Assembly (NCBI GenBank): GCA_010093515.1
Contig: MU001678.1
Span: 124,001 to 188,000 of the forward strand
DNA length: 64,000 nt
Direction of reading: 5' to 3'
Origin: Lineolata rhizophorae
Lineage: Eukaryota > Ascomycota > Dothideomycetes > Lineolatales > Lineolataceae
Shown: positions 1 to 64,000 of the stretch, piece by piece
Numbering within the stretch: position 1 is the stretch's first letter
Layout of the letters: each line of letters begins with the position of its first letter
Made by a program: the position numbers and the translations under genes
The notes under the pieces: model-generated
The model's input: the letters and a program-made list of their open reading frames with translations, nothing else
What the model was told of the DNA's origin: nothing
Databases searched by the model: none

Positions 1-3000
1 CGTATCCAAAGACTTCGGGTTGCCCTAATGGCGAAGCATAGCGTTTGGGATTCCCTATCGACGGAGTTTGTCTCGGAAGTGGGACCTGTCTTACTGGCCC
101 TTTCCGCTGTCTGGAGCTTAGGTCACTCTTCTGCTCCCCCTTTCGGTTGTCTTTCATTCTACTGTCCATACGTTTCCTGTTCTTCTTGTACTATTTTCTT
201 TTCCTTTTCCACAAATCTTGATGATATCCCTGGCTACGGCCTACGCTGACGGGCGGACGGGCGTTCGTTGGCACTGTACGTTTTTCTCTCGTGTCCCGTT
301 CGAGTCGCTATGAAAGAAACTGGTGAGGTCGTTTGAAGCGTTGGCTTTTGTTTGTGTTTTACGATGGAGACGAGTGGGATGGCACCTTCACTTGCTAGAT
401 AGAGCCGCCCTCATTGCAATCCACGATTCCCTGGTGAGATTTTGTACCTACGTATCTATCTCTGCCGGTTTATCGGGCAATTGAAAAGACAAGATAATAG
501 ATGTCCAGCCTACGTGCAGTGATTCTGCTATATCCTCTCTTATGTGAGGCGTGGCAACCGGTGCCAACACGCTCTATGGAGGAGCATCTCGCTCCGCAAC
601 AGCCTCAGCACGAAAGGCCCAATCGGCCATTTCCGAGCGGTACCTCGCAGTGATTCTCCCTACGCACGGCTCCCAGCATCGCCTTGCCAAGCGCCCACGA
701 GAAGGCGTTTCTCCGACCGAAGGCGGCCCGCCGGGCGGGAACGCTTTTCGATCCCGCCAAGCCACGCGGTTGAAAAGCTCCCGGCCGTCCCGTTCGACGC
801 CGCTGCCTACCGCCCGAGCTGCGGGCCACAGCACACCACGGGGGCGCACCAAACGCCCACTTAGTCCTCTCCCCCCGCCCGGGCGTTGGCCGTTCCCCAA
901 AAGCGTGCATTCCAGAACCTTGCCGGAACCAGAAGGCTGCATATTCGCCACTCGCGCCGACGTTCGACTATAGCCCGGGGCGCCTTCCACTTTCCTGCTT
1001 TTGCCTTGGCTCTGGCGGGCGGCGGGCGGGCGGCGGCGGCGGCGGGCTTGGTGCCGTCTGACACGCACGCATTTGGCGCCGGCGCAGGCTCCCGGGCGGC
1101 GGCGAGTTTCGCGTTTCGAGCAGGGAGAAACGGGCGCGGATTGCTTCGCAGACCTCCCGTTTCTCGTGGAGCTACATGCCACGGCCTCTCGCACGCACAT
1201 GATGCGCGCGCTCTCGCCCCCTTTCCCCCGACCGCCGGAGCTGCACGCGGCCAAACGGGGACGAAAGCTCTTGCCGTTTTTGTAACGTCAGGCCCGCGAG
1301 GCGGTTGCCGACTCGAGATGGCCGGCCAGCTGAAGGAGAAAGTCGCCGGCGGGCCCGGGGCCCAGTGCTGCTGCAACGGCGCGGCCGACGCGGAAACAAT
1401 CGTCGAAGGGAGGGGGGCAAGAGCTCTCTCGCGGGCGGCGCGGCCCCAGGCCGACAGCAGGGAGGGTGGGGGGCCAATGTCCGCTGCCAACCCGCTCGCG
1501 CTCCCGCTAGTGAGAGACGGTGGGGGCAGGGCAAGACCCCGTTGCCTCCGTCACTGTCTTACCTTCATTCTCGCCTCCTCCCCTCCCCAAAAGCTGGTCC
1601 CACCTTTGCTCGCGGTAGGGCTTGAAGCCAGGTGAGCGGAGACTGGAGACTGCGAGTGATGCTTACGCTATTTGCGCTGCTCTGGGCTTGTCGCTGGCTT
1701 CAGGTGAATCGTCATCCCATGTGTGCGCGTACATCGCGTACATACTGCTATGGCGGGGCCGACCGATAAAGCCCCCAAAAGCTTCAACGGACGGCGGGGC
1801 ACATACGATGCACGATGCTGGATGGCGGGGTCTTCCCTGCCAGCCGCAGCGCCCCGGGCGGCAGTCCAGCACAAGAAACGCCCAACCACCAGCCACCACA
1901 TATTCGCGGCTCCACCACTCTGCGTCGCACACTTTCCTTGTATTTTTTATTTTTCCCCGGCAGAAAAGGCACCCTTCTCTTCTCCCCCGAATGCCGCTCT
2001 TGCATATCTGTAATGAGTACGGAGCACTTAGTATTCTCATCTAGTGGTCCGACGCCGTGGTCATACACACCTTTTCCCTCCACCATTACCTGCCACCCCC
2101 CTTGCGGCCTGCAGCGCCCGTCGCAAGGCTCCGTGCAGTCCAGCCCTAAAGTGTTTCGAAACACTCGATCCTCACGGAGAATTGCCTCGATATTAGCTGA
2201 CCTCCATCATCGAGCCCGTCGAGCCCGCAGACGCCTCCCGGCGGACCCAAGCCTGCCGCCGACATCTCCCATCCTTGAGTCGCGAAACGCCCGTCGTATG
2301 CATTAATTGAGATCTATTATTGCTGCCCGGCCCCGGGTGCAGTAGGGCTGATGCGCGCGAATTAGGGCCGGTCCGGCCTCTGCCGCTGGGCGCACGTTTC
2401 TGGATAAGGACGTGCATGAGATGAGCTTTGGGCACCGTGGAGTGATAGAATGCCTTTTTTTCCCTTGAAAGTAGAAGGATCCTGCGTCGTGCGTTAGTTC
2501 TCCTCTCTTCGTCGTCGTCGTCGTCGTCAGTCGATTCAATGTCGGCAATTGCTCTTCTCCCTAATTTACCCCCGGCGCCGTACTATTTGTAGGCTGGCAC
2601 TCAACGGACGAAATGATTGTTTAGTGCTTGCTCCTTGGGATATTTTTGCTGTTCTTCCTTCAAGAGAATCGTCGATGCAGAATCCACCCGATCTCTTCCT
2701 GGATAGCTTGTAGGGCTCGAGACAAGCGCCCGCCTATTTCGAGGACTGAAGCATTAATATAGAAGCCATTAATATCCAGGTCTGACGGATCATGAGATTC
2801 GAAGAAATGAACTTAGGCCAAGCTCCGGTACCTGAGACAATGAATCAGATGAGGGTGGAAAGGTCCGGCTTGGCTAGAAATGTTTTGGTGGCCTTACTGG
2901 TGTAACTTGCCTTCCAGGTTGTAAGGGATCATTCGCCGGATGTGTACAGGCTTTTAAATCTCTTGTAATGAGTGGGCTCAAAAAGACTCTAGCATAATAG

Positions 3001-3858
3001 AACTACAGGCGATGATCATATACTATTAACATCGAATCTTAAACATCTATGAACTGTACTTATAGACTCAAATCTGGTGACATGGTCTAACAAATTCACT
3101 TTTAGTACTTCCTATCCGCTTTGAAACCAGTGCGTTTTAAAAGGGTCCACATAGCAGGTACCGCTCGCTTCATGACAGTTGACAGGTCAACCAGTGCTTC
3201 TTAACAGTACATGTGGTGTCTACCACCGGCCATATTTTTGCAGTAACACCGCTTATGTGGTTGGAATCAAGTAGAATTCAGTTTTTGCCTGTTGCAAGTC
3301 ATTTCATTCGCAATGTAGGCATCGCAATGGTAGTCTTTGAATCGCTTAGGGCTGTGTACTCAAAGCAAAGTGATCTGTACTAAAATTCTGCATACCAGAT
3401 TGTAGAAAACCGAAACCTGGACATTGCCAATTTTTCAACAGGTTCACTTTTGCGTCCGTTGTGGCGTCGCACAATGCTTCACTCGATGGGCAAAAGCAAC
3501 TTCGCTTGTGGAAAACCAGACTTACCGAATTGAGCAGGCCTTGATCCGTGCGTGCCGGGAGCTGCTTGCTTGGCCGTTGCTACGGCAAGTTTGTTGACAG
3601 CCCCGCGCCAAGCCAACACGGACAGACCCAACGTCCTCAATCCCACACCTTTCCCCAAACTGCAACTCTGCATTCAAACCCATCTGCGTCCCACCAACAC
3701 CCCGCTCGTCCCAATCTGCACTTTCATTTCTTGGCTCTCAAAGGCGCTCCACAATCGCTTGCATCTGCATTCTCTGCGGTGAGGCAGCCCTCCGAACCTC
3801 TCGTTAAGGAGTTGCTTGCCGACGAGGAGGTTCAAGTCCGCCCATTTCACCGCACACC
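1..3858. other. Gene-poor left end and DBF2 leader
   Basis: I could assign no gene here. About 560-1620 is very GC-rich and open in several frames on both strands; the translations are low-complexity Ala/Arg/Gly/Pro and resemble no family I know, as expected for CpG-rich DNA with few stop codons. About 2505-2530 is a short GTC trinucleotide tract. About 2600-3450 is AT-richer and stop-rich in all frames. The last few hundred bases before 3859 are C/T-rich with scattered upstream start codons and probably form the promoter and 5' leader of the DBF2-type kinase gene. A gene entering from the left edge cannot be excluded. Confidence 0.5.
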
Positions 3859-5959
3859 ATGGCCGACCCAAAGCCGCAGCTCTCGCCGGCCTCCGAGAAG
3901 CCCGGCTTCAAGCTGCCCATGCCGCCACCGCTGCCGTCGCAGTCACCACTGCACGCCCGCTCCGCCAACGACATGTTCGAGCCGCCGGGGCCGCCTCCCG
4001 GCACGCCGGGCTTCACGACGCCGGCGGCGACGCCGCAGGGCAGCCCGAGCAAGAACCAGGTGCCGCCGGGCGCCCACGACCTGCCGAACGTGTTCGAGAA
4101 TGCCATGAAGCTGTTCCCGGCCGGGGCCGCGCACAAGGAGAACGCGCCGCCGGCGGCGCCCAAGCAGCCTCCCAGCCCGTCGACCACGACGGCGAGCCAT
4201 GCCGCGGCGTCCAGGCAGGAGCCGTATCGCCAGCAGTACCAGCATACGCAGCCGCACCAGCAGTCGCAAAAGGAGCTGACGCAGAAGGGATTGTCGGCGG
4301 AAGAGATGCAAAAGGCGCAGAAGCCGGGCGTCAAGCGGTTGGCTAATGTGACTCAGCTCTGTACGTCATTCGGATCTAAGTCGGGATTATATTCGCTGGT
4401 TTTGCTAACTAGGGAATTTAGACTTCCTTGACTACTACTACGACCTTCTTAGCTACGTCCACAACCGCCAGACGCGACAGGTCCAGTTCAACGAGCAAGT
4501 GCCTCCTCCTCCAGCCACTCCAAACGACGAATACCAAGCCGCCATGAGCAAGTATCTCGGCCGAGAGCGTGCCAACCTTCGCAAGCGTAGGACGAGGCTT
4601 AAGCACGGTGACTTCCAGATCCTGACGCAGGTCGGTCAAGGGGGTTATGGTCAGGTGTATCTTGCTCAAAAAAAAGACACCCGCGAAGTCTGCGCTCTAA
4701 AAGTCATGAGCAAGAAGCTGCTGTTCAAGTTAGACGAAGTCAAACACGTCTTGACGGAGCGTGACATCCTGACTACTTCTAAGAGTGAATGGCTCGTGCG
4801 GTTGCTTTATGCCTTTCAGGACGACAGACACATCTATCTTGCGATGGTAAGCGCAAAAATCAGGCAGTATCGTTTTGTACAAAATTCTAACTAGCCTCCA
4901 GGAGTATGTCCCGGGTGGCGACTTCCGCACCTTGCTCAACCACAGCGGTGTGCTACACAACCGTCATGCGCGTTTCTACATCGCTGAGATGCTCTTCTGC
5001 GTCGATGCTCTGCACCAACTCGGCTACATCCACCGCGACCTTAAGCCTGAAAACTTCCTCATTGATAGCAGTGGCCACATGAAATTGACCGATTTCGGCC
5101 TCGCTGCCGGGTTTATAGCGCCTGCTAAGATCGAGTCTATGCGCATCAAGCTCGAGGAAGTTGGTAACGTTGCGGTACCGTTCGGCCGACCCATGGAGGA
5201 GCGCACGGCCGCCGAGCGTCGCGAAGGATACCGCTCGATGCGCGAGCGCGAGGTCAACTACGCCAAGAGCATCGTCGGCAGCCCGGACTACATGGCCCCC
5301 GAGGTGCTCAAGGGCGAGGAGTACGACTTCACGGTGGACTACTGGAGCCTCGGGTGCATGCTGTTCGAGGCGCTGGCGGGTTTCCCGCCCTTCGCAGGCT
5401 CCACCGTCGAGGAGACGTGGAGCAATCTCAAGCACTGGAAGAGGGTGCTCGCCAAGCCCGTCTACGAGGACCCTAACTACTATCTCTCGCGCCGCACCTG
5501 GGACCTCATCACCCGCCTCGTCGCCTCCAAGAGCTGCCGCTTCCACAGCTTCGGCGAGATCCAGCGCCACGAGTACTTCGCCGAGGTGGACTGGGCGCGG
5601 CTGCGCGAGCAGCGCGCCCCGTTCGTGCCCGAGCTTGATGGCGAGACGGACGCGGGCTACTTTGACGACTTCAGCAGCGAGGCCGACATGGCCAAGTACA
5701 AAGAGGTGCACGAGAAGCAGGCTGCGCTGGAGAACATGGCGGAGAGGGACGAAAAGATGGCCAAAGGTCTCTGGGTCGGCTTCACGTTCAGGTATGTTTG
5801 GCCTTGACGAACACGTGTCTTTTGTAAATAGCAGATCGAAGCTAATGTTGTTAATCATGCAGACATCGCAAGGCCCCCACGGAGGACAATGGCAAGCCCA
5901 GCAGCCCCAGGAAGCCGCTACCTACCATTTCCGACGGCGCTTTCGGCACCATGTTTTAG
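3859..5959 (+). CDS. DBF2: NDR/LATS-family protein kinase, Dbf2/Sid2 type
   Basis: This is the AGC-group kinase that acts with Mob1 at the end of the septation-initiation/mitotic-exit pathway, at spindle poles and the septum. Four exons (3859-4360, 4422-4846, 4902-5791, 5863-5959) give 637 residues. The N-terminal 160 residues are Pro/Ser/Ala-rich and disordered. The Mob1-binding NTR follows at about 163-225 (QLYFLDYYYDLLSYV). The kinase domain has a GQGGYG loop at about 239-244, Lys261, HRDLKPEN at 353-360, DFG at 373-375, the NDR-type insert before GSPDYMAPE, and the FVPELDGETDAGYFDDF region. The C-terminal hydrophobic motif WVGFTFR is split by the last intron. All three introns are GT-AG with clear branch sites, and frame is kept throughout. 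The chosen ATG is the first one of the frame that gives this N-terminus. Its 3' end converges with the RQT4-like gene 263 bases away. Assignment to Dbf2/Sid2 rather than Cbk1/Orb6 rests on the NTR and overall resemblance. Confidence 0.95.
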
Positions 5960-6222
5960 GCACCGGATGAGCGACTCTCTTTCTCTTTGCTCTTATTTTG
6001 TGCAACGACGGTGCGAATTGGGGCTTGTTCTTTAATTGGCGTTCTTCGGAACCGGTTCGATCAAATTGTGGCCAGTCACATGCTGTACGACTAGATGATG
6101 CGGATTGGCTTCGGTACCTCGTGTCTTAATAAAATGCATGGTTTTCGATAACCCCTTAAGCTAGGTCGTCGTGACAAATAATCCGTCGTGGTGACGGTAG
6201 ACGTGCAGTGCGACTGAAGATT

Positions 6223-7914
6223 CTATCCACACGCGGGCTCCTCGGCCACAAGCTTCTCATCCCCAATCTTGCCACCATAAGCTCCCCCGTCGAGAATCCA
6301 TTGTTCATTATCATCATTGTCGTCCTGCACCCTCCGCCACGTTTGTTGCCTCTCTCTTAGTTCACCTCCCGTATCGCTTACTTTAGCTACAGGCCGAATC
6401 ATTTTCCCCATCAACGGATTCCTACTAAACGCACCACCACCACCACCACCACCCGTACTCTCCCCGCCATCACCCACCTCCACACCTCCCCCTTCCCCTT
6501 CACTCTCCCCCTCCGGCTCCTCCGGCCTCTCGACCTCCGCCATCCGCCTCACCACCTTCCCGCCCGCCAAATCGATGCTCGCCACCACCCTCCTCTTCTC
6601 CCACTCGGGCCGTGCCGCCCACTCCTGCTCACGCAGCGCGCGCTGCTGCCGCCGCAGCTGCGCCGCGCGCTCCGCCGGGCCCGCCCACATGCTGAGCCCC
6701 GCCGACGGCGTCTCGAAGTCGGCCGCCTGGTCGTGCACCCGCGTGCGCCGCGCGTTCTGCGCCTGGAACGAGAGCAGCCTGTCGCGGTGGGCGCGGGCGC
6801 GGGCGAGCCCGCCGGCGCCGCCGTCCTCCGCGTCGGACGCGGGCGCCGAGCCGGGGGCCGACGACGACGACAGCGCCGGAGGGGGCGGCGCGACGCCGAA
6901 GGGCTTGGGCGTGCCGGCGCGAGACCCGGGCGCGCTCGGGCCGGCCTGGTCGGCGCGGCGCTGGGCCGCGTTGTTGGCGGCCATGCGCTCGCGGCCGCGC
7001 TCGTCGCGCAGGCTGCGGATCATGGCCTGGAGCTCCTCCGGGGCGATGAGGGGCGCGCCGCAGAAGGTGCACGGGCCGAGGCCTTCCTTGACGCAGACGA
7101 TCTTGCCGCACGCGAGGCAGTTGGGTGCCGCGGCGAGTAGCGCGTGGCGGGTCGCCATGCAGGTGCACTTGCGTCGGGATGAGGAGGAGGAGAGTGAGGG
7201 GTTGGTTTGGAGCTCGAGTGCCCGGATGGCAGAGTCGAAGTCTTCGAGGGTTGTCGAGGCGCCGTGCATGGGCGTGCCACCGGTGAGGTGGACTTTTGTT
7301 TTCGGCTTCGGGCCGGGGAAGGAAGTGCGTGAGGTCGGAGCGGAGAGGGTATCGGAGATTAGAGGACCTGCGGCGGAAGGGGGAAGCTTGGTGGCGGAGT
7401 TTCGAGGCGAAGGATTTCGACTGGAAGTTGAGGAGGCGGCTTGCAGACCTTGCTTTGCGTCCGGCTCGTCCTGGAGTTGAAAGAGGCCATGTTGCTTCTC
7501 CCTTGAAGGCTTTGCTCGGGCGGCCATGTAGTCTTCGCCCTGGTTCTTTCTGTACCCGCTAGAGATATTGCCATAGCTTTCTGGTTGCCGCGGTGGCGGC
7601 AGCTTGTTCAAGGGCTGCCTTTTCTTCCTTGGCCCGGGCTTTGGCATTGGCGACGATGGAGCATTCGACGAGTTCCCGCCCGCATTCTGGCGCGATTGCG
7701 ATCCACTTGAAGTCGCTGCTTTTGGTCTACGTCTGCTGTTGAAGGAGGATATGAATTCAGTCGCCTGCGGTGAGTCGCCGAGAAGATTCCCTAAATGATC
7801 GGCCGCCGCATCGCTACTCAACGTTTTCGCGTATGTTATTACTTGACGCAAAGACTCTTCATCCAGTGGAAGTAGTCGAGAAAGTTGGGGTAAAGCCCAA
7901 TCTGTGAGATCCAT
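6223..7914 (-). CDS. RQT4: TRIP4/ASC-1-type C2HC5 zinc-finger protein, Rqt4-like
   Basis: This is a single-exon 563-residue protein. Starting at MDLTDWALPQLSRLLPLDEE, residues 1-60 form a helical CUE-like N-terminus. A long Ser/Pro/Lys-rich linker follows. Residues about 250-285 hold the C2HC5 zinc finger (CTCMATRHALL, then NCLACGKIVCVKEG and GPCTFCG). The rest is charged and disordered with a poly-Gly run (CAC repeats on the plus strand near 6437). In yeast the homologue Rqt4 belongs to the ribosome-quality-control trigger complex with Slh1 and Cue3; in animals TRIP4 is a subunit of the ASC-1 complex. That role is inferred here from the finger. The frame stays open 61 codons further upstream, but the first segment looks non-conserved, so the internal Met at 7914 was chosen. 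It is tandem with the downstream LVIVD gene and convergent with DBF2. Confidence 0.85.
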   Translation of the reverse strand: MDLTDWALPQLSRLLPLDEESLRQVITYAKTLSSDAAADHLGNLLGDSPQATEFISSFNSRRRPKAATSSGSQSRQNAGGNSSNAPSSPMPKPGPRKKRQPLNKLPPPRQPESYGNISSGYRKNQGEDYMAARAKPSREKQHGLFQLQDEPDAKQGLQAASSTSSRNPSPRNSATKLPPSAAGPLISDTLSAPTSRTSFPGPKPKTKVHLTGGTPMHGASTTLEDFDSAIRALELQTNPSLSSSSSRRKCTCMATRHALLAAAPNCLACGKIVCVKEGLGPCTFCGAPLIAPEELQAMIRSLRDERGRERMAANNAAQRRADQAGPSAPGSRAGTPKPFGVAPPPPALSSSSAPGSAPASDAEDGGAGGLARARAHRDRLLSFQAQNARRTRVHDQAADFETPSAGLSMWAGPAERAAQLRRQQRALREQEWAARPEWEKRRVVASIDLAGGKVVRRMAEVERPEEPEGESEGEGGGVEVGDGGESTGGGGGGGAFSRNPLMGKMIRPVAKVSDTGGELRERQQTWRRVQDDNDDNEQWILDGGAYGGKIGDEKLVAEEPACG

Positions 7915-8278
7915 GGTGGGACTATGTATAAAAGCGCAAGTACCCCGATAGGTTATGTTTGGGGAGGAACACCAACGAGCCGATTCATTTTGATAAACGA
8001 ATTGCCTGTATGCTACTATGCGGAAAATTATTGTGCCGGGAAGTTTCACGCCAAGGCAGCCACATTCGCGCCGGCGCGGTGAACCGACACTCGTCATCTC
8101 AAGCTTTTATCAACTTCTACTCGAATTCGTTCTATATCGCATCAAATAAATACTACTTTCAAAAGGTATCATATTCGTTGTCCATCACTCGTTCACATGA
8201 TGAACCACCGTCGCCTTCAGTCTTTGCTTCGAATCCGTTCCAACTCGCTCATGCCTTCTGAAACAGAGATCCGGTCCT
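7915..8278. other. Short intergenic region
   Basis: It lies between the start of the RQT4-like gene and the stop of the LVIVD-protein gene and holds the promoter of the former and the 3' region of the latter. No RNA gene or extra coding exon was recognised. Confidence 0.5.
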
Positions 8279-9921
8279 TCATGAAGCTAGTTTCACGACG
8301 AAACCGCCTCTCTCAATTGTGTTGACAAAAATGAAGCCGCTCTTAAAGTAGGAGTAGCTACTCCACGTGCCCTCGAAGTTGATGTCGCCGCCATTCGGCA
8401 TCGCATCGTTTTCCGGATAAATGTCGAAGAAGCCAATCTCGTGGACGCCAGCGCCGCTAGGGTCCTCGGGAATGGAGCTAATATCCAGTATGCGCAGACC
8501 GGAACCGTAGTTGCTCTGGAACGTCTTCCCATCATGGACATATTGGTTGTGGTCGATGCCATAAGCGCCAGACTTGTAGTAGCCCGTCAGCTTAGGGCTG
8601 GCCAGGTCTTTGATGTCCCAGATGTAGGTGACAGGATAGCCATCGGCAGCAATGCCGGCCTGGTCATACTCGTCGTATTCGTCATCTAGGAGGAGATATT
8701 CCTGGTTCATCGGATCCAGGACCCAACCTTGGTGTGTATATGAGGCGCCCTCATACGACACTCGCGCTACGATTTCGGGGGATTGCTTGTCGGTCACATC
8801 GTAACTGTCAAAAATTGTCAGTCTCGTTCCACAGAAGCTGAGAAGAAAAGGGCATACATTGTCAAAGTGTCCTCGTTGTAGCCGTAGCAGATCTCCCGGT
8901 CGACGTATCTTGTGTCTGGTCCGGCGTACACAAGGCACTGAGCGTCGTGGACGTAGCCGTCTTCCGGAGCGCAGCCGGGACTAGTTGGGTTTGCCGGGTC
9001 GGACACGTCAATGAAGATCAACCCCGCCGCACAAGCATCGGTGCGAGGCTGAGCGCCCACGGCATACACGAAGTTCGTTGCCTCGTTAATGACGACATTA
9101 TGACTACGGCCGATGGGCAGAGCGCTGTATTGTCCAGTCACGTCCTCGTCGGGGTTGAATGTAACTGGGCTACTCGAGTCGATGTCCAGGAGCTAAAGAA
9201 CTGTCAGTCATGCGCTCTTCAGCGACAGTAAGGGGCTTTGATTCTTGCCTTGGACATGTCGAAGATCTGAATGCCGTGATCAACAGCCTCGCTGCCAATG
9301 ATCATGAAATTCTTATAGCCCCGAATCTCGCGCCAGATGCTCGGCTCTGCCGTTGATGTCTGAGGTAGCCGACCCAGGTACACCATCTTCCCCTCAGGGC
9401 TTATCTCCGCGAACGCCGCGCCGTCTGCTTGAGAAATTGCAATGAACTCTCGGCTGTCGTCCGAGGTCCAACCCCATGATGAAGCACCTTCGCCCGTCTG
9501 GCTTCCGAGGTCTGCATGGCTCATAAAATGATAGAGATCGATCTACCCTAGGTGAGCCCATGTTATCAATAATTGTTTGGGTCAGACCTACGTTGTTGCA
9601 GCGGAACGTGTTCATCGCATCGCCTTCAACAGCAGTCGCGAGTCCATCCACACAGGGGGTGTAACCCAGTTCTTGGTACTGTGCCGAGTTGTAGGCACCT
9701 GCCGCGCGTTGGCGAGCAAATTGAGCCTATTTCATATGAGTAACATTCTCGAGTACGCAATCGATTGTTGCTTTCCTTACGTCTTTATTCGACATGATGG
9801 TCTGGTGAACCAAGCCATTTGCGTACAAGGCCGAATGTCTGGATTCATCAAGCGGTACCTCCTTGATCGCAGTTGCAACACTCGCCATTGCGACGATGCT
9901 GAGGGAACGAGGGAGCAACAT
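8279..9921 (-). CDS. Secreted LVIVD-repeat protein (choice-of-anchor B type)
   Basis: This is a predicted extracellular beta-propeller of 476 residues from five exons (9921-9781, 9726-9592, 9542-9249, 9192-8858, 8804-8279). Residues 1-18 (MLLPRSLSIVAMASVATA) are a signal peptide. The body carries repeated beta-propeller-like stretches such as IFDMSKLLDID, LIFIDVSDPANP, TIYDVTDKQSP and LRILDISSIPEDP, plus SHADLGS, GRSHNVVINE and YTHQGWVLD, all typical of the choice-of-anchor B/LVIVD family in fungi and bacteria. The biochemical function of the family is not established. The join between exons 3 and 4 needs a GC donor (AAG|gcaaga), a rare but genuine splice class; all other introns are GT-AG. 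The ATG was chosen because it begins the signal peptide; the frame continues upstream in unlike sequence. The acceptor of exon 3 could lie a few bases away. Confidence 0.85.
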
Positions 9922-12181
9922 TCTAGCAAGCCGTATGGTGGACTTCCTGGACTTCGAACTTGATGGCCTCTTCGAAACTTGACGATGGTAGACGATACGT
10001 ATGGTATCTCCAAAGCTACGCACATCTAGTAAAGAAGGTGGACGTGCGATTCTTGCGTTTATAAAGACTCAGTTGCAAGCCGGTCGCACAGGACCAGATT
10101 GATTGCACTTACTTCACATGATCCTCGCCCAACGAGGATGGTGGGGAAGTCCTTCCCATCTACACCTTAACACCTGCCGTAACAGAAGAATGCGACCAGG
10201 ACTAATGCTATGTTAGTATGAAGGGTCCCAAACGTCTTGCCTATCGTTTTCTAGGATCGGAACGAAGTTGACCTAAGCCATCCAATGAGGGCCAGCACTT
10301 AAATGATTGATAAGGGACCGCGATCTTGCGGGACCGATGCAACTGACAAATTACTGTTTGGGTAAATCTGCTTTTCTCCGGTGTTTCTTGACTGGCTCGG
10401 CCCTTGTTCAGCAATATAAATGTGGTGGGCTAGACGCAGGTCATTTGGCTTCAAAAATGTCCGTGCAAGTAACAGGGATATATCACCGCCAAGATCAATG
10501 CGCCCAGTCGAATACCCCACGAGCTCGTCTATGTCGAGTCTAAATGCTCCTAGCTTGTCGATCGACCGTTGGTCTGGTCATTTGCGGTACATCCTGATTG
10601 CTGTATGTGGAGAGCTTTGGGGTGAAGTACCCCTCGCTCACTATCATATCGCCGTGTCTGCGTGCTCTGCGTATGTGAGTTAACCACCTTGCTCTATGCT
10701 TGTCGGCATTTCGCCGTAATCTAATATTTCCTGCGCCCTGTTGGTGCTTTCCTCTAACGGGTCTCAAACATTAACCTTACTTCCTACAAAGTTATAAGGA
10801 TATCTTTGGTCCTGGTGCTACAACTTCGTTAAGTTCCAACCACATGAAATAGGGGCCAAGAATCACGGCTTTATCATATTCATAGCTCATCCAGCGCAAT
10901 TGAGAAAGTTAATATATTAAACTAGCTGGCTACATTCTATACAAATGAAAATTTCTGACAAGTGCACCCATAAAGCCTTGAGGGAGCAGAGCTCCTGAAC
11001 AATCCATTGTGAAATCGAATTATTACTTGAAATAAATTTGTCTAGCTATCAAAATTATTAGTCTACTAGAAAAAGGTCGTTATACAGCTTACACAAGATA
11101 CGAATATTCTCAGTGTAAATTATCTTGGTGGATGTATCATCGAATACAATCTAATTGGGCAAGTCTATCCAAAGGAGAATAAATTTTCTTAATACTTCAG
11201 GCAACCTCGTCAAAAAAAAATCATTACAAAACAGATAGCACTGAGCTTCGCTAGACGCGCCCCGAAATTCATACACTAAATGTGGACGGGCTAATAGCAA
11301 TAAATTCCGCCCCTTTGTAGGATCCAAAGACATGAAAAGTCCAAAGTTTTGTCTGAAGTAGTATTATGATTCTCATCCGCCTTTTCAAGCTTCTGCTTGT
11401 AGGATATGTCTATCTAGCCATTTTACAGTGGGCCCCTCCGGGGAATAAAGCCCTGTACAATTATATCTTGTCTTCCACCTTCACGCAACCTGTAGGTACT
11501 GTTCCAGAATGCGTTATCCAGCCGTGGCGCCAGCGTAGAATACCTAAGCGGCCGCTCTCGGCTGTTTACATGCTCCTAGTATGCTGACTTTGGCTCCCTA
11601 CCTCTCCTATAGAGGAGCTCTCGGTTCGGCTTTAGTATTGTATAGTAAATAACATATATATATGAAGTGGAGTGCTATTCTATCGGGACGAATCAAGCTA
11701 ACTACTTCGTACTACAAGTCTTGTTTCTAGTCGTGTCACGTAGGGTGTTACTCAAAGTAATAAAAGTTCACGCTGCGAGCCCTTTCATAAGTAATTCCCA
11801 ACTATTCCGCGAGGTTGAAATGTTAAATCGAACTAGAACAGCGAGCTAGCCATGATAGGCTTCATCACGCTCATGGCTTTTCTTGCCGCTGCTTTAATTG
11901 GGACCAATTGTAATTATTATTCCGACACTCGACTAGTCGCTGTCTTGATCTTGATCTAGGTAATATTGTTTGTCGTCCCGATCATCTCTATCGTCGGTTT
12001 CGGAGGGCAGATCGTGGAAGTGGTAATGAATTTCTTCGACTTGCCTTGCTTAGTGTGTACGATCCTTTTGCCTCTCATGTTTAGATGGTTTGCCGGCCGC
12101 CCACATAGCTTATTTGCCACTATTGCGGCAACCACCCGTGCTAGAAATATCCTGTCCGGATCTGCCATGTCCACAGTTCGA
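9922..12181. other. AT-rich gene-poor DNA
   Basis: The first ~200 bases are the probable promoter of the LVIVD-protein gene. Beyond about 10.8 kb the DNA is AT-rich with stops in every frame. I see no coding potential, RNA gene or recognisable transposase. The composition resembles fungal DNA degraded by C-to-T mutation, but no element could be identified. Confidence 0.5.
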
Positions 12182-12486
12182 TTAATGGTCTCCGTCTCCG
12201 AATGTTATGCCTAGGATTACGTCCAGGGCCTGCCTATTTCGCGATGGTGTGCTGCGAGTATGGCGATTGGTTAGATATTGTTTCTGACATTCTGTCCGCA
12301 TCCTCTCTGGATTTTGGTCTGGCTTCTGCTGCACATGCCATTCATCCCTATACTGATGCACATCGCACCCAAACTTCTTCAAAAACACACTTCCTACATC
12401 CGGGCGCTTCGCAGTAAGCTATGTCCCTTGCAGACGCACTCGATAGTAACAGGCTTCTTGCAGAATGAGCAGTGATGACGAGGCAT
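12182..12486 (-). pseudogene. Relic (F) of the HHC/GGWN family
   Basis: Reading down from 12486, the sequence gives MPRHHCSFCKKPVTIEC followed by VCKGH. This matches the first half of the Cys/His module of genes A-E, with the C-x2-C-x7-C-x4-H spacing intact. The match then continues only by changing frame at least twice: a CEAPGC segment, and further on GCDVHQYRDEW, equivalent to GC..HPYRDG of the intact copies. The recognisable part ends near 12338; an open frame without the PPxGGWN motif runs on to 12182. Unlike every intact member, it has no intron inside the first cysteine codon. That suggests either a retrocopy or loss of the intron before decay. Resemblance was found by eye, so identity was not measured. 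Confidence 0.6.
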
Positions 12487-13736
12487 AGTTATCTGTCTCA
12501 AAGTTTCATGGACGTGCAGAAATACAGAAGGCGTGACGCAATGATAGCTGGAAGACAAGGTCTAGTAGATAAGGTTATAATAAATTATTTGCGCGGGTAG
12601 TGCTCGTATGACAATGAGACTGTTTTTGGGTTAGGGAGAGCGGGTACTTATCTTAACAGAGGACTATGCTTTGACTTCTTGTTTTGGACTTTTGCGTGCG
12701 CTCAAAGGCGACAGCCTTTAGTCACTGTGGCAAGGTCTATAAACAATGTTCGAGGTATACGGACTTTGATCACCCCTCACAACGGAAAGGTTATGGTTGA
12801 ACAGAGATACAAAAATGACCAGCTTTATCTTTGTTCTCCTTTCTTGTTGTGTTGCGTGATTATTCTTGGAAATCTCCTCGTTCTTATACTTCTAACTTTA
12901 TATATACCTATAGCGGTGAATTTCTAGAAACGTGAAATACTTCAAGACTCACCCTAAACTTCATATCTTCTAGAAACCATCTAATTATAAATGAACATAC
13001 AATCTCGCTATTGGTTGTAAGCACTAGATGTCCCTTTGTGACAAGAAATGATATATTGTTTAATTGAAAATAGTTGCCTAGAAGAAGATTAGGCCTACAC
13101 CAACTCATAACTTGCTTCTTCACGAGACATCTCCTATACTACTAAACCCTCATTCCGCTAGCGAAACTCAAGTAATACCCCATGTCCCGTTCTATTTTCA
13201 TTAGATTCTTTTCACATATTAACTCCAAGATAGCTCCTAGATTAACTAGGGTGTCGAGAATGTTGCTAGACTCGTGGCTTGGGTGTGTATAATAATAGTA
13301 CCTTTTTCAAAGCCCATTGAATCCGTAATATTTTACGAAGTGGGCGCATTTTACTAGCCATATTTTCGAAGGACTAGTTTTTAGAGATATAGCTAGTCAT
13401 CACCAGTATTATCTTCTTTGAAGTGCATTAGGAATAACATGCTTGGTTACCAGACTACCGATTAAGTCAGAGACAATAAAGCATCCAGTTAGCTCCGGCT
13501 GCTACGTCAAAAGTTACTATCCATTAGCAGTTAATTATGAACTACTAATTCATATATGCCGTTTCTGTAAGTCCCTATAAACAAAGGGAAACTCTTCTAA
13601 GGGCGGTGGACTCCACTTCGGTTCCATGCATCAAGGACTCTCACAATAGCAGGTGCTTATGTACTTTTACGGATCTCGTTGATGTCCTCAGTAACCATAG
13701 CGGGACATTAAACAATTCCTGGCCGTCAAACTCCTC
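12487..13736. other. AT-rich gene-poor DNA
   Basis: This is stop-rich sequence in all frames between relic F and gene A. Short open frames here are unlike known proteins. No repeat boundary or RNA gene could be identified. Confidence 0.5.
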
Positions 13737-14261
13737 TTAGGTGCCCTTCTTTCCTTTTCCATTCTTTCCCATTTGGTCTTTACCCCTTCCCTTTCCTCTT
13801 TTTGGTTCTTCTTGTCTGTTCCAACCGCCTGCCGGAGGCTCTAAGTTCTGCCTTTTCCGGGGCTCGTTTCCGGTACTGTGGGAAGAAAGTGTTAGAAAAT
13901 GATAGAGATTTTAAGGGATAGCATTAAATAGGCTTACTCGTTCTTGGCCTCTTTTGGCTTATGTTCCGCGCTAGTATTGTGCGGATCAAAGCTTTTGTTA
14001 TGGCTATCTATGTACGGATGCATTCTACATCCGTATCGTACTTGGAAGTACCTGCCGCATTCCTCACAGGCAGCTATGTGCCCCTTACGGACACATTCAT
14101 ACCCAGCGACGGAAGAGCAAACTGAACTATACGAACAAGGTCAACAACTTGTTAAAGTATTACGACAAGACATTTGGGACCGAGTAACGTATACTGTATA
14201 CTCACCAGTGGTGGAAATTTTTCCTGTTCTTAATGGCACCAGGTTTAGCCTCTCCGGACAT
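13737..14261 (-). CDS. HHC/GGWN family protein A (unrecognised family)
   Basis: Three exons (14261-14206, 14126-13938, 13875-13737) give an uninterrupted 127-residue protein. Exon 1 encodes MSGEAKPGAIKNRKNFHH and ends inside the next codon, TG|T, so the intron splits the first cysteine exactly as in B-E. Exon 2 carries the module: HCSVCSSVAGYEC, then VRKGHIAACEECGRY, then GCRMHPYIDSHN. The spacing is C-x2-C-x7-C-x4-H-x3-C-x2-C-x9-C-x2-H, eight potential ligands for perhaps two zinc ions. Exon 3 carries EPPAGGWNRQEE and a Lys/Gly-rich tail. No signal peptide or membrane segment is seen. I do not recognise the family; nuclear or nucleic-acid-associated action would be only a guess from the basic tail. 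The longer N-terminus resembles B and differs from C-E. Confidence 0.75.
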
Positions 14262-17021
14262 CTTGTACTCTGGACTGGAACCTTCGCAAAAGTTGGGTAG
14301 AGTTGCGTGAAGAGGCTTGAAAGTTATAGTCGGGACAGGTGCCTGCCAGGAGAAGACAATATTAGCGCACTCTATTACTGTGTTGGAGAAAATGTCTCTG
14401 ACACGGTTTTAGTTGCTGATAGTCTAGACCACTAGGAGCTTCTTTCGTTAAGCGTCATAATAGAGTGTAGGCTCACCAGGTCCTGATACGCCGATGGCGT
14501 AGAGACGCGTTGCAAAAGGTAAGTTTCTGTTGTGATAGTTGGAGATATGGAGAAAGAAGAGCGGATGAGAGACTTTGCAGGGGGGAGAGGCATTTTATAG
14601 GAGAGTGGACGAGAAATTCTATCGAAGGGAAAGCATTCTATAGCTCAAACTTGTCCGTTGCTGTCGGACAGCCTTGGCAAGATGTGCAGCCGATGTCGCT
14701 TTGCCATGCTAGCCCAAATGCGGAAATTTGGCATGGGAATGGTCCCTGAAACGAAATGTAGGATATAGTTATGGCGCCAGACTTCACCATGGCGTCAGCT
14801 CGGGCTATCTCCCCGATCTATGTTCCTCTGACGTGGGGCAAAGCTTTTCCACCTCGGTTTTGAACCGTGGCTATTGTGAGAGATCTTGAAGGACGATCCG
14901 TTAGAATCGCAGCAATGTCTGGAGCTCGCCATATCTTCGTCATAGGAGGCTAGGCACTTTTCATGATTAGATGTGTTATAGAGTGGTATCTGAGTTATTA
15001 TTTGATATAGAATATAGGGCTGCTACTGTAGCGTTTGAGGCGGACGTCACTAATAATAATGCAAGCATGAACGAAGCCTGCGCCTGACTATAAGTGATTT
15101 TAGATTGCTTCGAGTGGACAAACTTCATGGCTTCAGATGTAGGGCGCACCTTGGGATTATCATGCGGAATGCCTACAAACCCCTAGCAATGAAGACAACA
15201 GTGATTTGTTATATACATGAATTCCTCGTATGAAACTTGAAGATTGAAATAATTAGATCGCGGAAGGTTTAGCAGGTAACTATCTAATGAAGGGCGGCCT
15301 TCAAAGTTGGGAGACCTGATGACTTAGCCTCTTGACTTTTGAGCTAAAGGTCACTCTTACATCTTATGTTATTAAGGTGACATTAAATACCGCTACAATT
15401 TTCTAAAGAATAAAGTCAAAATACTGTTTGGTCTACTCTTGCAGGTGAATACGCGACCAACTTGCCCATACGCTTCTTCGAAAGACTATGATCATATTTG
15501 TGGAACATGGAACTTTGAGAATTGCCAGGCAAATATCATCTAAAGGCATAATATGATAATTTGAAATTACTGACGTTTGAGAGCTTTTGTCATAGATTCT
15601 AACAATCGCACCCACATATTAATCACTAAAGATATGAGCTGCTCTCGTTCGCCTGCTGGTTCCGGCCTCACTCTGCTCGCACTTTTGGGGCCTCTCTGAC
15701 CCCAATAGGAGGATGTAGGTTAGTATTAAGAAATAAGTACATAGGATGGGAAAGTTAAGAGCATACAGCAAGGAGTACAGCACAGTGAGAGCATACACAG
15801 CATGGAGAGAGTTCATAATGTATGCAGAACACGGAGAGTATGCAGCATAGAGAAGGTCGGAGGACACCCCGTATAGGGAGATGGTCGTAGTGGGATGAGG
15901 CATGTAGTATGGACAAGGGAGGATATCAAAGTATGGCTCCCATCGGAAAGGTGAACGCCATGCGCGGCCACAAAGCCTCTAGGACGCTGTTCGGAGTACC
16001 GCTTTCCTATGCTAGTCGTCCTTAGAGATCACTCTTGGGGTTTTGGAGCGTGCAAAACGCGACAATTGCCGGGGTAGAGTAGGGAAGGCTAACTTATTCC
16101 AAGTGCGTAGATGTGAAAATGAAGGTGCAGCTAAAGCATAGTGCGAACTAAGTAACGAATAACCGAATGGAAAGTTAGTAGTATCTGCCATTGTCTATGA
16201 CAATTTCGAAGCCCAGCCATTGCGGATTGTTACAATGATGAAAGCCCATGAATTAAGTACAGAAACAGAAACCTTAACATACAAATTCCAGTATCGCTAC
16301 ACCTAGTCGTCTATTCCATACCTTCATATGGGCTTTCACGTTGTAGGTGGCTTTTGGCCGCACATAAAAATTGACAATCTAAGGTTGTATTGGAAAGTTG
16401 TGTGAAGGCTCGCTTCTAGAAGAAGGCGCTTGGGCTCGCTATCTGCACTCACCTATAGATCATGTATGGACGTGATCTACAGGCAACAGTGAGAGATCTA
16501 ACTTAATGGAGGGCTTATGTTCCCAATCATACGCCACATCAAAACGGGAACATATTTGTGATCTATCGCATCGTCGCATATAGCGTGCAGCTACGAACCC
16601 TGCATGGTTCTTAAATCTGTAATTTTGCGTATTCATTGGGAAGATGGTTTAAGGATTTCGCAGTTGTCCATGTGCTTGAAAATTGCCACATATTTTGCGC
16701 TATGCGAGCCAGCAGCGAATAGAATCGTAACATCTTTGCGAGCTAGACGAACATGAGGCATTTGGGAGTATGCTTTCGATTCATGATGAAATCAAAAGAT
16801 CCGAAGACTTGAAAATATGGGAAAAATCCGATGGAAAAATGTTGAATGTAGATTCTTTCACCGCACGACCACAGTGCGGATAAATAATATTTTACAAGTC
16901 TGCTTTGTAAATGCTACTGAATAAAAAAAACCAATGGAAACCAAACCCGCTCTATAAGAAGCCTCCTAACTATACACGCCCTAGATTTGCCCGGCCTAAT
17001 CTTGCACTCCCGGGGTAGTTT
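14262..17021. other. Gene-poor DNA with an imperfect short repeat
   Basis: No gene could be supported. Around 15745-15860 there are imperfect recurrences of short words like AGCATACAGCA and GGAGAGTATGCAGCA, suggesting an old degenerate tandem array. The rest is moderately AT-rich with stops in all frames. No RNA gene or transposase was seen. Confidence 0.45.
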
Positions 17022-17496
17022 CTACTTCTTGCCCTTGCCCTTACCCTTTGATTTCGCCTTGCCTGTCTTGGCGGCCTTTTTTTTGTCTTTAGGCCGATCT
17101 TTATTCCAGCCTCCGGCTGGGGGATCTTCATTGTTTGTTGTCTTGCGTTTCCTAGGCCTATATATTGGCAATTTCAGTACGGCAATTCGGTGTTTGCTAC
17201 GATGTTGCATGCTCACGTATCTTGAGACGAGTTAGAGAACTGATGGCCGTACTTTAAGCCTCTAACTCCACCGTTAAAGCCCTCAGCATAAGGATGCATA
17301 ATGCATCCATTCCGGGTCTGGTAATAGTGACCGCATAGTTCGCAGTACCTAATGTGTCCCTTGCGAAGACAGCTGTGCAGAGCAAGTTCACGGCAGAACG
17401 TGCTTTAAAGTCTTTGTTAGTTTAATATAGGCAAGAAAAGGTGAAGCATAATCACCAGTGATGAAATGTACCACCTCGGACGCAAATTGGGGGCAT
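17022..17496 (-). CDS. HHC/GGWN family protein B (unrecognised family)
   Basis: Three exons (17496-17456, 17402-17217, 17157-17022) give 120 residues in an unbroken frame. Exon 1 encodes MPPICVRGGTFHH and ends TG|C within the first module cysteine. The module reads HCTFCRELALHSC, LRKGHIRYCELCGHY, then GCIMHPYAEGFN, with the same spacing as the other four copies. Exon 3 has EDPPAGGWNKDRP and a strongly Lys-rich tail ending KGKGKGKK. A and B share the FHHC start, the C-x-R-K-G-H core, and the lack of the PxLxWKNA segment found in C-E, so they are closest relatives of each other. They lie about 3 kb apart on the same strand. No family assignment is possible from the sequence alone. Confidence 0.75.
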
Positions 17497-18959
17497 GAAT
17501 GTAAGCGCTTGAAGAATAAGACGCTAACTGAAAGCGACCTTTAGCCCAAAGGACACTTTGTTGAATATAAAGCGTAGATCTTCAACCTGCTAAAAGCGGA
17601 AATCCGAAAGAAGTGACGTTTACAAAAGAGTGACTACGGTCAGTTTCGGAGGTGTTGAGGAGTGTCGCTGAGGACTCTAGCCCTGGACTTTCCGGTCACT
17701 CCTGAGCGACGGGTAGAGTACGGGAGGAAGAGCGGTGGTGAGAAATGTGTATGCGGATTTTTTTTTCTTGAGAAGAGTTAGAAGAAAGTCGATGCTACAA
17801 AAAATTTATTGACGTATTCAGCTTGTTTCACCTACTAAGTAACCGACCGAAGAATGAGCGCTGCTCGTGTTCTTCTTTGGTGGTGAGAAGAAAAGAAGGA
17901 GGAACGGAACTTTCAGCCGCATCAGGAGTTTTAAATAATGCTACCTTGAGAGCAGAGAAGGTGATGCTCTGCTGGGGTGGTGAAACTAGCATGTGCTAGA
18001 CTTCTGCCGACGCACTGCATGCAACCGCAGCCTTGTTGCGTCACGCTTCCGTACTCTTCCAGCGCTCTGATTGGACGCCAAGTAGCACAAAGGAACGTTG
18101 GCCGATGCAGGACTAAACGTGAGCAACGAGAAGTTCACTTGCTACAAAAAGGATCATATGTGGAGACAGACGATTTGTGAGGCAGCATGAGGTAGCTTTG
18201 AGAGTTGGCTTCGTGTCGGATTAGGGAAAGGACAAGTATTGCTATTTGTCTCTGTAAACTAGATATCTGTATCAGTATATCAGAGCATGGCTGCTGGGTC
18301 CAAGTATAATAGTACAAAGCATAGACATACCCTTTCGTAACTCATCTGTGAATCCATTCCAAGCCCACTTTAGCCAGCAGCCACACATGAAAGAGCGACC
18401 AAGAGACCCCATAGCTTAATGGAAGCTCACACCACGAAGATCTGATACCAGTAAAACTAATAATATAAGCAAGACCGCTTAGGACATGGAAGGGAACAAT
18501 CCGCTTGCCTAAACAAGCCTAGCGCCCACCCAAGCCGAACATCACTCCGTTGACAGCGCAGCTTCGCGAGTCTGATTCTAGCGACAAAACACTAATCAAG
18601 GCTTGATCACATAAGCGCCACAAAATGAATGCACTCTTTCCATTTAAAGTTCTAAGCCACAGATGCAATCCTGAAGACGTGTGGGAATACGGAGACATAA
18701 TACCCTAAACCTTCCCGTTTTATGAACGCCTCGCACATTCGAAGTCGTCCATCTCATCATCCACATCGCCGGCCTACGGCTCCCTAGTCAGAGAACGAAA
18801 GGCTCTGAAAGAAATAGGAGAGAATAAGCAAAGAGAAAGACCATGAAAATATCACTGGAGTAAAAGAAATCAAAAGGCCCTGGGTATACAAGAACACCCG
18901 CCCTGATCCTGCCCTCCGCATAACCAGTAAACCACGCTCGCGCCTGCTAGTCATCGGCC
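17497..18959. other. Intergenic DNA between gene B and RPD3
   Basis: It holds the promoter of gene B and the 3' region of RPD3. No coding exon, RNA gene or repeat was recognised. Short open frames are not family-like. Confidence 0.45.
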
Positions 18960-21816
18960 TTACTCCCCCTTCTCGATCTTCTCCTCCACCCTCCCTTCCC
19001 TTTCTGCCGCCACTTCTGCCTCCTTGGCCTTCTCTACCCTCTCCTTCACTCCTTCGGCCTTACTTGTCTCCGCGCTCATCTCGTCCGTCTTAGCCTCCGC
19101 CTCTCCGTTGCCTCCCTCTTTCATTCCGATATTCTCACTGTTAGCCTGGGACGCCTCCACATCCACTTGCTTTTGTGCTTCTGCCGTAGTGGCAGGATCG
19201 GCTGGCGACGCACGCCCTTCCTCACCCCCGGCGGCATTGGGCGCCTGGCTCGGCGGATGAACATCGGACGCAGACGTGGTGCCGGGAAGGGTGGGTGACG
19301 GCGACGACCCCGGCATATCCGCTGGCGCCGCAGGAGCAGCTGGCGGCGAGGCTGGCGGTGTAGGATGCATGGCTGGTTGAACAGCAGGTTCAACAACAGT
19401 CTGCGATGAAGATACCGGCGTCGCTGACTGTCGCTGCAGCTGGTCTTGTTGCGTCGGTGCAGACTCGGTCGTTGACTGAGGTGCCGACGTTCCTGGAGCT
19501 GGACTGTCACCACGTGATACTGAGGCTGAAGCGGTAGTAGCGGCCGGCCTAGATTGGCCTTCTTCGCGCTCTGGCTCAGCGGTACCTTCTTGATTCGCTG
19601 ACGCGGGCTGCCCCGGGGCGTCGCTCATTTCGAGGTCTCCGTCAGACTGCACAGCTGGGGTTTCAGATTCGGCCGCCGGGTGAGCCTGAGGCTTAGCTGA
19701 TCGAGACTTCGAACGCGAAAGACGCCCCGTGGGAGACGCTGCAGCGGATGGCTGGGCGGACTTCTCCTTCGACATGTCTGCCGGTGCGGCAGCGACGGTG
19801 GCGGCTTCGTCATCTTCCTTGACGTCCATCATAGTCACATCGCCCGCCTCATCTTCGTCCTCTTCGTGCTTCATCTGGACATCCTCGGACTCTTGTGCGA
19901 CAGTTCCGGCCGCATCGCCGTTCGCGCTTTGTGCTTCGGCGGCACGCTTTCCTGCCTCCGCCACTGCCGCTGCTTCGCGACTTGCGGCACGCCTCGCTGC
20001 ACGCGCGGCCGCCCCTGTTACTACTTCCTCGCCATTCAGCGCCCGCGGAGGGAGCACAGGAGTACCATTGGCTCCAATCATCTCGACATCTTGTGCCGGA
20101 TGCCTATTCTGGTAGTCCATGATATGCATCCTCTTCTTCCGACTCGGCTGCTTCCGGACACCGTTCCGTCCATTCAGCTCCTCATCTTCAGAATCAGTAC
20201 CGATCTCGTCATCTCGCTCGATCCGGCGGTCCCAGCGGCGTTGCGTGTAGCGTTCGTCAGGGTGCTCATCGGCGTCAGCATCATCAAGTTCATCTTCCAT
20301 TTCGTCTGACGCAGCGGCGAGGGCGGGAGAGCGCGGTACATCAGTCATTTGAACTGATGGAGCATGCGCTGTGCGGCGTAGATTCTCAATGACTTGATTC
20401 TTGATCTTTTCAAGATATTCGCGAGAGTTGGCGTTGTCCATGTTCGAAGGGCGTACATCCAGCTCATAATCCGGTGCAAAGTACTAATAGCACGAATATT
20501 AGCGTGTACCCAAAATGGTTTCAAGGCCTACATACCTCATAATAGTCATTGAACGGGAGATCGGGGCCCATGTCTTGTCCCACTAGTTGCCCGGTCTCAA
20601 AAGCCCATGTGCGTGCAACATTGCGCATCGTATATCCACCGCCGCCCACCACCAGAGTGGGCAGATTGAAGCTTTTGACGTAATTCACGCAATTTGCATG
20701 ACCCTTCATACTTAAGTTGAAGCAGCCGAGCCTATCGCCAGATAGGCTGTCTCCTCCACATTGCAGTACGACCGCCTCGGGTCGGTAGTAGTCCATGACG
20801 GCCTTGATAACAGGCTCGAAGACGCTCTTATACGTTTCGTCCGTTATGCCATCGCGTAGCGGGAAGTTGACTGAATAATACTTGCCGGTGCCAACACCAA
20901 TATCACGCAGCTCACCTGTTCCAGGGAAGTATTCGCCGTACTTATGGAAGGAACAAGTCATCACCCGATCAGTAGTGTAAAACGCTTCCTCGACGCCGTC
21001 GCCATGGTGCACATCGATATCAATGTAGAGCACGCGCTGCTTGAAGCGGAGAAGTTCGATAATGCCGAGAACGATATCTGTAAGAAGTCTAAATTAGTCT
21101 CTGCGTTCGGAAGCCACCCCCTGAATCGATTCTGGCGAATCCCTGGAAAATCCATACCGTTGATGTAGCAAAAACCGCTTGCCTCGCTCTTCTTCGCGTG
21201 ATGCAGACCGCCAGCCCAATTGATTGCAACGTCGCACTTGCCTCGGTTGAGGCGCGCAGCACCTTCCATGCTGCCACCGGCGCTAATTCCACAAAACTCG
21301 AAGAGGCCATCGAACACCGGACAATCATCACCGACGTTATATTTGCCCTGCTCTTTTGCGAAGTTGTCCATGTTATCCGGCGTGACCTTCTGCAGGAAGT
21401 CGACATATTCGTCGGTGTGGAACTGGGTCATCTCGTATTTGGTGGCAGGCTTCGCGCGCTGTTTGGCAAGAGTTCGTTAGTATCTTTAACATTTACTGAA
21501 ATGTCTCAAATACATCAGGGCGGGGTTCGAAGCAGTCGCGAAGAGACCCTCCGGAGCGAGCGTCGGGTGCGAAACCAGCGTGACGAAACCACAAATGCAT
21601 CTGGGTGGTGCAACTCACGTAGATCTCCATTTTCTTGTATAGGCCATAGTTCATGACCAAGCTGTGGGCCATTCGAATACGATGAGGCTTCATAGGATGG
21701 CCCGCGACGTAAGCATAGTTGCCCACGTCGGAGTCGTAAAAGTAGGCCACTTTCTTGGGGCGCGATCCGCTACCGTTCAGGGCAGCCCCATCGAGGGGGG
21801 GCCCGAAGCCAGCCAT
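18960..21816 (-). CDS. RPD3: Class I histone deacetylase Rpd3/RpdA
   Basis: This is the zinc-dependent deacetylase of lysines on histone tails, catalytic subunit of Rpd3/Sin3 complexes in the nucleus. Four exons (21816-21619, 21458-21158, 21077-20536, 20483-18960) give 854 residues. The catalytic domain fills residues about 20-390: [15 protein letters not shown], the active-site [10 protein letters not shown] (His152, His153), [14 protein letters not shown] with zinc ligands Asp188 and His190, and [20 protein letters not shown], then [18 protein letters not shown]. After about residue 400 comes the extension typical of filamentous ascomycetes: an acidic stretch, a basic [19 protein letters not shown] segment, then about 350 residues of Ala/Pro/Ser/Glu-rich disorder. 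In Aspergillus RpdA the C-terminal extension is needed for growth; that is family knowledge. The gene is divergent from RPN11 across 726 bases. Confidence 0.97.
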
Positions 21817-22542
21817 GGTGGGAGCAAGCTCGCGTCGACTTCAGGATTAGAAAGGCCTGAAGGGGGCTGTCGAGATTAGGGGGAGAAATCTCCGCTTAGT
21901 ATGCCGGAGTAATAAAGAGGAGAAAGTCCGTGGAAAATGGCACAGCACTGCGAGCGGAGCAGCGGAGGACATGTGTAGGAAGAAGAACAGAGAGAGGGTG
22001 GGCGGAAGAGCAGAAGCGCGCCGCAATGGCAGCACCCCGGACGGGGCGGGCGGTGAGAGCTTGGGGGTGCATGCACCACCATCGCCCTGCCGGCAGAATT
22101 CCGAAGCGGAGGGCGGTCGCTTACATAACCGCCGATGGCATCCCGTCCATCCGTCAACTGCCAGCAGTACCTCCAAACAAAGATTTGACTCGGCTCATAT
22201 TTATATATTCTTCCAAAAATCACCACAATATTCTCCGTGAGAACTTAGCGCACGCATAAGCGTTCTGCTGGGTGAAGTTCCTTCAAAGATTGGGCCATCT
22301 GCCAAGCACAGATCACTCGCGGAGTTACAGTTGGCCCGGCGCTCATGGTCGGACTTGCCCTACAGAGTACTGCTACCTATAAACAGCAAACGCATAGCAG
22401 CAAGCTTCCGCCACTATCACCCGCAGATTTCGCCGCCTCGACTTCCTAACTGCGCGCCTTTTCTTTTCAAATACCCTTGCTAGCGCATCAAATCTTCGTT
22501 CCGCCTCCCCATAACCTGCGCTCCTCTGGTCGCTTGTCAAAC
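21817..22542. promoter_or_regulatory. Shared divergent promoter RPD3/RPN11
   Basis: This 726-base stretch separates the start codons of RPD3 (minus) and RPN11 (plus). It is C/T-rich next to both starts and holds both 5' leaders. I looked for the yeast Rpn4 proteasome element GGTGGCAAA and did not find it. Open frames here are not family-like. Confidence 0.6.
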
Positions 22543-23704
22543 ATGGAGCGCTTCGGCCAGCTTCTCGCAAACGCCCAGCGCATGGGTGGCATGAGCGCCG
22601 GTCCTGCTCAGGTAGTTGCTCCCGCTCTATGTTCACGGGGGGCATATCCGGCTACGGAGAAATGGCTGTGTGCCGTGGTGGAAGGCGTTTGAACAATGAC
22701 GCTAACACAATCTACGAGTAGGATACCAACCTGATAGACAACTCGGAGACCGTACACATTTCGTCACTCGCGCTGCTCAAGATGCTGCGGCATGGCAGGG
22801 CCGGCGTGCCCATGGAGGTCATGGGTCTGATGCTGGGCGAGTTTGTCGACGACTATACCGTGCGCGTGGTAGACGTGTTTGCGATGCCGCAGAGCGGGAC
22901 GGGAGTGTCGGTCGAGGCCGTGGACCCCGTTTTCCAGACCAAGATGATGGACATGTTGCGACAGACGGGACGCCCCGAGACGGTCGTCGGATGGTACCAC
23001 TCGCATCCGGGCTTCGGCTGCTGGCTCTCTTCTGTTGATATCAACACCCAGCAGAGCTTCGAACAGCTGACGCCACGCGCTGTCGCCGTCGTAGTGGATC
23101 CCATCCAGTCGGTCAAAGGCAAGGTCGTCATCGACGCCTTCCGTCTCATCAACCCCCAGACCCTTATGATGGGCCAGGAACCACGCCAGACGACGTCGAA
23201 CTTGGGTCATCTGAATAAGCCGTCCATCCAGGCACTGATACACGGGCTCAACCGTCACTACTATAGCATCGGGATCACCTACCGCAAAACTGGCCTTGAG
23301 GAGAATATGCTGATGAACCTCCACAAGCACGTTTGGACCGAAGCCCTCGAAATGAACGATTTCAGGGAGGAAGGAGACCGTAACAGGGAGCGCCTGAAGA
23401 GGCTAGTCGGGCTCGCAGAGGGTTACGAGAAGCGGGTAAAGGAGGAGACGGAGTTGACGAAGGATCAGCTGAAGACGAGATACGTTGGAAAGGTGGATCC
23501 GAAGAAGCGTATGTCAATACCACTTTCGCCTCATAGATTCCAACAGACACTGATAAGTATACAGACATCGAGGACGTCGGACAGCAGCTGATCGAAGACA
23601 ATATCGTTTCTGTCTCTCGACAAATGATCGACAAGGAAGCTTCCGTTCCCAAGGGCAAAACACCAACAAATGGAGTGCCAAATGGAGATATGGAGGTGGA
23701 CTAA
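22543..23704 (+). CDS. RPN11: 26S proteasome lid deubiquitinase Rpn11
   Basis: This is the JAMM/MPN+ metalloprotease of the proteasome lid that removes ubiquitin chains from substrates during degradation. Three exons (22543-22611, 22722-23508, 23565-23704) give 331 residues, normal for the family. Catalytic residues are visible: Glu55 in [13 protein letters not shown], then His116 and His118 in [16 protein letters not shown], with Ser126 and Asp129 completing H-x-H-x7-S-x2-D. The C-terminal half carries the helices that pair with Rpn8, ending NGDMEVD. Intron 1 has a clear GCTAAC branch point. The end converges with the MDR oxidoreductase gene 248 bases away. Confidence 0.97.
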
Positions 23705-23952
23705 TGATGACGTGGAGGTTGCATTCTTGTTTGTGTTGTTCAGTCTATTTGTATCATATGGACGATTGGTGCACGGCGCCGGAACAGCCACATAGATGAT
23801 AAAGGCGCATAATCGCGAATTTTTCATTCCGAAGTCCTCCTTTGTTAAATTGTTCCAGGAAAGCTACATGTTGCTACTGACATTACTGCGTCTTCGCTCA
23901 CCCCGAAACGTACAAGGCCAGGTTAAAAAAAAAAACAATTCGGGAGGGAACC

Positions 23953-25035
23953 CTAAATTTGTACGCCCGGCGTGTCCGCAATGCGGAAGACATACTTCTT
24001 CGCGCTCACTTTACCGTCCTTCAGCTCCTTCAACGCGCCTTCGACACCCTCCAGTCCACCTTTAGCCACGTCGAACGGATGCGCCTTGAACCAGCCTTGA
24101 TGCAACCCCAAAGCCACGTATCTGAAGTACACATAGGCGAAGTCCTTCGCGACCGTATGCGCGTGTCCGACCATCGTCATCGTCGTCTTGACATGCGCTG
24201 GCTGCTTCTCTTCGTCTTGCGGCGGCACCGGCAGCACAGTCGTAACCTGGCCGCTCTCGGGCATGGCAGCCCAGCAATTGCAAGTAGACCCCTTCTCGCT
24301 GACGGCGTCGAAGGCATGGTGGACCGCCCCGGCCGAGCCCATGGTCTTCGCGACCGCCTCGCCGATGCCCCGAACGACGGCGTCGTCGCCGCCGCGGTAA
24401 TCCACGACCGCGTCGCCCTTGCTCGGATCGAGCAAGCCCTTCACGAAGTCGGTGCCGCGGCCCGCCACCGCGACGATGGGATGGATGCCGGCGCGCTGCG
24501 CGAGCTGGATGGCGAAGGCGCCGACGGCCGTGGCGCCGCCGTACACGATGAGCGGGCGCTTCTCGGGCCCGACGTTATCGGGCTTGGTCCACGGGTCCGC
24601 GAAGCCGAGGTCCCAGAAAAGGCCCAGCGCGGCCGTCATGGCGGCCAGCGGCAGCGTCGCCGCCTCCTCGAACGACGTCGCCTCGGGCAGCCGGAACGTC
24701 GTATGCGCCCAGGCGAGGCTGTACTCGGCGTAGGAGCCGCCGGGCTTGCGCATCTCGTGGAAGGCGGCGACGCGGTCGCCGGGCCGGAACTCGAACACGT
24801 TAGACCCGACGGCGTGCACGACGCCCGCGATGTCATCGCCCTGGTTAATGCTGCGGCCGCCGGGCGTCGCGAACCAAGCGTCGGGGTTCAGGGCCGTCCA
24901 GTCGGGTGTCTTCCAGTCTTTAGGGTTAGAGCCGCTGACGATGGTCTTGATGACGACTTGGTCTGGTCCCGGGGTCGGAATTGGAGAGTCAATTATCTCG
25001 ACCCGCGGGCCAGCGTGAACGATGGCGTCTTTCAT
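23953..25035 (-). CDS. Medium-chain dehydrogenase/reductase, quinone or enoyl reductase-like
   Basis: This is an intronless 360-residue NAD(P)H-dependent oxidoreductase of the MDR superfamily. The N-terminal GroES-like domain (MKDAIVHAGPRVEIID, then SGSNPKDWK, NQGDDIAGVVHAVG) is followed by a Rossmann domain with the nucleotide loop VYGGATAVGAFAIQLAQ at about residues 158-175. The structural and catalytic zinc ligands of classical alcohol dehydrogenases are missing. The pattern fits the fungal LovC/ToxD-like trans-enoyl reductase and quinone reductase branch; the substrate is unknown. There is no polyketide synthase nearby, so a stand-alone metabolic or detoxifying role is more likely. The ATG was chosen because the ten further upstream codons start only with TTG, and this ATG has a good context (CAACCATGA). 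Confidence 0.85.
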   Translation of the reverse strand: MKDAIVHAGPRVEIIDSPIPTPGPDQVVIKTIVSGSNPKDWKTPDWTALNPDAWFATPGGRSINQGDDIAGVVHAVGSNVFEFRPGDRVAAFHEMRKPGGSYAEYSLAWAHTTFRLPEATSFEEAATLPLAAMTAALGLFWDLGFADPWTKPDNVGPEKRPLIVYGGATAVGAFAIQLAQRAGIHPIVAVAGRGTDFVKGLLDPSKGDAVVDYRGGDDAVVRGIGEAVAKTMGSAGAVHHAFDAVSEKGSTCNCWAAMPESGQVTTVLPVPPQDEEKQPAHVKTTMTMVGHAHTVAKDFAYVYFRYVALGLHQGWFKAHPFDVAKGGLEGVEGALKELKDGKVSAKKYVFRIADTPGVQI

Positions 25036-26577
25036 GGTTGATGTTTGGTGTGCAGGGGTGATCAATTGGAGTAATTTGGTCAGTGTTGGTTGTCTCGTGG
25101 TATCTTTTGGTCGGATTCGGGGCAGTATTTAAGGGCTTGAGAACACTAGGAAGGCTCTCAATGAGGGCTGACGCGTTTGATCAAGTTTTGTTTGTAAGAA
25201 CGGATGAAGACGAACTCTCGCCGAAGCGTTTCGGACCCAATAGAAACCTTTCGGAAGATTCTCCATGCCAATCCTACAACTGAGGTTATTGATAATCTTC
25301 CAATCCGGCGACTTACAGCATCGAAGAGCATCGAAGAGCATGGCTCTTGAGCTCAGGGCTTGTCTAAGTGGAGAGGTGAGTGGTGACGTGACTAGGCCCG
25401 GGGTTAAGACAATTATTAATGCTTCTACGGCAGCCCGGTACCTACCTAGTGTTACCGGACCGGCAGCATCTACGTGCAGCAATCTCCGCTGCTTCAATGC
25501 ACGTGAACCTAGGTATTGCCTTGGAGAGTCGGAGATCATTCGGAAACTTCATGCCGGTTCGAAGTGCGGGTGGAGTTTGCCCCCCTGTGTATGTACAGGG
25601 GGGCCGGCCTCGGGTTGCACCATCACGAAGTCCGGACGTCCAGGCGGAAACACGGATGCGAGATCGCCATCAAGCACCTTGCCCGACATTGTTCTGCACC
25701 TTTCGCATTACTACTACGGATCGCGTTCTTGATATCGCGCTTTAATCCGACACCACTGTACTACATCCGCTCAGTCTTCCACCAGAACCGACGGAGACCA
25801 CTTGTGGATGCGCCGTTCTGGCGATTTGCCCATGTCGGATGTATCAGGTCTCCTATTTAGGCTTAGTTTACCAACCTTGACAAGCGTCCCACCTATGTAC
25901 ATACTACGTGGGTACTTACCTATGCAGCCTCAAATAACACCGTTTTCCAATGTTAATGGACTTACCCTATCCATCCCAGGTCTCTACAGGCATCTGACAG
26001 CCTAATTGAGCAATTGTCGCTAGCATGAGCACCGGCATACCTATCACTACTTCAACACCCCCTACGATGGTAAAAATATGATGTCAATGTAAGCATTACT
26101 TGAATCGCAGGTGATCTTAGCGCACACAGCCTGCCGCGCTGAACCTCCCACTAGAATGCACTCGACAGCAACAGCAAAAAACAGTCATTACCGAAAGACA
26201 AAAAAGTATGGACAGAACCTTAATGCTAGCATCGTACACGAATGGTGGGGGAGCGCAGACTCCAAAAACGCCGGAAAATAGCCAGCCCAGCCAAATTAGA
26301 AGCTTGTAGTAGAGTGAGCCTCATCACAAGTGACATGAGGAATGCCGTGACTGGGAACGAAGCTCCAGGGAAATCCTTCCAAGTTGCTCGCTTCACCGAA
26401 ACCGACGAGGGAAAGGACAATGATGCTAAAAACAATCGCGCCGTCAAAGCACACAACGTGAGCAGAGAATGAAGGGGACCATGAGCCACGAGAAGACCTC
26501 TACAAAACCTGGCCATGCATAAGGACAGCAGAGGCAAGTCACGACTCTAGCTTGCAAAACGTGTTCGGCTGCGCGTC
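25036..26577. other. Intergenic DNA between MDR gene and kinesin-8
   Basis: It holds the MDR-gene promoter and the 3' region of kinesin-8. Several open frames of 60-155 residues overlap each other on both strands and resemble nothing known; I treat them as chance. No RNA gene was recognised. Confidence 0.5.
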
Positions 26578-29500
26578 TTATCTCCACGCATTCTTTCCTG
26601 TCATCAAGCTGCCCCTGCCGCCGTTCCCGCTTGCCGACACGCTGCTCACCCTCACCGGCCCATTCCTCACCTGCTCGCTGCCCGTGGTGGTCCTCCTCGC
26701 GGGCGCTCCCTTCACAACGGGCGCGCTGCGCGGGCTCAGCACGCTCGCCTTCCATTCAGCATCGCGGTCCACACTGCGCACCATGCGACGGGCGTGCGAC
26801 GCCGTGAACATGTTGCCCCCGCCACCATTGCCGCCTGCGTTAGCGCTACCAGTGCCGTCATGGCCGCTGCTGCCGGGCGGGCTGCCGGCTGCGTTGTTGG
26901 CCGACGAGCTCGTCGGGCTGCGGCGGCGGTGCGCGCGAGGCTGGCCCGGGCGATGGTCGTCGCGGCCGCCGGCCGAGGAGCGCCGTTTCATAGCAGACCG
27001 GATCTTCTTGGCGTCAGACGGGTCCACGGGCATGCCCGCGGACCATGACTTGTTAGCGGAGTCTTCGCCGTCCGATGAGGAGCCAGACGACACGGCTGAA
27101 GACTCGTGCGGCGCGTTGGCGGCGTTCTGGACGGCCCGCAGCGGCGAACGGTGCGGCGCCTTGTTAGGCTCCATCTCGCGCAGCGGCGACGTATCGCTGT
27201 CGGAGCTGAAGTTGGTGAGGGGGGCGGCGGACCCGCCGAGGGAGGGTGATCCGTTCTCGCCTTTCTTGGACAGAAAGCCTGCCTGGAAGCGGCTGGAGCG
27301 AGGCTTGATGTCCAGGGAAGGTTCTGGTGGAGCCGGGATGGGCGAAGAGCCATTGTGGTCAGGCAGGACGGTGTTTCCTGCAGTAACAACAGCTGACAAA
27401 GTGGGAGCTGCGGGCATGATTTCAGTTGATGAGCCCGTCGGCGTGTCATCGAAAGCCTTGGGTGTAGACTGGAAATCGGCCAGCGAGCCATCCTCGTTTT
27501 CATCGCGCCAGCGGACGCCGCGCTTGAGGCCCTTGACAGGTGACTTCTTCTTGGGCGTGAAGGTAACAGCGACACCTTTCTTAACGATGGGCATCTTGCG
27601 CCGACGCGGTGAAGCCTTCATTGGCGAGGAGTTCAGGTGAGGAGCCTCGACGTTGGTGTTACGTAGGCGCATAGGAGAAGGGCCCATTAAGTTGCCCCCT
27701 TTGCGCCGCTTCGGGGTGCCGGCTTTGGTTGGCGGGAATATTTCCGTTACTGGAAGTCCGCCATCCGGCTTAATTACTTGGGAGGTAGACTCGGTGCATG
27801 ATGTGATGAGCTTGCCGAGTATATCACGGGCAGCCTCGATAGCCTCCTCCTCATCCATGGTCATGATTTGGTTCAGGATGGCAATGGTGTCGAAGTGCGC
27901 CTGGAGCAGGACTTGCACGACCGCAGTGTCAGATCCCTTCTCCTGCTCACAAACGCTCATGTAGGCTTCCCGGTCCGCCATTGACTTCAACAGTTCTGCC
28001 TCCCGTGTGAGGGAGGAGACATTCTTGTCATCATCATTTCCATCTACCTCAGTCAGTTGTCGAATGCCGGTCTGCAGAGCTGTGTCAATGGTACGCTCCC
28101 AGTTCAACTTGGCCAACCGTTGGTGGTAGTGCTGCCTGCTGCTTTCCAGTTCGGCGAGGATGCCAGAAGCAGTCTTTCGCATGGCGACGAGGTTCCTAGG
28201 CGGTTCCTCGTTCTCCCTATTTTCGCACACTGTATCAAACGCGGCCACCCAGGAAGAAATCATGGAGATGCGTCGCTCAATCTGACGAAGCCTCTTCATG
28301 CTGGTCACGCGCTCATTCCGTTCCGTAGCACAATGCTCATATGCGTTGCGAATTCGTACGATGGCCTCCCTTGCCACAGAGTCGCGCTTCTCGCTCTGCT
28401 TTCGAAACTTGGCAAAGGCGGTGCCTTCGTAATCCTTCTGCTGCGCCTTGAGCTCGTTGATGAGCGCCATTTGCTCGTCAATCTTCTTGAGGAAGTCCTT
28501 GACGTGTCGATTGACGTTATACACATTGCGGGTAACCTTGGTCTGAATGTTCTTGGCCCGGTTCGCGTATCGCAACGTGTTCTGCGTCTCGTCGTAGTGC
28601 GCGCTCGACGGGCTCACACACACGATCATCACTGTCCGGCAGTTGCCCCCCAACGAGAACTTGAGCAGTCGCGTTAGCTTTGAGTTGCGGTAGGGCACAT
28701 GATTCCGCTTGCGCGGGTCGCATAGCGCGTTAATGCAGCTGCCCAGCGCCAATAACGATTTGTTGATATTGGCACCCTCCATCAGGCGCTCACCCCGGTT
28801 CTTAGTTGCCGAAGCGCGTTCGCTACCCGCCAGGTCGATGATGCTGAGAGTAGCCATAGTGTGCGGTTCGTTAACATCGGCATTGCGGTCTTTTTGCGAT
28901 ACATTGATTTGCAGCACGGCGTGCGAGCGGGAGGATGTGGCGTTGGCGTCGGTGGGCGACATAGTGCGGTACTCGTTGCCGCGGATAATCATCTCCATGA
29001 CTTCCTCGACCTATTTGTTGGTGTTAGAACATGTTCGATATGTCAGGGATATATAGTAATGGTCTATACGTTTTTAGGGTGGTGACTGGACAGCCCAGCG
29101 ACCGAGACAGCCTGGTGCGAATCCTCTCTCAGCATGAGCCCCTGCTTACTGCCGCCTGGGACGAGCAGATCGCGAATGGTCTCATTGTAAATCTCGAGGT
29201 ACGAGAGCGAAATCTCTGTGACCTTCTCCTCTTGACGATCTCCTATCTTCTCGAAAAGCTCCTGCATGGTAAGAAAGATTATACCAGGCTGCTGAGCAGT
29301 CCCACTGTGTTCGCCGTTAGAATCCATATCAGGCGGTCCTGTGTGTCGGAGAGAGTATACATACGTAATGGTATGCGTCTTGCCGCATCCCGTTGCTCCG
29401 TATGCGAAAACAGTAGCATTGTAGCCATCCAACACGCTATCCAGCAGGCTCCTGGTCGTCGACTCATATACATCTCCTTGCGAGGTATTCTCATCAAAGA

Positions 29501-29909
29501 CCCTATCAAAGCAGAAAGTTTGGTCTTTGACCCGCTTGCCGTTTGGAACGACTGATTTCGAAAAACGTTGGACAGGATTGTCCTCGGGCGGATCGAATAT
29601 TCTATATTTTGCCAACCCTATCAGTTTAAACCATTCCTGCATGCCCGCATCTCCATGCCCCAGCAAAGATGTTGTACATATAGAAATAGAAATAGTTCGA
29701 ACATACATGCACTTCTCATCTACAACCTTGAGGATAGGTCGCAGTCCCTTTTGCTGCAGTTTCGGAGCCGGCGCGGCAGCCAGCGACCCGTCACCTAGAA
29801 AGAGAGGCCCTTCCTCAGACCGTGCCAGCTGCGCAGCCTCACGTATCGTGAAGGGCCGTACGCGGACCGTCACATTGATAGAGGCGGCCCCGTCGATGGG
29901 CGCCGCCAT
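26578..29909 (-). CDS. KIP3: Kinesin-8 motor protein (Kip3/Klp5-Klp6 type)
   Basis: This is a plus-end-directed, microtubule-depolymerising motor that sets spindle and cytoplasmic microtubule length. Four exons (29909-29707, 29601-29365, 29304-29070, 29010-26578) give 1035 residues. The motor domain is N-terminal: [10 protein letters not shown] at 11-20, P-loop GATGCGKT at about 136-143, [13 protein letters not shown], switch I NATSSRSH, switch [13 protein letters not shown], and the conserved [14 protein letters not shown] and [15 protein letters not shown] neck and coiled coil follow, then a basic disordered tail with many Ser-Pro and RxS-like sites. The insert after VRPF (about 30 residues) and the IIFDPPED segment are family traits of kinesin-8. 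The first three introns interrupt the motor domain. The family call is by motif recognition, without an alignment. Confidence 0.93.
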
Positions 29910-31041
29910 GGTGGTCGACGGGGACGTTTACTTGGCGTATGCAATCGGTCGGAGGAACTGCGAGGGAAAGGAACCGCAGCAAACCCAATATGTGTGAGAA
30001 GAGAAAAAAGCAAAGCAAAGACAAATGCTCTCGGCAGGGGAAAGAAGATGTATCGAGGGTCGGGCGAGAAAGCGTGTGCTCTCGATTTCTAGGGAGTGTG
30101 TGTCTGGTTTGTCGGAGCTTCGGGTGGTTGCGGTGTTTGTTGTTCTTTAGCTGCTTGAGGTTTAGCGCGGTACACTCGCGCAGGTGCCCCTACCAGTCGG
30201 ACCCACAACTATGTGCCAAGACTCGCGGACCGGGAAAGGCACTGCAACGACCGACCTCACGTCTCTCTGCCCCATCGCAGCGTCGATTCCCGTCTCTAAG
30301 AGAAGTAGAATTTGAACACACTTGCCTCGATAATTTCAACAATTATCCACATGTGTTGCCAGTCATCAGAAACGTAGAGTTTCCAACCTTCTATTATTCA
30401 GGCATGTCTCCCTCGCGACTGGGAACCCTTTGATGGACCTTTCTCAAAGGCCTACTCATGCTTCGAATGTTCAGAGGCTCGCAAACTTGCAGTTACAATC
30501 TTTTCTATTACTGCTACTGGCCTGTACCAGGACTAGCCATTTTATTCTATTCTGCCAATTTTGCCTCCTCCGGATTGGGACACAATCGAGGTTTTGTTCA
30601 TGCACTATCCAACGACCATCCCAGAAGTCTAGTCAAGTAGGCCAGCGCATACTATCTATATCAAGCAGCTCAACCCCCTAGTACCATAAATAGCGAATCG
30701 GGCAAAGCGAAACATCAAGCCCGCAGCTATTCTTCCTTATGTATATATTCTTCTTAATGTACTTCGGGCTCTTCACAGAACATGTTGATACACGATGCAC
30801 AAGGTATCGCCTAGTTTTACAATCTCGTCTGCGCTTATTACATACGAGGCGTAATGATACGGTTTCATTTTGATAATGCATTTGGATTTCTACAGAATTT
30901 CCCCTTGTGGGAACAAAAGCGTGGTGATGAGACATAAGCACTCAATCCTTACCAAGGCCCAAAATCCTATTGGCTTTCCTGTCATCACGCCACCACTACA
31001 GCATCCGTTGCCAGATGCTTGTGAGCTCTTCTGGTTCTGTC
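29910..31041. other. Kinesin promoter and AT-rich DNA
   Basis: The first ~350 bases are the kinesin-8 promoter and leader. The remainder up to gene C is AT-rich and stop-rich. No gene or RNA was recognised. Confidence 0.5.
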
Positions 31042-31614
31042 TCATTTCTTGCTCAGCTTCTTGGCCTTGCCATGGTGCTTGAAGACCTTCTTGCCCACCT
31101 GATCAACCGGCTCTCCAGTACGGCTGGCATTCTTCCAAGACAGTTGTGGAACACCCTTGTTGTTCCAGCCTCCAGCAGGAGGATCATCCTTCTCGTTTGG
31201 AATCTTAACCCGCGAAGGCGCGGTCGAGGCCCTGCTCCATAGTCAGAGGATTCTCGTTGGAAAATACATCAGGATCTATTCCACTCACGACTGCGCAATC
31301 ACGGCGGCTCTACCCTTTCCGACATTCATGGCACCCTTGCTTCCCGCCTTGATTTTATTGAGTCTGAGGGCGGCAGCATGCTTGTGCTTAGCGCCATCCG
31401 GTCTCTTGCGGTAGGTATTATAGCCGTCGCGATATGGGTGATTGCTGCAGCCCTCACGCTGTTGACAAAATCGGTGGCAGTTATCGCACCGGAAAACATG
31501 CTCTTTTTGGTAGCAGTACGTGCTTGCAACCCGTTTGCACATGTTACTAAAAGGACGGTTACTTAGTTCTTGCCAGGAAAGGATGTAAGGCGATTACCAA
31601 TGGTGTCCCGGCAT
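31042..31614 (-). CDS. HHC/GGWN family protein C (unrecognised family)
   Basis: Three exons (31614-31598, 31546-31289, 31231-31042) give 154 residues without interruption. Exon 1 is only 17 bases (MPGHH plus TG) and ends in the first module cysteine. The module reads HCNMCKRVASTYC, YQKEHVFRCDNC, then GCSNHPYRDGYN, with the common spacing plus an extra Cys in the x9 segment. Exon 3 carries DDPPAGGWNNKGVPQLSWKN and a Lys/His-rich tail. Intron 2 uses gtgagt and a CTGAC branch. The PQLSWKNA segment links it to D and E and sets all three apart from A and B. An array of eight 17-18 bp repeats lies 135 bases upstream. No known family was recognised; the conserved cysteines suggest zinc binding. Confidence 0.78.
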
Positions 31615-32688
31615 GTTGAGCGTGGCCGGAAATTTTTGACCGAGGCGAGCAACTGCTTGAGCGTGGACACCAGCGATAACCCTCCGGCCGAGATGGCGAG
31701 GGCGTCAACGTGAAGCGGTGCTGCAGCAAAGATATCGAGGCGGTGTCCAAAACGAGTGTGTTGACCAAAACGATCGTGTCGATCAAAAAGAGTGTGCTGA
31801 TCTAAAAGAGTGTGTTGGTCAAAAGAGTGTGCTGATCAAACGAGTATGTTGATCAAAACGAGTGTGTTGACCAAAGCCAGTGTGTTGAAGTGGCAAAGTT
31901 GAGGAGGGATGGAGTTGGTGGAAGAAGGTGGCGAATGGTGTAAGTGCGTCGTGTGAATAACACCACGCCAGGCGACAGAGGTTTGTGCACATGGGTTCCT
32001 TGGCCAAGATTTCCCGCTGTAGACGTGCCGCTAATGCGATAAGTCGACTTGCTTAGTTCTACTCATGCCGAAGCCCCTCCTTAAGTCTCTTTTTAGACTA
32101 CCTTCCCTATGGCCAGACTATGGTTCAATTTACAACTTGACCTGGATCGCCCCCATATTCCCGCCCATGGTGTCTGAGCTCAAAAGTATTGCCCGCCTGC
32201 ATCTAGTTTTCTACTTTGCCTTTCCACCCAGCTTCCGTAGCACGTCTTTAGAATAGTAGAAGGAAGTGAGCATACTTCTGGAGATATACAGTGATGTCAG
32301 ACCTCACCCTTGAGATCCATTCTGTGCGTTTCGACTCCCTAGAAGATCGCTTTTGGTTTCAGCTCCTTCCAAATCTGCAAGAACGCTCATACTCATGTAT
32401 TCTCTTCTTCATATACCCGCCATCCTAATAAGCCAAACGTGGGCCAATGGTGACAACCATGCTTGCAATAGTGGAGATGTTAGGCTCTCTGGGTTTAAAG
32501 GGCCATAACCCAATTTCTTAACATACCTTCATGCTAGTGGTATGGCCTGCTGCAGAGAGACTAACATACAACCTGATCCTAGATACCGCTCTTTGGGTGC
32601 GGCCTTTAGGCTCCTTCTTCAGGACCTCATTTCTCTATAGCCCTTTCCCTTTTGTGATTCACAACTAGGGCAACTCTACTTTGCGCTT
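31615..32688. other. Intergenic DNA between genes C and D
   Basis: It contains the tandem array at 31749-31890 listed separately, the presumed promoter of gene C, and the 3' region of gene D. Otherwise stops occur in all frames and nothing else is recognisable. Confidence 0.5.
31749..31890. repeat. Tandem array, eight units of 17-18 bp
   Basis: Eight imperfect copies of a unit close to AAAACGAGTGTGTTGATC run head to tail (six of 18 bases, two of 17). Variation is mostly single-base changes (GTTGACC, GCTGATC, GTTGGTC). The array ends 135 bases upstream of the start codon of gene C, so it lies in the likely promoter. Confidence 0.85.
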
Positions 32689-33265
32689 CTACTTCTTCCT
32701 CCGTTCCTCCGTTTTCCCATCCTTCCCTTTGGCGTGCTCCTCCACTTCCACCGGTTCTCTCTCTTTTTTCGCATTCTTCCAGGAGAGTTTCGGAATTTGA
32801 GTTTGATTCCAGCCACCCTCAGGCGGGTCCTCGGCTGGTGAACGGATTGTGACCCTCAAACGGCGGTTTGGTGTTGCAGGTCTTTGACTTGACAAGTTAG
32901 TATATCAAATTCCTCTTAGGTAATCTGATGCTTACGTTTCGTCGACAGCCTGCTCATTCTCTTGTTCCTGGGCTCCCTCACGAGCGAAGTTCTCAGGGCG
33001 TTGAGCCCCGGTTGGTGTATTGGGGATGAGGCTCTGGCGCCGGCGATTCCTCGTTAATTCTTTCTCTGCGTTGTATCCATCACGGAATGGATGCGAAGCG
33101 CATCCCTCGCGCTGCTCGCACATGTGGTCACATGCCTCGCAGCGGAAAAGATGACCCTTCCGAAAGCAGTAGTTGTTCGCTACTTTCTTGCAGAGGGTGC
33201 TAATATAACTTAGTTGGCTACATTTTAATTCTATGGAGGTGAGGTACTTACCAGTGGTGAGGCAT
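32689..33265 (-). CDS. HHC/GGWN family protein D (unrecognised family)
   Basis: Three exons (33265-33252, 33199-32936, 32887-32689) give 158 residues. Exon 1 as drawn is 14 bases (MPHH plus TG) and ends in the first module cysteine, as in A, B, C and E. The module reads HCTLCKKVANNYC, FRKGHLFRCEAC, then GCASHPFRDGYN. The third exon holds EDPPEGGWNQTQIPKLSWKN and a tail of Lys and Glu. An in-frame ATG at 33499 with no stop between would add 78 residues, Thr/Pro/Asn-rich and unlike the other members; the short start was chosen because C and E also begin just before HHC. Frame is intact throughout. The function is unknown. Confidence 0.78.
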
Positions 33266-33499
33266 CTTCGTGGTAAGAGGTGCGGTGAAGTTCGGTGGAG
33301 TAGGTATTTTCTTGATATAGGGTTGAGAGAAAGTCTCAAAAGAGAATGAGGGGATGTGAGGGAGCCTTATATCGTTTAATCCATTCGTTGTGGAGAAGTT
33401 TGTTTGAGGTATTGTATTGGGTAAGGCCAATGATCTATGGCCATTAACGTATTGAACAAGAGTCAAATTTCGTGAATCCATAGGTTTATGGATCAGCAT

Positions 33500-35016
33500 G
33501 TTGACTTGTTAGGTTTTATCATGCCTGGTTACGGCTACTTGTGACAAAAATAAGCGAAGTGCAAAGAGAGTCGATATATTAACAACAAGAAGCGAAGGTA
33601 TGATAAAAGATGTCGGCGTTCTGGGCTGTCTGAGGAAGCCACTTAATGCGTCACGGCCAAGGCCCGCGCTTTGAGACATGTCCAATGTCAGTTTAGTACA
33701 TCGAGTGTGCACAAACTTTCGACAATACTTAATTAGCCAAACGCTAGTTCAAAACAGAAGGTGAATAAATTGGACTACAAATTCAAGATAGCCACACGTG
33801 CAATGCGTTGAACGACCTAGCTGGATCCTTCGATGGCTAACTGAAATATGAAATGTCTCCTAGACTACAGCCAGGACTTCATTGCCCTATGGGACTTATA
33901 TTAATAGTGCTGCCTCAGGCGAAGTTTTGTAGGATTGCTCTAACTTCATCAAATTTCCAGAACACTTCAAAACTTATTTTCCGTTTGAAATGCCTGTTCA
34001 GAGTTTGGCATTAGGGAATAGATCTCTGGCATCTACTGCTAGATGTGAATGCCAGGCGTCCATGAATTTGCCAACTTATTCTATTTGGCTCATGCCCTCG
34101 CTTCTACCAATGATTCAGTCCTTGGTCCGAGACTAGATATTCCTCGTAGACGAATAAATAATGAATCCCCACGATTTACGGCTTGCGACGCCACTTTCAT
34201 TCCTAGAACTTATAGTAGTAAGCTTTACGTTAGCAATCAAAGTGCCTCTATATCCCACTTTCAGCTAACTACTACTTCCTTCAGTGCCCTACAAATGTTG
34301 TCACACTAGTAAGTCATAATGCAGTTGTAGATTAATTTATCTACCAGTGATGGTAGTTTTTGAGCGCGTTTCTAGTATCTTCAAAACAACGGTTGTAGCC
34401 GTGTACCATTTCGTGGGCGAATAGGCAAAATATTTGGCGGATAGTAACAGCTAGTAGAGATGTTCGAGCGATATTACGTTGAACAAGGTCTTGGGCTTTG
34501 CCATATAATTATTAGTTACTTATCACAAATTGACATTTCTGCAAATGCGAACATTGTAGACCCCATTTATATTATTAAAACAGAAACCATTATTTCTGAG
34601 CACAGCGGGACATTACCCCGTAAAGCTAGTTTCAAGAACTACTCGTCATGCTCTGCCACCATTGAAGTATTAAGAAGGTATCACGTTGATAGTTATCATT
34701 TGTAGAATGACGTATTTAATAATATGTCAACATCTTCAGCTTCGCTTGTTGAAGAGAAACTTACATTATAATACGAAATTGCTCCTGTTGCTATATTATT
34801 CTTGGAAACTTAGGAGCTTTCCAGCGCATTGAAGTATAATTTCTCCAAGACAATCTCAAATGCGACCAATTCTACCATCTGTCTTTTATGCAACATTAGG
34901 TTATTATTATTATTGCTGTGATCATTACATGTAAACTGAAATGAGACAGCATGCTAAATTCAACAAAAAATCAGCACAACTTTTTGCAAATTTTCCAACT
35001 ACAGTCGTAGTGTGAA
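33500..35016. other. AT-rich gene-poor DNA
   Basis: No gene was recognised. Near 34340-34360 the minus strand reads AACTACCATCACTG followed by a GT, like the end of exon 1 of the HHC/GGWN genes. It could be a further decayed copy, but no module or GGWN motif follows convincingly. The rest is AT-rich and stop-rich. Confidence 0.4.
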
Positions 35017-35737
35017 TCACTCCTCAGTCTCCTCTGCCCGTTGACGCGCTTTCTTCTGCATCTTCACTCCCTTCTTGATCTCCACTGGGACACCACACCT
35101 TTTGGCATTCTTCCAACACAACTGAGGTATCCCCTCCCGGTTCCAACCGCCTTCCGGCGGTGAGTCTCGTTCAGGCGAGGCGTCGGGCTTGTTGGCGGAG
35201 GGACTCCTGAGCTTTGTAAGCATGCATCTGCGGCTGCCATCATGTCGGGTGGAAACATGCCCTTTTTCGTCCGCATGAGAAGGATCTGCGTTCTCTTTCC
35301 CTTTCGCTTTCTCTGGGGTGACTGGTAACTTGCCTATAGGTTGGGCCCATGAGTCTTCGCCCTGTCGGAGACAGCTGGTCATGTCTGTGCCCTTGCCTTT
35401 CTTGCTCTGCACGTTATCATCCACTAGCCCTTTCCTCTCTTGTAAGACCGGCCTCTGGTCAGCGGCCTGACCTTCGTCTGGAAGCTTCCCACGCTCATCT
35501 GGGATAGATCCACGATTGTGCCTGTCCGTGTGCACGTTGTATCCCTCCCTGTAGGGATGGAGGTGACATCCTTCGCGGTACTGGCATACATAACTGCAGA
35601 CCTGGCACCGAAACACGTGTCTTTTTGCCTCGCAAAGTGCCCTTGCGGGCTTATTGCAAAAGGTGCTGTCGATGTTAACACGTAGAATTGACGGATCGAA
35701 GGAACACGTTTTACCAGTGATGAGTCGGCTTCCCCAT
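35017..35737 (-). CDS. HHC/GGWN family protein E (unrecognised family)
   Basis: Two exons (35737-35715, 35665-35017) give 223 residues, the longest of the family. Exon 1 encodes MGKPTHH and ends TG|C in the first module cysteine. The module reads HCTFCNKPARALC, EAKRHVFRCQVC, then GCHLHPYREGYN, with the shared spacing. The linker to the C-terminal motif is about 115 residues, hydrophilic, rich in Lys, Asp, Gly and Pro, and is read straight through, so the second intron of A-D is absent or has become coding. The end carries DSPPEGGWNREGIPQLCWKN and a basic tail. It groups with C and D by the IPxLxWKNAK segment. Function and family are unknown. Confidence 0.75.
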
Positions 35738-38012
35738 TGCCTTGTCTGTCTGAGCTGGGCAGTTTGTGTTGAAGTCAGAAATTTAACCCTCAGTCCGAAG
35801 TGGTGAGGTGGGTGTTATAGCAAACTGTGCGATTAAAATACAGAGCCATGGGCGAATCATTGTTGGCGCAACGTGTTCGTCCTATGCGACTAGTTTCATA
35901 TGAAATTTTTCACAGTTTGACCGGCCACCTAGAACTAGCAAGCCGTGATAAGACGTAATCATTTGGTAGATATCAAATATAGACTTGGCTGGACCCACAG
36001 CTACCGTGATGTGAGGCCCGATAGTCTATGATCCAAGATGGCTATATCCTAGTCTGATGAAGCGCCATTCCAACAAACTTGTAGGAACTGATAGTATTAT
36101 CTTCGGCGGCCTGGTGGTCTCCCATTGACCCCTTCTCGCTGCAACAGCACGTAATGATATTCCTATGGTTCCGAAAATATCTACTCTGCTTTTATATTAG
36201 TATCATTTCGTAAACTATTGATATTCAGCCTTAGACCGTACGTTTAGACTAGGGACTCGGTCCCGCGCTATGAAGTGCTTAATGCAAGCATGAGAGAGTT
36301 GACCATCGAGGAAGGATGAAAAGGCGAAGATGTAAGACCAATACAACGACGTATACCCCAATGCAGTTCTTTAAACAGAGTGTGTAGCGGATAGTACGAT
36401 CCATGGATCATGGTCTCATGGCTTCTTTTGTCTAGACAAAAAGCTGTCAAATGCACATCTGATCATGCACAAGCCTTACTTTTTAGAATTCGGAGAAAAT
36501 GGAAATCAACCAAGCATAAGGCCAACCTCGGTACCAGTTCCTTATCTGGAACCAGTCTCCTCTTTCCTTACGGGCAAGCTATAAATGGGCATCCTGAAGC
36601 GTGCTTCCAATCTCTTTATCATTTTTTATACCATGCACCTGCCCGGTCCCCTTTCACATGCCGGCGCCTTTGTGGTATGGATATGACCAGACGTACCCAG
36701 CAATTGTCATGAATTGCTAACCAAGTCTGTGAACTTTCGGGCACAGGTCAGGTGGATCCGATAACTAGACTACGCGCGAACTCTGCGAGAAAATCGCAGT
36801 GGTATTCCGTGTTATTTGGAGAGAAGACTTCCATGGTTGGTACGGCTTGCCCTAGTCTATTCCCAAATTTATCAAGCCTTTCGCAACACTGGGTTCATCA
36901 CGTATTGCAAGTACCCAAGCTTGAATGAATCAATTCATTTATTCGTTTGTTCGACCTCGCGCACTTCTCAAGGCCATGTCGCCCCCGATTTCCCTTGTGT
37001 GGCCGTCTACTGTCTACGAAAGCGTTGACGATGTAGACTGCAGCAGCCTGCCGTCTCGCACTCAACAAGAGAACTTGCCCATGAGCAAAAGCCAAAGGCT
37101 CTCGAGCTCAAAACAAAAATAACGCATCACCTCCAGAAATTGACGGTCCTCAGACTCTCTGGCCACGCCTTCGGTCCATCATTTCAAAGTGATTTCTCGC
37201 TCGCATCCAGTCACAACCACCCAACTATGCGGTCGTGGCGTTCATCCACTGCAAGGGAACCCACGCACACACTCATGACTTATTACTCTTGACCCAGTAA
37301 AAGAAAAAGACAAAAAAGCAAAAGTGGAAAGGGGAAACCCATAGGCCCCAGACAGCAATGCAATTTGATTTTGGGGGCCTCAGAAGCAGATCACAACAAC
37401 ACTCAATCCTAGCTTGCACCTTGGCAACAAGGAGCGCCGGCGAGGAACACGCAAATGCGAGCAAGGAATAGAGGGGTTGGATCTGTTTAGGGCGGAAAGA
37501 GAAAATGCAGAATGCCGGCAATTCGCAAAAGGGGAAAAAGGGGGACCCATGGCGGAAGTAGAGCCATAGCACGATCCGCCCAACCGATACGCCGACTGCC
37601 ACCCCAAGAAAGTCTTTTCTTTTTGATCGAAAGGAAAACCAGTGGGAAAGTCAAATTGCAGAACCACAACTTTGATAGGAAACTGGAAAGCAGCAAATAA
37701 CCTTTTTCCCTCTTCGCAAAGCAAGCCCTTCAAGGCTTTCGGGCATCGCTAGACTAACCAAGAAAAATCGACAGGAAAAAAAGAACAGCAAAACAAGGCT
37801 GAGGGCCACGATGTGTACTGCATGCAGTGATTTCTCGACCACGAAAGGTCGCCCTCCGCAAACCTCCAGGTAATAATATACATTGCTTTCGCACATGATC
37901 GCAAAACTGACGTGGACCCAGTGAAGGGGACGCTGATTTAGCTTAGTTGTGAGGAACCCGACCCATTGCGCTCATTCCGATCGTCAATCAGAACCCTTCG
38001 GGAGAAATTGGT
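35738..38012. other. Gene-poor DNA between gene E and RPB1
   Basis: No gene was supported. It includes the promoter of gene E and the 3' region of RPB1. Overlapping open frames at 37270-37900 on the minus strand are hydrophobic, compete with each other, and resemble nothing I know. Confidence 0.45.
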
Positions 38013-41000
38013 TTAGCGCGGCGAGGTAGGAGAATACCTAGGGCTCGTTGGGCTCCATTTAGGGCTACTCGCCGAGTAGGGCGCAGGTCCCGGGCTAGTC
38101 GGACTATAGCGCGGACTCGTGGGGCTATACGCGCCTTGCGCCGGGCTCGTTGGCGAATAAGCCGGGCTAGCAGGCGAGTACGACGGGCTGGTAGGACTTG
38201 TGGGCGAGAAACGACGGTCGCCACCGCCCGCACCACCGGCGCCACCCCCATAGGCAGGAGATGTTGGAGAGTACATAGGAGAGGTCGGAGAGTAAGTCGG
38301 AGATGTAGGAGAGTACTGAGGAGAGGTCGCGCGGTGAGCCGGCGAAGTCGGGCTGTAAGACGGCGACGTCGGAGAGAATGAAGGTGAAGTTGGAGAATAA
38401 GACGGAGAGGTAGGAGAGTAAGACGGACTGGTGGGCGAACCACCGGTGCCACCATACGCGGGAGAAGTGGGGCTGTAGGATGGAGAAGTAGGCGAATAGG
38501 CCGGACTCGTGGGCGAAAACTTTGGACTCGACGCTCCACCGAGGCGCGGACTCGTGATAGCCATGCCAGGACTGGTAGGCGAATAGCCTCCCGGACTGGT
38601 TGGAGAGTATCCGCCAGGGCTCATCGGGCTCGCCCCACCACTGAAGGGGCTTGTTGGAGCATAACCAGGGCTGCGGCTCCCCGAGTAGGGGCTGAAGCCG
38701 CCATCGAAAGACGACCCGCCGTATGTGCTGAAACCACCAGCATCCTCGGTTCCCACGTTTTGGATAGGAGAGAACTCGCCGCTATCGTAATTAGCCTGAC
38801 CGAAGCCTCCTTCGGCTAAGGGCGAGCCGAGCTCGTACGGAGTGGCAGCACCGTCCGCGTTAAACGAAGGTGCGATACCAGGCATGAGGCCGAAACGAGA
38901 GTTGTCCGTAGTGGCCGAGTTGAGCATGGCTTGGTCGAGCAAGACATCCATGTCACCCGTGCCCAAAGGCGCCAACTGTCCGAGTAGAATGTTCTCCGAG
39001 ACACCACGGCAGTCGTCAATTTCGCCGCAAGCGGCAGCATCGAGCAAGATTTCGACGGTTTCCTCGAACGAGCAGCGCATGAGGGCACCACTCTCGGCAC
39101 GGTTGATGCCATGGCGAGTGATGGCCATGATGTAGCCTTTGCAGGTCATAACATCCACAAGGAGTGCCAAGTGGCGATGGTTGACATACGAGCCATCAAA
39201 AGCAAGCACTTGAGTCAACTCCCTAAGTAGACCCTCACGAGTCGCCTCAATGCCTAGAACCTCCAAGATCTCGTCGAACTTGTTGCAATAGGTCCTTGTT
39301 GCATCAACACCATCGACCGCGAGCACTTCTCCAAGATTTGTACCCTGAGTGTCGAGATACCATTCATTGCACAGCGGGTCGCTCTTGTTCGAGCTGATAG
39401 CACCTTCTTCCGTGATGCGCATGCGCTCCTTGGTGTTGATGAAGGCGCGCTCAATGCCGCTAACGCCGCGGAGGGTCAAGGAATCGAGGACATAAGACTC
39501 GAGCTTCTTAAGCGTCTCCTCTGGCTCATCGTCCACGGCTTCATCCTTCTCGCCATCGAGGACCAGGCGCAAGCGAATCACCTGCTCGTCGGCATTGTTA
39601 TCGCTGAAAATGATTGCAGTATCTTGAGCACAATTCTGCTTGATCACATTGGCCACGTCCGCAACGGTCAAGCTCTTATCTAGAAGTTTGGCACGTCCCA
39701 GGACGATACGAAGCAGCCACTTCGACTGGGACTGAGGGTCATGGTCGGTCTCATCGGGAATGATGAAGTAAGATTCGACCATATCCTGATCGGCTGTAAT
39801 CCTGGTGCTCATAATATCCGGGTCGTACCAAATCTCCGTGGCGTCAGTGACCGAGCGGACGGTGGTATGCTCGACCAAGCTACGCAAGTTCTTGGCACCC
39901 TCTTGGGTCAGGCAGTGCTCAACGTCCTGGTAGACCGTCATCGACGGGGTCTTGATGTTCTTGGCCACATTCAAGATCTCCTTGAGGCGAGGCACACCCA
40001 GCGTCACGTTCTTCGAAGAGACACCGGCAAAGTGGAAGGTGTTGAGAGTCATCTGGGTAGCAGGCTCGCCAATGGACTGGGCGGCCAAAACACCGACCAT
40101 CTCACCAGCGCTGACCGATGACCGCATGAAACGATATTCAATGTCGCCGAGGACATAATCAAGCGCGAGCTTGGTCAAAGAATGCTCCTTTACAAGACGC
40201 TTGAAAGCCAGACGGGAGCGGTAATGGCCCTTCATAAACAGCGTAGCGCTCTCTTGCGCCTCCTTTGAAAGCTGATCCTCACCGCGAATGACAGTCAATT
40301 GGTCAAGTACCTCGCGGATTCTAGGGATTGCTTGCGCCGGGTGCAAGTCGCTGCGTGCGCCATCACGAATGCGGAACTTCGTCTTAGCGGTCTCGATGGA
40401 GCGCATAATGTTAAGCGGCAGCTGGTACGTGTCTGTGAAGTCCCTCTTGATCGCCCAACGGAACGTCTCGCGATCCCGAAGCAACTGCTCATACTCCTCG
40501 TCGAGATGGCGCTGCACGTCAAGGTCGCCCGCGATCTCATTGGCGTGCTCGAGAATCTCTGGCGATAGCATGAGATCAGGGTTCATGACGTCGACGCGGA
40601 ATTTCTTCTCGAAGTTCTTGTCCGAGATGTTGACGAAATCTACCGGCTGGGCCTCGATGCACGTCCCGTCCAAGCCGTCTTCACCATAGACGAACTGGAT
40701 GATCATGCCCTGAGAGTTGCGGACCGTGGTATCGTACTTGACGCTGACATCCTCAAGAGCCTTGACTAGACGACGCTGGATGTAGCCAGTTTCTGCGGTC
40801 TTGACCGCAGTGTCAATAAGACCCTCACGACCGGCCATGGCGTGAAAAAAGAACTCCTGGGGAGTGAGTCCTCTAAGGTAGGAGTTCTCGACGAAACCAC
40901 GGGACTCAGCCGAGTAGTCGTCCTTGACGAAATGCGGAAGGGTGCGATACTTGAAGCCGAACGGAATACGCTTGCCCTCGACGGATTGCTGTCCCACGAC

Positions 41001-43505
41001 CGCAGTCATCTGCGAAATGTTGATGGTCGAGCCCTTCGATCCCGAGCGCGCCATTTGAACTGCGTTGTTCAAGTCCTTCAGATTCTTTTCCGCCTTGGTA
41101 CCGGCAGCATCACGAGCGCTGTTCAAAGCCTTGGAGACCTTGCTCTCGAAAGTCTCACGAAGGTTCATACCCGGAAGAGCTTCCATGCGGTTCTCGGTTG
41201 CCTCCGTCGTAATACGCGCGACCTCGTCCTTTTGCTCGGCGACAGCAGCCTGAATCTCTTGAATAGTGTTGGGATCCGGTACTGTGTCACCGATACCAAT
41301 GCTAAAGCCATTGTGGAGTAGCCAGTAGTTCACAATGCGCTGGGCCCCATTGAAGAAATCGACGGCGGCATCCCAGCCCTTTTCGTTGTAGATGGTGTGA
41401 ACGATACCACCCATAGAGGCACCCACAGCCTTCTTATTGAAGAGTCCGTACATAAGTTCACCACCGTAGACGAAAAGCCCATCATCATTGAGCGGAGCAT
41501 CGCTGTCAGCACGGCGCAACAGGTTAAGACCAGCGGGCAGCGCGAGGCTGATGATCTGCTTTCCGGTCCAACGAGGGCGCGGTTTGAGAATAGCAGGATT
41601 GGGAATGACGCCATCCCAATCCGGAACCCACAGAAGGATGTTCATGACTTGCTCTTTGGTGAGGAAGGTGTCACGGCGGCAGATCTTGTAAATACCGCAA
41701 AGTGTATCCTGGACGATACCCATCAAAGGCGAGTTGCGCTGAGGCGAGACAATGTTCAGAGGAACCATGCAGAGAGCCATGATCTCGGCACGCGATTCCT
41801 CGCCCTGTGGGACGTGAAGGTTCATTTCGTCTCCGTCGAAATCGGCGTTGTATGGAGAGGTGACTGAAAGGTTGAGACGGAAGGTAGAATATGGCATGAC
41901 TCGGACGCGGTGACCCATCATCGACTCCTTGTGCAAGGACGGCTGACGGTTGAAAATGATGACGTCGCCATCATCGACGTGACGCTCGACCTTCCAGCCG
42001 TACTGAAGTGCGATATCACCTGCACGTTTGGTATACCTCAGGTCAATGCGCTCGCCGTTATCCCGGATGACATATCTAGCGCCAGGATGATCGTTGGGGC
42101 CATTCCTAACAAGTTCTTGAAGCTTGCCAATATTGAAGGGTGTTACGGTTTCCGGGTACGTTAGCGTCCTTGCAATGGAGCGCGGGACACCGACTTCGTC
42201 CAAGGACAGGTTCGGATCGCCAGTGATGACCGTACGGGCAGAGAAGTCGACACGCTTGCCCATTAGGTTGCCCCGCAGACGGCCCTCTTTGCCCTTGAGG
42301 CGAGATCGAATAGCCTTGACAGGTCTCCCAGACTTCTGTAGAGCCTGGGGTTGGCCAGCAATATCATTGTCCATGTAGGTGGCAACGTGGTATTGCAACA
42401 AGTCTAAGAACTCATTGACGACGTGCTGAGGAGAGCCTTCAGCTTGGGCGCGGCGCACGTTCCCGTTGGCGCGGATGATATCGCCCAGCTTGTAAGTCAA
42501 GTCATCCTCTCCACGCATGCCTTGGCCGGTGCCATCGACAGAAATGCTAGGGCGCACAGGCGGCGGAGGAACAGGCAAGACGGTGACGACCATCCATTCG
42601 GGCCGAGCATACTTGGTGTTCAAGCCAAGCTTCTTCAGTTCGTCATCGCGAATGTTCTTGAAGATGTTGAGCGCCATCTGCGCCGTGATGCGTCGCTTTT
42701 CCGGCTGACGACCCTCCTCTTCATCTTCACCCTTGGGTAGCTTCCACGATCCAAAAAGATGGAGCCCATCCTTGCGGATCTCAGGGTGTATGTTACCGCA
42801 GCCACCATGTCCAGGTTTCTTTGGTTCCTTGGGTGGAGCACCGGCCTCGAAATCGTCATTAGGGGCATCTGTCTCGCAGACCTTCTTCACCTTGCACAGG
42901 CGCCAGATAGCCTCGAAGCGCTTCTTTGGGTCACGAAGTCGCAAAGCATCCTTGAAAGCGGGATTGCTCTACATTGAGACGAAGTGTGATTAGCAATGAC
43001 TAGTTTGAAGAACAGATATTGTTAGCAGGTGACTACTAACTTCATCAACTAGGATCTTCGAGCAGTTGTGGCAGACGGTCTCAAGTAGCTTCTTGATCTT
43101 GCCGATGAAGCCTACGGCTCGACGTTAGCATGTGCAAATGAAGTTCTGTTTGGTGCCGGGCAACTCGTACCAACGTGGAACACGGCAGAGGCGAGCTCGA
43201 TGTGACCGAAATGGCCGGGACACTCCTGCATGCCCTCTCCGCAGGTGGCACACATAAACGATCGATCGATAGAGCCAAGATGAGAGTCGTTCAGGCCTTT
43301 TTCGCGCACGCGTTGCTTCTGCTCATCCTACAATATATCAATTACTAGCCGGAGGGAATGTGTGTAGAGGACGAACCATAGTCTCCGGGTACTCGACATG
43401 GACCACGCTCATGCTCTTGATCTCCTCCGGAGACAGGAGACCAAACTGGATCTCCTGTATGGTGCGCAGCGGCGCGCTGGAATAGGCAAAGTTGAGGTTA
43501 GGCAT
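38013..43505 (-). CDS. RPB1: RNA polymerase II largest subunit Rpb1
   Basis: This is the catalytic core subunit of RNA polymerase II. Four exons (43505-43377, 43327-43171, 43111-43041, 42968-38013) give 1770 residues. Near the N-terminus is the zinc-binding clamp ([17 protein letters not shown], then CHNCSKIL). The active-centre loop [15 protein letters not shown] supplies the aspartates for Mg2+. [16 protein letters not shown] marks the bridge-helix/trigger-loop region. The last ~220 residues are the CTD with about 14 exact YSPTSP blocks and roughly ten degenerate ones. Gly/Ala-rich interruptions include [14 protein letters not shown]. Three small introns sit in the first 120 codons and one exon holds the rest. 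The gene is divergent from SWD1 across 1.1 kb of very GC-rich DNA. Confidence 0.98.
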
Positions 43506-44600
43506 GATGGCGGTTGTGCTGACCCAGCCTCTTTCAACTCGACAGTCTCGACTTCAGTGGTTTTCCCCCTCCGGCTTCCGTGACTTATTTAGAACGCGCG
43601 CGACACCGCAACTGGCGAGCAGGGCGGCGACGTCAATAGAAGACGATCGGACGCGCTGTCGTCGCGAAGTCGCGTTCGCCTTGTCGACGACGTCTCTATT
43701 CAACCGACTCTCCGCCGGCTTGCCACAAACACCACTCTCCCACGGAAGAACCGCCACCAGCCGACCGACCGACCGACCAGACCCCTCCGGTAGCGCTCGC
43801 TGACCTGTCTCGTCGCGTCCGGAAGCCGTTTACTCGATGGAAGACGCCGCGCGACGGCGACGACTGATGGAGCAGTCGCGCTGGAGGCGCGCCGGGCCGC
43901 CGGGCGGCGGGTGAGGCGTCAGGGCGTGATAACACCGATCCGCGCCGGGACGTGTGCGCGCGACGAGCGGCGGGGAAAAAGAGACCTCCGCGATGGAGAA
44001 AACCGGGCTCCGCCGTCGAAGAAGTCGAGCAGACGGACGGAGGACGCGATGACGGGTCTCGCGATCGGATGCGGGTTGCGAAGCCGCTGCTGGGAAGGGG
44101 CACGGCGACGCGACGACGAGGTTGTCGAAGGGTGGAAAGGCGACGGCGGCCGGGCGCAGGGAGGCGAGACTTTGAGCCGGGCGCCGGGGGTGGAGGGGCG
44201 AGGCGGAATCTGCCGCTAGGCCCGATCGGGCTCGGCTACGCGCCAGAGCCTCACCCGGCGAGCCGGCGCCACGCTCCTTCCTTTGTCGATCGCGCCCGCC
44301 CTACAAAGCGCTTCTGTTTGGGCCCTTTGTGCGCGGGCCCGGAAGTGAATGCCGCCGTCCCCGCCGCCGTCCGCCTGCTCTGCTCCGCCGGCGCCTGCGT
44401 GCTGAGCGACCGCACTGCGCTCCCACACTGCGCTCCCGCACTCCCCGGAACGCTCCCAGGCTCTTGCTTCCCGCGATATCTCGCGTTCCCGCGGGGTGTG
44501 CACGCGCGCTTGCGTCGCGAAAGATGACACCCGCCTCCGTCGCTGCCACCGTCGACGCGACACCTTCCTGCGCACACTCGCTCCGCCATCATCCGACGAA
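43506..44600. promoter_or_regulatory. Divergent GC-rich promoter RPB1/SWD1
   Basis: This stretch of 1095 bases separates the start codons of two transcription/chromatin genes. It is very GC- and CpG-rich, with a run of GACC tetranucleotides near 43765. The open frames on both strands are compositional and resemble no protein. It presumably carries both promoters and leaders. Confidence 0.6.
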
Positions 44601-46547
44601 ATGAACCTGTCCTTGCTGGACCCGTTTGTGCTCGCGCAGGACCTGCCGGAGGCGCTGGTCGGGAGGCTTCGTGAGTGCCGTCGCAGCTTGGGCGCTAGAC
44701 AAGACCGTTGTGACTCACATGTCTCACCGCAGGCAGCGGCCACTCCACCAGCATCCAGTTCAGCCACAGAGGCGACTATCTTGCCTCGGGACGGGTAAGC
44801 CACCCAGAACCTAGCCGACGTCGTTATGCCTTCCGTTCGGGGCCATGCTCCGGTTTCTCCCGCTCTCCTGGCACCGTGCCGCACTTCACTTCCGACGAAC
44901 GATTGCCACAGCATTCGCCGGGATATACATGCTCACGCGCTCGGCCTTCAATCTAGCTCGATGGCGTCGTCATCATATTCGACATAGAGACCAATGGCGT
45001 CGCGCGCAAGCTGCGCGGCCACACGCACCAGGTCCAGTCCCTAAGCTGGTCCGCCAACGACCGCTGCCTCTTGAGCGCGGCGCACGACTGGAAGTGCATC
45101 CTGTGGGACCTGAAAGATGGCTCCCGACTACGCACTGTCAAGTTTGAGGCGGCTGTCTTCATCGCCGAGCTGCATCCGAAGAACCAGTACGTTGCAATCG
45201 GACATTGACTTCACATCGGGCCGTACGTGAGGAGAGCTGGGCTCTAATACGGGATGGGTTTTTTAACACAGCTTCATCTTTGCCGCCGCCCTCTTTGAAG
45301 AGCAGCCCATGCTCGTTGATATGACAGGCGACGTGCCCATCAAGCGCACATTGCCAACGGTTCCACGCCGAACCGAGGCCGAACGAGAGACCATATCCGA
45401 GAAGCAGGCCGCTCAGGACGCCAAGCAAACCACGACGGTCATCGCCTTCGCGCCCTCGGGCGATCACATCTACACGGGCACGAACAGAGGCTGGGTCAAC
45501 ATCATCGCGACGGCCACGCGCCAGACGCTGTACTCGACGCGGGTGACGAACAACATCCTGGTGCTGATCCGGGTGGCGCCCTCGGGCCGCTCGGCCGTCA
45601 TCAACTCGACGGACCGCATCATCCGCACGCTCCACCTGCCCGACCTATCCGGCGACAGCGGCAACGTCGACTTCGACAACCCGCGCCTCGTTGAGGTGGA
45701 GCACAAGTTCCAGGACCTCGTCAACCGGCTCTCGTGGAACCACGCGGCCTTCTCGTCGGGCTCGTCGGGCGAGTACGTCGCCGCGTCCACCTTCATGAAC
45801 CACGACATCTACGTCTGGGAGCGGGCGCACGGTTCACTGGTCAAGATCCTCGAAGGGCCCCGCGAAGAGCTGTCGCACCTCGAGTGGCACCCGTGCCGGC
45901 CCTTCGTCGCCGCCGTCGGGGTCGACTCGGGCCGCGTCTACCTGTGGAGCATCCTGACCCCCCAGCGCTGGTCCGCCCTCGCGCCCGACTTCGTCGAGGT
46001 CGACGAGAACGTCGAGTACGTCGAGCGCGAGGACGAGTTCGACATCCAGCCCCTCGAGGAGCTGCACAAGCGCCGCCTCGACCTCGAGGACGAGCACGTC
46101 GACGTCCTCACCGTCGTCGAGCCCGCCGCCGACCACGCCAACGGCAAGGCCGCCGGCGCGGGCGATGCGAGCTCCGCCAGGGCTGCCGCCGCGCAAGTCC
46201 ATAGGCCGTCAGCGGCGGCGGCGACGACGGCGGCGGGGGATCCGGGCGCGGACGCGGATGATGATGAAGAAGAGTTCCAGATGCCCATCCTGCTCGACAT
46301 CGAGCAGAGCGACAGCGAGGATGAAGTCATTGCCGTGGGCGCGGGACAGTTCCGGCGCAAGAGCCCGGGGCAGGGGCGGGAATGGATGGCCGAGGTCGGG
46401 GATGTGGTGGCGGGATCGGGGGCTGGAATGGGCGCGAATGGAAGCGGGACGGGGACGCCGTTGGCTGGGGCGAGTGGGGATGAAGCGGGTGGTGGCGGCA
46501 GTGTTGGCGGCGGGAGAAGGAATGGGGGGAAGAGACGAAGGGAGTAA
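44601..46547 (+). CDS. SWD1: COMPASS (Set1C) WD40 subunit Swd1/RbBP5
   Basis: This WD40 scaffold subunit of the Set1/COMPASS histone H3 Lys4 methyltransferase acts in the nucleus. Four exons (44601-44670, 44733-44794, 44957-45186, 45272-46547) give 545 residues. The start MNLSLLDPFVLAQDLPE is diagnostic. Propeller blades follow: STSIQFSHRGDYLASGRLDG, then GHTHQVQSLSWS with WKCILWDLKDG, the VIAFAPSGDHIYTGTNRGWV blade, and WHPCRPFVAAVGVDSGRVYL with LWSILTPQRWSALAPDFVEV. After residue ~370 there is an acidic stretch (EFDIQPLEE and on) and a Gly/Ala-rich disordered tail. Exon 2 is only 62 bases. Frame and family match confirm all joins. The gene converges with MIC19. Confidence 0.95.
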
Positions 46548-47206
46548 GGGAGCGGGGGCAAGGGTCAATATAGTATCTTTGGCACACGGGTAACTTGGTG
46601 TTGGTAGGCATTGGACGCGAGGGCTTTCGACATGGCATCGCGGGATGATTTCTTTTGGGGCGCATGGAACACATTCCTGCATTATTTCTTAGAAAGCAGG
46701 TTCTTTTAGGCTGGCTAGAGAGTGTTAAACAGTAGGGCTGAACCACTACTTGTTAATATGTCAATGGAAACACAGGTGCCACCCACCATATACATATGAT
46801 TCGTGTTTCAACTCCGGAGCCTGTGGCGAGGGCCATAACGTAGGTCTTATGTTAGATTTATGGGTAATGATGAAAAGGAGACTGGTTCGTCGGTCTCTTT
46901 AAGTTAACATACTAGCGCTGTGGCCACTGCAAACGGTCGCTTTTTAGCCGTGACGTACGGCCCAACAGCTCTGGGATACAATAATGATTGCTCCCGTGCC
47001 AACGATGTACCATAGTTAAAATCAGAAGAGAGGCGATGAAAAGTATCGACAATTGTACTATCCGTCTTTATACCGTTCCACTGCCAGGTGACAGGCCAAC
47101 CCAAGAGCCACGGCAATTCCGCTTGTAATATACACAAGCGCACACCACCCTCCTTCCCCTCTCCCCCTTCCCATCAGCCTCGCCCTCTCCTTCTCCCAAG
47201 AACCGT
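46548..47206. other. Convergent 3' region SWD1/MIC19
   Basis: These 659 bases lie between two stop codons and hold two 3' untranslated regions. No gene was recognised. Confidence 0.5.
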
Positions 47207-48031
47207 TCACCGCACAACCCTCTCGACAAACTCCTTCTCCAGCCTCCCCACCTCCCGCTTAAACGCCTCCACCTCCCTCCAGCAATCCAACGGCCTCCGA
47301 TCCTTCGCCCGCAAGCACGCCACCACGTCGTCCCTCGCGGCCCGCACCCCGCCATCCGGCTCGCGGGCCTCCTTGCGCGCCTCGAGGCTGCGCCGCAGCG
47401 CCGCGAGCTCGGCGGCGACGGCGTCGCGCGTGGGGCGGGACTCGTCCGCGGACGAGACGAGGCCGAGGGCGGAGCCGGCCTTCTCGACGAGGGAAGGCGA
47501 GGCGGGAGAGGCGGTGGAATCCGAGGACGGGGAGGGAGACGAGGGGCCGTCGGCCGAGTTGAGGGCCGAGGTCAACGCGCTGGACGCGTCGGCTTGGAGC
47601 TTCTCGAGCTCGGCCGCGAGGCGGGATTGCAGCTTGAGCTCGGTGGCGCGGGCGCGGGTCGTGTCGGACTTAGGGGGAGGGGGCGCGAGGGCCGTGTTAG
47701 TTGGTCGGGTCGCGCAACGATCGGAGCGCGGTATGAAGATGGCGGGGATACGAAAGATATCCCGGACGGAAGAGAGAGAGGGAGAGAGAGAGAGGAAAGG
47801 GCGGAGGGAGGGAGGAGAAAGATGCGCATGTACCTCGGGGCTTTGCTGAAGCTGCTCGACGAGCTCGTTGGAGAATCGCACGGGGGCATCGCTGTTTGGG
47901 CGCAAAAGCCAGAAGGAAAACGTCAGCTCCCGTCTCATCTAACTCGCTACCGCTGGGGTCTCGTCGTGGCCGTACGCAGAAAAGACGTGCGTGGAGCCAT
48001 TGCTGGCCTCCTTGGAGCCGTTGGCGCCCAT
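47207..48031 (-). CDS. MIC19: MICOS complex subunit Mic19
   Basis: This is a peripheral inner-membrane subunit of the mitochondrial MICOS complex, which holds crista junctions. Three exons (48031-47976, 47891-47834, 47668-47207) give 191 residues. The N-terminus MGANGSKEAS is a likely N-myristoylation signal (Gly2, Ser6), as known for Mic19. HVFSADAPVRFSNELVEQL follows across the first junction. A helical coiled-coil region comes next (ELKLQSRLAAELEKLQADA), then a Ser/Pro linker. The C-terminal CHCH-like part is RAARDDVVACLRAKDRRPLD, continuing CWREVEAFKREVGRLEKEF, with two cysteines able to form one disulfide. Joins were chosen to restore the family sequence HVFSA|DAPV and SPE|SDTT. Intron 2 contains a CT microsatellite. 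The gene is divergent from the GNAT gene. Confidence 0.88.
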
Positions 48032-48504
48032 TTTGCGCTGTCGAACGGGCTGGCGGCGGGCCAATTGATGCGTGATGGCGAGGCTCGACGGGCTTCGGAG
48101 GCGCGGGCTTCGGGACAGCAGCAGGCCCGGCCGGGGCAGGGGGGCCGCAGCGCCTTTGCGTCGTGCGGACGGGGGCGCGCCACGTCCAGGGAGCGCTGCA
48201 CCACCCGCGGCGCGTCCGGAGATACGCACGCAGCGCGCACTCACGCCCTCACGCCGCGCAAGCATTTGCTGCGGTCCGCGTCCGGCAAAAGCGCCCCAGG
48301 CCGCCCGAGCCAGTGCACCCGCCCCCGCGCATATTGCCCAAGACCTTGGCTATGGCTATCACCGCGCTCGCCTGTGATCCTTCCCTCTCGCCCACGCCCA
48401 TCTCCTCTCCTCCGGTCCCCGCCTCTCCGATCTTCCACAAACCAACAACACCCTGAAACAGCCCTCTTTTTGGACAGAAACCAAACAGAAGAAAAGCGCA
48501 AACA
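48032..48504. promoter_or_regulatory. Divergent promoter MIC19/GNAT
   Basis: These 473 GC-rich bases lie between two start codons. They become C/T-rich towards the GNAT start, as is common upstream of fungal start codons. No further exon was recognised. Confidence 0.5.
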
Positions 48505-50040
48505 ATGTTCCAAGCCTCAATCACCAGCTGGCTTAGCCGGCCGAACAAGCCTCACCAGCGCCGAGCCTCGGCGCCGCCGACGCCGCTCGAAGACCTCAGA
48601 GCGGCCGCCAAGCTAGGCCCCGGCAGCGGCGGCAAGGCCGCCGACGACCACAGAGACGAAGAAGAGGACCTCCTGTCGCCGCTGCCGCCGCCCCTGGACC
48701 TAGCACAGCAGTCCTACTTCGCGCTTCCCACGGCCTCGTCCCCGAACCCGTCCATATCCGTCTCGCCGCCCGCTCCCATCGCCTCGTCCCCCCACCATCA
48801 CGGCCCGCACCGCTCCTCGGCGCCCGCCTCGCCCGTCCCGCTCTCCCCCTTGCCGCCCGCCTACGTTCATCCTCCGACCCCTCCCGCACCGCCGCAGCAG
48901 GAGCGACAAGCTCGCTCCTCGCCCTCGCCCTACTCGCGCCGGGAGATCCCGCCGACCTCGGCGCTGCCGCCGCCGCGCTCCCCGCTCACGACCGCGCGGC
49001 CGCTGCCCCCCAACGTGACGCTCGCGCGGCTGACGGCCGACCTGGTCGGCGCCTTCCGCCGGCTCAACGGCCTGCTGCTCCCGGTGCCGTACCCGGACAA
49101 GTTCTACGACGAGGCCGTGACGGACCGGGTGGCGGGCGCCGTGACCATCGTGGCGCTGTGGTGGGACGGCGGACCGCCGGGCAAAGAGGGAGCCGAGACG
49201 GGTGGCAGCCATGGGCCGTCGGAGGACGGGGTGAACGGGGAGAGAGGCGAAGAAGGGGAAGGAAAGACAGAGCTCGCCGGAGCGCCGCGGCGACAACCAC
49301 CCGCCAGGGCGGGCGCAAAGCGCGCCTCGCCCGAGACGGCCATCGCCGTCGCCGACGATGACGACGACGACGACGACGAAGAAGAAGAAGAAGCCCGCAA
49401 ACCGCCCGCCTCCTCGTCGTCAGCGCGCCGCTGGTACCGCAAGGCCAGCGGCAGCACCAGCACCAGCCGCAGCCGCACGCGCGCGGACCGCAAGCCCTCG
49501 ACCGCATCGTCGCCGTCGTCGAAGCACCGGCGCGGCGCGCCCCAGCCCAAAAAGCCCCACCTCATCGCGGGGATCCGCTGCCGCGTCGTGCAGGACCCGT
49601 TCCCGGGCCCGCGCTCCGCGTCGCGGAGCGGCGGCGGCGGCAGCGGGCAGCCTCCCGCGTCCCCCGCCACCGGCAGCACCGGCACCATCCCGCCGCCGAC
49701 GCTCTACATCTCGACGCTCGCGGTGCTGGCGCCGTTCCGGCACCTCGGGCTGGCGGCGCACCTGGTGGCGGCGGCGACGGTGCGGGGCGCGGCGCTGTTC
49801 GGGTGCCGACACGTGGCGGCGCACGTGTGGGCCGCCAACGAGGAGGCGCGCGCCTGGTACCGCCGGCGCGGCTTCGGCGAGGAAGGCCGCGACGAGGCCT
49901 ACTACGCGCGCCTGAGGCCCAAGGCGGCCGTGTGCGTGCGCAAGGCGGTCCGCGTGGGGGATTTGTTGGGGGTGGGGCTGGAGGGGGAGGAGGAGGGGGG
50001 GAAGGGCGTGGGAGGAGGAGGAGGAGGAGGAGGGGGGTGA
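48505..50040 (+). CDS. GNAT-family N-acetyltransferase, Naa50-like
   Basis: This single-exon protein has 511 residues. The first 170 are Pro/Ser-rich. A split GNAT domain follows: VTLARLTADLVGAFRRLNGL with LPVPYPDKFYDEAVTD (strand 1 to strand 2, as in Naa50/San), then an insert of ~150 disordered residues with an Asp/Glu run. The acetyl-CoA part is LYISTLAVLAPFRHLGLAAH, where PFRHLGLA stands for the R/Q-x-x-G-x-G/A loop, and AHVWAANEEARAWYRRRGF. The PYPDKFY motif points to the Nat5/Naa50 N-terminal acetyltransferase group. The long insert between the two halves is unusual, though such inserts occur in fungal homologues. The C-terminus is Gly-rich, ending in a run of Gly codons. Substrate is inferred only. 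Confidence 0.82.
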   Translation: MFQASITSWLSRPNKPHQRRASAPPTPLEDLRAAAKLGPGSGGKAADDHRDEEEDLLSPLPPPLDLAQQSYFALPTASSPNPSISVSPPAPIASSPHHHGPHRSSAPASPVPLSPLPPAYVHPPTPPAPPQQERQARSSPSPYSRREIPPTSALPPPRSPLTTARPLPPNVTLARLTADLVGAFRRLNGLLLPVPYPDKFYDEAVTDRVAGAVTIVALWWDGGPPGKEGAETGGSHGPSEDGVNGERGEEGEGKTELAGAPRRQPPARAGAKRASPETAIAVADDDDDDDDEEEEEARKPPASSSSARRWYRKASGSTSTSRSRTRADRKPSTASSPSSKHRRGAPQPKKPHLIAGIRCRVVQDPFPGPRSASRSGGGGSGQPPASPATGSTGTIPPPTLYISTLAVLAPFRHLGLAAHLVAAATVRGAALFGCRHVAAHVWAANEEARAWYRRRGFGEEGRDEAYYARLRPKAAVCVRKAVRVGDLLGVGLEGEEEGGKGVGGGGGGGGG

Positions 50041-50790
50041 GGGTGAGGGTGAGGCAGAGAGGCTCGACGGCATGGGGGCCCCTTGGGGTGCCTTTATGGT
50101 TCTGGGATTGGTCCAAGCAAGTGAGCCGTGAGTTGGCTTTTTTTTTTTTTTTTTTTGAAAAGAGGTCGCTTCCACTCTCGGACATCTTACCTGTTTATAC
50201 AAGACCCAAGCGGCCAGAGCCTTGGTTTAGTGTGGGGCATCCTGCGAGACGGACGCGTTACTTCTGTGCCGGGCCCTCACCCCTTTCTGCTCAACAGCGA
50301 GCAATGGAAGTCCGGCTAAAAGTACCCAACCTTCCGCGACTTCATCTGTCGATTGAACTGGTTTGCTCGAGCCATCGAGCCTCGCCGAAGTCATGATTCA
50401 TATTGATACCTGCCACGGAGCTATCCCGAACTCAAATAGACAATCCTGTAACAATGTAGACAGTGTACATTAGATCAGAAACAATACAAACGAACAAGAG
50501 CGAAGACCAGAAACCACGTACATTTCATTGGTACAACATCTCAGTGTATATATGCGGTCAAAGGGGTCTCCGCAACAACCCTGGTAGTAGTATCTGGCCA
50601 GCACGCTAGACCATTGAGGACGGCTCTATCGGAGGTGTCCATAGCACACATCTAACCAAACCCTCCTAATACTTCCCGAAATATCTCCACAGACACCCCT
50701 CTTCAGACTCCTCCAGACGAACAAGACAGCAATCCCCCCTAACAGCCCCCCCCCCCTCCTTTCCCACATCCCAACACACAACCACCCTTC
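50041..50790. other. Convergent 3' region GNAT/glucokinase
   Basis: No gene was recognised. A run of about 18 T lies near 50140-50156 and a C-run near 50748. It holds two 3' untranslated regions. Confidence 0.5.
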
Positions 50791-52611
50791 TCAGTCTCCC
50801 AAATTAACTCGCGCTCCACCGCCCGCCCCCATCCTCCCCGCCACAAGCGCAATCAACGCCGCCCCAACCCCGCTCCCATCCTTCGCGATCCCGATCCTAA
50901 TCCTCCTCTCCCCCTCCTCGCCAATGCCCTCGATCTCCCGTAGCGCCTCGCGGATATACGTTTCGAAGTGGGGGTAGAACTCGACGAGCGAGCCGTCGAC
51001 GCCGATGTCGACGACGCCCAGCTCGGCCTGATCGCCGGCCTCGGCCTCGACCGGCAAGGGCCGCTCGAGCGCCCCCGTCGCCAGCACGATGGCGCCGATG
51101 GCCACGGCCGAGAGGCGCGCCGAGCGCCGGCCCACGGCCGCCGCCACGGCGCGCACCGCCCGCGCGTCCTCCTCGGACGCGGCGCTGACGCCGAGCTCGC
51201 GGTCGAGCGCCTGACGGGTGACGCTGCAGTGGGGGGAGGAGTCGGCGTGGGCGAGCGAGAGGAAGCTGGAGTCGAGGCCCCAGACGCGGAAGAGCGGGGA
51301 GTCGCGGGCGACGTTTGTGGACGAGTTGACCGTGGGGTTTGCGGCCGAGGGGCCGGGGGCGAAGAGGGCGACGGCCGGGTCGGCGACCATGCTCGCGAGC
51401 GCGCGTCGCAGCACCTCGCCCAGGAACATGCCCGACACGCGCTTCTCGAACATCTGCACGCCCGGGTTGACGCTGTCGGCGTCGAGCGCCTCGTCGTAGG
51501 CCGTGTTGGGCAGCACCGCGACCGCGTTGTCGAACGAGCCCCACTCTGTGTTGACGATCATCTCGCCCGTCGATTTGTCGTAGTCGCCAGATGGCGACAG
51601 CTTGATGATCTTCTCCAACTTCTCCACGTAGGCTCCGTTGGTGCCCGTGCCAAAGATGGCGCCCAGCAGCGTGCCCGTCTTGCCCGGCGACGTATACGAG
51701 CGCGCCATGAGCGTGCCGACAGTGTCGTTCACGAGCGCCGCCACGCGCACAGGGAGATCTAGCAAATCGATCTCGTCCTGAAGGAGCTTGCAGACGTCCT
51801 TGCCGATAGCGTCATCGATGTCGAATCCTTTGGTCCAGCGAATCAGGGTGCCCCTGTTGATGGCCATCTGGTGCACGGGAAAGCTAAAAGTGAAGCCCAT
51901 GTCGAAGATATCCTCTTCCTCCACTTTGGCGCCTTCCTTCTTCCGCCGAGTTACGCCTTGGTAGTGATCATTGTGGTGCTCCTGAAGGAACGCTTCAATC
52001 TGCTTGGCGAGGAAAGAGAAGAGCTCCTTGGCTGTCTTTGCCGTCATAAGCTCTCGAGGAATAGCTACTTTGGACTGGGTAAGCGTGAAAGTCGAGTTGC
52101 CGTGCAGCTGAATCGAACAGACACGGAAATTGGTTCCACCTAGGTCGACCGCCATGTAGAGCCCCTATTCGTTCGGAGCAACGTTTAGCAGATTGGTAGA
52201 AGTTACGGCCCGCCTATGAACCGCTAATACGCCAGTAGCTTACCTTCTCAGTACCATTGGGCACGGACGTCACGTAGGTAGGAATCTGGCTCAAGCTCGT
52301 TCCGTCCTTGTGGAGACCCTCGTCTAGCAGAAGAAGAGAATTAGCCAGAGAACGCATGATTTCATCTCATCCATGCCACGTTTTCTTCACTTTGCCCGGC
52401 CTTGTCTCGCCCAGGACAAGCTATGTCGCAACCTTCACAGCGTGCCATCCAATCTTAAAATCAAGGCGAAGCCAGTCACAAAATGGGGGGAGAAGGAAGA
52501 GGAAGCCTAACCCATCTCTCTCATAAACTCCTTGACCCCGCGCCTCACCTCTTCGGCCGGATACTCAAACTCCGCCGCCACCTTCGCCGCCGCCTCAGCA
52601 AGAACACCCAT
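50791..52611 (-). CDS. GLK1: Glucokinase / hexokinase family
   Basis: This cytosolic enzyme phosphorylates glucose with ATP at the start of glycolysis. Three exons (52611-52512, 52323-52244, 52164-50791) give 517 residues. All key motifs are present: AVDLGGTNFRVCS (phosphate 1), GFTFSFPVHQMAINRGTLIR with RWTKGFD (sugar), AALVNDTVGTLMARSYTSPG with the catalytic Asp, FGTGTNGAYVEKL, NTEWGSFDN, FEKRVSGMFLGEVLRRAL, GVDGSLVEFYPHFE and the adenosine loop IGIAKDGSGVGAALIALVA. The pattern is glucokinase-like rather than hexokinase-like (ARSYTSPGKTGTLLGAIFGT). The start MGVLAEAAAKVAAEFEYPAE matches the usual fungal glucokinase N-terminus. The frame stays open some 660 bases further upstream but without an ATG. 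Joins were checked by phase and by the family sequence FMREMDEGLHKDGTSLSQIP. Confidence 0.93.
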
Positions 52612-54242
52612 CTTTACCGCTTTCGCTTCCGCTTCCGCTACACTTGCACTCCTTTGTCCCGAGGATCCGCCCGACAGAAAAGTCTCAGCCCTCGCCGGCC
52701 CGTCTTCCCACGGCCGACAGCAGCCCTCCACCAGCACCGCGTCCGCAGGTGGCGGCGGTGCGCGACACGCGCCGTAGCGCGCGTAGTAGTCGACGCCGGG
52801 CGGGTCGTAGGGCGGGGCCGCCTCGTTCTTCTTCCTCGCGCCCGCTCCGCGGCTCGCGGCCCAGCTCGCCGCCGGGGAGGACACGCCCGCGGAGGAGGGC
52901 GAGAGCCAGGCGAAGAGGTAAGGTAGCAGCGCCTGCGCGACGAGGATCAGCACGAGGACCGCGGCCGTGGACCCGAGTTGGCGGGCGAGGACGGCTCCGG
53001 CGCGCGGGGCGCGACGCTTTGGCTTTGCGGAGGAGGCGGCGGCGGTGGTGGTGGTGACAGCGGCGACGGAGTCGGCGGTGTTGTCGTCGGCGCGGTTGCG
53101 AGGTGCTTGGTCGATGGCGGAGTCGTCAATTGCGTCGGGCGGTGCGGGAGCAGTCCGCCGTCGGCCAGGGCGAGCGCGTGGAGTCAATGCGGCGGTGGTC
53201 GGCGGGCTGGTGACGGCGGCGGTCGTGGCCGCAGCCGGGGAACGGCGGGGTTGAAAAAGGGCAGCAGCCACCGACCGCTCGGCCCTCCAGAACAGGCAGG
53301 CGGGGCAAGCGACGAGCCTGACGCCGGCGCCCAGGAGCGGGGTAGGGATGTCACACGGCGCCGGTAGTGCTGCTGCCGCCGCTGCTCGGTGCTACCTTCT
53401 GCTGGCTTGGCAGCCCGACGCCTGATGATGGCTCCCGTCCGGGGCGGGTGCCGAGTCCTGGAGGAAAGCGGGCCTGTGTACGGATGCGCAAGCTGTGCCG
53501 TCCGCTCCGCCCGTCCTGTTGGCGGCCGGGGCTCCCGCAGGCCTGCCCAGGGACCACCCAAGGGCCCGAGAGAGGGCGTTGCAACCAAGCCCCCGGTCCC
53601 CGCCAGGATGATGTCCTTCAATGGCTCTTGCCTTCCTTCGTTCGTTCGGGCGGTCGGCGCGCCGTGGCTGCTGCAGCTCCGATTGGGCCGTACCTGCGAG
53701 CCCCGGGCCGGGGGGGAAGGAGCAAATTGACGTCGTGGACACGTGCAGAGGCAAGAGCGTGGGCGAGAAGCGCGACAGACTGCAGGGGCGGACGAGCCGA
53801 GCACGGAGAAACTCTGATCCTCGGCCCCGGGCTCGGTGACGCCTAGCATCCCGTCCATTCTCGATCCACCTCGAGCCCCTCCTTCTTCGACCGGGCGCAT
53901 GCCGACCGTTCACTCCCACGCTGCCGACGCAATGGAGTGGTCCAAGGATGAGGTCTTTAGGCTTGCAACCAAGCATAGATGTACGCGGACAACGAAGAAG
54001 CCCGGCCCATGATGGGAGTTTGCCATATTACAATGCTTAGTGCACTCGACGACTAAAGACACTGGCGTGCGAGCGCCGCCGCCACGTTTGTCGTGACACA
54101 TAACCCAAATGCCTCCGAGGTCCGTTCCCCGAACATCTGGATCTAGTCATCGAGGATTCCGCTAGTATATGCATCCTGCGCTGTGCCTTTTTCAAGAACT
54201 CTGGCCGCACGTTGTGCCTACATAAGTCCAACCAAGCTGGCT
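52612..54242. other. GC-rich glucokinase upstream region and gene-poor DNA
   Basis: 52612-53270 stays open in the glucokinase frame and would encode a Pro/Ala-rich segment with one hydrophobic stretch near 52900-52965, but begins with no ATG. 53280-53900 is GC-rich and open in several competing frames. No gene was supported. 53900-54242 is the probable 3' region of the SRPK-like gene. Confidence 0.45.
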
Positions 54243-55745
54243 TCAGGAGTCCGATGACCCCGTCTCCACATCTTTTGCCCTCCCCAGTTGTCGCTGCCAG
54301 GCCGGCATCGCCCACTTGACCATGTACTCCGATGCCATCAGCTGCTTGGCCGTGGGCCTCTCAGCGGGCTCAAATGCCAGCATAGCCCTTAGCAGCTCTT
54401 CCAAAGCCTGCATCTCTCCCCCTTCGACATCCCACTCGCACGTCTCGGTCGTCTTGCCGCGTCCCATGTCCCACATGCGCTGATGCAGCGGTCGGAAGAC
54501 GGGGGTGTAAATCCTCTTGACGTTACGAATCCAGGAGCCATCCGGCTCGAAGAATTCTTTGCGATTCCCCCAGCTATCCCACCAACGTGCCGGCGGCCGT
54601 CCCAGCGTGCTGATGGTGTCGGCGAAAATGTCATCTCGGTCGCCACTTAAGGTTTCAAAGAGAGGCCGCTCGCCCAAGATTCCGTACAAATTAACGCCGA
54701 GCGTCCATATATCCGCGGCTAGCGTGATAGGCTCGTGAAAGAAGTCTTCCGGAGGGAGGAAGAGAGGGGGTGTATGAAGCTCCGGAGAGCAATTAGTAGG
54801 CAGAATAAACGAAGTCCCATAGTCAGATATTGTGACGATAGGGTCAACGAGCTTGTCTGCGGCCATATTTATGTGCATCGGGTAGACGGCATACGGTGGT
54901 GCGTGAGGTTCGACTGCAGCACCATCGATTCTTGTAACAGGCACCTTATCCAAACGGTAACGCTTATACAGCTCGTCGGGGCTGAGCTTGTCAAGATCCG
55001 GACCGCGAAGCAGAAAGTTTCTCAAGTGCAGATCTGGGTTGTGTGAGCAATGGCGCAGTGAGTTCGGTTAGGAGCTGAGAGGATACGAGACTCCCATGAT
55101 GAGCTGAGCTGCGATGGACCTCGCAGTCTCGATCGGAAACATGAAGTTCACAGAGTCTTCCTTGGATGCAGCAATGCTACAGCCGGCAGCTTCCCGTACG
55201 AGGCATGTATGACGTCCATTTGGGCCTTCGAACGAGAACTCATCTAAAAGACGAGGGATAAACCGTTGTCCTGGGTGCATTGAGTCGACACTGTGGAGTA
55301 GACGGAGGATTTCTCCTTCAGTGCTTTTCGAAGATTCACCCGCTACCAGGACCTTCAGCGAAACATAGCGTTCCGACTTTTTGTCATCGGCTAGCCAAAT
55401 TGTCGAGTAGCCACCAAAACCAAGCTTGTGGACAACATGGTATCGGCCGTGCTGAAAAGTGTCTCCGATAACGATTGGATGGTAGCCGCCGATGGTGTAA
55501 TCCTCAAAGTCTTCCAAGTCGATCTCGGGGATGTAAACAGCCTGGGGTGGCTGAGATGTGTCGTTGGCCATGGAATGGGTCTGCCGAACGAGCGGGCGTT
55601 GCCGACAGGTGTCAAAATATAGGGCTACGGAGAAGGTGGCAATTCTAGAAGTAGATTGCCAACAAAAGTGTAGTTGAGATGGTCGCATCTGACAGCGGGC
55701 TGTCCGAACGGCGCGCATGCGAGCGTGCTTCCAAATATGCCTCAT
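54243..55745 (-). pseudogene. SRPK-like Ser/Thr kinase, apparently broken at the catalytic loop
   Basis: The two halves of an SRPK-family kinase lie in different frames. The upstream part (55745 to about 55090) carries YTIGGYHPIVIGDTFQHGRY, the loop LGFGGYSTIWLA, VSLKVL and the αE stretch SIAAQLIMGVSY. The downstream part (about 55035-54243) resumes at DLHLRNFLLRG, then SDYGTSFILP (DFG-like), DIWTLGVNLYGILGERPLFE and the C-lobe end AFEPAERPTAKQLM. Between GVSY and DLHLRN the expected LHSxGxxHG segment, with the catalytic-loop His-Gly, is absent. The only plausible intron (gtatcc to cccag, with a TCCTAAC branch) joins the halves out of frame. Deletion at an exon-intron border is the simplest reading. 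The start may instead be the Met at 55571 (MANDTSQPPQ). Many fungi carry variable, partly degenerate sets of such kinases. Confidence 0.65.
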
Positions 55746-58700
55746 AGTTGACCAGCTGCATTGTTAAAGGTTCATGTTTTCATACGGCCAGGTTGGAGAG
55801 CAGGACGTATCACGTGATTTCCCAGTGCTCAGCACTACATACGTGCCTAAATCCGGTAATCGTACACCAAATACATCACATCATATCGCATCAAAAAATA
55901 TGGAGCACCGATGGGCAGCTATTTCGGGAGAAGGGATAGATATTTATGCCCCGCGGCAATTGGCACCAGTGCCCTGCAGGCAACCAATCATGTTTCGCAA
56001 GCTCGTCTGAAAAGGATAACAACGACCTCTATGCATTATAAAGACAGGGCATAAATACCGAACTGTGATCGGTCTCCATGAAAGCGTTTTTTGCCTCTAC
56101 TTTATAAAAAAAAGACATAATCCGGGTTTGGATCTGACGTCCCTTCTAAAAGTCCAACCACAGCCTTGCCGCGCCAATCATGGCTTACCGGTAGATCGAG
56201 CACATCTGGAAGGTTGCTCGGCCATAGAACGAGGCAATCGTGAGAGCCTTGACGTGCGCGGCTTGTCAAACATTAACCATCCGCAATCCAGGTCCTACAT
56301 TCATTCATCCGCTCGAACCCGCGGCATCTACAGAAAGGATGGCCCTCATGTCACTATCTCTATGAAGAACCCAGATACTGCAAAGGAACAGAAGCACCGG
56401 TCTAGTCACGGCTACACGCCACATCCTCATTCCTTTAATATGGTCAAGGTCACCCCTAGCAACTTTACGAAAGATGATACCTTTGGAATGCATGGCCAAC
56501 GGACATGGCAACAAGGCCGAGAGAGACTTCCGTCGGGGAACCAGGCCTTTCAGGACAAAGGGATGGCTTCATCACTTGGCCCTCAGGAAACGGGGCGATG
56601 AGTACACTAGGATATGGTGTCAGAATGACTCACGTTGAAGTGGAGCGATCAATGTGTGCGGAGCAGTATGCTGCAGTGTTGTCTGGGAAATCGTGGCGCC
56701 TTGCATCCTTAGGGTGAAGAGTAGAAACAGAGCCGCGATTTCGTATTAGAATAGGATTGAAATTCAGCTCATTCCAAGTGCATGGCCTATCTTCTAGCTT
56801 TGCATGTTCTGACACTGAATACCGGGAAAACTTACTTGACTTGGCTCAACCATACCACTAAGCTTCCATAGATTTCGAACAAGAAGAGACCGGGATAAGG
56901 CCTAAAGGCAGAGAAACCTGAGCCTAGAATAAGGACAGTGTGACGGCTCGATAGGAGGTCACTGCTTTTTGGATGGTAGGCGGGCAGCGTACACACTGTA
57001 ACATTTCAGTGACAAGGCGAGCAAGAACGGGATCACGGTGTATGAGTAGAATACTGATTTGTCTTCTCCGCTCTGTAGTGTCAGCAGAGGGTACGTGCGT
57101 CATGAGAGATAGTGTGAAGCATGCAAGATTGTTGTTATGAGGTTCGGCCCGAAAATACTGGCTGGACGGGCTCACGATATTCATCGCCAAATGTTTAGTT
57201 AGCTAAGCCATGGAAGCCCGCCTCGCAGGCCTTCAGAAATTCACGTAGCCTTGCTTTGCTCGGTAGTTAAAACTCAAAATAGTATCCACATAGTAGGTAG
57301 CGGGCGTAGCGTAGCGATGGAGAGGTAGCGCAGGGACAGAGGCCGTAGCAGTGCAACGCATAGATTTGCTACGCTTCGCTCGCTTCCTACATCGCTAGGC
57401 TACTAACGACCTCTATCGCTACACTACCTCCTTATCACTACGCTACTACGATATTTCTACAGCTATGCTGCTTAGGCCTCGCTGCGTGTCCTCGATACGA
57501 TTTTGTGGGGTTTAGACACGAATCATCATGACGTTTACGGCTCATCGGATTACGACTTAATTGTACTATGTGAGGAACAGCTAGAAACGCCTACTGCCTA
57601 AGGCATCAACACACCACGATGGGTTTTTGCCCGCCGCGACGAACGACCCTAGAGACGCAGAAGGTAGAAAGAAGTCCATCTGAGACGGTAGTTTCTTCTT
57701 TACCAAAGATTCTAAATCTAAAAGGAGAGCTAATATGTTCCTGGCTAAAGGTTACCCCCTGTACCCAATGCAGATTTGGGATAAACCGTAGGTATTCAGG
57801 CACGACACCAGACGCGCACCGCTCTAACAAAACCAAAATAATCCACCGCAATGGTTCCTCCCCTCTAACCATAGAAGTATGTAGTTTGTCCAAATGTAGA
57901 TACGCCTTGTAGCCGTCGCCTGAGGAAACACACTGCACCCTTCCCCCCTCCCCCTGTGTTGGTTGGGGAACGCCCATTGCAACTATCGCTGGGACTTATG
58001 TACCAATGAAGCCCATTGGCGGGCCCCGCGAACGCACTTGCGCTCTCTTTCCCCCCTTCCCCGCAAAACCGAGACATCCTACCACCAACGAGAGATCGCA
58101 GGCACTCCCGGGGGCTTGGCCATCCCGTGCCTTGTACGTAAAAACGCCGACTTCGAAATGTCATTTGCACATCAAACGCGGCGAATAGGAAGGGGCCTAT
58201 GGGGGGAATATATGAAACATGATTATTCAGTGATGTCATGTGAAGGTACGTAGACACATAAATAATCACGCTACAATATTCTCAAAATTCCAAAGTCGTA
58301 ATATTGCTCAGAGGCAGTCTACATCGCGGCCTAATGTTGCAGACTTCACGCTTGTCATCGCGCCGCTAGCAGGAATAAAAAAAAAAAAGGCTTCATGACT
58401 CTCCTACTGACGCGCCCGCGAGACGTATTGCATGAATTGATTGCTACACAGGTCCTTCCCATTCTCAGCCCCAGTTTCTCCTGGCCGCAACTTCACCCGT
58501 TTCCTGACTGCCCACTTGCTCGCTCACTACCTTGTATTAAACCATGCCCTTTTTGTCTCCTTCCACCGCATAACCCTTCTTTTCGCACTGGCCAAATCAC
58601 CCTCTACAGACCATGAGATAGGACTCACAGCTGCCCCACATTACTCGCGCATGTACCGCGCAGACAGAGCCAGAATGTATAAATGATACAGAAAAAAAAA

Positions 58701-60123
58701 GCGCACGTTCAGAACGGAAACACGAACCCACATGGAGATGATAGCTCCTTCGCTCTAAGAGCCCAGCCGCATCAACAAGAACGATATAGGAAGGAGTAAG
58801 AATACTCATTAGTAGTTATCAATGCTAACCCGATCCTTTGCAGGCTTCACGGAAGTCCTCACACACGCCGCGCCCATACATGCAATAGACGACAAGACGC
58901 ACAAAAAGCTGATGTCCAATGTCGCTGTAAACCAAGAACATGGTTGAGTGTACGTCGAAGCTAAGTTGCGGAGTGGGATGATGGCTTGTCAGTCGTTCGA
59001 TGGCAGGCGAAGAAGCGGGGCCCGCGCATGCGGGCCCAGGTTGTATAACGACGAGGAGCGTCGTATGATTCGTTGCTTAGGTCGAGAGTAAGGAGAGTTT
59101 GTCGATTAACAGGCCTCGCCGGACAATAGCAGCGCTTGAGGGTAAGAATGGAACAAAGAAATCGTGTAGTGAAAACGTGCGTACGCAAGAATGGCAAGAT
59201 CAAACCAAAAGAGAAAAGTTGAAGACCAATCACAAGCCTCATCTCCCAAAAGACTTGGAGACCAAAGACATATGTACGTTTCGAAGCTAGGGGGACACCG
59301 ACAGAGTGAGGAAAACCAAAGAGAAAACCATCCCACCTAAAAACCCTAGAGATAATGTCTGCTCTCGGTTATTGAAGGAATGTTATGCACCCGTTATTGT
59401 TCTTTACAATGAGACCTAGAACCACATAGAAGCGGAAGAACACTAGGAAAGTAAAAAGCCTCCACGCTTTTCAACGCTGCTCGCCACACAAAAATTCCGT
59501 ATCCACTACCGATGTCCTCCAAGTTATTACTTCCACCACCTAGAGAACGGGGTTAACCGCCCTTCCCGCTCTGCTCGCTTCCGTTGCTTAGTGCGGTCGT
59601 CACAAAAAGACCCATTTCCACCAAAGGCCTCGATCTCTATTATAAACAAAGGAGAAGCCGTGCAAGGCGCGGACGGATCCGTGGTTGCCAAACGCCGGGG
59701 GAACGGAGGATGGTAAGAAGTAATAATATTTTCGATGGCCGTGAGAAATGGTCGATTCTGATGCTCGCCAGACAAAAGAAAACGTCGATTAGCCATTGGA
59801 GGCCCGTCGAACCGAAGCACAGTAGCATAAGTGACGCAAGAAGGAGCTGTAATCGTGTGCTTTGTAATGCGCTCCTTCTTTCATCGCCTGGTTGCTCGCT
59901 CAAAAACACAACAGAAAATAAACCGATACGGCGGATGGTGCATGCTGTATTTTCGGGGGTTTGCGCCGTGCCGTGCCGTTCGAGGTTCAAGTCGAAAATG
60001 CAGCTGATCAAAGAAAAAGAAACCGACGCACTCCCGGCCCTGATCCCACGGAAGGCATCGTGCGTATACGTGTGCTTCCAACCTCGTCCTCCAACCCGTT
60101 CCTGTGACCGCTCATGGTGTTAT
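55746..60123. other. Long gene-poor stretch
   Basis: No gene could be firmly assigned. A frame at 56065-56601 (+) is open for 178 codons but its first ATG lies at 56362. An intact ATG frame of 123 codons runs at 57977-57606 (-); its product matches nothing I know, and an overlapping plus-strand frame competes with it. An imperfect inverted repeat lies at 57306-57447. A-runs occur near 58378-58388. The sequence next to 60124 is the 3' region of the ketopantoate-reductase gene. Confidence 0.45.
57306..57447. repeat. Imperfect inverted repeat, possible small transposon relic
   Basis: The left arm, about 57306-57352 (starting GTAGCGTAGCGATGGAGAGG), pairs with the reverse complement of about 57398-57447 (GTAGCGTAGTGATAAGGAGG) over nearly 50 bases with scattered mismatches. 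The loop is rich in CTACGCTTCGCTCG-like words, and further GTAGCG/CGCTAC words lie just outside. No coding capacity is present. It could be a miniature inverted-repeat element; target duplications were not identified. Confidence 0.55.
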
Positions 60124-62807
60124 TCACCGAACGCCGATCGGAGGCCGCGGCCCAAGGCTGCTGTGGCTGCTGTAAGCCGAGTTCTCGGAGTCGAGCTGGG
60201 CACTCGCGCCGCTCTCACCACTCCCCGCGCTGGCACTCGCACTTCCAGTCAGACTGCGTGATTGTGGGCCCAATTTGGGTGGGTAGAGGTTGCTCACCCC
60301 AGCGTGTTGCTCAACCTGATGTGGTGCCACCGCATTTCCGTGCCCAGGAGGATGTCGTGGAACCGGTTGCCTCACCATGCCGCCGGGGGGTGAAGGGCGA
60401 CCGCCGTTCGGTTGCATGCCGTTGGGGTGCGGCGGATAGCCGTTGGGTGGAGATGGCCTGCCACCGTTCCGACTAGGTGGCATCATTGCCCCACCTGGGC
60501 TCAGAGGGTTGCCGGGAGATGCGCTCATGCGTCGCGGCATCTGGAAGTAGCCACCTGGACCGCCAGGACCGCTGGGCCCGCTGGGCCCGCTGGGACCAAC
60601 AGGACCGCCGGGTCCACTAGGACCTCCGGGACCACCGGGACCTCCAGGACCACCAGGACCACCGTTATGCTGTAACTCATCAAGCTTCTCGGCGGTCAAC
60701 GAGTTCGATCTCGACTCCTGATGCCTCTGGCCCCGATCCACTGCGCCGTAGCGGTTTGACGAATATCCCATCATTGGGTTATCCAAGATCGAGTCGTGAA
60801 GACCTGGAACATCCATCATCAGCCTAGCACTAGTCCTCTTGTTCCGCGCACCTCCTGGTCTGTGGAACATGTTCCGTGACGAACGTCCTTGCTGAAGAGC
60901 GGTTTCCGGATTCATCTTCATCTGATTAGAGCTAGGCATCTTGCGGGTCCGTCGAGAAGTGACGCTCATCATGTCGAAGTTGTCGGGGTCGATCATCGGT
61001 CCGCGCGAGGCCATCGGATCGAAATAATCTTCCTCGTCATCTTCCTCGTCGTACGCGCTCATTGGGGGCATGGGACCTCCTCTCCTAGGTCCAGGTCCAG
61101 GTCCAGGTCCACCCCCACCTCCGCGACGCATGTGGTATTCTTGCTCCCTCAGCGCAAGTTCTTTCTGTCGGATCATCAATTCTCTCTCCCTCAATGCCAG
61201 GTCGCTTGATGAAGCCGCCATGTTTCCATCGGCGTACGTGCCGTTTGGCTCAGGGAGTGCACCATCGGCAACGTTGTCGTAAAGCATCAGATGGCTAAAT
61301 TCTTCCAAGTCGTTGCCCTCGAAGGAAGATCGGCGGGCCGTTGAAGGGCCAGATGGAGGATATCCGTTACCGTTTGGTGGGGGCCGCTGTGGAGGATACC
61401 CATTCATTTGCGGGGGGGGGCCCCTACGCATAGGCGGATGCGGCGGGCCTCCGCCCATTGAGGGTGCTCGGCCACCCGGTCGCATGCCGTTCTTCATAGG
61501 CATCGGACCTGGCCCACCATGGCCATTTGGCACTGGGCCACCACGAGGCATAGGAGCTGATGACAGTCGAGGAGGAGGGTGGGGAGCAGGAGAAGGGGCG
61601 ACGGGAGTGCTTGCAGCAGGCCTGCTCTGATTAACAATATTGAGGTGGTGGAGCATTGCGTAGAGCGTTTCGATCCGGGGAACGGCGAGGTTGACTTCTT
61701 GGGCGAGCTTCATGGGGGATCCTAGGTATGTTTCGACCTCCATTGGACGCCTAGAGGCATAATCTTGGTACATCGTGCTCTGGGATTCCGTGGGAGCAGC
61801 CATCTTTTCAATGGTTTTCTCAGCGAAGTCGCACGAAAAATTGCAACCCTGTGCAGTGGCCACGCGAATGAGCTCATCAATCGTATCCGACACCAACGCC
61901 CGTACTCCGACCTTGTCCAATAATTCGGCGTGGTTTGGCGTCTCGAATATAACACTCGTTGGGTGGAAGGCAACGGGCCTGCATAAGCAATTCGAGTTAA
62001 GCTTAACGATAATAATGAATCAAGTAGATGAAATAGAAACTTACCCGATCATGCGCTCGTACTGCTGTTGCCGGATATTCTCGGATACCCGACAGTCGAC
62101 TTGGCCAGAGCTCAGGGTCATGGCCAGCGCTTCCGCCATGTCCGACTGAATTTGTGCGGGAATAGAAGGGTTCTTATTCGCGGGGCCAACCCATATATCG
62201 GTCGCGCCTTTATGTTCGAACTCGCTCGTGCCAAGCTGGGCTAGCTCCGCCCCGGAAACTAGTGATAGCACCACATTTGTCGGAAACCGCTGCTCCAAAT
62301 ACGACTCGACGCCTAACGTGTGTGTCGTGTTGATCAGGATGCATGTGTGCTGAGGAGAAACAACCGACTCAATCACTCCCGCGATATCGTATACGTCGGG
62401 GAGCGCTTTTACGCAAAGAAGGACATAATCGAACGGTTGCTTCGCACTGCCTGCTGCGTCCTCTGGGCTTCGTACCACTGTAGCCGGCTTTGTTAGCCTA
62501 GTCCACCCCAACGGAAAGACGAGTGGAAAGGGGGACCAATTGAGGAACATACCAGCGTGAGGTTTGAAGCGTTCGTTGCCAAACATTTTCGACCTGAGAA
62601 GGCAATGGTTAGTCTGCCAGCAGTCTGCAATGCCAACCTGGAGCTTTCCTTGTTCACTTACTTGAACGAGATGCCATACTGGGCGACGCTATCATAGCCC
62701 GACTTCCAGACGAGCGTGACATCGCAAGCATTGGTTGCTTGAAGTCGCCACGACAGGAATGCAGACACGGCATTTCCACCCACTATGCACACCGTTAGAT
62801 CGGTCAT
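60124..62807 (-). CDS. Ketopantoate reductase (PanE/ApbA) domain protein with long disordered collagen-like tail
   Basis: Four exons (62807-62662, 62593-62553, 62477-62045, 61978-60124) give 824 residues. Residues 1-330 are a 2-dehydropantoate 2-reductase fold: the Rossmann loop [20 protein letters not shown], then [20 protein letters not shown] with the conserved Lys, the [19 protein letters not shown] stretch, [17 protein letters not shown], and a C-terminal helical domain ([20 protein letters not shown] to [20 protein letters not shown]). The remaining ~490 residues are disordered: Pro/Gly/Met-rich, a charged helix [19 protein letters not shown], an Asp/Glu patch, and at about 646-684 some 13 Gly-x-Pro/Ser triplets as in collagen. 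Whether it still makes pantoate is unclear; the tail suggests a divergent fungal-specific role. All four joins keep frame and match the fold. Confidence 0.85.
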
Positions 62808-64000
62808 GGCAGGCGAAGGCGCCGGCAGAAAGCGGCAGAGAGCGAAGGGAGAGAGAAGGGAGGTGAGGTTGAGACGGAAGGAAAGTAACGGCCCGCAGAA
62901 AGAAGCTAGGCCGGCGGGAAGGGAAGCGTGGGCAGGAGGATGATGTGAGAGAGCCGCGGGCGAATGGCCCAGAACCAAAGCGGCAGCAGACGTTGTGCAA
63001 GGCAGAGGTTCGCGTAGCGGACGGGGACGGGCAACGAGTGGACGACAGGGTCAGAGGAGGGCGAGGCGACAAACCTGAGAGGATGCGCAAGCGCGGCGTG
63101 GCTGGAGCCATCAGGGACGAGGCGGTCGGCGGACCACAGGCACGGCGTGCTTGATGCGGCTTGCGCAGGCTGGGACAAGCCAAAAAATGGCGTTTCTCGG
63201 GCCGGGCGACGCCAGATTGTGCGGACGTGAAACGGCTCTTGCAGAGTTTGGGGGGGAGGGGGGTTGCGGTGGCCGCAAGCAGAATTAGTTAATTAAGATA
63301 AGCGCGTGTGGTGAACGAGCGTGAAGGGCACGACGCGGGCGCGCGGGCGAGAGAGGGCGAGTCTCGTCGGCCGTCGCGCAGCAAGCGTGCAGCAGCAGCA
63401 GCGGGAGCGCCGTGTGAAGGCGGAGAGCCGTCTTGGGGCTGGGGGAACGAGCGGCGGGATGTGCGTGTGTGGAGAGTGTGTGTCGTGGGCGAAGGCGTCA
63501 GGGCGAGGAGCCGGCGTTGGTGGAGAGGACGCTTGACTGGCGGGCGGCGCCGGGCAGGGCAGGCGGCCGGACGCAGCAGCGAGCGCCGAGCGGCGAGGGC
63601 GGCTTTAGGCTCGGGGCGCGGGCGGGCGAACGCAGCAGTCGCCCGTCGCGCGCCCCCTCGCTCCTGCCCTCTCCCCTCTTCTCCCTGGCGGCCGTCTCGC
63701 TCGCTCCTCCCTCCGCTGCAGCCCCCTTGCCCTGCGCGGTAGCTTTCCACGCACTTCCCCCCTCCCCTCCCCCCTCCCGATACGTGGCCCGTCCGTTATT
63801 ATTGCTGTACGCGGCAATGTACACGGCACGACCCGCACATGTACGCACGTATCTACCTCCTGGCCCCCTTCCCGCCGGCCGTTTTAGAGCAGAGAACTGC
63901 GTCGGGTTGCCGGAGAGAACCCTTTTCCGCCGTCGACATTGCCTACGTCGGCACCCGGCGTCTGCGCCACGGACGCGCGGAGCGCCCCGTCGTGGGGCGG
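62808..64000. other. GC-rich right end
   Basis: It holds the promoter of the ketopantoate-reductase gene and then GC-rich DNA. Overlapping frames of 70-150 codons on both strands are Ala/Arg/Gly-rich and compositional. No gene or RNA was recognised. Confidence 0.45.

Follow-up and report, generated by a model that had tools for sequence, protein, structure and literature searches.

Among the described zinc modules, the RING finger (C3HC4) follows the pattern C-x2-C-x(9-39)-C-x(1-3)-H-x(2-3)-C-x2-C-x(4-48)-C-x2-C, the C2H2 finger follows C-x2-C-x12-H-x(3-5)-H, and FYVE carries the basic motif R+HHC+xCG; double-tryptophan hooks that bind Argonaute also exist. Small uncharacterised families are common in fungi, and a further family alone is of moderate interest. 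AT-rich stretches of fungal DNA commonly hold dispensable genes. The five genes considered here, A to E, lie in a window of 64,000 nucleotides of Lineolata rhizophorae and encode predicted spliced proteins of 120-223 aa that share the module HHC-x2-C-x7-C-x4-H-x3-C-x2-C-x9-C-x2-H and the motif PP[A/E]GGWN, both present in all five and the former with constant spacing. By this spacing the module stands outside the RING and C2H2 patterns and resembles short-loop zinc modules as a class; the novelty probably lies in a family or a variant module and is unlikely to extend to a new kind of system.

The gene models (Table 1) derive from an enumeration of splice models with at most two GT-AG introns, each 40-130 nt long, between the gene ends. 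In agreement with the sequence-only reading, which had proposed five intact spliced genes on the minus strand, each of the five ranges runs from an ATG to a stop codon on that strand and holds an open spliced frame with both motifs. The number of full-length models with both motifs was 2 for A, 12 for B, 8 for C, 4 for D, and 62 for E, for which one intron is sufficient and a second is not needed. Several choices are open for the second intron of B, of which the listed one (GTGAGC..ATATAG, 59 nt) looks best; the alignment of the B protein used an earlier choice. The second intron of D may alternatively end at 32882 or 32855, which likewise keeps the frame open. In the predicted models of all five genes, intron 1 (49-79 nt) splits the codon of the first cysteine of the module after TG, in phase 2, with the donors GTGAGT, GTGATT, GTAATC, GTAAGT, and GTAAAA from A to E; a second phase 2 intron is present in four of the five genes.

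Table 1. Positions of the family members and associated features in the window (introns in the direction of transcription).
Feature	Position	Strand	Description
Gene A	13737..14261	-	127 aa; introns 14205-14127 and 13937-13876, both phase 2; splice models and alignment
Gene B	17022..17496	-	120 aa in the preferred model; intron 1 17455-17403, preferred intron 2 17216-17158, both phase 2
Gene C	31042..31614	-	154 aa; introns 31597-31547 and 31288-31232, both phase 2; splice models and alignment
Gene D	32689..33265	-	158 aa; introns 33251-33200 and 32935-32888, both phase 2; splice models and alignment
Gene E	35017..35737	-	223 aa; single intron 35714-35666, phase 2; remainder one open frame
Decayed copy F	~12317..12486	-	first piece MPRHHC-x2-C-x7-C-x4-H without intron 1, then a frame break
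Tandem array	31748..31888	n/a	18-nt unit, 7.9 copies, 134-274 nt upstream of the start codon of gene C

The module had been described as one of eight ligands, and those eight are indeed constant; the invariant set, however, counts ten Cys/His residues, since HH immediately precedes the first cysteine in all five proteins. An additional cysteine after the third ligand pair is found in C, D, and E only; in A and B its place is taken by Phe or Tyr, and it thus falls outside the constant set. The unchanged ligand spacing and PP[A/E]GGWN motif, also noticed beforehand, were borne out by the alignment of all five proteins and by pattern searches: the part of the module that does not depend on splicing (C-x7-C-x4-H-x3-C-x2-C-x9-C-x2-H) and PP.GGWN each occur five times in the six frames of the window, always in A-E, and neither occurs in 100 shuffles in which letter pairs were shuffled within 500-nt blocks. 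The constancy of the ten residues suggests zinc binding. Downstream of PPxGGWN, the proteins C, D, and E (31045-35160) continue with [S/C]WKNA, absent from A and B in the alignment, and have a second Trp ten residues past that of GGWN, which is also lacking in A and B. The C-terminal tails contain 10 to 14 Lys/Arg per 26 to 40 residues, those of D and E including also 8 and 6 acidic residues, respectively; the predicted pI of the five proteins is 9.0-10.1, and no obvious secretion signal is visible by eye at their N-termini.

Two expectations of the sequence-only reading did not hold. The family had been called dispersed, and its members form two clusters on one strand, at 13.7-17.5 kb and 31.0-35.7 kb, with other genes between them. 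It had also been supposed that single-frame searches would miss these genes; however, exon 2 carries seven of the eight ligands of the C-x2-C...C-x2-H pattern, so that splicing is unnecessary for detecting the family, and exon 2 of all five genes was found by an unspliced six-frame profile (E 1e-56 to 1e-22), built from the same five genes that it then found.

The five proteins share 35-46% identity over all ten pairs. Differences affect 0.37-0.50 of the codons at position 1, 0.34-0.44 at position 2, and 0.63-0.78 at position 3, which is near saturation; in fact, dS is undefined for all ten pairs of whole genes and for eight of ten pairs of the module, and saturation therefore leaves no dN/dS. 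The upstream and downstream flanks of 600 nt have in common only matches of 12-25 nt (E 0.43); an apparent 126-nt identity between the upstream flank of C and the downstream flank of D was rejected as a repeat, being one and the same stretch compared twice. The likeness of flanks and synonymous sites has thus been lost while frames, ligands, and splice positions persisted, which points to selection on the protein. The earlier proposal that constant residues in otherwise diverged sequences imply selection agrees with both the codon-position differences and the unlike flanks, and A-E are supported as a family of genuine paralogues under selection at the level of the protein. The tree of the five proteins separates A and B from C, D, and E with a support of 96/96, although it has a midpoint root only and the program warns of long branches; this split coincides with the two physical clusters. 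The likeliest history, as far as sequence and position can tell, is that of intact, old paralogues arisen mainly by local duplication.

A sixth, decayed copy (F, Table 1) lies on the same strand. After the frame break, a later piece in another frame retains GC-x2-H, and PPxGGWN was not found in the copy. It was matched by tblastn with gene E (E 0.006) and gene C (E 0.011), and the six-frame profile recognised its first piece at E 3.1e-5 and the second at 0.019, below HMMER's inclusion line. The lack of the intron precisely at the conserved site could indicate a retrocopy, a single copy being no proof. A candidate seventh copy at 34352 was rejected: it has exon-1-like letters only, and none of ten splice joins reads on as the module.

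With Pfam matches at E up to 1e-10, seven out of eight open frames submitted from the window were assigned, to RPB1, a kinesin motor, a histone deacetylase, RPN11, an alcohol-dehydrogenase-like protein, hexokinase, and a protein kinase; the frame at 8282-8938 had no match at this level. For 700 residues of the RPB1 frame, the best PDB matches are fungal-type Rpb1 chains, the top one being 3h0g, a fission yeast entry. Together with the short GT-AG introns, this gene content indicates a fungus, probably a filamentous ascomycete. Across 10-18 kb and 30-38 kb, the stretches that hold A-E, the eight 2-kb bins have a G+C content of 0.425-0.495; in 22 of the 24 remaining bins it is 0.518-0.727, the other two, at 56-60 kb, having 0.488 and 0.493. 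The stretch 48001-50000, near the hexokinase gene, has a G+C content of 0.727, and both of its strands carry long open frames that overlap. At third codon positions, G+C is 0.49-0.61 in the family members versus 0.58-0.84 in eight other coding stretches. No tRNA was found by a tool set to the bacterial code, which apparently does not read introns, and no Rfam family matched at its gathering score.

The comparison with known families was negative at cut-off. No Pfam family reached it with the full-length proteins of the five genes, the modules of A-E, or three made-up consensus stretches, and NCBIfam gave none for the five proteins. The outcome that had been named as refuting was an assignment of the module to a named family by profile search; that search, made against Pfam, NCBIfam, and the PDB sequences, returned no match at cut-off, and the same Pfam result sustains the statement that the spacing does not belong to MYND, AN1, ZZ, B-box, or RING. 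In particular, no MYND, ZZ, AN1, or B-box model was listed at E up to 10, a range in which HMMER's filters drop most matches above 0.1. Searches of viral contigs and prokaryote genomes returned 39, 15, 18, and 33 pattern-matching stretches, none of which was confirmed, and these collections, unsuited to a fungal family, carry little weight. Within the excerpts available from the open-licence literature, PPxGGWN-type letters and HPYRDGYN had no match, and C-X7-C-X4-H led to work on plant CCCH fingers, with Drosophila RING domains also surfacing. The family is undescribed in the sense of being absent from Pfam-A, NCBIfam, the PDB sequences, and literature searches by motif, name, and descriptive words. 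The original observation is confirmed and exceeds chance, and the interpretation first given to it is supported in part.

Four other explanations have to be weighed. The module may have diverged from a known zinc family beyond the sensitivity of the libraries, for example from HIT, from MYND or B-box-like treble clefs, from FYVE, or from zf-RRPl_C4, a reading that is possible yet doubtful. Weak module matches speak for it. The highest Pfam score of any member is that of the B module with zf-RRPl_C4 (PF17026; E 0.01, 16.4 bits against a cut-off of 28.9; 14.5 bits with the full B protein), over residues 3-40 of the B stretch and 3-37 of the 108 profile positions; the match remains below cut-off, is restricted to B, and the name of the family says C4, in contrast to the mixed Cys and His ligands of the module. 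B also matched the FmdE treble clef (E 0.024), and A alone matched the HIT finger (E 2.3, 8.5 bits, cut-off 24.7) and FYVE (E 1, 10 bits, cut-off 27.8). The FYVE match covers HHC-x2-C, which is common to the FYVE basic motif; however, the residue before HH is F, F, G, P, and T from A to E, so that no Arg/Lys stands ahead of HHC in any member and R+HHC+xCG is not reproduced, and the downstream spacing also misfits the FYVE pattern. By sequence in the PDB, the family profile retrieved Elf1 as the best of three rows, at a chance-level E of 0.14. Against a diverged branch, every Pfam match is limited to one member, C and E having matches only at E 3.5 and 5.5 and D none. A compact RING-like cross-brace, in which pairs 1 and 3 would hold one zinc and pairs 2 and 4 the other with a role in ubiquitin transfer, is improbable. 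The ligand order C-C-C-H-C-C-C-H departs from C3HC4 at one of the eight positions, the last, where His replaces Cys, but the first loop of seven residues and C-x4-H, in all five proteins, lie outside the limits of 9-39 and 1-3, and no RING model was listed up to E 10 when the full proteins, the modules, and the made-up consensus were compared with Pfam (most matches above 0.1 being dropped by HMMER's filters). An AlphaFold2 model of the D exon-2 module, made from five sequences with the split first Cys read as Ser, was poor (mean pLDDT 56), and the eight rows that Foldseek retrieved with it from the PDB, none at E <=0.001 and five of them HOIL-1 (two named RING2; E 4.6-9.1), are not counted as evidence.

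A sequential nucleic-acid-binding finger, with C-x2-C-x7-C-x4-H on one zinc and the partly C2H2-like C-x2-C-x9-C-x2-H on the next, is rather unlikely. It is favoured by the invariant C25-x2-C28-x12-H41, which has the spacing of the first three C2H2 ligands in all five proteins, by the basic tail, by weak matches of one made-up consensus with zf-met (E 0.02) and zf-C2H2_4 (E 0.13), and by weak rows of C2H2 proteins in the PDB (E 0.92 and worse; Wiz E 0.62). All these matches are nevertheless below cut-off, the same made-up query fits desulfoferrodoxin about equally well (E 0.025), and the best of the six PDB rows found with the made-up consensus is desulforedoxin at a chance-level E of 0.52. 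Moreover, the second His of C2H2 is missing in B-E, A alone having H-x5-H, and the module has an extra invariant cysteine (Cys38) and two more ligand pairs upstream. Finally, it is quite unlikely that the genes lack any cellular role and are passengers or remnants, either of a mobile element or of an AT-rich, dispensable compartment. The low G+C content of the surroundings and copy F, which lacks intron 1 as a retrocopy would, are in line with such an origin. On the other hand, the 600-nt flanks of the five copies show no shared repeats, and repeats sought within each of the two stretches separately amounted, besides coding DNA and the one tandem array, to chance-like pairs of 18-25 nt. Both RIP thresholds were reached in 5 of 64 one-kb bins, one of which has part of A, and in just one of the seven bins holding A-E; the five intact frames with protein-level constraint also stand against passengers.

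The reading preferred here, with a probability of about 0.4, is that A-E would be intracellular, probably nuclear, zinc-stabilised adaptors descended from old local paralogues. The N-terminal module, of ~45 residues, would be stabilised by zinc and offer a rigid surface to one partner; a variable, probably disordered and flexible linker would connect it to the fixed PP[A/E]GGWN (GGWN) motif, which would dock a second partner, and the Lys/Arg-rich tail would serve in nuclear import or in contact with nucleic acid. The basic tail is a weak sign that the proteins act in the nucleus, and in D and E it is partly acidic too. When exon 2 of E alone was modelled by AlphaFold2, the mean pLDDT was 43, with residues 16-173 under 50, values that may fit disorder and equally a failed single-sequence prediction. 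As a guess by analogy, the spacing of ten between the two Trp of C, D, and E could suit an Argonaute-type double-tryptophan hook. The AT-rich location counts against the adaptor, given the dispensable genes that such stretches hold. It is also conceivable, although only tentatively proposed, that A-E represent a new fungal family with an unclassified zinc-binding fold, combining the ten-Cys/His module, a disordered linker, and a GGWN docking motif (double-Trp in C, D, and E), and kept in slowly diverging local clusters between housekeeping genes.

In all five genes the codon of the first ligand is split by intron 1, a precise marker with which the family can be traced in other fungi. If confirmed, the module would be one more in the catalogue of small zinc-binding domains, and A-E would be a selected multigene family located in AT-rich stretches between housekeeping genes.
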